From assembly GCF_025698545.1 (NCBI RefSeq), contig NC_068569.1, forward strand, positions 10,726,001 to 10,790,000: 64,000 nt of DNA, in the 5' to 3' direction. How positions within the stretch are numbered: position 1 is the first letter of the stretch; the number at the start of each line of letters is the position of its first letter. Positions 1 to 64,000 of the stretch are shown here, one piece after another. Both the position numbers and the translations under genes were made by a program. The notes beneath the pieces were generated by a model. It did no database searches, was not told the origin of the DNA, and saw only the letters and a program-made list of their open reading frames with translations. This stretch comes from Gossypium raimondii (taxonomy: Eukaryota; Streptophyta; Magnoliopsida; Malvales; Malvaceae).

Positions 1-278
1 GCAGTCTCAAAACTCCAAAAGTAATCTCCAATTATGCATTGCAGATTTAAGTAAGGTTGGCACAGTGGAGCAATAATGTCATAAACATTTCCCTTTTACA
101 GGGAAATAATTGTATCTACAATGTAGATCTTAAGAAAACAATTTCTTTCAGATTTCACTAAACCAACATGTTAAGGAAACCAAAAACCTTTGAAGAGTTA
201 AAATCAAAGTAAAGGCTAACTGTCATATCTTAGGAATGGATTTTACTAGAATCGATTGCTTCAAGTATAGCTTTCTCT

Positions 279-3200
279 TCATCGAGGCTGCTTCTCCACT
301 GGAGCTTTTAGTTTCACATTCCTTTGCTGCAGGTTCTCAGGAATCATCGGTCTAAGGTTGTCCATAACTGGAGGAGCAGTACCAGTTGTAGTTGAACTTG
401 AAACAGACGTTGAACCAGCAATTTCTTCTGTTATACTTGCATCCTTTTTCTTTGTTCTCATGAGAAGGTAAGCTGCATCAATCACAAAAATTTCCATCAG
501 ACATGTAGGAAATCATGTTTCTGAAAAAGTTACCTTGTCAGGGACAACCCACAACTCCAACATTCACTTTGACAACTTAAAAAAGAAACTTATGGTAAAA
601 AGTTGAGTTGGGACCAGGAGAATGGGGAGTGGAGGGAAGAAAGAAAGAGCAAGTGTAATAACTTGGTGGGGTGGACCACAATACAAATATAAGATTCTCT
701 CAGACAATATAATACATGAAACTGTTGATAGAACCAGAGAGCACAATTAAAGAAACAAAACATTAATGCGAATTATTACGGCCAGACATCAAAAAGCAAC
801 AAATATGTGCTGCTCCTCAAGACCTCAACTAACCAAACAGCATATAGAGAATATATAAAATGTTTTATTGCTTATTAAGAACAACTGGTTCTGTTTGAAT
901 CCAAAGGTAATTATCATTAATTATTGGTTACTGTCAGAATACCAACACAGGAAAAACCAGAATAACCATGATCAAAGAACCAAACATGATCGCTAATTAT
1001 TACAACCCGACAACAAAAAGCAATCAAGATGTGCTCCTCAACTACACAACATATATACATAAAAGAAAAAGCCGTTTGTTGCTTATCAAAAACAACTAGT
1101 TCAATTTTCAGAAAAAGCAATCACTAACACTTGCATTATCAGAACACAAAAGTCACAAGATCCCAAAAAACGCATCAATACATCCTTTATTACCAATCAG
1201 CAATTGCTCATTTTACCTCATTAATCGTAAGTGGTTTCACTGATTGGAGGCTATTCAGTGCAACTTTCTTGCAATTGCTGTATGAACACTGAAGCAATCA
1301 ACTACTCCACTAATCTCCCCTTAGTTAATTTATGACTGATATAACTTACACCTTATTACTAAAATGTTGATGGCATATCATATCAAATCAATCAACATCT
1401 TTCAAGCAGTCATTGTGTTGGTGGGTGAGCAGGGTCAAGATTTGTGGATCATTTCACGTGTCATCATCTTTATAAGAAAGGATGAATATGGAGATAATCA
1501 CTCCATAATGCTTGGCTTTGGAATGTATAGCTATGCATTTAAGAGAATACCATAACATGGCATTTAATGCAAAGTTTTACTAACATCAAAATGAAACTCT
1601 AATTCCAGAAATTTTATTAAAAATATTTACCTCCATCAAACGAATACAAATTGGACTCTGAATGTACCTAAACAAATTATGCATTACTAGTTTATATCTC
1701 TGAATAGTTCATAATTATAGAATGTGCCAGTCCATCATATCTACTCCCAATGAAAATTTCTTTTAGTTATCATAATATTTATTCTAGGTGAAGGAATAAA
1801 GAGCATGATTGGTCACCTAAACAAGTAAAAGATAAACTAGTCTATCACATGGACATGCACTAAGGGTTCCATGATTGACAGCACTAAGTTTCAAACTCAG
1901 ACTTCTTGGGATGACTTTACTAGCAGCAGACCAGAAAATTTTCATCCGGAGATTCCCATCAATATATTATTTGCGGAAAATGTTTCATATGTCAAAAGTT
2001 TTTCAACATAACAGAAAACCAATATCAGAGTGATTGCAGAGAATATGCTGATATTAACAATAATGAGTAATGGAAAACATCAAGTGAAAAAATGGGAATT
2101 GCATTACAGCGTAAAGACAAGAAAATTTCATCAGTGAGAAGCAACAAAGACGTGTGAAGTGGTAGGTTTTTCTTTTCATTTACATGCACCAAAATATAAC
2201 CAAAATACATTGGTGCTAAATGGTACAACCAAGACTATTCATTTTTCCAAATGGAGCAGAATAAACAAATAAGCATACAGCAAATCTCGAGCATTAGGGA
2301 TTATGGCTGTGTTACGATATTAACAAGAGAGGAACTCAAAGTTGCATACAACCCAAATCATTTTCATTTTACTAGAGCTTCAAGGTTTCATCTCCACCAC
2401 ATCTCCAAAGCTTAGGTACAATGGATGACAAAATTGTTTATCATTCTCTTATCTTTCACATTAAAACCATGCAGCAACTTGAAACGTATACTTAAAATGT
2501 CATAAGATAGGTAGCATCAATATATTTATCCAATAAAGTGGTATGCAGATAAGATTGATTAATTATTACTTAGAAGAATAATCTTACAGCGGAGATCAGA
2601 CAAGAAATTATCTTACAGAAGGAGCATAAAAATGCAATGTGTATCAATATCTATGACATGTTATACCCAACACACTACAGAGAAATAACTGCAAACAAAA
2701 TTTCTTATAGTTTTAACTAAAAGCCACTGAAGCTGGGCTATATTTAAATCTCTTCAAAGAAGCAACAGCTGATCAATGGACCAAAATTTGGGTCATGATA
2801 AAAAGTTTTCCATGAAAGAGATGAACCTACAAATTTATCTTAATTAGATTATTAACATTCTTATGCTCCATTTGATTGTTGATTTTGTTACTTACATTTT
2901 ACTTCCAAAGAGAAAAGAAAAAAAAAACACTAAGGCTCTGTTAGGTTCATGCTTTTGCTTTTGCTTTTTTGCTTTTCTCAATAGAAATTGTAAAGCAAAT
3001 GATAAAAAAATGAATTGAAAAGAAGAGACCAATGGCAAAAACCAAAGGCACCAAGAAAAGCCTGAAAGAGCATTCCGATACAAAGCAAGTAACAGTTTTG
3101 AAGATTTTAAAATTCAAAGTGAATTTTCTTGTATCACGATCAGAAATAATTATGTTAAAATTGGTGGTACATTTTAAGTATTTAATGATTTTTAATCAAG

Positions 3201-5786
3201 AATGATTTTATTCCCTAGGGTTTGCTTTTGTTTTATAACAAGCTTGAAGATGCAGAAAAGAAATAGAAAAAACTACTAAAAGTATCGAGCTTTAACGGTA
3301 TCCTCTAGAATCCTCAGAAGATTCCAACTACATTACACAACAACATTTAGATCATCCAGATCATGTCTTTTACATGGCATCATCCATATTAGAGTAAGCT
3401 CGGTATATAAGCTAAGTTGAGCTGAAGGTAGTTGAAGTTGGTTACGTTTTGTTACTGTCAGTTAAGTCAGATACATGTGTATAAACAAAATTTATAGTAT
3501 TGAGAAGTTAAGTTTCATGAATGAAAATTCAGAAATCCCTTGCTCCAGTTTTATCTTTTTACTTTCTCTTACTATTTTTTCACATTTTCTCAGTACCCAA
3601 ACATCTTTCATTCGTTCAATTTAGTAATCTAATATGCTATCAGAGCTTCATAATTAAGATTCATCATCTACTAGGTTGTGCAAGATCTAGATCGTGAAAG
3701 GGATCGATGGCAGCATCAAATGGTAATGATACTCAAGATCTGCTTCTTGTTTTCTCTAATGCTCATAAAAGTACAAGAAAGTCAATTTTCAGTTAGATGA
3801 AAGTATGATTTTATTCCCTATGGTTTGCTTTTGCTTTATAACGCTTGACGATGCAGAAAAGAAATAGCGAAAACTACTAAAAGTATTGAGCTTTAACGGT
3901 ATCCTCTAGAATCCTCGGGAGATTCCAACTACATTACACAACAACATTTAGATCATCCAGATTATGTCTTTGACATGGCATCATCCACATCACAGAAGGG
4001 AAATATACGGTATTTACAATCATATATTGGACCAATTCCACAATATATCTTTAAGGAAAACAAAAATATACTTATGTTATTAGTTTCCATGCTTAGAACA
4101 TGCTTACACTCAAATATAACAATAAAGTATTTTGTACCCTAGGTAAAACCCTTCAGATCTGATTATGATGATAGCTATGACTTACAAACATTAACTTTCC
4201 AAGTCATTCAATATCTAAGTAAAAACCTTCAGATCTAATTATGAGTTAAGCTATCACTTGAAGATTATAATTCCCAATTATGCACAAAAGGAAGGAAATT
4301 AAATCTTAACACATATGAGACCCACACTTGGCGAGCTTATTACTCTTGCGCTTCCTGCAATAGGCACACATCATGCTATGCTTAATCTACGTATACAAGG
4401 AAAGGAAACTTCAACTTTTAAAAGTATGATATCCAATTCAAGTCCCAAACATAATTAAAGGTTCCTTGAAGGTTGTATTATAAACTCTTGCCTTCCTCAC
4501 ATGCAGAGAAACACAACATGAACCAATGCAACTTTGCAAGCTCAAATCTAGGAAAGTTGCAGTAGAAAGATAATAACCTAAGAGTATAGTGAAGGAGCAC
4601 ACACGCAAATATATTACAGCTCCTGAACACACTACACAAAGTCTACACCTAATAGAAGTTTTCAAAAAGCAGACACACCTTATCATGTGCTACTCTATTA
4701 TTGAGATATAGTTCAATAAAAAAATCATGCCTAACAAGATTACTTTGATCCTCAGGCAACGAAACTGACAGACCATCTGCCAAATATCTTGGTGCCTACA
4801 GTTATTAGATAAATGTCAAGTGCAAATAAGACTTCATTCAACATATGCATCAAATACCTAAAGAGAACAGTTAAGAACTAGGACGCATTAGTAAAGTTCA
4901 AACATGCCAAAACCAGTAATTTACGAGCAAGTTCTAGACCACCTTAAGCAAACTCAGCCTACGGTCAGTTTTCCAACATAAGCACTTAAGGTGTCATGCA
5001 GGTATATTGTTACTAAACACTTGAGACAACAGATGATCCAAGAACAAATGTTATTAGCTGAGGGAGGGGGGGATATGTAAATAGCTGACTATTAAAAAAA
5101 GTTACACAAGATCATGCATTCCCCTAAAGCTATTTGAAAGAAACAAAGAAGAATGTTAATCAGAAGACCTGCCATGTTTTTTATATTTCACTATGAAAAC
5201 ATTTCTTGCAATGCAACCACTTATTTAATGTTAAACTACCACGCAAACTTTTCCTGTGGGTATGTCTGCTAATTCTAGACCATTCACCAATGCCAAGCTG
5301 AAGGCTTGCAACATAGGCCTGCATGGATCTGGATGCTTGGGATTTTATCATTTCTATTTAAATTGCCAATCCTTAGCAAATTGTGCACATCCCACATTGA
5401 AGTTTTATCATTCTCATTGTGCGTGAAGAATAACAATCAAACGCAATAATTGGCAACCAAGCCAATAAAAGAATTCCATATTCAACGAACCATATGTATT
5501 TCATTGAATCTCAAACTGAATTATAGTCAAATAAATAACTTAAGCCATAAACTTCTTTCTAACAGCATTGACCCGTCAAAAACAGAATCATGCAAAACTA
5601 GCATAAAAAATTAATATTCAAGCCAAATAAGAAGAGACCAATTAAACTCCTAAGCATTAAAAAAAACACACTAAAAAGAATGAAATGACCTCAAACAGTA
5701 AAGCTGATAGCCAAGAGAAGAGAAGAGAGAAACTTGTAACGCCTTGCCAACGATTCCATTGGAGGCTGAGGTAGTGGCAGATCCAT
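279..5786 (-). CDS. Unidentified small plant gene, partial exon model
   Basis: I do not recognise this gene. Three exon-like pieces on the minus strand support it. The proposed first exon, 5697-5786, starts MDLPLPQPPMESLARRYKFL and continues into a short hydrophobic stretch. A middle exon, 4679-4795, is 39 codons open only in phase 0, has a good TGTAG acceptor and an AAG/GTGTGT donor, and includes SVSLPEDQSNLVRHDFFIEL. The last exon, 279-472, follows a GATGCAG acceptor, is rich in Ser/Thr, and ends KAPVEKQPR before TGA. The middle exon ends in phase 0 but the last needs one carried base, so at least one exon between 497 and 4678 is missing from my model. A Copia fragment lies in that interval. 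The pieces could also belong to two genes. No function is proposed. Confidence 0.45.
3202..3388. repeat. Left copy of a 187-bp direct repeat flanking a Copia fragment
   Basis: This copy and the one at 3805-3990 share nearly all bases over about 187 bp with scattered substitutions. Both run from ATGATTTTATTCCC through TTTAACGGTATCCTCTAGAA to TGGCATCATCCA. They lie 603 bp apart and enclose the Copia-like fragment. Confidence 0.8.
3389..3804 (+). mobile_element. Ty1/Copia retrotransposon fragment (LTR end, primer site, gag start)
   Basis: TGCTATCAGAGC at 3635-3646 differs by one base from TGGTATCAGAGC, the primer site complementary to initiator-Met tRNA used by many plant Copia elements. Sequence before it is LTR-like. 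About 60 bp after it an ATG at 3707 opens MAASNGNDTQDLLLVFSNAH, typical of a Copia gag N-terminus, which soon stops. No protease, integrase or reverse transcriptase follows, so this is a short relic. Confidence 0.6.
3805..3990. repeat. Right copy of the 187-bp direct repeat
   Basis: Second copy of the repeat at 3202-3388, with a few substitutions and small deletions (for example ATAACGCTTGACG instead of ATAACAAGCTTGAAG). It follows the truncated gag reading frame directly. Confidence 0.8.
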
Positions 5787-6750
5787 TTTATGTGATGCTT
5801 GAAGCCAAATCTTTTCCTTTATGTTGCTCTTGAAATTGTTTCAGTTGAGCTGCAGGTTTTTTCTTTTTCTTTTACAATAAGAAAAAAAACAACAAATTTT
5901 AAACACCCATAGAAGTCTATTAGTTAAGAAGCAAAGAAAGCAGAGGCAAAAAGTTAGAAAAGATGATTCATCGTAACATTTTTTTTCCTTTGTTTAGAAA
6001 CAAAAGGGAAAAGAAAAAAGGGTTTCTGAAGTACAAAAAGAATCATGGATTTAGAGCTTTGACCCATCGCTTACAGTTAGATGAGATACCTTTTAAACAA
6101 CAAATGATGGTCCTTATTGGAAAAAAAAACCTTCTTTGATTGTCCACTGTGTTTCCCTTTTATCACTATGCATATTGCCCTAACGCTCTAATAAATATAA
6201 TTAAAAGAAAAGAAAAAAGGGAAGGAAAAGAAAGTAGGGGAAGATTAAAAAAAGAAGAAGAAAAAGAAATGAATATATTTACTCCTTAATGAATTCTAAC
6301 ATTTTAGTTAAACTGTGAAAAGAAAAAAGTGAATTGTTTTGTATATATTTCGATTTTAATTTTTACATAAATGATATATAATAAAAAGTTAAATTATAAA
6401 TTATATCAATTTTTTATAAAATCATAATTAAAGTATCAACATTTCCTTGTTTAAAACAAACTTATTTCATCAAATTACAAAAAGGTTATCTTAGCAAATT
6501 ACAAATTAATTACTCCTAACAATCTAACAAAAAAAGTAAAATAAGGTTCTTACAAATTTGAAAATAATTTAATAATATGATAAAAATATTGATATCTAAT
6601 AATTAAATATATATCGATCAATTTTAAATTTGAAATCTCTTAATAATTTAAAAATAGAAAATAAAAATAAGATTGCTACAATTTTAAAAATAATAATCTA
6701 AAATATAAAATCTAATAATACAGTAAAAAATAAAGATCCATCATTTTGAA

Positions 6751-7093
6751 GGAATAAATCTCAAAATTATACATAAACTTTGATTCAATGTGTATATGAT
6801 ACATGAACTTTAATTTGGTGTAATTATACACATGAAACTTTGATTGTGGTTCAAATATATAAATGAAACTTTAATTTTGATTCAATCATACACATTTAAT
6901 GAAATAAAAACATCAATTAATTTTTGTATTAGACAAATCTAATTATTTGTATGGAATATATAAATATAAAATGATGTTATTTCAAGTAGTTGAGTTAATA
7001 ATTTATAAGAATTTGATGAAATCAAGATATCGTATATAAAATTGCAAAATTCAAAATTCATGTATAAAATTACTATAATTTTGAGATTCATCC
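6751..7093. mobile_element. AT-rich MITE-like repeat, copy 1
   Basis: The ends form an imperfect inverted repeat: GGAATAAATCTCAAAATTAT at the left, matched by the reverse complement of TATAATTTTGAGATTCATCC at the right. The interior repeats phrases such as ACATGAACTTTGATT. A related copy lies at 36305-36640. No coding capacity. The superfamily is not assigned. Confidence 0.6.
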
Positions 7094-7683
7094 ATTTTCC
7101 TTCAAGTTTAAATATTTAATAACTTAAAACAATGAAGAGTTAATATTATTGTGTTGAAAATAAATTTAAAAATAAAGAATTAATTGTAAAATACTTGAAG
7201 GACAAAATAGTATTTTAAATATTGTTAATTTTTACATTTCCTTTACTTTAATTTTTCTCCCAATTTGGGGAACTAAAAAATGGAGAAAAATATATGAAAA
7301 GAGAGGCTTTCTCAATTCCCTTACTTTGGCTCTCTTAATAAAAATAACTTAAAGCAAACAAAGGAAAGGAACCCCCTTCCCTCCCTTTACCTAGCTTTCT
7401 CTTATTTATTTTTTCCTAGGAATACATCGAATTTTATATAATACAAGAATAATTACATAATAGGAGAGATCCACTTAGTATAATTTTGTACTAATTATTT
7501 TTGTATTAAGATTGTTTTACAGCAATATGAATGAATCCCTCTTTAGTATATATTACACCAATATTATTTGCAGGCAAAATTGCCTAACTCAAAACAAATA
7601 CCAAATATAAATATCCGCGAAAAGGTAAGTGTTTTTTCTTTATAGTCGTATTCTCAAATATGCATCGAATATAACAATTTAAA

Positions 7684-7694
7684 CCCCCCCCCCC
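7684..7694. repeat. Poly-C tract (11 C)
   Basis: Run of 11 C in AT-rich DNA, about 260 bp beyond the stop codon of the RNA helicase gene. Confidence 0.9.
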
Positions 7695-7952
7695 AACATG
7701 ATCAGCTTTGGAATGAAGTGGAAAAATGCAACTCATTTTTGTTTTGTTTTTTCATTCACGAGTTGAGTTCTCATAGCTTAAGGGGGAATCGGACTTCTAA
7801 TCTGAGAGTACATACACTGTCAATTTACAAGTTCCCCATCTACTTGCCCTTCCTGCGGGTAGTGACAGCTAAACAAAGTATGCCTACACTACACTGTACC
7901 CTCATAGTATTTCTAATTTTCCTCTTCTGGGGAACAGGGATCTTTCCGTTAA

Positions 7953-12580
<4,628 letters not shown>

Positions 12581-13875
12581 TTTCGGTGCTGTTATCGGAG
12601 AGATTATAAACAATTAGTAAATATCAATACAAACAAACAAGAATTAGTAATCGACTTCTGTCTCTCTGTTAAGAATTAATGGTTTAGGGTTTTAAAGTGT
12701 TAGGGTTTTTTATTCCAGGGATTATTTGGGCGGAAGAAGAAGAAGAAGAATATTAGAAAAAAAATGCCCTTCCCTCATAAACTTACCCGTAGAGTGATAA
12801 ATAGGCCAGTAATCAACTGACACGTGGAATAATGGCCACCGCCTCTTACCCTCCTGCTTGCTGTAAGACGTTGTACTTTCGAGCTTTTTTTTTTCTATTT
12901 ATCATTGTTTTCCTTTTGTAATGTAAAAATCATCAACTTCAAATGCGATCCAAATAAATCATGCTTATAAGTTATAACGGTTGAGGTGGGTCTAGAAGCC
13001 CAATAAATGAAAATTTATGAACCCACCAATAAAGCATTCTTCAAATAATCCTAACAACAAATGGGCTATTTGATTATCCTACTAAGCCCAACACTAAGCG
13101 GTTCTATTACCCTACTGCCTTTTAATTTATAACTCACTTCTCAGAGGGCCGAACCGTCGATATTTGGTCCCAAGTCCCAACATTTTCGAATGGATTTCCG
13201 TTTCTGTGTTTTTTTTTTTTTTAAATATGAATTAGAGATGTTTTTATCCGTTTTACAGTGTGCTTTCAATTTGTATACAATTTAGGTTTTGTTTGGTTAT
13301 ATTATTTAAAAAGAAAACTGATGAAATTTAATATTGTTGGCAAAAGTGAAGCAATTAATCAACGTTTTAAGAAATGAAAGCGAAACAAAATGACCGGTTC
13401 TCATTTCTGATTACCATCCCAATAATTTAGTCCAGCTAACATTTTATTAATTAGCACAGTATAATAATATTCATACCATCAAACAAGCCTAGTAATTAAT
13501 TGCCACGACAAACACTGATCACTACTTTTATTGTGCATCAAAGATGAAAGTCAAATCGCATGTTGGCATGAATATCTAAAGCTGGGGAGACAATAATTGA
13601 GCAATAAGAGATAAGGGCAAGCAATAAAAGGAAGTTTCTGGTTAGAAGCTGTTCTACGTTATTCCTCCAATTGGCAACCTCAAAAGGAAGCCTTAGCAGC
13701 AGATAAGTGAACATGCATTCATGCCAGTGCATACATAGACATAAAAGGCCATAAATACAGAAAGATAAGTCAATCGGAGGAATGCAAATCTAATAGCTTT
13801 TTCCACAAACAAAAACCCTTTTTCTCTACCATGAAAATTTCCCCGCAAATACATGTAGGACCTCCTTTTACAATA
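12581..13875. other. Upstream region of the RNA helicase gene; no gene seen
   Basis: Holds the presumed promoter and 5' leader of the RH20-like gene, with a GAAGAAGAAGAAGAA run on the plus strand near 12735. The rest is low-complexity AT-rich DNA without a convincing open frame. Confidence 0.5.
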
Positions 13876-13952
13876 TTACATATCTGGATATAGGTCTCGT
13901 GAAGGTTCCTGTGCAATTTGTGGCAATCCAATCTTCAAGGGAGTCTTGACTA
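13876..13952 (-). CDS. Possible 3' terminal exon of an unresolved gene
   Basis: On the minus strand a TTTAATGTAG acceptor is followed by 25 codons reading VVKTPLKIGLPQIAQEPSRD and then LYPDM before TAA. The codon use looks protein-like compared with the surrounding AT-rich DNA. I could not find upstream exons between 13953 and about 16000, so this may be a relic or a chance frame. Confidence 0.22.
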
Positions 13953-15240
13953 CTACATTAAATTTTAAGTCAATAGAGTATATCAAAGTATAACTTTACT
14001 GTAAAATATTCATTCTTGTCAAAATAAATTAATGTACAATGTCTGAATGCTAATATAATGTTAGTACTAAATCATAAAGATACATCTTTAATCATGGTTA
14101 TGGATGTAAATAAAGATTTATATATGACGTGGAAATCATTAATATGTTTGTAAGAAAAGAAAATGGGATGGGTGGGATCAAATAATTTGATTAGGGTCCC
14201 GTGTAGACAAGAGACAATGAAGCTTTCCCTATCTTTCAAATCGTTTAACGTAGGGTACCATTAAAAGATACCTAAAATGCTAAATTCACGTAGCCAGAAA
14301 AAGGGAAAGAAAATAAAGAGAAATGGTGAATTGTGATGGCCGTACGAAGCAAAGCAAATATTTGAACATTACAATGGATAAGATGATTGAGTTGTCGTCC
14401 TCATCATCTTCCAATCAAATTGAAGTTTTAAAAGGAAAGTATACAACACCCTCAACTTGTCCTTCCAATTTAATTCCATTCTATTTCTATTAAACCCAAT
14501 TTTAATATTACTAATTTCTAATCTCTCATGGTTTCAATTATATTAAAATAATTTAAAAATAATTATTGGAAGTTAACTTTCTCTTCAAAACAAATTCATA
14601 AAGTATTTTCATATGTGCAGATTAATAACGAACAAATAAAAAATAATTTTAAGAGTATTTGCTTCACACAGTATAAATAACATACAACATAATTAAAATA
14701 TATATAATATCATATTATCTCGATAATAAATAAAATAATCTTCAATTTTGTTTGGTGCTTTTATAGTTTGAATACGATTCAATAATGTCTATATATATAT
14801 AATTCTAACTTATTAATGCTTACCATCTCTCTTTTTTGGATGCCACATGATTAAATATGTCTAACTACATAATGTTATTTATAAAGCTAAACTTACTTTT
14901 TAATTGGTATATACCTCTAATGTTAATTAAGTGATAATAAAGATACTTGGAATTCTATTCAAGTAATTACTCTATTTTACATCAATCAAATTCGAACAAA
15001 TTTTGTACCTCAAATGTTTTTAACTATTAATTGTATTTTATATTATAATTATAATTATCATAATTTGTTCTCCATATTTTATATTTATCGCAACTTTTTT
15101 AATTGTATAATTATAGTAAATTTTTTATTTTAATTTTTATTTAATAATTTTAAATGAAATAATGTAATTATTTTTAAATATTAATTTAAATATATATTTG
15201 TTTTTTAAATCTCATTTTATGATCAGCTCACGTCTCTCTC
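13953..15240. other. AT-rich intergenic DNA
   Basis: No supported gene. Long A/T runs and short TA repeats (for example around 14790-14803). Confidence 0.5.
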
Positions 15241-15500
15241 AAGATCATCGAAAAAGGTCCATTTGATTAATTGTGTAGCGGAAGTGGGAGTGGACCCATT
15301 TGGTGAGGTTGTCCAAGGCGTAAAAGGGAAGAGTGTTAGACCCCTCGTTGTTGCCAAGGGGCACCTCGGGGCCTCAACCACTGAACCACCCATTGCCCAA
15401 CTCTGTCCACCTTTTAAACTTCAGCACCGTAGGCTATTAATTACTGGATACATTGACCTGATGGAGGAGTTCGGTTTGGGCGGACATTGACCTAATGCAC
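15241..15500 (-). repeat. GC-rich island, possibly tRNA-derived SINE-like
   Basis: About 250 bp of clearly higher GC content. The minus strand has TGGTTCAGTGGTTGAGGC, which resembles a Pol III A box (TRGYNNARNNG). About 40 bp on, GGGTCTAACACTC is a weak B-box-like match. No good ATG-started frame exists. A SINE fragment or a decayed tRNA-like sequence is possible; a fragment of another repeat is equally likely. Confidence 0.28.
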
Positions 15501-16159
15501 CACGTTAACAACCTACGGTTAACTCATTTTAACTTGCTCACTTCCTAATCAACATAAAGAATGAGAAATATTATACAACTATTACTTGATTTCCCTTAAA
15601 CATTGTTTTATTTGTTAGTGAAAGAGAGAATTAAGTTTATTCAAGTTTAATTAATTCAACGGTTTATTAAAAAAAAACAATTTGTATGACATTGAGAAAA
15701 AAGTATGTTCATTTTAAATATATTTATTTGGATAAGATGCAATATTATGAGATAATTTATTGAAAGCTTTGTGTGTTATTGATGATTTTGATGAATAGCA
15801 TGCAAAACTATTAAATGATTATATAATTGATAACAGAAGAAAGAAGAAGAGTTGAAAGGTTAACTAACTGGCATGATGATCAAAGATTATAAGTTGATTG
15901 TTTGATATTTTGTCTACCACTTTCCTACATTTTCTTTTTCAACACTAACCTATGGTAATCATGCCTAATATAAAATTTTTATGTGCTTGTATGAACTGAC
16001 ATTGGTCTAAGCAAAGTGAATGATAACTTAGAATATAAGTAAAGGAGATTAAGCATATATCTAAAACAACGCAAATGTACCACAATAATCAAATATAAAA
16101 TTTTGTCAATCATTTTATTTCCAATATGCTACAAATCAAACAATTCATTATATTTTCAT

Positions 16160-16763
16160 TGTCACACCTCACTCAGGTTAGACACATGACACTTTCAAAA
16201 GACACTAAGTGGATGCTTAAAGATGGTTCTTCGCTTTTTGTTAGTTGGCTCGTCCTCAACTGCTCAACCTCCTAAACTAGCCATTCGTCATGAGATCACC
16301 CGCTAATAAAGAAACGTCCCCTCTCATCAAGCTACTTGCTTCAATAGTCAAGCCACCTTTTTTTCAATGTGAACGCTCCTCTAAGTGTAAACATTTTCTC
16401 CCGGGATCATTATGGTCCACTTATGCATAACAACTTCATAGTCCCTTGAAAGGAATAACAAAACGGGTTCCATTGCACACATTCTTCGCGTGCTTCATGA
16501 TGATAACTACCATGCCACATCATCACTACCAGACAAGAGAACTCACTCTATAAATACCCTCAAGAACGAAGGAAAAATAATATTCTTCCATATTAACAAA
16601 CCTTGTGCTCTTACTCTTCGCATAAACTTCTCCTAGCCTTCGTAGCAACCTTTTTTCCCCTCTTGTACTTCTTCGACTCTCCGCCTATTTAGGTGAACCG
16701 ACCCGCTTTGCACCACCACATCTTGTTTCTTATCTCCTCCCTTGTTGATATCCCTTGTCAACA
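16160..16763 (+). mobile_element. Possible solo LTR or LTR fragment
   Basis: Starts TGTCACACCTCACTC and may end GTCAACA (TG...CA). It contains a TATA box in CTCTATAAATACCC near 16547-16560, followed by a C/T-rich leader, as in plant LTRs. The flanking five bases (TTCAT and ACCAT) do not match, so the ends are uncertain, and no primer-binding site or internal region was recognised. Confidence 0.3.
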
Positions 16764-16799
16764 ACCATATTAAAAATTAGAAGCAATTTGACAATGATG

Positions 16800-19700
16800 G
16801 CTCTAACTTTTTTTTCTTCTTCTGAAATTGTGCATTAAATGGATAACATCCCTTGGCAATTTGATACATAACTTGTATAATTTTTAAAATTTATGAGTAG
16901 ATTGAAAATATAACGAATATTTTATTATACATTTTTGTATTTTCAAATCATTTAAGGTGTAAGTTATGAAATGGTTCCCATCCTCAGCATTTGTGGAATC
17001 TAAAAACTTGTGTGGGTATATATAGAGAGAAGTAAAATAAATAAAATTTAAACGCTGCCATGTTGGCTAATAATAGCAAATGGAGTATCCCCCCGTAAAG
17101 AACAAAAATGGGCCTATTCGATGAAATCCATTAAATATATAAATATGAACTTTTTAGACCCACACAGTCACTTTTTGACCCACATAAAGCGCATAAAGAA
17201 GCCTCTGTTTCAACGGATTGACAAGGACCCATTAAATTCCAATGAATGATGTAGACCTCAATGGTTAGCTATATCTGAGTATGTGGCAAACTCATCCATA
17301 TTTCAGATAACTTTGAAATTCTTCTCCTTTTTCCCCCTTTTTTTCTTTTTCTATAAATTGGTATCAATAAAAGGTCGCCACAATTCCCATCTCTCTTCAA
17401 ACATCAAGTTGTTTCGATGGATTGAGTTTTTCTGATGTGTCAATCTTGCCATCATCTTTAATAAGATATTAACATATTTATGGTTCGCTGACAATATATT
17501 AATTACAAACTTTTATCTATTTATATTGTTTTTTAATATCGTATTTTAAAGATTTTTTATATATTTAAATATATTAAGAATCGTAAAAGCATGAGATGGA
17601 GCATGACAAAGTAATTAAAAAGAAAAAAAAGAACCCTAAAATTATGAAACCGTTGTGGTCCAGATTGTTGTTATATATATGTACAGTCAAAAAACAAATC
17701 CAGCAATAGACACACGTCCTTGCCGGCATACAATAACTACGATGGAACGGCGGACATGCACATGCATTGTACATTCATTTATTCACGTCGTTAAGAGATG
17801 TGACAATTTGAATATTATATAACAATCAACCAATTAATTATTGAAGACTTGAATTTTCAACGACAGCTTATGCAAATAGTAGTCTGATTTGATAACAAAA
17901 ACCAATTTTATTCCTATTCTCACTGCAATTGGCTTTGCTTTTGGATTCATTCATATTTTGTCAAACAGATAAGATATAAGTATGATATTGCAACTGGTTA
18001 TATATAACTATAACAATGACTGGTCCATGTTAAAGCTATCATCATTAAAGAAACTTCTATGAAAAAATGAATAAATAACAATGATTTTAGGATACACTTC
18101 AAAAATGAAATTAAATATTTTCTATAAATTTTTTTGCTTATTTTTTATTTTTTAATTAATTTGTTGATACAAAATACAATAACGGAGAAAGACAAAAAGG
18201 AGTAAGGAGAAGATTAATGTGATGTATAGAGACTAAGAGTCAAAACTAGGAATAACTGGTTTGATTGAGAGGACAGGTGCTCAAAGCTTTAGGATGTTAA
18301 AAGCTCATCCCCTGTTCATAATTTTTCAAGGTATTTATAGGAAATGTCTCATTGTCCTATGGCATGATATTATGATATTATAATAATATGAATTAGTTAA
18401 GTCTAAATAAACTTCTTATTGTCTTGAAAGTATGTTCACATTAGAATAGTTTTCATCTTTAAACCTAGATAATAGGCACGGGTGATGCATGCTCAATAAG
18501 TCACTGTAGAGTCAACTATATCGCTTGAACTTACCACGTGTTTTCATGATAGAATGATACAACATAATTAAAAATATATTATGATTATTTAACCTTACTC
18601 GTGAAATTAAAAATTACCCTTATATTGTATCAAATAATTACTTTTTCTCTTTAAATGTTTAAAATGAAAATTATAAATTTCCGTGTGATGTTTTAAATTA
18701 CGAGTCTAGTATTTTTCAATGATTTGAATTTGTTGATAACAGCTTCAATTTCTTTTAGATGGAAATCATAATAGTAATGAGCTGGCTATGTTGATATGCT
18801 CCGAAAAATTTGTTAGGGAGGGCAATTTGTTCGGCCTAGCCGATAAATCACAACAGCGAAGAAAAGCTTGATTCTCAAATTGCATCTGTGCATGGACCGG
18901 GTCGAATCATAAATTAAGATTTTTTTATTGGTTTAAATTTAATTAAACTCAAAATTAATTTTAAAAAATCATAACATTATTTAACACTATATTAAAAGAT
19001 AAATTATCTCAAAAACTTGTCTTAAGGAAAAAACTGCGTTGAATCATCTCGAAGCCCCCTCCTTATGAAATATTGCAATGACTTTATCACGATTTTTTGG
19101 GCTGTTACTATGATCGAATAGCTAGTTAGTGGAGACTTGTAAGAATCTTTCTTAGTTTACATGATTTTTTAGAAATTTTATAAATAGGGACGTGATAACT
19201 ATATTGTAAGATGTAGTAAAAATAAAATATATAAATAGATGTAACATTTATAACTTATTACACTTTTAATCGATTTATGAATTTTATAATACTATATTAA
19301 TAATTACTCATATTCAAATAACATATTTTATATTTATTAATTATTATTATTATAAATAGTAAATTGGATAAGGTCAAACCAATCGTAAGTACAAATTTCT
19401 ATATTTAGATTCAACCTTCTTTTTTTTAACTACAGGAACATTGGGAAAAATTATTCTACCAAACTATACATTAATGCTTCGTTTGGATTTTTGTGTATGT
19501 GACAATTTCAATATTTTTTAAGGTGAATATTTGAATATCACAATGCGATCTGCCCATGAAAATTTCATATCAATTATTATAGTTGAGAAATGTATTATAA
19601 ATTAATTAGCTGCTTCCTCGTTTCCTAAATCAATTATTATATTGTTTTTCTGTTTAAAAAGAAGGGACCATCCCTATTTGTAGGTGTTAGAAGACATTAG

Positions 19701-22700
19701 AAATTGGGTATTGAAATATTTTGTTGTTTATAGGATTTTTATGTATTTCATGAAAATAAAATTTTATAACTATCGAAAAATTACATATAGTGTTAAAATG
19801 TTGTAACAATAATTCCTCATGTTTGTACGAGGTTTGGCAGGAGACTTTTCCTCTCCTTTTTTAACATGCGTGAGTTGCACTCTCTTGAAGCTGGAGTTTA
19901 GAAAATGATTATAGAGAATAAGATTTCTTTGATCGTTAAAGCTGGTGCAGGAAGAAGAAGCTAAATCCATTAACCAATGACTTTTTTCCTTTTAAGTACA
20001 CAAAGTCCAACAAAATTTAAGGGTATGACTTAGACCGCATGCGTAATAGACATCTTCCTTACTTGGTGTTTTAAGCCTAAAACCACGGGGAAGTTATATG
20101 AATACAATAATATATGGAAGCTATAACAACGTGGCTCATCCATTTCATGACGACATTTTTTTTTTGTTGCTCAAATATAAGAAATGCCACTATCTCACGA
20201 AATCATGATTAGCTTAGGTTAACATATATGTATGGAGGTTTGGAGGAGGCGGTTGTTTGTAATCAATGAATGCACTTTTTCGAGAGTGGATGGATAGGAA
20301 TTGTGCATGCAATACAGTAATCCTTTATTTTATCTTATCTTATTTTATTTACTTTATCTTTGCTTAATTTATAGGATTTCTAACCGAAATTGCTAACCAA
20401 ATTCATTTAAAAAAAATAAAACTTTTAACTTTTCTGCCTTCCTCTCTCCGGCAAGTAAACTATCTTATTCCTTAATGATTTTTGAAAATGAAAGGTTGTT
20501 CATCTACAATTAGTGTTCATATAATAGTGGAGGTTGAGCATGGCATCCAATCACTTCAATCCTTTAATCATATTATTAATTTGGTTAATTTCTTGCTACC
20601 TTCTTTTATTTAAAATAATAATAATAATCCGAAACGCGTCTCAAAGATACCCCTCCTTGAGTTCATTGTTCATACGCAAATTTCAATCCATGCACTGTAC
20701 ATAAAAATAAAAAAAGAAGATTGTTGTTAATGCCAATTTCATTTATTTATTCATGGAATCTTTTATTAATGTTTTTCTATTAGAAGCGTGAACTCCTCAT
20801 TTTTTTGGGCCAAAGAAAAACCCATCTGCTCATTTTTTAATTAGTTTTTTTTTTTTAAAGAGTGTCCCTATATCCATTAAAATAAAGTAAGCCTATCGCT
20901 TAACTCCATTAAGAAGGGAAGGGGGGAGATTTAAATCAACAAGGAGAGGGCAAAATCGATTACAGTTAAAAACAAAAATTCTATCATTAGACATTGGCTA
21001 CTTAACACGCCCTCTCCGAATAAGAATGAAAAGAAAAACCTTCTATACACTTAAATTTCCTTTATTAGACTTTATGATACAACGAAAATCCCCAATCAAA
21101 TTTGTTTATATATGAATCACTGTTTAAGTGGCTTTGGAGTGCTTTCAAGGAAATGGCCATTAAAAGTAATAGAAATTTTAAAAGTTAGAATAAAAAAATA
21201 TTGTTATACCATTTTGTATATTTAAGAAGATTAGGGTTGGCTGATATAAAGTAACACTTAAAAGTGATGCTGTGCAAAATTTGAGTTGGATCTCTTCCTA
21301 TATTTGCTGTTTGTAACCTCATTTAATCGTTCTTATGTGTACCAAAAAAAAAAAAATTGAACAAATGCAGTAATTACACGCCATTACCCACCCTTAAAAG
21401 ACAACATGTTATATAACATGTATTAGTAATTAGTAATTACAAATGAAAAATACACCGTCCCACCTCCTTTCCCTTTAAAGGAAGAAAACTTATTTTCATT
21501 TCCCATGAAATATTTCATTCTACTATCAAAATTATTATGTGATGTGGCTTCTTGCACAAGTTATATGCCAAATACATGTGAATTTTAAACGTGATTTATC
21601 ATACAAATATTCAAGTGTCATATTCATTTGTTATATCACATGATAAATTTGAATTATTCTAAACGTAAAATAAGTAAATTGGGAAAAATTATTCATGATG
21701 AATGATCCGGTATTTCATCCATTTTTCCTAATCCAAATTTAAATTAAGTAATTTCATTTAAAATTAATTATAAAAATATCAATATAAAATTATAAATTAA
21801 TGTTTTATTTTTTAAATAATAAAACAAGTTATTAATTGGTTAAGACGAATTAAAGCCCAAGCTTCAATTTTAAAAAAAAAGTGATCCAAGAACATCTTTG
21901 CTTTAAAACACCCCATAACTCATTAATCCATTAATCAAATAAAAAGAGGCAACATTAATAAATATAGTTACTTCACTGCTTTTATTTTCTTAAAAAATGA
22001 TTTTGTTAAATCAAAATATTTCTTATGCTAATCGTCAAGATAAACAAACATACTACAAAACCAACGTACTTGAAGAACAATAGTAAATAAGAGGTAATCT
22101 ACTAATCTTAGACCAAAGGGTGAGGTCATAGGTATTATCTTCTTCCTTTTACCTTATTTTCTCTTTTCAAGAAAAAAAACACATTACTCTCGAGCTACAT
22201 TTATTCTATAAAATTCCAAAATATTTGAATTCAATGTAAACTCGATCCATAATTAAATTTACGATAACAAATTTGAATCAATTCTATATGAATTTTTATT
22301 AACTTTAAATATAAAATATTAAGAAAAGAATAATTTGAATTAGATGAGTTGAATTGTGATTGGGATAAGCAAATGTCTCGAATGAGCGTTTTATGACACC
22401 AACAATATTCACATGAAGTTTTATAGTTTATCTTATGGCAGTCGGATTATAGTATTCTTTTTGCTAGTCCTGCACTACACCATTCATTATAATTAAATAT
22501 TTCCCGCTGGTTGCAAACGCCGTTTAATATTATATCATCATTTTTCTTTTTGAGATGTTAAAGTTGGATTTATAAAAAATATTACTAATATAAATTCTAA
22601 AAATGAATAAAAGGAGTATATTAAAAAACCACTATATTACGTCACGTATTATGTAGGTAAAGGAAAAAATGTAAACAATATATTTTAATTGAATAATAGT

Positions 22701-23780
22701 TTTCAAAAAATATAAAAAATGCAAACTATAAAATTTAAATGCATAATCTATGGTTTTAAAAAGATATTGTATAATAAATCAAAAGATAAAAACCTCTCTG
22801 TTATATTAATTAATAAATTAAAAATCAAATCATTTAAAATAATTATAATCGAGTTGATGTCATTAACCATCCGTCGGAACAAGAGTTGAAAATATATTTC
22901 CATCCGAAGGTTAAAAAGAGTTTGAAAATAGACGATCGTGTTTTTGTTTGAATTTGTTTGGCGGTAATTCTGCACAAGTTCTTCCCACCAAAAATTTATT
23001 GTAATTATCGAGATGGCATATAACGTCCTTCACGCGCTTATGTCATACGTGCATGCAACTGCCAATAATTATTGGCGTTGCCAAAGTTGCCCATCAACTC
23101 TGCCAATGATGTCCTTTCCACGGTAGTTTTCATTCATCACGGCATTAGTGGAGAGTGGAAGTAATAAGAAGTAAAAAACAGAGATAAATTTATGAGAACT
23201 GATCCTCGGATTATGTAAATAATCTTTCTGTTTCTTTAATAAGCCAAAATAGAAGAAAATAGGGGTGTAAAAATAGAAGATGATCAAATTAGTGAAAGGT
23301 GAACTGTATAAGTGTAGTTATTACAAGTAAATCAACTTTATATTTAGAAAGATTAATCAATCAATTTGGATCAACGATACTTTTTATTTGTAGTTAGTGT
23401 AAAAATAGTAATGATGAGAGTACACACTGTAATAATACTATAACATAAAATATGAAATTAGATGCACCGTATCGCTCATTTAAATTCATTTAATTAAAAT
23501 TTTAAAAATAAATAAAACATCACTGATTAAATTGAAACTTCTAATTTTAAGATGAATGAATTAAAAATGAATATTTTTTTTATATAAACTCAGATATTAA
23601 CACCTCAATTGATAGCTTAACAATCAACTAAAACTAAACCTAATTTAAAACGGATAAATTAACCAAGTTAAGTGGATTATTAATTAAATTGATTAAAACT
23701 GAAGTGTGAACATCAGGGGTCCGAGAAGGCCTTCAGAAAAGGGTCCCATCCACACATTTCACTTTCAAACCCCGTGATTT
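16800..23780. other. Long AT-rich intergenic region upstream of the beta-galactosidase gene
   Basis: No gene supported on either strand. It consists of AT-rich, low-complexity DNA with decayed repeats. Around 18160-18360 the minus strand reads CCTATAAATACC, an LTR- or promoter-like TATA context, but no element ends were found. Confidence 0.5.
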
Positions 23781-23786
23781 AGAGGG

Positions 23787-23796
23787 TCTATAAATG
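23787..23796 (+). promoter_or_regulatory. TATA box of the beta-galactosidase gene
   Basis: TCTATAAATG is the best TATA match upstream of the ATG at 24202. It predicts a transcription start near 23820 and a 5' leader of about 380 nt, if that leader is not spliced. Confidence 0.55.
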
Positions 23797-23901
23797 AAGC
23801 TGCAAAACACCGGCAAAAACTCAAACCCTCTCGCTTCTCATTTGATTCACTAACTCCAAGAAAAAGAACAACCCTATTCAAGTTATAGTAAACACATTGT
23901 A

Positions 23902-23950
23902 ATGTGTTAGGTTTTAGCTTATGTTTCCCCTTTCAATGCCTCTCATTTAA
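23902..23950 (+). promoter_or_regulatory. Two minimal upstream ORFs in the beta-galactosidase leader
   Basis: ATG TGT TAG at 23902-23910, then a nine-codon frame at 23921-23950 (MFPLSMPLI, stop). Both lie between the predicted transcription start and the main ATG, so they could lower translation if the transcript begins at the TATA box above. This depends on the real transcription start. Confidence 0.4.
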
Positions 23951-24201
23951 GAAAAAAGGAGAGCTCAATTGTACAAACAAAAGACATAACCAGCTAGCGC
24001 CCTTTTTTCTTTTTTTTTTGGGTTTACTTGTCCTTGTCCCTCTTCTTTCTAAAACCATTCGTTTTTCCCACCCCTAAAAACAATCCTAGATAAAGAAGAA
24101 TAGAATAAAGTGCTCAAGTGAACGAATAAGGCAAAAAAAAGGGCATTCGTTACTTTGTTTAAAAACAAGAGGGGTCATTTCTTCATATTCTTTTTTTGGC
24201 C

Positions 24202-27200
24202 ATGGCCATCAATTCTAACTTCAAGCTTCCTATAATGTGGAATGCTTTTTTGGTTGCTCTGTTAGCTTCCTGGGTTTGTTCAGTTACTGCTTCTGTTTCC
24301 TATGACCGAAAGGCCATCACCATTAATGGCCAAAGGAGGATCCTCATTTCTGGTTCCATTCACTACCCAAGAAGCTCGCCTGAGGTATGCTTTCTCACTT
24401 CATTCTTTTTTTTTCTCTCTCCAAAATGTACTTGTTCGGGTCTTTTTATTTCCACTAACCCCCAAGTTTAACTATTTTTGAAGCATTTTTTTTTCATCTG
24501 AGTGTTTCCAAAGTTTCCTCTTTTATGTTAATGTAGCATGTTTAAGTTTTCTGCAAGTTGTTTGGTTGTTAAAAATATCTGGGTTTTTCTTGTTCTTTTA
24601 CAGATGTGGCCAGATCTTATACAGAAGGCTAAAGAAGGAGGGTTAGATGTGATTCAGACATATGTTTTTTGGAATGGCCATGAGCCTGCACCTGGCATGG
24701 TAATGAGAAGCAACATTTTGTTAAAGAAAAAAAAGAAGCTTTTTTTTGGGTTTAGAGGAGCTTTTGTTTTATCAAATGGCTTACTAAATTCTGAGTTTTG
24801 TCTCTATTTTTGGTTATTGTAGTATAACTTCGAAGGAAACTATGATTTGGTCAAATTTATTAAGCTGGTGAAGCAAGCAGGCCTCTATGTTCATCTCAGG
24901 ATTGGACCTTATGTCTGCGCTGAATGGAACTTTGGGTAATGCTAAATATTTTATTTTCTAAAAGTTAAAAAGATATTCAGGATAAAGTGTAGTTCAAGCA
25001 ATGATTTTTTATTTTACAGGGGTTTTCCTGTTTGGCTCAAGTACATTCCCGGTATCAATTTCAGAACAAACAACCGACCTTTCAAGGTTAGCCAGTTTCC
25101 GTCCATCAACAGGGTTTCATTGTATTCAATTTAGTAGTGTGATTGTCAGCCAGTTTCCGTCCATCGAAAGGGTTTCTTTGTATTCAATTTAATAGTGTGA
25201 TTGAATATCAGAAAAAAAAAATGAATTTTCCGCCTTGCTGTTCTTGAATTTTTTAAAAAACAAATATACTCACATACTTTAATTGCTATGATGAAGGCTC
25301 AGATGCAAAGATTTACTGAGAAGATTGTTGGTATGATGAAAGCTGAGAGGTTGTTTGAGTCTCAAGGAGGTCCTATTATTCTATCTCAGGTAGACAATTT
25401 CAGTACATTGTAGTTATAATTAATTTCTTGATTTGGCACTTTGCTCCGAGTATTCTCACTTCTCAGTTTAAGATTGGATATTCATTGGAATGCAATGATG
25501 AACTAAGAAACAGTGCCTTATATAATCTCTGCTTTTGACAGATTGAAAATGAATATGGGCCCATGGAATACGAACTTGGAGCACCTGGTAAAGCTTACAG
25601 TGACTGGGCAGCTAAAATGGCTGTAGGACTAGGCACTGGTGTCCCATGGGTCATGTGCAAGCAAGATGATGCACCTGATCCTATTGTAAGCATACCCTGC
25701 CATTTATTCTTCAACCTTTTTTTTATGGAAAATTCCATATCCAACTGTAATGGCCATCATATTATATTCAATCTTCTTTAGTGGAGTTTGCTAGTGGATA
25801 GTGTGTTGTCTGCTTGTTGCTCATGGTTGAAATGAACACAGTTGTCTCACTGCACATGGCTCAGCTTTGCAATTTCCTAGTCCTATCTGTTAAGAATGTT
25901 TTTATTTTATCCTTTCTGGACTTCTGTTTTTTGTTATAATATACGGTGACCATGTTCCTTTCATCAATCATTATTGCATTTGTTTGAACTTACATAGTGA
26001 GTGGTGTCAGTGAAGAAAACTGTCTTTTTCAATGGTCGGAGATGTCTAAACAGTTGACTATTTCTAAGTTGATTCCCAATGGCATAGACATGAGGGATAA
26101 ATGTTTGATATAACCTTTTGACTTCTTGAATAATCTAGTCTTATCATGTATGGTTATTCAAGCGGAGGTGTTATTTTAAGTTAATAATTTCGAGTTTCCT
26201 TAACTTCTATCTCTTCCAACAGATTAACACCTGCAATGGTTTCTATTGTGACTACTTCTCTCCTAACAAGGCCTACAAACCAAAGATGTGGACTGAAGCC
26301 TGGACAGGCTGGTAAGCCTATTGTTTTTGTGAGGATTATCATTTTTTACTCCTTTGCTCGAAAACTACAAGTTAAAAAATATAAAGATGTCTCCTGGATG
26401 ATAATTTCATTTGATTTTTTTTTTTTTTTTTTTACTTTTTATGGTGTAGGTATACTGAATTTGGAGGGGCAGTTCCTTACCGACCTGCTGAAGACATGGC
26501 ATTTGCTGTTGCGAGGTTTATACAGAAAGGAGGAGCCTTCATAAATTATTATATGGTAATCAACTTGCTTTTCCAATTTACCAAGTTCAATCTGGGGAAG
26601 AGTAAGTTCATATATACTTGTTATTCATCTTAACAGTATCAAGGAGGAACAAATTTTGGCCGAACTGCTGGGGGTCCATTCATTGCTACTAGCTATGATT
26701 ATGATGCTCCTCTTGATGAATATGGTACGTACAGAGTATCAATGGTGCACTTTTGTAGTTGACCCTGCATCATCTAGTTTCTATTATTTTCTTAGTTTAA
26801 AACCATGCAGTCTATGTTTTCAGCCTTCATTGTGAGCGGAAATATATTTTAAGAATTAGTTCCTCGATATTGATTTGAAGAAGAACCGTTTTGTTGTCAT
26901 GCAGGACTAAAGAGGCAACCAAAGTGGGGCCATTTGAAGGATTTGCATAGGGCTATAAAGCTCTGTGAACCAGCTTTAGTAAATGGAGATCCCACTGTGA
27001 TTCAACTTGGAAACTATGAGGAGGTTAATACGACTTATATTTCTAAGAACCTTAGTCATAATACTGTAAATTGTTTGTATGGGAAACTTATGTATAATTC
27101 CATTTGAACCATTCAGGCTCATGTATTTAATTACAAGACCGGAGGTTGTGCGGCCTTCCTTGCGAATTACAACCCAAATTCTTACGCAAAAGTTGCCTTT

Positions 27201-30027
27201 AGGAACATGCACTACAACCTACCTCCTTGGTCCATCAGCATTCTTCCTGACTGCAAGAATACTGTGTATAACACTGCAAGGGTGAGAAACATCTAATAAA
27301 CTTCATAATGATTTTATTCTATTTTTAGCAATATTTTATCAAGATGATTTCTGGCCAAGCATCTTGCAAAGAAAGCTTATCCAAATTAATATCACACATT
27401 CTATTTTTTGTGGTGTGTCCTATTGCTTATTTTGAGATGGCTTCCACATTGAAGTTCTTTTTGTGGAATTAATACAAGAGGAATCAGCCAATGTTTTCTC
27501 TTTTCCCTCTGTTGACAATATGAAAGAAACATGATATTGATAGGTTGGTGCCCAAATTTCACGGAAGAAGATGGTTCCTGTTCCCATGCATGGAGGATTC
27601 TCTTGGCAGGCATGCAATGACGAGACAGCTTCAGATGTTGACAGTACATTCACGATGGTTGGGTTGTTGGAGCAGATAAATACAACTAGAGATGCGACTG
27701 ACTATTTGTGGTACACAACAAAGTAAGTAGTGAATAGCAATACCTCATTTCAATTTGCATCATCTGTCTTTATTCAACTTAGTTATCTCAAAGCATTCTT
27801 TTCATTCCTTGATAAATAAAAGCAAGATTCCATTAAAATCTTGTTTAATTTCCATTATTTGACTTAGTAATATTTTGTATATTCTGTTTCCATTCGCAGT
27901 GTTAAGATTGACCCCAGGGAAGGATTCTTGAAGAATGGAAAATCTCCTGTTCTCACTATCTTTTCAGCTGGCCATGCTTTGCATGTTTTTGTCAATGGTC
28001 AACTATCAGGTCAGATTGTTGTTGGATTTATACATGTGTGTGTATTTGTTTATCTAGTAGACCACCTTATGTAGGTCGATTCTACTGTGTTGGCTTGTGG
28101 TGCCTGCTTTAAGGACAATTAGCATTTATGTCTAACATTTTTTCTTTGCCCCTAATTGGTTTTATCAGGAAGTTCCTATGGAAGTCTAGAATTCCCCAAA
28201 CTAACATTCAACCAAGGTGTTAATCTGAGAGCTGGTGTCAATACAATTTCACTTCTAAGCATTGCTGTTGGTCTCCCCGTATGCTCTCTCTCTCTCTCTC
28301 TGCTGAAAGCTTCATACCTATGGAATTTGTCTACAGATTATTGAATTTGTTGTTTGAATGCAGAATGTCGGTCCACATTTTGAGACATGGAATGCTGGTA
28401 TTCTTGGCCCTGTTACATTGAATGGTCTGAATGAGGGAAGGAGAGATCTCTCATGGCAGAAATGGTCTTACAAGGTATTTTTCTTGCATGCTAGTATTTA
28501 TTCTCAAGTTGTTCTTATGTGCTAAGGGGTTGTTTGGTTATTTATCCCTTTGCAGATTGGCCTTAAGGGAGAAGCATTGAGTCTTCATTCACTAAGTGGT
28601 AGTTCCTCAGTGGAGTGGGCAAAGGGGTCATTAGTGGCACAGAGGCAACCGCTGACATGGTACAAAGTAAGTATCTCAAAATACAACCGAACATCAGAGT
28701 CTATGACCTGCTGTCTAGAGTTGCATTACTGCAAATGTCATCATGGTTTCAAAGATCATATATATATTCCTGCAAAAGCGTTGCATGAATATCGTTTTGG
28801 TCATTTCTTAAAGCTTGGATCTATTGGCCCTAGAGTTGACAGTGCCTTATAGTAGTAAGCTTTTATTGACATTCTTATTAAATATTGCAGACAACTTTCA
28901 ATGCTCCGGCTGGAAATGCTCCGTTGGCCTTAGATATGAATAGTATGGGAAAAGGTCAGATTTGGATAAATGGACAAAGCATTGGACGCCACTGGCCTGC
29001 ATATAAAGCATCTGGAAATTGTGGTGCCTGTAACTATGCTGGAACATTTAGGGAGAACAAATGTGGAACTAATTGTGGAGAGGCATCTCAAAGATGGTAA
29101 GAGAAACAAACTATTCTTCTTCACAGTTTCTCTTACAAGCAAAGGAGTTGTTGAGAGACTGACTTGTGGTTGCTAACTTGTATTTAGGTATCATGTTCCT
29201 CGTTCATGGCTCAACCCGACTGGGAACTTGTTGGTTGTGTTTGAAGAATCGGGTGGAGATCCAAATGGAATTTCATTGGTTCGCAGAGAAACTGACAGTG
29301 TTTGTGCTGATATCTATGAGTGGCAACCAACCCTAATGAATTACGAGATGCAAGCCTCTGGTAAAGTCAACAAACCCCTAAGGCCAAAAGTCCATTTAGA
29401 GTGTGATGCAGGGCAGAAAATCTCGGCTGTAAAGTTTGCTAGCTTTGGAACTCCTGAAGGGGTCTGTGGAAGCTACCGTGAAGGAAGTTGTCATGCTCAC
29501 CACTCATATGATGCTTTTAATAGGGTATGTTCCATTCGCTTGCTCTTTTTCATCTTGTTTTATTGTTGGAATAGCGGATAATAAACCCATGATTGAGTTG
29601 TGAAAACTCTGGATTTTGCTACATGTTCAGATTTTAAGCTGTTTCTGGCAATCCTTACTAGCAATGCAAGTCTATGAATTCTCCCATTCTGATTGGTTTT
29701 CCTTCCCCCTTCGGATATATACACCAAACTATCTGAGTCACCTATTCCATCCCGAAATAACATTACTAGCAAATTAATGGCGGACTAACAACCAAGGAAC
29801 TTGAAAATCTCAACATCTACATTTTCCAACCATGTTAACTTTTTGTCTCCACTCTTTACTGCTCTTGTTTCGTGTCATAGCTCTTTGAACATTGACCTGT
29901 GTCTTTGTCCTTGCAGCTTTGCTTAGGACAGAACTTCTGCACAGTGACCGTAGCTCCTGAAATGTTTGGAGGAGACCCGTGTCCTAGTGTCATGAAGAAG
30001 CTCTCAGTGGAGGTCATTTGCAGCTGA
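24202..30027 (+). CDS. BGAL1: Secreted beta-galactosidase, GH35, BGAL1-like
   Basis: Retaining exo-beta-galactosidase, expected in the apoplast trimming galactose from pectic galactan or arabinogalactan side chains. Nineteen exons: 24202-24384, 24604-24699, 24823-24935, 25020-25086, 25297-25389, 25542-25685, 26223-26311, 26450-26555, 26637-26724, 26905-27023, 27117-27281, 27544-27722, 27900-28009, 28169-28278, 28364-28474, 28556-28666, 28891-29096, 29188-29524, 29917-30027. All phases close, giving 845 residues, like Arabidopsis BGAL1. A hydrophobic signal peptide precedes [24 protein letters not shown] is the family signature. IENEYGP carries the acid/base Glu (about residue 188) and WTEAWTGW the nucleophile (about 257). 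The Cys-rich SUEL-type lectin domain fills the last 85 residues. An in-frame TTG codon lies two codons upstream, but the ATG at 24202 is preferred. The family's usual YHGGTNFGR reads YQGGTNFGR here. Confidence 0.96.
25090..25204. repeat. 58-bp tandem duplication in beta-galactosidase intron 4
   Basis: AGCCAGTTTCCGTCCATC begins at 25090 and again at 25148. The two units run through GTATTCAATTTA and TAGTGTGATTG with a few substitutions. It lies just inside the intron that follows exon 4. Confidence 0.85.
28283..28302. repeat. CT microsatellite in intron 14 of the beta-galactosidase gene
   Basis: Short CT dinucleotide run immediately after the donor site of the exon ending at 28278. Confidence 0.75.
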
Positions 30028-30507
30028 TGGAGCTCATCAGAAAGTACATGAAATAAACATGGTTCTTCATTGTTTTTTCTCAATCCAACATGTCATTCTG
30101 CACTTTTTTGGGTTATTTTGGATAAATAAGCCCACAATCCCCAGATCACAACACCAACCATTTGTTTTGGCATTCCCAGGTGAAGTTGTACAAATGCACA
30201 ACACACCCCCTGGGTATAATAAGCTCTTATATAAATTGTGAAAAATGATTGGAGATAAGCTCTATGTATATATACAAATTGTTCGTTCTGCATGATATAC
30301 AGAAGGAAGCAGTGATCAGAGCCAGTAGAAGCTCATTGAGACGACAGTTTATACTGAGTCCATGTGCAAAGGTTTTTGTTGTTTAGGATATTGAAAGCCT
30401 CTGGTTTGTAGTAAAAATTTATTGCCGTTGTAATCTATTTTAACTTCTTGGGAAGCAATCCCTTTATTGCTTTGTACTTTGTAATTGTAAGAAAAGCTTG
30501 AGAATGC

Positions 30508-30513
30508 AATAAA
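30508..30513 (+). terminator. Polyadenylation signal of the beta-galactosidase gene
   Basis: AATAAA lies 481 nt after the stop codon, in an AT-rich context that fits a 3' end near 30530. Confidence 0.5.
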
Positions 30514-30530
30514 ATCTAGTATTTCAAGAT

Positions 30531-31480
30531 TGTCTCAAGTAACTTTTCTTTACCCGTTATGCTCACTGATGTATTTCTTATATTTTCTGCCCTTCAAAGG
30601 CCTATCTAAGTGAAACTAGTCAATGAATGGTAACATTTGTTCAGACCGTAACCCAGAACCACACTGTTTGTCCAAGTATGTATCTTAAATACTTGGTAAT
30701 ATTTTATGTTTCTGCAATATGATTGCTTAATGTTTTATAGATTCTCCAACTGAAGTTATTCAACCCTACATGATGCACAGCTTGCCAAAGAGTCTCATGT
30801 GCTGATATTCAGCCATCCACCAGCAATGGTCGCCACTTTTCGAGACCCTCTAACACCAATGTGTGCTGGAATATCTTTGATATTTGTTGGGGGTATACTT
30901 GTTCTTGGTAAGGAGTCAAGGTTCGAGATAGCTTTATTCTATTTTGCTCAAACAAATTGCTTTCAATATTGTAGCCTGTGGAATATAAGGGTTGGTGTTA
31001 TTGTGAATTTTTACAAACTTGAAAAATAATAATATTTTTTTGAAAAAGGAATTTACAACTAACTAGCTAGTCCACGTATAATTTTCCCACAATGAGACTT
31101 AAATTTGTCCCAAGCCTTTGGCACTAACAATGAAAACAAATGTTGAATGCGAAGGAAATTGGTATTTAAAGGGAGTTGATAAATGCATTTAATTTGAGCT
31201 AACCTGTTTGTTTATTATGCTGCGAGATTTCCCAGAAAGGAGAATAGAAATGGGGTCAAGGTTCAAGCTAGATTAATATATATATATATAGTGCAATAAA
31301 CATATCGAACAACAACAAAAAGAAATAGTGTAATAAACATGAGTTTAAACTTATCATATTCGTATTTAAAATGAATTCGTAAGTTCCTCTTTTTTCTGTT
31401 GAGATTATTATTTAAGTATCAAAATATCTAAAGACTAGATAACAAATTTTACTCCTTGCAGAGACTACATAAAAGAGTAT
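30531..31480. other. Intergenic DNA between two convergent genes
   Basis: No supported gene. A 76-codon frame near 30799-31029 shows no family features. A TA run is seen near 31278-31290. Confidence 0.5.
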
Positions 31481-31706
31481 GGTTACATAAGTTTTAACAG
31501 TGTAGACAAGATAACAAGCTAAGATACCCTAAAATGAGCAAAAATATAAAGAGACTGTCGAGACAATAGGACATGAAAATTTTCTGTAGCATATGTTTGT
31601 TTTTTGTTTTTTTTTCCAAAATAATCTCTGCAAAATGCTTTCGTCTCATACAGCCTGTAAATTCTCGCATCGGTCTGGTCATGTTTCTACATTCTCATCT
31701 CCAGTC

Positions 31707-34700
31707 TCAGTCAATTTTCACAGAGGAATAGATCTTTCTAACAAACCAAAAGCAAGCATAGAAACCAATGGTTCCTGTCAGGACAAAGAAGGCATATGAA
31801 ACGATTACCATGTAGCCAAAGTAAAGGATGCCTGAAACTAGCTTGGTGATCTCCAACTTGGTAAAGAAGTAGAAAATCGAGTACAGGAAAAGGTAAAATG
31901 CAGAGGAGCCAGCGGTCAAGTAAGATCTCCACCACCAATAGTAGTCTTCACTGCACAACTGGAAGTAGCATAGCACGATTGTTATCTCCGCGCAGGTGAT
32001 TATTAGAATAATGAATACTATGAAAAGGAAACCGAAGATGTAATAGAACTGGTTCAGCCAGATTGATGTCAAGATGAAGAAGAGCTCGATAAATACAGCC
32101 CCAAAAGGAAGAATCCCTCCAATGAGTATAGAGAAGAGTGGCTTCATGTACCATGCCTGCTCTGGTATCTGCCTGGGAATTTTGTTGGTCTTCACAGGGT
32201 CTTCAATGGCTGGCTTTTTGAAACCCAAGTAACTGCCAACAAAGACCAATGGAACTGATATACCAAACCATAAACAAACAAGAGCGATCATTGTCCCAAA
32301 TGGCACTGCACCAGAAGATTGCTCTCCCCAAATTAGTGCATTCAGCACAAAGAAGATGACAAATAGGACACCAGGAAACATAAATGCTGTTTTTAAAGTA
32401 TTCCTCTTCCACTCCGTGCCCTTGAACATTTTGTATAGACGTGCTGAAGAGTAACCGGCAAATATTCCCATGAAAACCCACAAGAGAACCATAGCAGTCA
32501 TAAGCCCTCCACGATTGGAAGGAGATAAGAAACCCAGCAATGCAAATATCATTGTTACAAGCGTCATAGCAAAGATCTGGACACCTGTACCAACATAAAC
32601 GCAGAGTAAACCATAGTTGCTTGGAGCCCTAAAGACATCTCCATGGACAAGTTTCCATCCAGTTTCTTCCTGAGCCTCATCTTGGGTTTCCAATTGATTG
32701 TAGTTTGAAATATCTTTATACAATGTTCTCATCATGATCATGGCTACCATGCCAGAGAGGAAGAGAACAATCATCAATGAGTTTATGATGGAGAACCAGT
32801 GGATCTGATCATCATTCATCAGAAGGTATGTGTCCCAACGAGAAGCCCATTTGATATCACTCTCCTGCAGAAAACCAAAAGTCAACCCATGCATTAGGAT
32901 ATGCAGTGTAAAAAGATCAATGTAAGAAAGAGAAAGAGGAGGCAGAATACCTTGAAAGTTACATCATATGTGAAGACAACCTCCTTCCCTAGGTCGACTT
33001 CTTGTGGAACAGTGCTACCTGGAACTAGATTTTTGGTATCCTTATTGCATGTTGTCACTTGGGGATTCTTCTCATCCCATTCTTTGTATTCGTGATTAAT
33101 GCTGTTGATAAGGGCCACACAGTGAACAATAATGAAACAAGTCAGTCCTCTAATAACCAACGGAAAATATCCTTTATCCGATTATGATGAGTTTTCAGAA
33201 GCAAAAAGAAAACAATAGAAGTAGAACATTGAATTGCACGATTTGGCATTTGTCCTACCTAATAATAAATACAGTTCAACTAAATGTAAAAGAAAAAAAC
33301 TGAACAAAAAGAAAGAAATTGATAAAAGAACCTGTTAGGAGTAACCTCAAATCCAACAATTCGAGCAGCATCAGTCTCAGTATCCCTGTGAAACATGACC
33401 CTGAAGCTCAAGTGGTTGTTGATGAAATACTTCTCCTCTTTGGTCTGCAAAGGCATATAGATGGTTGAGATAAAACAAACAAACATAAATTTTGAAGACA
33501 ATAGCAACTTGCTTGAGCATACCCCAGCATAATTCCCCTTGAACCCAACACGGAAACCATGTTCATATGTCGTTGACTGACTTCCATCTCTCCTTTGTCT
33601 AAGAACTGCAACAGGAAGGTTGTCAAGAATCCTGAGCATCAAGTTCAGATAATTTAGTATAAACAAGCATCAAAAACGTATTAGCCACAAATGGAGAGAA
33701 AAAGGACAGTGGTAGGGAAGCAAACATTAAAACAAAAAGAGGTAAAACTACACAAATGCATCTCCCTAGAGGGAAAGGAACAAGGAAACATGAACAGTTA
33801 CTTGTTACTTACATATTAACGCGATATTCATCATCAATTTTTTCCTTGAAGTTCTTTGTAGATTCTGCATCAAGTTTTATTCGACAGACTACTTTGCAAG
33901 GCTGATCCTCCCTCATTTCAAACTAAAGCAAAAACATGATAAACAATGAAATAAGAATTGCAGATACAATCTAAAAAGCTTTTAGTTAAATACAACTTGT
34001 CAGCAACAACAAGGAAACAACACCAGAAAAGGTCACAGATGCGCACAGTGTAGACAGAGTTCTCTATGCGATCACCACGTAGCACCTCACCCAAATTTTC
34101 AGCATTGTTCACAATCTTGGGTGGCTTACAATAATTTAAGAAGTAATAGTCGTATGGGAGTTGAGTCTTTGTAGATGACAATTTGTTCACTTTTACATAA
34201 AGGGGATCACCCTGTCCAGAATCAGAAAAAGGAAATTTTAAGATGTATGACAATTAAGAATAACAAAGAGATGAAAACTATAAGAAAAAAGATCATTAAA
34301 AAAATTCCGAACAATATAATCCAAATAACCCTGCCACAGATCCCTTGCCCCCAAAAATTATAAAGGTGGAGTAATAGTACCCTAGAGAAGCATGCAAAAT
34401 TGTAACCAATTCACCAATTTTTAAACTCTATGAACTGATGGTCCAAGCACCACGTGAATTTTTAACACTAAATACACTTTTATGTTTCTGGCCATATAGT
34501 CATTAATCTCTTGGAACTTGAAAAACTATGACCTCTGTATAGTTTTGGATATTCATTGACAAAAAGGAAATACAGTGTAAGGGAGCACATCCTTAATTTC
34601 AGAAGATATTAAGAAACACAAAAAGTAAGATCTTGACAAAGAATGAAATCGCTTTCATTTCTTCGTATCATATCAGTGATCATTATCATTGAAATGGAGA

Positions 34701-35559
34701 GCTCAACCAGCTTCTAACCCCACACCAAAAGCTCCCCTGGGTCAAAATTCTAAAGCTATAAGCCATATTCAAAAATAATAATGCATCACAGTGAATTACA
34801 CTATGAATCTAAAACTATATTGCATTAGGTATCTGCACAAAGTTGTTATTCACATTAAGCAATCAGGGCTCAGGAGATATGGTGCTTCTTGGACATCATA
34901 CATCTGCGCAACTTAAACATGTAGATTGAACTAGCACAATTACTAACCGCAATTGGCATTACATCTTTAAAGCCAAAAATAAGTTCAACATTGTTCAAAA
35001 ACCCGATACGGTAGCTAAATCTCTATGCACTTTATGATTCTCTAAGCCTTAAGATTCAAAAATAAACAAAGGGTATTAGCACATATGTCGAATTTCTCTT
35101 TAATTTAACTTCAGTGATTTTCTCAACTGAAATGCTTTGTTCAGCTTACGCTGTAACTAGCCCAACATTTCAGAATCAAAATTGAAAAAAAAAAAAGAAA
35201 AGAAAAGCAAAGTAAAGCAAAGCAAAGGCAAATTTACCAGTAAAACGAGAAATCAACTCTAAATCTAAATATAAAACAACCGATTTAGAAGAAATGAACC
35301 AGAAACACATCAGATCAGACCTCAAAAACACTAGATCCAACAACTCCCACCCTCATTATCGAAAAACAAAAATGACCGACATATCAACACGAACACCAAC
35401 GATTGAAGAGAGCAAAGATAAACCCAGAGAGAGGTGGAGAAAAGAAAAAGAGGGTACCCTTTGGAAATCGCGAGGGGCAACACCAGGGAGATAGAAGGAG
35501 TGAGCAGAGGATAGCAGCAGAAAAAAAGCGAAGAAAAGAGTCTTTCTTTTGGTACCCAT
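31707..35559 (-). CDS. TMN7: Transmembrane 9 superfamily member (nonaspanin/EMP70), TMN7-like
   Basis: Endomembrane multispanning protein of the EMP70 family, located in Golgi or endosomes. Seven exons on the minus strand: 35559-35458, 34211-34047, 33922-33813, 33631-33523, 33444-33332, 33101-32951, 32864-31707. All junctions are GT-AG and in phase, giving 635 residues, the family's normal size. Residues 1-21 form a signal peptide, followed by SFYLPGVAPRDFQRGDPLYV, which is diagnostic of this subgroup. A luminal domain of about 250 residues precedes a hydrophobic region coded almost wholly by the large last exon. The protein ends VRKIYSSVKID, including the C-terminal KXD/E Golgi-retention motif known in plant TMNs. 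The mRNA leader carries a GAA repeat just before the ATG. A very long first intron (about 1.25 kb) separates the signal-peptide exon from the rest. Confidence 0.95.
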
Positions 35560-35564
35560 TTTCC

Positions 35565-35592
35565 TTCTTCTTCTTCTTCTTCTTCTTCTTCT
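35565..35592. repeat. TTC/GAA trinucleotide repeat in the TMN7-like leader
   Basis: About nine TTC units on the plus strand, read as GAA in the mRNA, ending a few bases before the start codon at 35559. Confidence 0.9.
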
Positions 35593-35599
35593 TTGAGAG

Positions 35600-36304
35600 A
35601 TAGAGGAGAGTTGAAAGAGTTTGAGAGATTGGATAATATAAAGCCTTTTGGAAACTGTTATACCAAGCAATGATGGAAAGATAGTATACGTACTGAAATA
35701 CTGCACCAGAGCTTCTACCAATTTCTGTTTAATAATTGAGCAAAGGAAATGCAACCTTATTGGTGTTCCTAATCCTATTTAATTGGCGAGAGACACAGAA
35801 TCAAACTGTCTTCTAATTCAAGACCCTGCATTATCATTTCTCAACCAATTTTACTGCTGTAATTCTCTTCCCCTAAATGGTTTCCTAAAATCAGGCGTTG
35901 CTTTATTAAAATTAGATCACGTGTCTGTGTGAAACCATCGGGTAAATTTTGAATCGATTCATGGATTTTTGAAATAGTGAATGTGGGCGAAACAGGAATG
36001 ATTTCTTCTTTGAATGTGGCGTATTTACCAACATTCCTCTTATTCCCTTCTTTTACCATCCAATCCAAACGAAAGAAAAAAAAATCCGATATTAATATCA
36101 ATATCGAATATTAAATGCTGACTCCCTAATTAATTTATTTTGAGATTTCTTTTAAAATTGCAGTTTAAACTAATATAATTTTACAAAATACTGAAAGATA
36201 TAAGCACTTTTATAATAAATTTTATTATTTAAAAATATATTTTATCCTCGTTTAAGTAAATTCGTAATACCAATTCAATTAATACTTAAATATAATATAA
36301 ATTA
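35600..36304. other. Upstream region of the TMN7-like gene
   Basis: Presumed promoter of the minus-strand gene, then AT-rich DNA. No other gene seen. Confidence 0.45.
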
Positions 36305-36640
36305 GGATAAATATCAAAACTACATGTGAACTTTGATTCAATACGCACTTATACATATTAAATGTTGATTTTAATTTAAATATGTACATAAAACTTTGAT
36401 ATTGATTCAATTATATATATTTAAAGAAATGAATTAATCAAATTAATTTTATATTATATAAGTGTAATTTTTGTATATATAATATGTAAACATAAAATGA
36501 TTTTGTATGAATAGTGATGTTAGTTATTTGTAAAAATTATATCAAATTAAAATATTATTTATATAATTTCATAAAGTTATAGTTCATATATAACGTTGCA
36601 CATCAAATAAAAAATTATATATAATTTTTAAATTTATCCC
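36305..36640. mobile_element. AT-rich MITE-like repeat, copy 2
   Basis: Related to 6751-7093: it starts GGATAAATATCAAAACTAC, ends TTTTTAAATTTATCCC (inverted match), and shares internal phrases such as GTGAACTTTGATTCAAT. It is more decayed than copy 1. Confidence 0.55.
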
Positions 36641-36797
36641 AATAAATTAATAATGAAATTTAATGGTTAAACAATCAATAAAACATTGTTGGATTTTAAC
36701 TTAATCAAATTTTCTATAAAAAAAATACTTAATACATAAAATATTATTAAAATAAGTTAAATATTATATAAATATGTGACTGCGGTTGCTTTTTTTA

Positions 36798-36947
36798 GGG
36801 TGGATTTGGATGGGCGATTGGGTGCGGTGCGGTGCGTTTAGCTTACTTTTTGTCTCACGCTACAGTATCGCTACAGTATCTAATCTCACTGCCACCGCTG
36901 TTTTTACACTAACCGCAGGTAAACGCATCGCCCATCCAAACTCACCC
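36798..36947. mobile_element. Harbinger/Tourist-type MITE, copy A (150 bp)
   Basis: A palindromic element flanked by TTA on both sides (36795-36797 and 36948-36950), the 3-bp duplication typical of PIF/Harbinger elements. The left end GGGTGGATTTGGATGGGCGA pairs with the right end CGCCCATCCAAACTCACCC. It is clearly more GC-rich than its surroundings and closely similar to copy B at 46443-46597. Confidence 0.85.
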
Positions 36948-36950
36948 TTA

Positions 36951-38784
36951 ATTTATTCCTTTAAAGAAAACCTTAACAAGTGACATTAGAACAATAATCA
37001 GTGGTAAAGAAAAGTAGGTGACAAGCAATGTATGCATAGCATTCAAGATTTATATCCCTAGTCCCTACCACGCTTCTTAGAGATCAGATCTAGTTTCTAT
37101 AACGGAAGACTTAAGAATAAAAAAAGCTGCTTTACTATTTTTACTCTGTTTTTCACATGCCAAAGTGGGATTTATATGTTTTATATTTGGAACTTTATGG
37201 ACCCATCAATCCAATATACTTTTGTTATTATTTTTTGAACCATATTATTATAGATTTTGATCTTTTTTATATAATGTCTAAAATTATTTATAGCTCCCCA
37301 ACCCTTAAATAGAAAGATAACGTACTTTAGCCTGCTCAAATTCATGTTTTTCTACATCGACAATAATATTGATACTAATCAAATTAAGACTTAATCGACA
37401 ATTATATGTTAATTACTTAACCAATCCCATTTGGAAAAAGATATAATAAATCAAATTAGATATAGTACGTCCAATCATCATTCAAGTTTGTATTTGTTAG
37501 GCACCAAAATCTCTTTTCCCTGGAAGGAAATGTTTAAAGTTGACATCATATAATATGAGTAGGAATTTATATAATGTCACATTTATCTATTGATAGATGA
37601 AAAACATTCTCTTATCTTATTCTAATATTTATTTTAGTATTTAAGTTTTTTATCCAGTTTGATTATAGAAATTATAAAAATATCTTTCAAATTCTAATAA
37701 ATTATATTATTTGAGAGTATTTTAATCTTTTATTAATATATATGTCAATCACGTTAGTAAAACTTTTAATCTACCACTTAGTTAAAATTTTATTTTGATA
37801 TATCTTATTACCTCATTCGATTGTATATATTAATAATATGGTACAAATTTCATGTGTTATTATTAATTAGTTTCAAACTATACATTTCATTATTTATTGT
37901 ATGTTATTTTTAAACACACATTTATATTTTAAATTTGTGGTTTTCTACACATATCTGCGTGTGATAAGATTTTTAGTTAAAACAAAACATTTGCTTTTCT
38001 TACATAAATTTTGGTTTATTACAAATTAATCAATTTCGTGGGTGTATAGCTCTTGTCCTCGTGTTAGTATTATAGTATCTATTAGTATCTATGTGTTGGG
38101 TGTACCATTTTAAATTTATTAATGTTTTTAAAGGTTTTTCATATATATTTATAATTTAATTTTAGTTTTTAATAAAATATAAATTATATTCATATATATA
38201 TATATGCAAATAATAAATTTTAAAATTATTAATTAAGACAATATATTTTAATTTTAATTATTAATTATTAATTAAAATTATATTTTAATTTTAAATGTAA
38301 TTAAAAAATGAAATGATTAAGATAAAATATGATTTAAAATATTAAAATTGTATTAACATGTATAAGTTGGTATGCACCGCCGGTATAAGGTGATATTAGC
38401 TAAAATATATCAAAATTTTGATGAAAATAAAATTTAGATTACTTGGAACCATTTTATGACAAACAATACATAACGGCCTATCCGATATTTACTATCAAAA
38501 TATAAATATCACACATTTTATTAATGTTTTATAGGATGAATCTTTTTATTAACCCCAAAAAGTAGGAATACTTTACCACAAAGTCATCATAAAGGATCGT
38601 AGGGAATGAGTTTGCTGCAGATTAAAGTCACGCAACATGAATCTCCCAACATTGAACACAACAGAAAATCATTATAACCAAACACTCCATAAGCCAACAC
38701 ATATACGTCACCCCCGTCTTAACAAACAACATGCCCCATGTATGATCGATGGAGGGAAACACCCTTGAATTGTTACGACTTTAA
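36951..38784. other. AT-rich intergenic DNA
   Basis: No gene supported. Low-complexity A/T sequence with short TA runs (for example 38194-38204). Confidence 0.5.
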
Positions 38785-39156
38785 TTAAGACTTGATGCTA
38801 ACAGTATCCATAAACTCCTTATCCTTTTCCATGGCTTCAAATGTCTCCACTGGAAGGCAAACTTCAATGTCAATGCTTCCGTCTTCCTTCCCAGATTGCA
38901 CCGTGGCCCTCCCATCGAACTTGTTCCCTGGCCCGCTCCGTATTGCCACCGGCCTTCCCAATTCGGTGTTGCCCCCATAGATATCGAATCGAGGTGAACC
39001 GCTCGTCACCACAGCGATATTTGGCACTAGATTGCTCAATCTAGTTAGCTTAGGACATCGTTTCCAACATTCAAAGAAATTTCTAAGCTTTTCCTCGTGG
39101 CAGGAAGCCACCAACTTGTTCATTTGCCACGCCGCGTTGCCGAGTCCATTGTCTAG

Positions 39157-39781
39157 TGTCACGGGCCGCAGTTCAAAGCCCGTGACCATCGCATCAAATG
39201 CATCCAATGGAGGTCTATTGTTTCGATGAGAATCATTTGGCCCGCAAGAACTGACCCGATTCAAGAAGCTGTTGGAGAAGCCTGTCAGATTGAAGCTTGG
39301 TTGGCCCGATAATGAAGATTTGGAAACTTAGGCTAATTTGGTAACTAATCTTAGAAGATTGAGGGAATCATCTCTTGTAAATATTAGATTAGATTTGATA
39401 TGACATATCTTGTAAATCCCTAAAATCAAGAGATATGGTTAATCTCGTCCGTTGATGTAAACGTATCTTGACCGTCGGTTTTGGGGGAGCTCAACTATAA
39501 ATAGAGAGCCTCCCCCTCATTTGTACTCACTCCATTCATTGTTTCATTATTCTTTGTGAATAAGAGAATATTGAGAGTATTTACTCAAACACTTTGTGTG
39601 CACTTTTTTTGTCGTTCTTTGTAGCTTCTTTTGGCATAATTCGCTTCCGCTCTTTAACTTGGTGCCTTTGAGGAGTTCTTAATGAATCATCACTTGAGTA
39701 AAGGCTGACTTAGGCGAGTTTGGACGAACGGGTCGCCTAAGGCCGCATGAATTGCGAGACAAAAGATCTAGCCCCGTGACA
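39157..39781 (+). mobile_element. Solo LTR (625 bp) in the BAHD pseudogene
   Basis: Begins TGTCACGGGC and ends GCCCCGTGACA, so the termini are inverted TG...CA. It contains a TATA box in CAACTATAAATAGAGAGCC near 39494-39506, followed by leader-like sequence, giving plus orientation. The flanks read CTAGA and (on the coding strand) CTA-A, consistent with a 5-bp duplication that lost one G. No internal retrotransposon region is present, so it is a solo LTR. Its left end supplies the spurious N-terminus of a 159-codon frame that runs into the BAHD C-terminus. Confidence 0.8.
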
Positions 39782-40102
39782 TTAGCAGCTCCTTGACTTT
39801 CATAGTTACGGTCTCGATTTGCAAAGCATTCCCGAAGTATGCTTCGGACAGACCCCGAATCTGTTTCCTAGCATCGATCAGCAAGCAATAGCTGGTTTCT
39901 TGATCGGGGTCAATCTTCTTGTTGAAAACGATGGATCGCCATAAGTGACAGAGTAGAGCTTGAAGAGAGGAGATCTCGTCGTTAATGCCAACATCAACAT
40001 TGGATTTCTCTTTAAGCTTTGCGATAACCTCCTTGGTGAAATGAAAAACTTTCACTTTGACGTCTGATGGAGCATCATCGGCCTCGTTTGCAATTTGCTT
40101 GA

Positions 40103-43100
40103 TGTAACACCCCTTACCCATATCCAACACCGGAATAGGGTACGAGGCATTACCAGAACACATACACTTGTAAATGTATTTAACCGAGTTATAAATTTTC
40201 ATCTAAATTAAAAACTTCAAAATTATTAACATGCTTTTATAACTTTTCAGAATATATCCTCAAAATATTATAATCTTAATAAATATGGCCTATGAGACCC
40301 GATACATACTCATGCAAGTCAATGTTTCATTTCCATTTCATTCAATTTGCAATTTCTCATGCTTACAATTTGAATCATATCACTAGCAATTTTCCAATTT
40401 AATTCACGTACAATTCAATGCCACTAAGTTTAACACTAATACGTAATTACCATTTAATTCAATGTTTTTGACTATACCATTCATTTCAATTTCCCATTCC
40501 ATTTTAATAATTTATCCATCATCAATTTCCATTGTCAATTCGTTTTTTTTTATAATCAATTTACGTTAGAGTCTTTAAATACTCACTTCATACATTAAAT
40601 CCATAAATATATTTTTCGATACCTTGTATTCAATTAAATTCAAGTATTATTTCACTATTTCAAATTATTTCATTTTCACTTCTCATTTTACATCATTTTA
40701 TATTATCAAAATCTATTTCATAAAATTTATCATTATCTGACATTAAATCACACACATACTTTTCTTTACAATTATCACTACTAATAAACAATTCAATCTT
40801 TTAATATTATCAACTAATTATATATAACAATCATTCTTATTTCTTTATTTCAAATTTCACTTTTCACATATGTCTTATCATTCGATTTAGTTTTATCAAG
40901 AACTTTATTTCATTTGCCCCTATTAACTTGACTCGGACTCGACGGATACACGGATTCCAACCAAACACACCAAGATACGATGTCGATAACGGTAGCGATA
41001 ATGATATTCAACACACAAAGTGCTGAATCATAACGATATGATAACGATTTCGACACACAAAGTGCCGAATCGATAACAGTAACAGTAACAGTATTAGACA
41101 CACAAAGTGCCGAGTCGATGCGATAAGATAAATGATTCGACACACAAAGTGCGAATCGATAATATAACGATGTCGGCACATAAGTGCCTAATCGATGTTT
41201 CCGGCAAATACCCGTACTCTTCCATATCCTATGGCATGCCAACTATATCCGACTAGCCCGACTAGTTAATAGGGTATTTAATTCACTTTCCAAAGATAAA
41301 TTTCCATCTTAGTTCAAGATCAATTATAATTTCTTATTTCAATCAGTTTCACAAGATTGCGGTAATTCATTATTTCAGTATTTTCACAGTTCAATGCAAG
41401 ATACATAACAATATTCAAGATTCGTAATTGATTCGATGATCGGTCTCACATATCAATTTCCACTTTCTCGTTTCAATTCCAATAAAATCCATATCAATCA
41501 CCAATTTCAATACTCCAATTTAATTCAATAATTCAATTCAAACCATTTCAATTTCTATTCAATAATCACATTTCAATGCATAACTTATAAATTTAACGTG
41601 ACATAATTCAGCCACTACTTGGCCAAAGCCTAAGAATGTATACCAAATATGTTAGCCAAATACACATATAACATAAGCATTATAAGCATGGATGAGCACA
41701 ACATTTATTAATGTGCCACATTTACCAACAGATGTTAATTCATAAACCATTCATGACATCACTTCATGCCCAATCATATACCAATTATATTATTCACACA
41801 TACTATGAAACTTTATTTTCACACATGAGCTTAAACCATGTCTAATAATGCACAAATATAAGCATCATTTCTATTTTATCGTTTATCAATTATAATCAAG
41901 CATATGACCAATTATACACAAATCATTCATACATTTCCCAATTTTCCTCCTCCTCCTCTCCATTCCACATCCTTAATGTGTATAATACACTTAAACAACA
42001 TTAACTATAATTTCACTATTCACTCACATGTATATTCAAAACTGTTTACCCGAGTTAGAGTCACTAAATTATTTTTATCCGGAGCTACAGAGCTCCAAAT
42101 TAAGATCCGTAAATTTTCCCCGGAACTAGATTCACATATATTCTTACCATAAAATTTTCAGAATTTTTGGTTTAGCAAAATAGTACAGTTTATTCTTTAA
42201 AGTTCCCCTGTTTCGCTGTCTGACAGTTCCGACCACTCTTCACTAAAATTAATTATCTCACTGTACAGAATTCGGATGATGTTTCCGTTTATTTCTTCTG
42301 AAAATAGACTCATTAAATATTCTAACCATATAAATTATAACTCATAATAGTTTTGTACAATTTTAATGATTTTCTAAAGTCAGAATAGGGAACCTGAATT
42401 CATTCTGACCTTGTCTCACAAAATCCATTATATCTCATGATTTACAATTTCATTGCTTACACCGTTTCTTTTATAAGAAACTAGACTCAATAAGCTTTAA
42501 TTTCATATTTTATTCATTCTCTAATTCAATCTCTACAATTTTTGGTGATTTTTCAAAGTTAGACTACTGCTGCTATCCAAAACTGTTTTAGTGCAAAATG
42601 TTAATTTCCATTTTGCCCCAAATTTCACAGTTTATACAATTCAGTCCTTTCTCAATTAACCCCTCAATTGATCTAATTCTCTCAATTAATACTTTACCTA
42701 GACATTATAAGTTATTTCACAACTATTGAAATTCAGAATTTTCACATATAGCTCTAACTTCAAACTCTTTTACTATTAGGTCCCAAACATTCACTTTCTA
42801 TTCAATTCTTTCAATAAAATCAGCATATGAACAATTTAAAGCTCTAATTTCATGCTAAATCATCATATACTTCCAGCACATATTCATATCAACTTTCAAC
42901 TTCTTTCATAAAATCAAAACTAATGAATTCAACAAGTAGGCCTAGTTGTAAAAGTCATAAAATACAAAAATTTCAAGAAATGATCAAGAATTGAACTTAC
43001 TTGCAGTAAAAATATGAAGAACCAGCTTGAAGAAACCCTTCCATGGTGTTTTAGCTGATGAGAATGCAGAAAAAATGAAGAGAAATCTAGATAATTCCAC

Positions 43101-43664
43101 TTTGGTCCTAACTTTATTAAGTAAATTTTTCAATATTCCAATTTTGCCCTCAATTCTCCTGATTTTCTGCCTTTGCCGTCCAGCCCAAATAGACCTTGGG
43201 TCTATTCTCCTTTTAAGCCCTCCTCCTTTTATCATTTAAGCTATTTAATCATTTCCTATAATTTTGCATTTGTTACAATTTAGTCCTTTTTGTTCAATTA
43301 ATTATCGGAACTTTAAAATTTCTTGACGAAACTTTAATACTAACTTTTTGACACTCCATAAATATTTTTATAAATATTTATGGCTCGGTTTAAAATCTCT
43401 GAGGTCTCAATACCTTATTTTCGATTCTAATTATTTTAATATTTATTTCTAGTGCACTATTCACTATTTCAAAATTTTTCCTAACTTCACATTTAACTTA
43501 TACTCACTAAATTAATAATATTTTCTACTCATTTGTCGAATTTAGTGATCTCGAATCACCATTCCGACACCTTTGAAAATTCAGGCTATTACATTTTTTT
43601 TTCCTTGTCGGATTTGTGGTCCCGAAACCACTATTCCGACTAGACCCAAAATCGGGCTGTTACA
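40103..43664 (-). mobile_element. Large solo LTR (3562 bp), probably Gypsy type, in the BAHD pseudogene
   Basis: On the minus strand it starts TGTAACAGCCCGATTTTGGG and ends GGTAAGGGGTGTTACA. A perfect 5-bp duplication, CTTGA on the plus strand, flanks it (40098-40102 and 43665-43669). There is no gag-pol, so it is probably a solo LTR left by recombination. The start resembles the LTRs of large Tekay/Del-like Gypsy elements common in cotton (from memory). It contains a degenerate tandem repeat at 41011-41190 and a duplicated 5' terminus near 43520-43664. Confidence 0.85.
41011..41190. repeat. Degenerate tandem repeat inside the large LTR
   Basis: ACACACAAAGTGC followed by a GAATCGAT-like block recurs at about 41011, 41053, 41098 and 41140, with a weaker copy (GGCACATAAGTGCC) at about 41175, a period of 35-46 bp. 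The open frame through it is an artefact of the repeat. Confidence 0.85.
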
Positions 43665-44157
43665 CTTGATGTAAGAATTTGGAATACGAATGGTATGAAA
43701 ATTGTCGATTGTATTATTATTAAGGAAACAACGTTGGAAAATCAGGGGTTTCGATAAACTAGAGGAACCATTAACGATTTCCAAGCAGGAGCTGAAGGCA
43801 TGGAAAAAGGATGCGCCATCCATGATGGAATGGTTGATGGAGATACTGATGAAATCCCCATCGACGAGCTTTGTCACTTGAACAGCGACTAACGGTTCGA
43901 TAGTACCTTGGCAGTTTTTAACTCCACGCAACGGAAAAATCGAGTCGACAAAAGAAGGAACATAAACAGGCTTGATGATATCCCTAGAGCTCACCTCATC
44001 AACGACGGCGTGAACGAACAAAGCTCTGCCATTGTTGCAGTCAAAGAAAACGGAAGTGGTGTTGTCATCGTGTTCGACTGCGGCGAGGTGACCCGTCAAG
44101 TGTTGGAAGTGGTCCAGACACTTGGACAGAGAGGATTTAACGTAGTGAACCAACAAG

Positions 44158-45401
44158 TAGGGGTGAGCATTCGATCGAATCGAATCGAATCGAATCGAAA
44201 ATTTTCGAGTTAATCGAGTTTTCGAATCTCATTTTATCATCCTAACTTTATTTGAAGTTTTCTCGAATCGAGTCGAGTGAGATGGAATTCGAATCGAATT
44301 GAATCGAATATATTTGTTCGAGTTAAATTTTAAAAAATAATTTTAGGTTCTTGTAACCATTGTCACCCACCGTAATAAAATTTGTCCACCTTAATCAAAT
44401 TTTTTATTAACTTTCATCACTTCATAATTTATTTATTAATTTTTTATATCTTGGTTAGCTTCTTTGCTTGCTTAGTTGTTTCAATTATCTTGATTCTTGT
44501 CACTATGTATTTTAGAATTAAAAATATATTAAATGTAAAAATATGTTTTTTAATAAAAGTTATTTTAAAAATAAAATGTGAAATTGATACCAATATAAAA
44601 TTTTAACATGAATCTTTTATGGCATAATTAATAATTCAATTTTAATATAAATATTCAATATGACTAGACAATTCAATAATATAAATAATATAAAATGTGA
44701 AATTTAATTTAATAATATAAATAGTAGATATAAATAAAATTATTACTATTTATGTTTAGTGATTTTTATTTGGATATTTTGATTTTTATTTGGGAGTAAA
44801 GGGTGAGAAGTAAAAGTTTAGGGAAAAATAAAAGTTTTGGGGAATAAAAGTTTGAGGAAAGTAAATAGGGGAGTAAAATTTTGGAGGAAAATATTAAAAA
44901 AATTGGAGGGTAGGGTTTGGGATAGATGGGAGGTGAGATGGGAAGAGAATAAAAGTTTTAGGGGAAAAGTGAGAGGGAGTAAAAATTTTGGGGGAAAATA
45001 AAAGGTTTTAAGGGTTTTTGGGAGTAAAATTTTGAGAAAAAATAAATGGGAGAGTAAAATTTTGGTGGAAAATGGATTTTGGGTAGATTAGGGGGGTTGG
45101 GAGGGGAGGGGAGTAAAAGTTTTGGGGAGAAGGTGGGAAGGAGTAAAAGTTTTGAGGAAAAAGTAAAAATATTTGGGAGTTTGGGGTAAAAATGTAAAAT
45201 ATTATAGTTTGATATTCGTATTATTCGAATTATTCGAGTTATTCGAATTCGAAAACTCAACTCGATTCGAACTCGAAATTCGAAAAAAAAAATCGAGTTG
45301 ATTCGAATAACTCGATTAACTCGAATAACTCGATTCGTTTAACTCGAAATTCGAATTTTTTTTCGATTTTTTCGAGTCGAATCGAGTTTTGCTCACCCCT
45401 A
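44158..45401. mobile_element. Non-autonomous hAT-type transposon (1244 bp) in the BAHD pseudogene
   Basis: Perfect 12-bp terminal inverted repeats (TAGGGGTGAGCA at the left, its complement TGCTCACCCCTA at the right) are flanked by a perfect 8-bp duplication CCAACAAG (44150-44157 and 45402-45409), the hallmark of hAT elements. Subterminal zones (about 44170-44320 and 45210-45390) are packed with TCGAA/TTCGA motifs, as expected of transposase-binding clusters. The interior is AT- and G-rich with no transposase frame. Confidence 0.92.
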
Positions 45402-45508
45402 CCAACAAGGTCTCAGAATCTTGGTCTTGGCTCAACTGAGGAATATGGAAAAAGAGCACTCCTCTGCATATAATCTGACAGGAGGAACTGAAGATCCCAT
45501 GGGGTTAA

Positions 45509-46275
45509 GGCCCCATTTGGTTTGGCTTTTAATGCCAGTGAGGTGCAGTTGGGGTAAATATCTGCAACCAACCTCACTGCTATACTGTTTGGTTCAGCAT
45601 GCCAGTTCAGTGAAGAGGCATTTCCACCACAATCGATATCTTGAAAATCATTTGGAGGTTTCAAAGAAGAGATTGAAATTATTGAATCTGTTGGTATTTT
45701 TAATAGACAAAAATACCCTTACTTTTATTTATTATTTTACCATTTTATCCTTGAAAGTTAAACTAATTTCTTTCCCAATCTTGAAAGTTAAAAATCATCC
45801 ATTTAGATACTTCAAAATTTGATCCAAGTATAATGTTACTATTTGTGAAAATAATATTTATCATTATAATAAAAGAATATTTAACTATAAAAAATTAAAA
45901 ATAATTATCGTTTTGTCTATTAAATAATTTAAATTGATTATATAATTTATTAAAATATTTATAATAAAATATTAGAAGATACATTTTAATAATTTATTAA
46001 ATTAATTTATAAATTCACATATTTTAATAATTTTATAAAAGTAAAATAATTTAAAAACTTCTTTTATATATCAATTCTAATATGATGTCCTTAATAGTCA
46101 TTTTTTATTCTCACCTCACCGTTGCAGCTGCTTTTGAATCCAAACACACACTCCACCATTGTTTCTAATCTTACTGCTACAGTATCCAATCTCACCGCTA
46201 CAGTAACTAATCTCACCGCCACCACTGTTTTTAACCTCACCGGAGCTAAACACATCGCCCATCCAAACTAAGCCC
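45509..46275. mobile_element. PIF/Harbinger-type element (767 bp) in the BAHD pseudogene
   Basis: Flanked by TAA on both sides (45506-45508 and 46276-46278). The ends are imperfect inverted repeats, GGCCCCATTTGGTTTGG and CCATCCAAACTAAGCCC. The right part (about 46160-46275) shares CTACAGTATC, ATCTCACCGC and CCCATCCAAAC blocks with the 150-155 bp MITEs, so it is a longer relative. Excising it with one TAA joins the BAHD codons for QPPNID and LTPWD in frame. Confidence 0.85.
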
Positions 46276-46442
46276 TAAGTCGATGTTTGGAGGTTGGTTC
46301 TTGGGATTCGTAGCTTGAACAATGTTGGTGGAGATGAGTCGAATGCCTGTCATTGTTTTTGCTTTGTACTATGCTTTTCAATTCTCAAATTACGCTTTGA
46401 CGGATGATATTTATTTATGTTCCCATTTCCCAACCACAATTA

Positions 46443-46597
46443 GGGTGGGTTTGGATGGGCGATTGGATGCGGTGCGGTGCGGTGCGTTTAGCTTACTTTT
46501 TGTCTCACGCTACAGTATCGCTACAGTATCTAATCTCACCGCCACCGCTGTTTTTACACTAACCGCAGGTAAACGCACCGCCCATCCAAACTTACCC
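46443..46597. mobile_element. Harbinger/Tourist-type MITE, copy B (155 bp)
   Basis: Flanked by TTA at 46440-46442 and 46598-46600. The ends GGGTGGGTTTGGATGGGCGA and CGCCCATCCAAACTTACCC are inverted. Long identical blocks with copy A (36798-36947), such as TTTTTGTCTCACGCTACAGT, suggest recent movement. It lies 90 bp upstream of the BAHD start codon. Confidence 0.88.
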
Positions 46598-47109
46598 TTA
46601 GTTTAGAAGTAAATTTTGTGTACGACATGCAACATCAGCTTTATTAAACAAGTAAAAAGTAAAATGGCATATTGATTTGCTGCAAAAAGAAAACAATAAA
46701 TGATGTAAAAATAAATATTAATAACTTTATTTATGTTATAAATATGGATAAATTATATTTTAGTTATTTATGTTTGAAATGTTATGTTTTAGTTACTTAT
46801 GTTATCATATTGTAACATTTTAGTCAGAGCAGTAATTATCATTAACAGTGTAGCGGTAAATTGATATAGCACGTTAAATTATCATTTCAAATAAAAAATT
46901 TGTTGGAAAATAATTGATTTATTGGAAGCTTTGAGGCATATTCTCAATTAGTAAAGGTAGAGATTTGAATCATAAAACTATGATTTTATATTCTACTCCA
47001 TAAGATCTTTATAACGGTATATCATATGCTCAAATGGTTGAGTGGTGAATGAGAAATTGATGCTTAAAGTAAGCCACTTGTGAATTATGTTGATAAAAAT
47101 GGAAAGCTT

Positions 47110-47154
47110 AGTCCCACATTGGTTAAATATCAAGTGTGGACTATGTTTATATAT
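47110..47154 (+). promoter_or_regulatory. snRNA-like USE plus TATA promoter candidate
   Basis: AGTCCCACATTGG (47110-47122) matches the plant snRNA upstream sequence element RTCCCACATCG at 10 of 11 positions. TTTATATAT at 47146-47154 follows after about 24 bp, the spacing reported for Pol III-type snRNA promoters. The downstream sequence matches no U6, U3 or other snRNA that I recognise. A thymidine run near 47358 could end a transcript of about 180 nt. Confidence 0.3.
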
Positions 47155-47357
47155 GTGAACCAACTTAATGATTATTAAATGACTAAATTAATACTCTTCC
47201 TTGTGCTCAAGGTTGGGGGCACACTTGCATGATGTGAATGATGCAAAATGTTTAAATTTGTTGGGCCTTCTAAACTTGTGAATATTTTGACCTAATGCAT
47301 CTTTTGTTCAAACCGATTGGACCTTCTTGACCTACAGATAATTTTGGCTCAATACAT

Positions 47358-47500
47358 TTTTTTCCTCTTCAACAAGCTTATCTGTTTGGAATTAAAAGGG
47401 TTTAATGATTCATTTAATTCAAACATTAATTGAGGTTTAATGGCTCTCTTTTTTTTTCCTCCTCAGCAGAGCTTATATTTTTGGAATTAAAAGGGTTTAA
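47358..47500. repeat. Imperfect direct repeat (two units of about 48 bp)
   Basis: TTTTCCTC plus a CAGCAAGCTTAT-like block plus TTGGAATTAAAAGGGTTTAATG occurs near 47360-47408 and again near 47455-47500, about 95 bp apart. Confidence 0.7.
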
Positions 47501-47869
47501 TGGCTCCTTAATTTACGGACACATTATTGGCTGTCCAAAAATTTCAAAAAGTTCTTCAATTAAATTTTATTTAAAACTTAATAATCAGCAGGAAAAGAGA
47601 TACACTAAAATTTTTCAAAATTTCGAGATATCCTTTTCCCTTCATATTTTTCAAATTGGTTTCTGGTGATAGATGAAGGTAAGGCTATTGTTTGTTGATA
47701 ATGCAGATGTGCTACTGTCGTACTCATCTCGTTGTTGTATCCTGTGAGACAACCGACTAATATTTCTCTAGCACCAAAGAGTGGCCGAATCTGTCTTAAG
47801 GAGATTGTGGAAACAGGCCTCAACTACCAGTATAATATTTCGATTCAATCTATATTTCTGTTCTTTTCT

Positions 47870-47872
<3 letters not shown>

Positions 47873-47905
<33 letters not shown>
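47873..47905. repeat. TA microsatellite
   Basis: About 16 uninterrupted TA/AT units. Confidence 0.95.
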
Positions 47906-47908
<3 letters not shown>

Positions 47909-48009
47909 AATCTATATATTGTTCTGGTTCGATCTTATGCTTTAAATAAGTATTTTATATTACTGTTATTTACTAACGTTTGTGCAACAAATTTTAGGTT
48001 AAATTATAC

Positions 48010-48376
48010 AATTGATCTCCATATTTTTTTCATTTTCAACAATTTAATTTTTTTTCATTTATGTTCTTTTAACTTTCTTTCTTTTTTCTTTATTTTCCAT
48101 TCTCTTTTGCTTCTCCATCTATTTTCCTACATTCTTTTAACATATCAGGAAGTCGAATTGGCAGTGAAGAAAGAAGCATGATATGGGTTTTGGTTATAGG
48201 CAATGATGGCTTTCGACTTTCTTCACTACCAATTTGACTTTCTGATATGTTAAAAGAAATAGAGAATGTAAGAAAATAGAGAGAGACAGAAGAGAATGAA
48301 AAAAAAAAAGAGAGGAAAGTTTAAAGAATATAAAAAAAAATTAAATTGCTCAAAATGAAAAATATCTCTATTGATA
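48010..48376. repeat. Long inverted repeat (foldback), arms of about 165 bp
   Basis: The left arm (about 48010-48178) includes CATATCAGGAAGTCGAATTG and GCAGTGAAGAAAG. The right arm (about 48205-48376) carries the inverted forms CTTTCTTCACTACCAATTTG and ACTTTCTGATATG. The match extends outwards through the AGAGAATGTAAGAAAATAGA region to TCATTTTCAACAATTTAATT. The loop is only about 25 bp. A foldback MITE or hairpin small-RNA locus would look like this. No target duplication is certain. Confidence 0.8.
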
Positions 48377-50200
48377 AATAAAAATGCATTTTCTTTTACT
48401 ATCATATTTCTTGTTTTTCTACTTTTCATTCTTTTATTTCATAACAATTTAAACATAATTAAATAAAATTAATTATAACCAAAGAATAAAACCAAGAGTT
48501 AATAACATTTATTTATAATAATTGTAATTAATCAATATTTAATTAAACATTTATTTATAGGTTCTTCACAAATTTTTATTTTATTTTATTTAATGATAAG
48601 ATATATGCAACTCATGCAATTGTGTATCAAATATTTTTTCTTTCCCAACTGCAGAGGCATAAATTAGTTTAGAAGTAAAGTTGATGCTTATGCTACACTA
48701 CCCTGATTTAAATGAGTTCAAAGGTGTCATATTAACTTGGTACCACGATTTAGATATCAAAATTAAAATTATAATTAAAATCCACTTCTTATACGATAAA
48801 TATAAAGGAAAAAGGAAAAAGAATACGTATATACATGCCGAATTTTTATAATTTTAGATGCAATTGCTATTATAAGATAATAAAATAAATGAAATACGAA
48901 GCTATGTAGAGATAAGAAAAATCAAAATACATTAACATATTGAAACTCGTATTAAATAATGTAATAAAATACAATTCTTTAATTAAAATCTTAAAAAGAG
49001 TAAGAATATAATATAAAAAAACATGTCGGTAGTGTAGAAGATTTTACTGCCATGACTACCAATTAGCTGTCACAGAATTATTTAATTTTAAATAATGAAA
49101 AGATATTGTACAAGTTGTAATTTCACGTCATTTCTATCCATTTTTAATAGAAGAATAACAAATCAGATATTTTCTTCCTAATTTTTAGCTTTTTCCTCCT
49201 AACAAAATTCAAACTCAACTAAAAATACTAAAAATCAGGAGAAAAGATCTAATTTGTCATTTTCTTATTAGAAAGGGATAGGGATAATATGGAATCACAG
49301 TTTCATATAATCCTTTTAACTCGTAGGGAGAATGTCACCGATGTTGTTAATGTTATGGGATGATGTGTTTTAATTTAGTAAATTTTATGTGTATTTATTT
49401 TGGTTCAAGTTTGGTTATATTACATTTAAATATATTTTGATTATTGTTATTATTGTGTTTTATAATATTAATTAATTTTTATCAAATATAATTAATTTTA
49501 TAATTTATGTTCGTGGTTCGTGGTTGTCTATTTTAACAATATTATTTCTAAATTTTAAATTTGTATTATTTCTTTAAGAGTGCAATGTGACTTACTAAAC
49601 TTATCACTACATCGATCACTTATTGGTTTTATAATATTAATTACGATAATAACTATTTGGATATATTAATCCTAAAAATAAGTTCTTTGTACAAAATTTG
49701 GTAAAAATACCTCTCCAAGCCCTTTCAATTTTGAAATCGAACAAATTAGTCTCTCTCAGCAAAATCAAAACAATTTAATCTCTTTCAATTTTGAAATGAG
49801 CGAACAATTAATCATGGCATTAATGCCTTTATTCAATTGTGCACAATTTTGGTTGATATAATAATAATTTTGGCCCTCAATGTTTACATATTTTGTTAAT
49901 TTTATCTTGATTCTAAAACAATCCAATAAATTTAGCCTTAAATATTTAAACATTTACAAAAACATTGCGGGCTAAATTTGTTAAATCATGACCAAACTGA
50001 TAGGATGTGTAAATTATGAGAGCTAAATTTGTTGTTATAATATACCAGTCAGATTTATGTAAAATCGACAAAAAAAATAAAGTTGTGATTAATTTTCATT
50101 GAAAATGATTAAATTGTTTCAATTTGTTTTAGAATGACCAATTTGCTCAATATCAAAAGTGAAAGGGACTGAAGAGGTCTTTTCACCAAAAAAAATTATT
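48377..50200. other. AT-rich intergenic DNA
   Basis: No supported gene. Decayed, low-complexity sequence. Confidence 0.5.
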
Positions 50201-50240
50201 TGAATTTATTGGAAAAAGATTTGAAAACTGCACATGGTTT

Positions 50241-50334
50241 TGGGCTTTTAATTTTTGTTGTGTATTTTGATCAACCCGAAAAACATTGCAATTTTAGTCG
50301 TAAAAGCCCAAAGGTACGAATACAAATAAGCCCA
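50241..50334 (+). promoter_or_regulatory. Cluster of three site II-like elements (TGGGCT/AGCCCA)
   Basis: TGGGCT at 50241-50246 and AGCCCA at 50305-50310 and 50329-50334. Such TCP-binding site II elements cluster in promoters of plant housekeeping, ribosomal and organelle-protein genes. Here they precede an ATG at 50400. Confidence 0.4.
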
Positions 50335-50399
50335 AATCCTCATCTCTCAGACGACGGAACGACAGCGTTTGCTTTTGTAAAAGTGCGAAAGGCAAAATT

Positions 50400-50543
50400 A
50401 TGGCGAGCTTTTGCTGTGTTCTTCAATCAACCAAAGCTTTCCAAACAGGAAATGTCGAAACTCTAAAACCCAAAAAAAGGAACTTTTTTTCGCATCGAAA
50501 GACACATATTTTCTTTTTCAACTTTAAAAGTTCAAGAGATTGA
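50400..50543 (+). CDS. Possible gene start or gene fragment with plastid-transit-like N-terminus
   Basis: An ATG in the context AAAATTATGGCGAGC opens 47 codons, MASFCCVLQSTKAFQTGNVE and then TLKPKKRNFFSHRKTH, rich in Ser, Thr, Lys and Arg like a transit peptide, before TGA at 50541. It follows the site II cluster. I see no clear splice donor that would continue it and no downstream exons, so it may be the broken 5' end of a lost gene, or the frame may be chance. Confidence 0.3.
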   Translation: MASFCCVLQSTKAFQTGNVETLKPKKRNFFSHRKTHIFFFNFKSSRD

Positions 50544-50575
50544 GAGAAAAAGAAGCTGAAACCATATAAAGTGTT

Positions 50576-50586
50576 GGGGGGGGGGG
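50576..50586. repeat. Poly-G tract (11 G)
   Basis: Run of 11 G just after the short ORF at 50400-50543. Confidence 0.9.
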
Positions 50587-50649
50587 AATAGTAGTAATAT
50601 TAATAATGTAGCCTACTAGCCTTAAACAGAGGAGAACCGCAGTGAAATC

Positions 50650-52680
50650 CTGTTTTCATTTTGGTAGTAAACTGAGTCCTGGAAATCGCTAGCAAACTGC
50701 CCAATTTGTTGCAGTTTTTTTTTTTCTGATTTTTTATTTTTACCGATTTCGAGTAATTCATGTAAAAATTGGTTCAATCACTTTGCTCGAATTGATCTCT
50801 TGAACTAACTAATTTAACAAGCCGATTCAGTTCTAACAACACTGCAACTATCACTTTATTTGTGTTGCTTTCAACTTCTTCTCTCTATCTTAAAAAATTA
50901 TAAGTGTTGGTGTACGTACGGATAAATATATATTATACTCTAAGAGAAGACACAAGTGTGAATTTTGGAGATTATATTATTGAGAGGGACAATTTCAAAC
51001 CCTGAACATGGACTGTAAAATAAACATTAAAGATATCAAAACTGTAATTTTATTTAAAATTTTAGACAATATGTTGTTATAGAGAACTAATTTAATAAGC
51101 AATGCGTTTCATAACTATAATTGATATTGTTATAAGTGAAAAGTTGTTAGAAAAATTAAAATAAAAGACAAAAAAATCTATTATATTACAAATTTGGTTG
51201 TTATAACTAAATATTGTTATAGAAGGTGATTGTTATAAAGAATACTATTTTTATATAGGGCGATTGATCGATTGTATTTTAACATATCTATAAATATGAA
51301 AGATAGTATGAAAAATTTTAACTACTCAATGGATTTAAGAATCGGTCTGCTTTAAATATTTTGTTTTGAATAATAGAGGTAAGGCATGACTCTCTTATGC
51401 AACAAACCTTAAAATATTTAAGTAATATATTTGTAAATTATTTTTTTAAGAACGTATTTTAATTTTTTTAATAATTTCATCCCAACTCATAAATATGAGG
51501 ATAGTACGCTGAAACGTACTAGAACCCACATCCTCTTGCATTGACAATGATAATCATGTCAACCGAACTAAAATTCAATCGACATGTAAATTATTATTTA
51601 TATCAAATACATATTAAAATTATTATAAATAACAATAGCACCCAAAATGAGTTACTATTATCAAAGTGTTTATAATAATTATAAGGACAAGGTTGCCAAA
51701 ATTGAATTCAAAATAGCTGAACAAAAAATTTCCTTGAATTTTGAATGAGACATTTGATTAAGTTTATTTATTTGTTTATTATTATTCTCCTTTGATTTAA
51801 ATGAGTGAGATAGGATGAGACGATTCTAAATATATATAATAAAAATCTTTAAATTTAAATATCTACGACGGAGCAAGATAAAATGGGTAGAGCAATTTGA
51901 TGCTTAATATCTGTCCCCTATACATAAAGTCCTGAAGAAGGCATACAAATTATTTCTGCTAAATGCTTGCACCCACCATATTTAGTTCTTGGTTTAATCT
52001 TAAAGCGCCAATATTATTTCAGTCTCAAATGCAAAATTTTTAGTCTTCGAATTTCTACACCATGCGACACGTCGTATTTGCTGAATACCCTTTAAAAGCC
52101 AAGTCGAAAACCAGTATTTCCATGGAAATAGATTGGTAATAATTTTTGCTCAGAAACAACAAAAGACCTTGTAATTTTACATGATGTCACGAGCTTGTTG
52201 AGAGTAACATTCCTAAGTTGCAGATAAGATAGTTTACTTCACCCGAAAAAGAAAAAAAAATGGGTGTCTCCATTATTATTTAGGCCCCTCTTCAGTCCTC
52301 ACTCTCAAAGCATATCCAACAAACACTTTGGAGGAGATCCCATTGTCGGACGTGAGTTCGGTTTTTATGCACTGAAATTATGTGTTCAAAACTTAAAATC
52401 TAGATTCTGATTATGACAGTTTTTTCTTTTCTTTTTTAATGCTAAGGCCAACCATGAAAAGGGTGTCAAGGAGATCTCACCAAGTCAGCTTGCTTTGATC
52501 AACGAAACTCACCTCCTCGAAGTACCGCGGTTGAGATCACACCTCGCCTCATGTGGTCAGTCACGTTTATCAATCGCATGAAAATCTATTTAAGATAATT
52601 TGCGAAGAAAAGATCCTAAATAACTTCATAGGCATGTGTCAAGAGCTCACTATGACTCAGTAGCTAACAAGCCTTTTATC
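50650..52680. other. Intergenic DNA without a recognised gene
   Basis: AT-rich and interrupted by short moderate-GC segments. No supported coding region on either strand. Confidence 0.5.
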
Positions 52681-52689
52681 TATATTTAT

Positions 52690-53530
52690 GGGTCGGGTCG
52701 GCTTCGGGTTGGGAGTAAGCATTATATTAACACACTTTATGTTTGTCCAAGCTCGTCCGACCCAGAATATAGGCTTAATATTTTGTCTAAGTCTGTACAT
52801 ATTTGCAAATAGTTAACCCAATCTTATTTTAGGCCTGCTAATGTTATTTTTAAAAATTAAAAAATTATTAATATTATTTTAACTTAATATTGAATAGTTT
52901 TATATTTTTATTTATTAAAATTTTAGATATAATTATCTTAACAAGTTTTTTTTGGTAAATATCTTAACTTTTTTAATATTTACATTATAATAATATTATA
53001 TATTACTATAAATTTAATTTTTATGTTATAAATAGGGTGAAACCACAATTTTTTTAGGGGCCAAAATTAAATTATAATTTTACAATAACAAAATGCAATT
53101 TCACCATTTTAATAGTCTATATCTTTATAATTTTTAAAGGATTAAATAAGATTTTTATATTTTTAGGATGGGACAAAGCGTAATTTTACCTTTACTAATT
53201 TAAAATTTTAAAAATTTTAAAAGACCTAAATGAAAAAAATTTCATTTTAAGGGGGTAGGGCCGTTGCCAACCCCCTAATTTCGTCCATGGTTTTAAACTA
53301 TATAATATATAAAAATATCATAATATAAAATATTACAAACTTAAAAGTAGACTGGGCCAGGCTTGGGCCTTAAATGTTCAAGCTTGAGGTTGACCCATAT
53401 TTTAAATGAGTCTAATTTTTTTACTCAAACCCATTTTTCACGCCTAATACTTTTGTCAAAGCCCTCCTAAATTTTGAGTGGACCTTTGAACTTAGACAAA
53501 TAAACCAACCCGAACAGATCTAAACTAGCC
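52690..53530. mobile_element. Decayed non-autonomous transposable element, with a second element nested inside
   Basis: The outer parts read GGGTCGGGTCGG and GTCCAAGCTCGTCCGACCC at the left, and AACCCGAACAGATCTA at the right, a GGGTCGGG/CCCGA inverted theme. An inner block near 53035-53290 (AGGGGCCAAAATTAAATT ... AAGGGGGTAGGGCCGTTG) looks like a separate repeat. Both resemble high-copy cotton repeats from memory. The boundaries are approximate and no duplications were resolved. Confidence 0.4.
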
Positions 53531-53539
53531 AAACTTATG

Positions 53540-54779
53540 TATACCGTCCCATGTACTTAAGATACATGTAAACCCATTAAACATGCTCTTACTCGGTAGA
53601 AGCTTCTTCTATGAATTTTCAACTAACTTGGCTCTTTACACAATCATCGTGTTAACCATTATCAATTGCCCTACCACCTGTGTATTAACAAAATTGAATG
53701 TGAAAATGAAAATTAAACTTGAATTTTGCTTTAATTAATTAATATTGTTTTTCAAAAAGAAACTCTTAAACTTATTATTATTACTATTAAACAATCCTAC
53801 AAAATTAATTCTAACTCGGATGAATTCCTCGTAAAAAAAGAAATCCAAACTCCTACGTAAGAAAACTTTTTGAACTAATTTTCAAAACTTGTAAAAAGAA
53901 AGAGTGGTCCAACCCAAAACGATGGCGACTGCAAATTACATTAACGTTGAGATATGAGAAATGAAGAAATAATTTATTTTATTTGAAATATATATCATAA
54001 GGTTGAAATGAAAAATTTGTACTCTTGTAGGGTGATTTTGGCACTTAGGTAAGTGGGCAGTGGCAGTGTCCGAGTGAGACCCAAACGGTAGTATTTTTAT
54101 CTTATTTTATTATTTAAAGGAGGCTAAATTAGGGAAGACAATGTGGGAAAGGAATTTTTCTGCCTGACAACGAACTCAACAGTGAGGGAGGAAAAGTCTT
54201 AAGTCACGCACTTTGCATGGGGTCTGTCAATCTCCACCCAATCATATTCCGTCACGTGTACATCTAGGTCAAATTGAGTCCTCGTTTGTCCCTTTCACGG
54301 GTGTGCTTTGAAAACCCATTCCGTGAAAGTGCGGTCACAATAATTAATTTATTTTTATTACCCGACCTTTATATGATAACCGTTGATAGAAAGAAGGTGA
54401 TTGATCTTATCTTCCACGTGTAAGGTGGTGATTTGCCTTGTGGATTTTAGAGGGGAGGATTGCTCAATCATTTAGTGCGGGGCCTACTTTTCCCCTTCTA
54501 TTTATAGAATATTGATTTTTCTAATATCGTGAATCCATCGGTTTCTTATTATTGTTTGAAAAAATATTGAATTGAAAAAAAACGTGTCTGGACTTGGAGA
54601 AATCGTTGTAAATCTACAAATTTGCAATAAAAGTTATCTATGGAATTAAACGACATCATTTCACTATTTTTTAGAGAAATGGAAATATATTTGATGTGTA
54701 GCTTAAAATGAGTTGAAAAGAGTTCTTTTGAATGGTTAAAGTGTTGTAATTAAGATTCCTAAAAGTTGGGTATGATTGA
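53540..54779. other. Intergenic DNA without a recognised gene
   Basis: No supported gene. It is not clearly promoter-like either. Confidence 0.45.
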
Positions 54780-57287
54780 TTTTTTTTTTTTCTGAAAAGA
54801 AATCTGTTTATAGCAATTGGGCCTGAACAACAAACAGGAGAAGTCCACCAGCAACTTACAAACCAAAGTAAAAACAAAACAAACAACAAAACGGGAAAAA
54901 AAAAAGCAAAGAAAAAGAAAATAATTAAAAAAGAAGATCAACAAAACACCATCTTCTCCATCCAACAAGTCTTCAGGCATGTGTGTGTCAACAAACCCCA
55001 AAAAAAATAAACGGTAAAAAAAAATTCCAAATCCGACAATGCAACATTTGGACAAGAAAGCAGTTGAGAATGGCCACCCTATATCAGTATTTCTCAACTC
55101 CATCACTGAAATAGAAAATGGGCTATGGAGGTCGCCCACTCCGAGGATCAGAATATGCCACTTCCAAAGCTTTGAAAGGCGCATCTTCCACCCAAAACAA
55201 ATCTCCTTCAGCTCGCATACCCTCAACAGCCATTACATGCACTGCTCCATTCCCTTCTCTCGCAATGAACTGGAATCGACAACATTGGAACTTCCTTGCC
55301 AGGTTCTTCGCGTCCCAAGTAAATGGTCTAGACTCCGAGTAATCCTCATTTGATTTTTGAATATTATTTACCACCAGTCTCGAATCACTCTCAAGAATAA
55401 CATTTGAAAACCCCAAATCCAGGGCAAATTAGAGCCCATGAAGGGCAGCAAGCGCTTCAGCAATCACCACCGAATGAACCAAATTATGTCCTTGAAATCT
55501 CGACCCCATTATAAATCCCTCATCATTTCTAATAATAAAACCTGACACTGCTCGTTTTTTGGCAATCGACAATCCCACATCAATGTTAATTTTTAACCAC
55601 CCTTGCGGAGGTGGCGACCATTTTACCATGGATCTCAGTTGGGGATGCTTCAAATTCTTAGCACTACTACGATATTTCAACCCAAAACTCCTAATGAAGG
55701 TAACAATTTCCTCCAAACTTTGCACCCTTCTTTCATGTACAAATTTATTTCGAGAGAACCAGATCGCCTAGATAGTAACAACAATTACCCCTTTCCTGTT
55801 CTTATCAGAATTCTCTAACAGCCAACTCAACCACTCATTAAAATTTACCATTGACCTCGGCCAGTGGACGTCTAACTTGGACCAAACTTGTGCAGCAAAC
55901 AATCAATCCCGAACAGCATGAGTAGAAGATTCACACCCCTGGCCACAACGCGGACAATAGTTATCAGAAGACAATCTCCTATAATGTAAGTTTTGAAAAG
56001 TAGGCACATAATTTTGAGCAAATTTCCAGATTAAGATGCGAATTTTTGAAGGACACTCTAAGCTCCATATCTGCTTGAACATTTTTTGCTCGTTGATGCT
56101 CACATTAGAGTTTTCCAGTAACATTTTATATACACTCTTTACAGAATAGATACCCGAATTTTCGCTAAACCAAAATACTTTATCTGATTGATCAGTAGTG
56201 GGAATAGGTATACTCATAATTTGGTCAGCTTCTTCCACAGAAAAAGTTGAGTAAATAAGATCTCTGTTCCAACGATTAGGTTCCTTCAGAGTTAACTCAG
56301 CCATCCAATCCAAACTAGCCACCCTATCAGTAGAAATAGAACGTTGAGCTTTTCCCGGCAACCAATGATCTTTCCATATTGACACCGATGTTCCAGACCC
56401 AACTCTCCACTTCAAACCAGACCCTAACAGGCCTTTAGCACACCAGATACTTTTCCAAACAAATGATGGATTCGCTCCTAAAGAGGCTTCCATAAAATCT
56501 CATCCTCTATAGTACTTTGCGTTGAGCAAATGCGCAAGTAAAGAACTCGGGTTTTCCATAAGCCGCCAACCCTGCTTAGCAAGAAGTGCGATATTGAATT
56601 TGGCCAAATCTCGGAAGCCCATCCCGTCCTCCTCTTTTGGTACCGACAGCTTCTTCCACGAACACCAATGAAGCCCTTTTTTCCCTGCTTTCTTTTGCCA
56701 CCAGAATCGAGCCATGACCGCTTCTAAATCCCTACAAACTGCTGACGGTAACAGAAAACAATTCATAACATACAGTGGAATAGCCTGGAGTACAGCTTTG
56801 ATAAGGACCTCCCTCCCCCCTATGGAAAGTAATCTCGAGCTCCAACTTGAGACTCTTTTAAATAGCTTTTCTTTAAGTTCCTTAAAAGCCCTCTGTTTGT
56901 TACGCCCCACCATTGATGGGAGACCAAGGTAATTCTCCAGGTTTAGATTCCTATTAACCCCCAGAACCCTACAAACCTCTTCTCTGTTAAACTGATCAAC
57001 ATTGGAACTGAAAAATAACCCTGACTTGTCAAGATTGACTTCCTGACCAGAACACTTAGCATAGGCCTCTAAAATTTCTTTGATCACCACTGCTCCATTG
57101 ACAGACACATCTCCAAAGATAAGGCTATCATCTGCAAAAAACAAATGGGTGATTCGTGGGGCTTGCCTACTAACCCGAAAGCCATTAAGAACTCCCCTTG
57201 AAACAGCCCTTCTAAGAAGAGTCGAAAATCCTTCACCATATATAAGGAATAAATAAAGACTAATAGGGTCCCCTTGGCGAAGGATAT
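54780..57287 (-). mobile_element. 5'-truncated L1-type LINE (reverse transcriptase, zf-RVT, RNase H), decayed
   Basis: The minus strand encodes, in order, the second half of a reverse transcriptase (RQGDPIS, then the catalytic FADDS), a zf-RVT segment (NYCPRCGQGCESSTH) and a plant RNase H-like domain (INIDVG ... LESDSR). It ends in a 12-A tail (plus-strand T run 54780-54791). The 5' end stops abruptly around the codons for RQGD near 57285, the usual 5' truncation of LINE insertions; endonuclease and ORF1 are absent. In-frame stops interrupt the polyprotein near 56500 (TGA), 55903 (TGA), about 55769 (TAG) and 55429 (TAA). It is inactive. No matching target duplication was found. Confidence 0.92.
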
Positions 57288-60200
57288 TCATGTTTACTCT
57301 ATTTACATTTATGTCTAACCTTAGTATATTATATATAATTTTTGTTCAAACTTTTTCCAACTTAAATTTGGTTTCTAATCATTAATTTTATTTTAGTGAC
57401 TCATATATATCATTTTTAATTCTCAATCAATGTTATACATTTTTCAAAAATTCCTAAAATCAAATCCAAATTAAGCCGGATAATTGAAGGATTTTATTTT
57501 GGAATTTAAATAAATTACTTTTTTATGTTATAAAGATTTATAACCTATAAATTAAATAAATAGAATTTAATTCGAATTTATAAATTGAAAATTGAAACTA
57601 CATTTAATCATTTAGAAAACTTAAATAAAATATTTGGATTGATTTTCAATTTTCTTAATTTTTTTTCAACCTACTTTTTTATCAAAACGGTGCTTAAAAA
57701 GTTCCGTTTTCCTTGGTGTTTGCGTTTACGCCTAAAACACCATTTTCAAAGTCAAAAACAATAATAGGCGGGGGACTACGCAAGGAATAAAGTGATAAAC
57801 TCGTTTTACTAACAAGGAAAATATACTCAAAAACCATTTTGAAAGAAAAAAAAATACAATCATTTTATCTGCAATATACAAAAGGAGGACATGGAGACGG
57901 AAAAGAAATAGTGTTTTTGTGAATTATAAGAGAATGATAAAGCCTTAATAGAAACGCGATTAATGTAATTCAAATTCATGTCACATCTAATGCGGTGAAC
58001 ATCCTTATCATCATGTCAATACACAGAGTTCAAATTAATGGTTTTTTATGTACCAAAGAAAGCATTGCTTATTACTTTTTTGAGCAAAAACTAAAAATTT
58101 TTTGCTTCTACTTTTAGTTAAAAAAAAACTTTTGCAAAGTACTTTTGATCCCAAAAAGACTTTTAAAAAACTCAAATACACCTTATTTGTTTTATCTTAA
58201 AAGTACTTTTGTCCCAAAAATACTTCTTGGAAGTAACCCTAAATTGACCAAGTAAAATATATGAGTCATTAAAAAAATTAAAGTATTTATAAATGAAATA
58301 AATTTGTAATTTTAATCGTTTACAACGTGAAAATGCCATGCAAATAACATGTATAGCATTTATACATTTATAGGAAGGAGAAAACAAAATATTATTACAA
58401 AATGTATTTTATATCAAAATTTATTATTTAATAACTAAAATGTTGAAATTGCTTCCACTTTTAGGCTGGCAAATGGCAATACATCCTTGGTTTGTTGCCA
58501 AATCAAATCAAAACAATTGACCTATAATACACTTAAACAAACTAGCTTTGATCTAAGCTATTACTATTAAATATTAGCACCCATAAGGTTTTAATTAATT
58601 ACTATTTCTTTTATCAGAAAAAAGTTGCAGTTTGAAACATGAAAAGAGAATTCAAATTTTGCACATTATTTGCGCACACTTTTTTCTAATTATCATCACG
58701 CGAGATTAATTATAATAAAAATATAAATAACAACAGAGTAATCTAATTATTTATGATTTTAATCAATTTTTATTTTTTATTAATTTTTAGAAAAGTAATA
58801 GTTTCGCATGAAATTAAGAAATATTTTAAATTTCAAATTAAATCATCTCTAAACTATGATTCTCATTTTAAAGTATTTTTAATTACATCCTCAAACCATC
58901 AATGATATATCAATAAGGGTCTTCATTATTAAAACATTTAATTTAACTGTTAAATGAGGCGTTAAATCTTCGTGGCATAATTTAAAATGAAAATTTAAAG
59001 AAAAATAAATATTGTAAAATATTGGTTTTGAGGTTTTCAAAGCTTTTACTAAAACCATTGTTCACTCTCTAATTTTTCAATCTTACTCTTCTTTTTTCTT
59101 TTTAGTTTTTAATTTTAAAAGTTATGGGACAACATTTTTTCCTTCAAATTTTCGTTTTAAATTACGTCACATAAGATTTTACGTTTTATTTAATGGTTTC
59201 AATAATGGAAAGACCTACTTGACATAACATTTGATAGTTTAAAAAATGTAAATCGAACATTTTGAAATTTAGGGACCAATTTAAAATAATGGTAATCATA
59301 GTTTGTGCATGTCTTGGAATTAACCCTATTAATAGTTTTAAAGAAAATAGGAAAGTGGAACAAGTTTTATGGACAACAGCAAATATGTTTCCGAGGATGA
59401 GGTAGTCAACTTCAACACTGGCTTTTGCACTATTACGATATGTTTAATGCTGTCTTTTGGACACCATAATCTCGAGCTGTCAACAATTGTTAGCTACCTT
59501 TTCTTGCCTTAATTACGTGGATTTGTTCTTATCTTTTTTGTTCTTTTTCGGATATACTGCACCCAAAACAAAGGAAAAAAGAAATTAATTTGAAAGCATA
59601 TTCTAACTATTTTTAATTCCAGGCTTGGATCCACCAAAATATCCCATTTCAAACTTTCAAGAACCGACTAAGAAATTAAAACCTAAATTTTTATTTATTT
59701 TTCCTTCCTGAGAGGAACAAGTGCATCATCGGAAAACATGAACAAACAAAAAGATAATTTTCATGTAATATTCTTAAAATATTAATTTTACTTATGTTAT
59801 AATCTAATCTCCGAAAACTTTCTTTTACTTAAAATGAGAGATATTTATATATTAAATCCCATATTGATAAATTAATTATTCAATCACCTCCTTTATCAAT
59901 ACAAGATGTTAAAAGGTGTAAAATATTCTATATTCTACAAAAAAAAAAAAATTGTGCATTATTGGAAAAGACAAACTTACTTGTTAGGTTGCCTTAGAGG
60001 TTTATCTTAATTGTTATCCTTAGTACAATCATTTAATTTTTAATTTTCCAAGCTGGTGAAGATTTTTTTGTATATTTGTTTTAAAATATATCTTAGAGTT
60101 AGGATACATAGTGAAGTAGAACAGATGTCTTCAAAGTCACCACCGCTTCATATCTGATATGCTTTGTCTCATTTCCGTTCTGGATGTGTAATATTAAAAA

Positions 60201-61430
60201 TCATTATCGCTTGTATGGATATTAGATATATTCATTCCGCTTCACTTTGATTTGGTTTTTACTAGCTATTTTTAATATTTTTAATCTTTTAAAGTGCCAA
60301 CAAATATTTAAACATAATTATTTAAAAATATGTTTCTGATAGTCTCAATTTATTCTTTAGATTTGGAAAAGATAAAAGAATTTAAAATATTTTTCTATAA
60401 CATACTTTTTAGATTTTTCCTCTTAATAAATTTACGTTTAAAGATAAAATTGTAATTTCCTGCGGTAAAATAAAGCACGATAGGATATAAAAAAAAAAAA
60501 ACTTATCCATCCCACATTGCATCCATTTTTAGAAAATTATTCACTTCATCCAGAACGAATCTATTAATAATCTATTTAAATATTTAAGTTTTACCATCCT
60601 ACATAAACATAGATACTGTAAAATTTGAAACTTTCACTAGGGATAAGTGATTCTATTGAATTTTGCAAGGATATACTCGTTGTAGTTTATTCCATCTATT
60701 TTATTTTCTTAAAACCAACTATACAGTATTACTATAGATGTTTAACTTTTATACTGGTAAGTAATAAAGTTAAAAATTATTTTCATTAAAGAAAAACTTC
60801 ACCTAATTAGTTCCATTCACAAAATTAAAGTCTCCATCCTAAGAATCTAAGTTAGGAATCTAGAGTTTGGTCCACACTTACATATTTATTATATATAGAT
60901 AACCCCTAACTCCAAAGGGGTTGATAATAGTTATTATTACTATATAAGAAATTGGTGTGCCATGCAAAATTGTCAGAGATTGCAGCTAAGTCTTTCATAA
61001 TATATGAACAAATAGTAAACAATATAGTCAAGTGATGATGGGTATGAAACGCACAAAAGCAGAAAAAAAAAGAAAGGCAAGAGGAAAATAGCTTTTAGCC
61101 ATGCCTCTTACATATATTTAATCAATGCTTCAATCATGTCACTGTAAATGTAAAAAAAAAGTCTACTACCCCATGATCATGATGTCAATATATATTTTTT
61201 CTGATATGGTATAATACAAGCTAACACTCCTTGATTTTTTTTTTCATCTTCTTTAGCTTCTTAGAAGGCAAATAGACAATTGTTTTTTTATTATTATTAT
61301 TACAAGGGGGAGTGTGAAGAGAAAAGAGGAAAAAGACAGAAAGTGCAACATCAGAGGGGCTCCCCACAACCCTTTGGCTTGTGGTTTTGGGTTCTTGTTT
61401 TCGGACAGCTTTGAGGATTAAACAAGCATT
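57288..61430. other. AT-rich intergenic region upstream of the IDD gene
   Basis: No gene supported. The last kilobase probably holds the IDD promoter. Short low-complexity runs (poly-A near 59940 and 60490) are present. Confidence 0.5.
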
Positions 61431-61444
61431 TCTCCTCATCCACA

Positions 61445-61507
61445 TCTCTCTTTCTCTCTCTCTCTCTCTGTCTCTCTCTCTGTCTCTCTCTCTGTCTCTC
61501 TCTCTCC
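61445..61507. repeat. CT microsatellite in the presumed IDD leader
   Basis: CT repeat broken by four regularly placed TG steps (TCTCTCTGTCTCTCTC), about 490 bp before the start codon. Plant 5' leaders often carry such CT tracts. Confidence 0.9.
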
Positions 61508-61938
61508 CACTCTTTGTCTGAGTTTTATGAGTTGATCAGTTTCATAATTTTGTATGGTTATTGTTGGATGTTGTTTTAGGTTTTTATTCATAACATGAAG
61601 CTTAAAAGTGGATAGAGATCGAGGATCTGCATAAACCTCTATATCTGGTTACTTATATATAGAGAGAGAGTTATAAATACTTACAACACTGCTTATTCTA
61701 TTTGTTTCTTTTGAGAGAATTTCTTTAAAAAAAAAAAAACATTGTCTCTTGGGTTGAATCCAATATGATGATGATTATTTTATATATTCACCCATGTATA
61801 TTAAGCCTAGCTAATCAAGTATCAATTTATTTCTCTTTTATCACTTAGTTGGTGTTTTTTTTTTTGGGTTTTTTGTCTTTGGATTTTCTTTTTTCCTTTT
61901 TTTTTTCCCCTTTTTTGGTTTGTAAAAAACCAAGATCC

Positions 61939-62001
61939 ATGGCCCATGATATGCAAACTCTGGAGGTGGTCAAGTTCATTGGTTTATGTAAGAGAAGATG
62001 A
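61939..62001 (+). promoter_or_regulatory. Upstream ORF overlapping the IDD start codon
   Basis: Twenty codons, MAHDMQTLEVVKFIGLCKRR, then TGA at 61999-62001. The stop shares ATGA with the main ATG at 61998. No stop or intron signal separates the two frames. If the leader includes this stretch, ribosomes would finish the upstream frame on top of the main start codon, so main translation would depend on leaky scanning or reinitiation. Confidence 0.6.
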
Positions 62002-64000
62002 TGAAAAGCTTTATGTTCCACCAACAACAACAGCAACAGCAACAACAACAACAAGTTTTGGAAGAGAATATGTCTAATTTAACTTCAGCTTCTGCATCTG
62101 GTGAAGCCAGTATTTCATCTGGGAATAGAACTGAAGCTGGTTCTAATTATCCTCAACAGTACTTCACCACTAGTCAACAACCTCAAACTCAGCCAGTTAA
62201 GAGAAAGAGAAACCTACCAGGCAACCCAGGTTTGGTTTGGGTTCAAAAAGCTCTTTACCTTAACACCATTCTTTTTTGTTACTTGTTTTGTTCGTTTCCT
62301 TTCCTACTTTCACTTTCCTTGTCCGGGACTCAATTTTTAATGCATTTTCTTGGTGGGTTTTTTATTTTTTATTTTGAATCAGACCCAGATGCAGAAGTGA
62401 TCGCTTTGTCACCAAAGACACTCATGGCGACAAATAGATTCGTGTGTGAGATCTGCAACAAAGGGTTCCAAAGAGACCAGAACCTTCAGCTTCATAGAAG
62501 AGGGCATAATTTGCCATGGAAGTTAAAGCAAAGAACAAACAAAGAGGTGAGGAAGAAGGTGTATGTATGTCCAGAAACAAACTGTGTGCACCATGATCCG
62601 TCGAGGGCGCTGGGGGACTTGACTGGAATCAAGAAGCACTTCTCGAGGAAACATGGCGAGAAGAAGTGGAAATGTGAAAAGTGTTCGAAGAAGTATGCGG
62701 TTCAATCGGATTGGAAAGCTCACTCCAAGACTTGTGGCACCAGAGAATATAGATGTGACTGTGGAACCCTCTTCTCACGGTATCATAAATAGTTAACATT
62801 TTTCCCCCCATGAACACAATTATGAACCAACAAATCTTCATTTATTGAGGCATGCACTTGAGTATAACTTTGAACAATAAAAAAAAAAAAAGGGGGTCCT
62901 TAGACTGTAAGCTTTACATTCTTTGTACATTGAAGAATTCATTGCAATATATACATCTAGCAGTTCCTAGTTTTCACACCCTAGAGAGAGAGAGAGAGAG
63001 AGAATGAACATTGAAATTTTGTTTTGCACTAGCTCGAGTGGACAGTTTGTCCTATGCAGTGCACTCACAGTGAAAGAGAAAAAAGAAAATGAATTGGATA
63101 CAGAAAAGAGGGAAGAGAAAGTATTTATCTGCCATTGTCATAGCACTTTATGACTGGTTTTGTTTTTGTTTTTGTTTTGTTGTGCTTAATTTTTTACTTG
63201 AAAACTTTCTTTTTTCTTTTTCCAGGAGGGATAGTTTCATCACCCATAGAGCCTTCTGTGATGCTTTAGCAGTGGAGAGTGCAAGAGCAATAAACCCACT
63301 TCTCTCCCCTCATCAACCAGGCACAGCAGCAGCATCTCACATGAATTTACAAGTGCCCCAATTCAATCCCCATGACATCAAACTCCAAGCATTTTCACTT
63401 AAGAAAGAGCAGCAAAGTTTCACGCCTCTAAGGCCAGAGATTCCACCATGGCTGGCTAGCCAACCGATGCTCGGGGCTGGTCCTGGCCCACCACACCCTA
63501 TCGACCTTTCCTCCCCCTCATCATCAATATTCTCCCCGAGATTAGATCATCAAGATTTAACACTTCATGGAACCCCCAGCGCTAACCCTAGTCTTGTCCC
63601 CACACTCCCTCCATACCATCACACAGCACTGCCTTCCCCTCACATGTCGGCCACTGCATTGCTCCAGAAAGCAGCTCATATGGGTGCGACCATGAGCCGT
63701 AAATCTGGGTCATCATCAGTACCGTCCACTGTTGCAGCAGCAGCATCTGCCTCTTTGATGAGACCCCACCAACAAACTCACGTGTCTCCCGATTCTGCTG
63801 GCACTAACAACAACACAACAACAGCTGGTTTTGGACTCGACTTGCCTTCACGTGAAGAACTAGATGTGGGTAGCAGCAGTGGCATTATCCACGGCTTGGC
63901 TCCTTTCGGGAACCGTAAACCTGCTGCCAATGCAGGCGATGATGATGATGATAATAATAATATTGCTGGCTCAGGTGCTACTCCTTCCCTTCTTCAAGAC
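61998..64000 (+). CDS. INDETERMINATE-DOMAIN C2H2 zinc-finger transcription factor, 3' end beyond window
   Basis: Nuclear DNA-binding regulator of the IDD family. Exons: 61998-62229, 62383-62779, 63226 to beyond 64000; junctions are GT-AG and in phase. The N-terminus has a CAA/CAG-coded Gln run (about residues 9-19), then a basic KRKRNLPGNP nuclear signal. The ID domain follows: LMATNRFVCEICNKGFQRDQ begins the first C2H2 finger (Cys 99 and 102, His 115 and 119), then the YVCPETNCVHHDPSRALGDL finger, WKCEKCSKKYAVQSDWKAHS and the CCHC-type finger ending SRRDSFITHRAFC. The tail is rich in Ser, Pro, His and Ala, and an Asp/Asn run (GDDDDDNNNN) lies near the window end. The closest Arabidopsis relatives are probably IDD4/IDD5-like; I cannot name the orthologue. 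ATG 61998 or 62001 (in frame) may start it. Confidence 0.93.
62983..63003. repeat. GA microsatellite in IDD intron 2
   Basis: About ten GA units in the intron between 62780 and 63225. Confidence 0.9.

Follow-up and report, generated by a model that had tools for sequence, protein, structure and literature searches.

A probable BAHD acyltransferase pseudogene of Gossypium raimondii, interrupted by four transposable-element insertions

The cotton pseudogene transcript pGhFAD2-1 comes from a D-lineage gene disrupted by inserted DNA. According to the description in PMC13194438, a coding tandem duplicate about 5 million years old was broken by a 1,221-bp D-lineage insertion; this single insert is said there to lack transposon features, and a transcript is shown, said to act as a regulatory RNA. 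Transposon-disrupted unitary pseudogenes of plants share with the locus reported here an orthologue that is full length in relatives, and target-duplicated insertions combined with a frameshift in one genus. The gene itself belongs with the At3g50280-like acyltransferases, whose best solved relative is AmAT7-3 (8h8i, E 7.6e-103), and resembles them over the whole length and in carrying the HXXXD motif.

The window analysed is a stretch of 64,000 nucleotides of G. raimondii DNA. On its minus strand, from 46353 to 38785, a single At3g50280-like BAHD acyltransferase gene lies in five pieces (Table 1). Between them stand a Harbinger-like element, a hAT-like element, a solo-LTR-like unit of 3.56 kb (LTR 2) and a probable solo LTR of 0.63 kb (LTR 1). 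We consider it highly probable that the locus is a pseudogene in which four insertions and a frameshift accumulated stepwise in D-lineage cottons. Judged by title or the start of the abstract, none of the matches listed in a literature search is a paper on this locus.

Table 1. Gene pieces and inserted elements in the window. Coordinates of the pieces are the stretches between elements, with both target copies counted in.
Feature	Position	Strand	Details
BAHD piece 1	46276..46353	-	start codon to IDL; one TAA target copy at 46276-46278
Harbinger-like non-autonomous element	45509..46275		767 bp; target duplication TAA 3/3
BAHD piece 2	45402..45508	-	LTPWDLQF...; hAT target copy 45402-45409, TAA copy 45506-45508; +1 frameshift inside
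hAT-like non-autonomous element	44158..45401		1244 bp; inverted ends TAGGGGTGAGCA 12/12; target duplication CCAACAAG 8/8
BAHD piece 3	43665..44157	-	HXXXD motif (HSIMD); PF02458 E 7.2e-21, profile 54-199
LTR 2, solo-LTR-like unit	40103..43664		3562 bp; TGTAACA...TGTTACA; target duplication CTTGA 5/5
BAHD piece 4	39782..40102	-	PF02458 E 2.3e-09, profile 218-314
LTR 1, probable solo LTR	39157..39781	+	625 bp; ends TGTCACGGG...CCCGTGACA; CTAG vs TTAG, 3/4
BAHD piece 5	38785..39156	-	C-terminal part to natural stop; PF02458 E 2.7e-06, profile 319-434
Fifth insertion, Harbinger-like MITE	46443..46597		155 bp; TTA duplication; ~90 bp before start codon

The homology, the order of the pieces and their exact rejoining are beyond chance. 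Five collinear pieces on one strand had been predicted, and the profile intervals of the three longest, which were the pieces scanned against PF02458, follow the order of the gene; their scores (26.7, 36.9 and 74.8 bits) all exceed the curated cut-off of 22.7 bits. For these three, the match to P0003, the Craigia orthologue, is 71, 62 and 77%, while the cotton paralogues P0039 and P0079 reach 45-55%. Piece 1, which P0003 alone among four BAHD queries matched, stands at 77% to residues 1-26 of both P0003 and the A05 cotton model P0008. Over 20 residues, piece 2 has 15 matches with P0003 and 16 with the Hibiscus protein P0002, compared to 11 with P0039 and 12 with P0079. The junctions QPPNID/LTPWD, SYIK/QIAN and KELL/DNGLGNAAW rejoin as originally written, and the fourth, at the hAT-like element, reads ...DSETLLVHYVKSS... 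when rejoined. The database model of the G. raimondii gene, P0001, is labelled 'partial' and equals the window at 386 of 388 aligned residues, which makes it almost certain that the DNA is from this species.

The pieces do not reassemble in frame, as had been claimed; the claim is wrong by one base. Joined, they measure 1351 nt, a length indivisible by three. Frame 0 of the joined stretch reads 45 residues of the gene and 11 foreign ones before a stop, and frame 1 carries the remainder through the natural stop. The +1 shift lies in a run of T near 45448-45453, between the hAT and Harbinger elements; a position between QR and GV was ruled out, because relatives place the shift in the T run further on. 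Since the G. hirsutum D05 model P0125 also uses the shifted frame, and the G. lobatum model P0012 and the A05 model P0008 do not, an assembly slip in the window is unlikely. Apart from this one shift the pieces retain an open frame. The G. raimondii locus would no longer yield the complete protein.

We are confident that the gene is the G. raimondii orthologue in a Malvaceae subclade of At3g50280-like acyltransferases, now a pseudogene. Its assignment to the BAHD family follows from homology and the HXXXD motif, and a strict definition by two motifs would leave it out: piece 5 has GGNTELG where NDFGWG is usual. Of the 128 proteins compared, 98 have DFGWG; the 12 subclade members whose sequence includes this site, five of which are from cotton, all lack it. 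Variants of this motif exist, for example DFGGG, reported in PMC9829388. Full-length orthologues occur outside cotton, in Hibiscus (P0002, P0005) and Craigia (P0003). None of the 11 cotton protein clusters found, judged by their representatives (P0008 stands for 13 members), has a full-length model, and the longest reaches 391 aa.

Release from selection, one of the two readings offered in the original prediction, is supported by faster change than in Hibiscus, by the lack of full-length models in those clusters, by the frameshift and by A models that end elsewhere. In rate comparisons that have rows in common and are thus not independent, 73 changes fall on the window side and 29 on that of Hibiscus trionum with Craigia as outgroup (445 columns, p 1.6e-5), and a 39-row tree gives the window branch 0.26 and Hibiscus 0.095-0.12; in the two cotton/Hibiscus sister pairs that this tree contains (P0079, P0066), the cotton member is the slower. 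Hibiscus is the only fair control of rate, because against Craigia, a tree species, the faster rate extends to another cotton paralogue, P0079 (0.21 versus 0.098). The cotton excess over Hibiscus is clearest in the C-terminal part. In the first 270 columns, which are comparable with A05, it is modest for the window (43 against 22, p 0.013), and A05 with the foreign tail of P0008 left out has 39 against 22 (p 0.04); among the changes placed there, 29 are shared, 14 are confined to the window and 10 to A05. Constraint probably weakened along the branch leading to the cottons, and it may have done so before the A and D lineages separated; this early timing is suggested and no more, the excess in these columns being modest. 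The faster change could instead reflect positive selection.

The inserted elements carry the structural marks of transposition to different degrees. Target duplications are perfect in three of the four insertions within the gene and agree at three of four bases in the remaining one, LTR 1. The hAT-like element has the 8-bp duplication and short terminal inverted repeats of that superfamily; its longest open reading frame, the one scanned, gave no Pfam match, to a hAT transposase or otherwise, and the element is read as non-autonomous. LTR 2 has TG...CA ends, a 5-bp duplication and no second LTR, as a solo LTR should; a search for long terminal repeats inside it found none, and two open reading frames scanned had no Pfam match. 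LTR 1 has TG...CA ends, no second copy and a TATAAA at 39496 on the plus strand, which sets its sense opposite to that of the gene, and its duplication is imperfect, with 3/4 bases where 4-6 bp are expected. The Harbinger-like element has TAA where a PIF/Harbinger MITE should have a 3-bp TWA duplication, and its inverted ends are weak. Its right end resembles two clearer MITEs: the fifth insertion, at about 86% over 85 bp, and a 94% copy of that insertion at about 36798-36947.

A structure scan found 38 LTR-like structures in the window and 39-58 in five simulated sequences, and five hAT-like structures in the window compared to 1-4 in the simulations; only the element in the gene has inverted ends matching at 11/11. 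By itself, the signal from ends plus duplications is not beyond chance for every insertion. Solo LTRs arise when the two LTRs of a retrotransposon recombine after its insertion, and LTR 1 and LTR 2 would each have been left in this way. Insertion dating from LTR divergence is impossible for solo LTRs, and none of the four elements' LTRs has a sister copy in the window.

The occupancy of the insertion sites in other cottons was read from 11 annotated protein models rather than from DNA. The Harbinger site is read straight through in two (P0008 and P0026, both A05), four include residues encoded by the element (P0012 of G. lobatum, P0011 of G. aridum, P0125 of G. hirsutum D05 and, for G. barbadense D, P0004), and five do not extend to it. 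Five models read through the hAT site (P0004, P0008, P0011, P0012, P0125), five skip or do not reach it, and a hAT residue appears only in P0001. The LTR 2 site is continuous in six (P0007, P0008, P0011, P0012, P0026, P0126); it is jumped by P0001 and P0004, P0022 starts and P0125 stops near it, and P0121 does not extend to it. LTR 1 residues occur in six (P0001, P0007, P0012, P0022, P0121, P0126), from G. raimondii, G. turneri, G. lobatum, G. davidsonii, G. aridum and G. mustelinum D05; P0004 jumps the element, four models do not extend to it and none reads straight through. That site is continuous in Hibiscus (P0002, P0005), Craigia (P0003) and Reevesia (P0006). The empty sites expected in relatives are thus found for each element, for LTR 1 only outside cotton, and at the level of protein models instead of DNA. 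The A-subgenome copy lacks three of the four elements, the LTR 1 site being uncovered, and A models end early elsewhere, after ...LLCHL.

These models suggest that LTR 1 and the Harbinger-like element are common to D-genome cottons. G. raimondii carries LTR 2, as the tetraploid D subgenome probably does, judging in its case from where models jump, start and end, and the hAT-like element appears to be confined to G. raimondii among the cotton models compared. With the species order and dates given in PMC6320677, the Harbinger-like element and LTR 1 would already have been in place in the D lineage when section Erioxylum diverged. The frameshift and LTR 2 would have followed, toward G. raimondii and, probably for LTR 2, the tetraploid D subgenome, and the hAT-like element would have arrived last, in G. 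raimondii.

A more elaborate version of these events is unlikely. It proposes that cotton twice lost an enzyme from an unusual BAHD subclade without DFGWG, through different A and D lesions, and that part of the D remnant is still transcribed and spliced across LTRs turned introns or exons, with LTR-encoded residues joined in frame to the C-terminal piece. Conversion of the locus into a non-coding RNA gene is also improbable. A precedent in the genus is pGhFAD2-1, but the region 36000-48500 has no Rfam match at gathering scores, and insertions went on accumulating. An insertion hotspot, a stretch that draws elements more than other DNA does, is similarly unlikely. Within 1.35 kb of coding sequence there are four insertions, and a fifth lies just before the start codon, which speaks for a hotspot, but they differ in kind, in duplication length and in the species that carry them, the last pointing to different ages. 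LTR-like structures show no excess over simulated sequence, in a scan whose chance matches are too many to provide a background. Two related D-genome assemblies are reported to consist of about 58% repeats (PMC8176745), so several insertions in kilobases free of selection are to be expected, and the proposed hotspot is left without support.

Very unlikely as well is the reading in which the elements serve as new introns and a working or partly working protein remains. P0001 lends it some weight, because this model strings three pieces together and leaves out both LTRs, and the pieces still hold open frames. The junction that P0001 implies at LTR 1 is GC...AG, which gene predictors seldom propose without alignment support. 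Yet the frameshift in piece 2 remains even with the elements spliced out, P0001 starts in the hAT end and lacks some 59 N-terminal residues, extra LTR residues are left at its LTR 1 junction, and other cotton models stop at or within the same elements. At the LTR 2 junction, P0001 has one residue and a four-residue gap that the window DNA does not account for. A splice origin of its E-to-Q change was rejected, the only canonical reading found needing a four-base exon. Finally, BAHD genes are numerous in plants, but a rearrangement joining pieces of different paralogues is scarcely credible when the same orthologues are nearest for all pieces in kept order, the four BAHD queries match no second place in the window, and the protein runs continuously through the site in cottons without the element, read-through models that contradict this possibility.

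As a pseudogene, the locus is a well-preserved case of ordinary gene decay, a process that is well known in general. It offers a readable time series of the death of a gene, in which the species tree can date the order of insertions. It also shows how one dead gene comes to be annotated as differing partial proteins (the 11 clusters found), some with transposon-encoded residues. The two separate models of G. aridum (P0011, P0121) are in line with the expectation that annotation would report several false small genes, while in G. raimondii the LTRs are treated like introns within a single model.

What sets the locus apart from transposon-disrupted unitary pseudogenes of plants is that one short gene holds four insertions, of three kinds or more, and that relatives reveal the order of events. 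It differs from pGhFAD2-1 in being an orthologue that carries four transposable elements and is known here from its sequence alone. Among the At3g50280-like acyltransferases of PF02458, it represents a Malvaceae subclade that lacks DFGWG, and the copy in the window is broken.

The At3g50280-like BAHD acyltransferase (PF02458) gene lies on the minus strand, with its start at 46353 and its stop at 38785, exactly the limits of the original prediction. Four elements cut it into five pieces with a summed length of 1351 nt. With each element taken out and a single target copy kept, the coding sequence rejoins as ...PPNIDLTPWDLQ, ...DSETLLVHYVKSS, a string of 11 residues and ...KVKELLDNGLGNAAW. Three of these four junctions had been named beforehand, together with a claim that the pieces reassemble in frame. 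That claim missed a frameshift between the Harbinger and hAT elements: frame 0 encodes 45 gene residues, then 11 more, then a stop, and frame 1 encodes the remainder. Unshifted relatives read QRSALFHIPQLS (P0012, Gossypium lobatum) and QRGALFHIPQLS (P0008, an A-subgenome A05 model). In the G. hirsutum D05 model P0125 the string is RGVLFFHIPQLS, from the shifted frame, so the frameshift is probably real and shared with the tetraploid D subgenome.

Features of the disrupted locus and its surroundings
Feature	Window positions	Remarks
Harbinger-like element (first in gene order)	45509-46275	TAA duplicated
hAT-like element (second)	44158-45401	inverted ends 12/12; CCAACAAG duplicated 8/8
LTR 2, solo-LTR-like unit (third)	40103-43664	TGTAACA...TGTTACA; CTTGA duplicated
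LTR 1, probable solo LTR (fourth)	39157-39781	TGTCACGGG...CCCGTGACA; CTAG vs TTAG
Two Harbinger-like MITEs	46443-46597, 36798-36947	150-155 bp, 94% alike, TTA duplications; one ~90 bp upstream of pseudogene start codon
Direct repeats	3198-3389, 3801-3990	~190 bp, 93% alike
Foldback-like long imperfect palindromes	48023-48365, 49697-50190	74% and 64%
Probable LINE	55903-57345	minus strand; reverse transcriptase and zf-RVT pieces
Host gene, SUEL-lectin domain	29177-29578	presumably part of a beta-galactosidase
Host gene, EMP70 protein	31710-32963	
Host gene, BIRD-IDD zinc finger factor	61992-62789	

The closest database protein, P0001, is named as a partial G. raimondii model and is identical to the window at 386 of 388 aligned residues, with both mismatches at model junctions. 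It joins three pieces and passes over both LTRs as it would over introns, with GC...AG at the LTR 1 junction; its first residue comes from the hAT end, and LTR 1 contributes MSR. Around its residues 164-166 it reads NSYI-NQADD, compared to a 13-residue string from the window pieces. Splicing does not account for this Q and gap, nor does the window sequence, and the source assembly of the model may differ from the window at LTR 2.

A first protein search gave 1473 matches, of which the best 120 were used; two further searches, each with a smaller query, found 5 and 9. At least 11 cotton orthologue clusters were recovered (P0001, P0004, P0007, P0008, P0011, P0012, P0022, P0026, P0121, P0125 and P0126), and none of the 11 is full-length among the matches listed, as judged on cluster representatives. 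Full-length proteins occur outside cotton in Hibiscus trionum (P0002), H. cannabinus (P0005) and Craigia (P0003), at 71-73% identity, and Reevesia P0006 is without an internal stretch.

The presence or absence of each element in relatives was read from protein models, not DNA. Cotton models reaching the Harbinger site contain element residues in four cases and read straight in two, both A05. At the hAT site one model (P0001) includes a residue of the element, five read straight and P0026 skips the site. Six models read straight through the LTR 2 site and two (P0001, P0004) jump it; P0022 starts and P0125 stops nearby. At the LTR 1 site six carry LTR residues, none reads straight and P0004 jumps it; P0008, P0011, P0026 and P0125 all stop short.

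These site states were placed on the species tree of PMC6320677. That tree sets the subgenus ~6.58 Ma from the others, with G. gossypioides first to split (~2.56 Ma), Erioxylum next, and G. raimondii sister to G. davidsonii plus G. klotzschianum. On this tree the Harbinger insertion would fall after the A/D split and before the departure of Erioxylum. LTR 1 would also precede that departure and, with no A model extending to it, may be older than the A/D split. LTR 2 would have arrived after divergence from G. davidsonii, and the hAT element after divergence from the D-subgenome donor of the tetraploids.

The A-subgenome copy probably bears an independent lesion of its own. P0008 reads straight through three insertion sites and P0026 through two. 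Both become foreign, each differently, directly after ...SLQALLCHL, where the window has no element, and no A05 protein turned up in a protein search that used the C-terminal piece as its query. Separately, the models G. lobatum P0012 and G. davidsonii P0126 omit 46-47 internal residues, the two gaps lying at separate positions, so the copies in these species may contain further lesions.

Protein change is fast on the window branch. A Tajima-type count over 445 columns, with Craigia as outgroup, gives 73 changes for the window and 29 for H. trionum (p 1.6e-5). Further window pairs give 75/34, 70/16, 56/18 (against Craigia) and 53/25, and G. turneri gives 49/19; these comparisons have rows in common and are not independent. 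After trimming of the A05 model's foreign tail, counts over 270 columns are 39/22 for A05 (p 0.04), 43/22 for the window (p 0.013) and 19/12 for window versus A05 (p 0.28), with 29 changes common to both, 14 in the window alone and 10 in A05 alone. The excess is modest over the first two thirds of the gene and greatest towards the C-terminus, a region beyond the end of the A model. The window branch measures 0.26 in a 39-row tree, versus 0.095-0.12 for Hibiscus. Two cotton/Hibiscus sister pairs in this tree (P0079, P0066), a small control, have the slower branch in cotton and thus reveal no speed-up. Another cotton paralogue is also faster than Craigia (0.21 versus 0.098), so the Craigia comparison tells little. 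We read these rates as suggesting that constraint was relaxed on the cotton branch, possibly beginning before A and D separated.

The window gene groups with proteins of Herrania, Reevesia, Corchorus, Craigia and Hibiscus (100/99 support). This Malvaceae subclade retains HXXXD, but all 12 of its proteins that extend over the DFGWG site, five of which are cotton copies, show GG-x-[TA]-x-LG or a near variant there; the site belongs to the C-terminal piece at 38785-39156 in the window, and the relatives are P0002, P0003, P0005, P0006, P0009, P0010 and P0013. The absence of DFGWG is thus characteristic of the subclade and does not point to decay at this locus.

An insertion hotspot, the other explanation originally offered, does not appear to be needed. 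The G. thurberi and G. davidsonii assemblies are ~58% repeats, according to PMC8176745, and in such genomes an unconstrained kilobase can be expected to gather insertions over a few million years. The insertions differ in kind and time, which fits ordinary accumulation.
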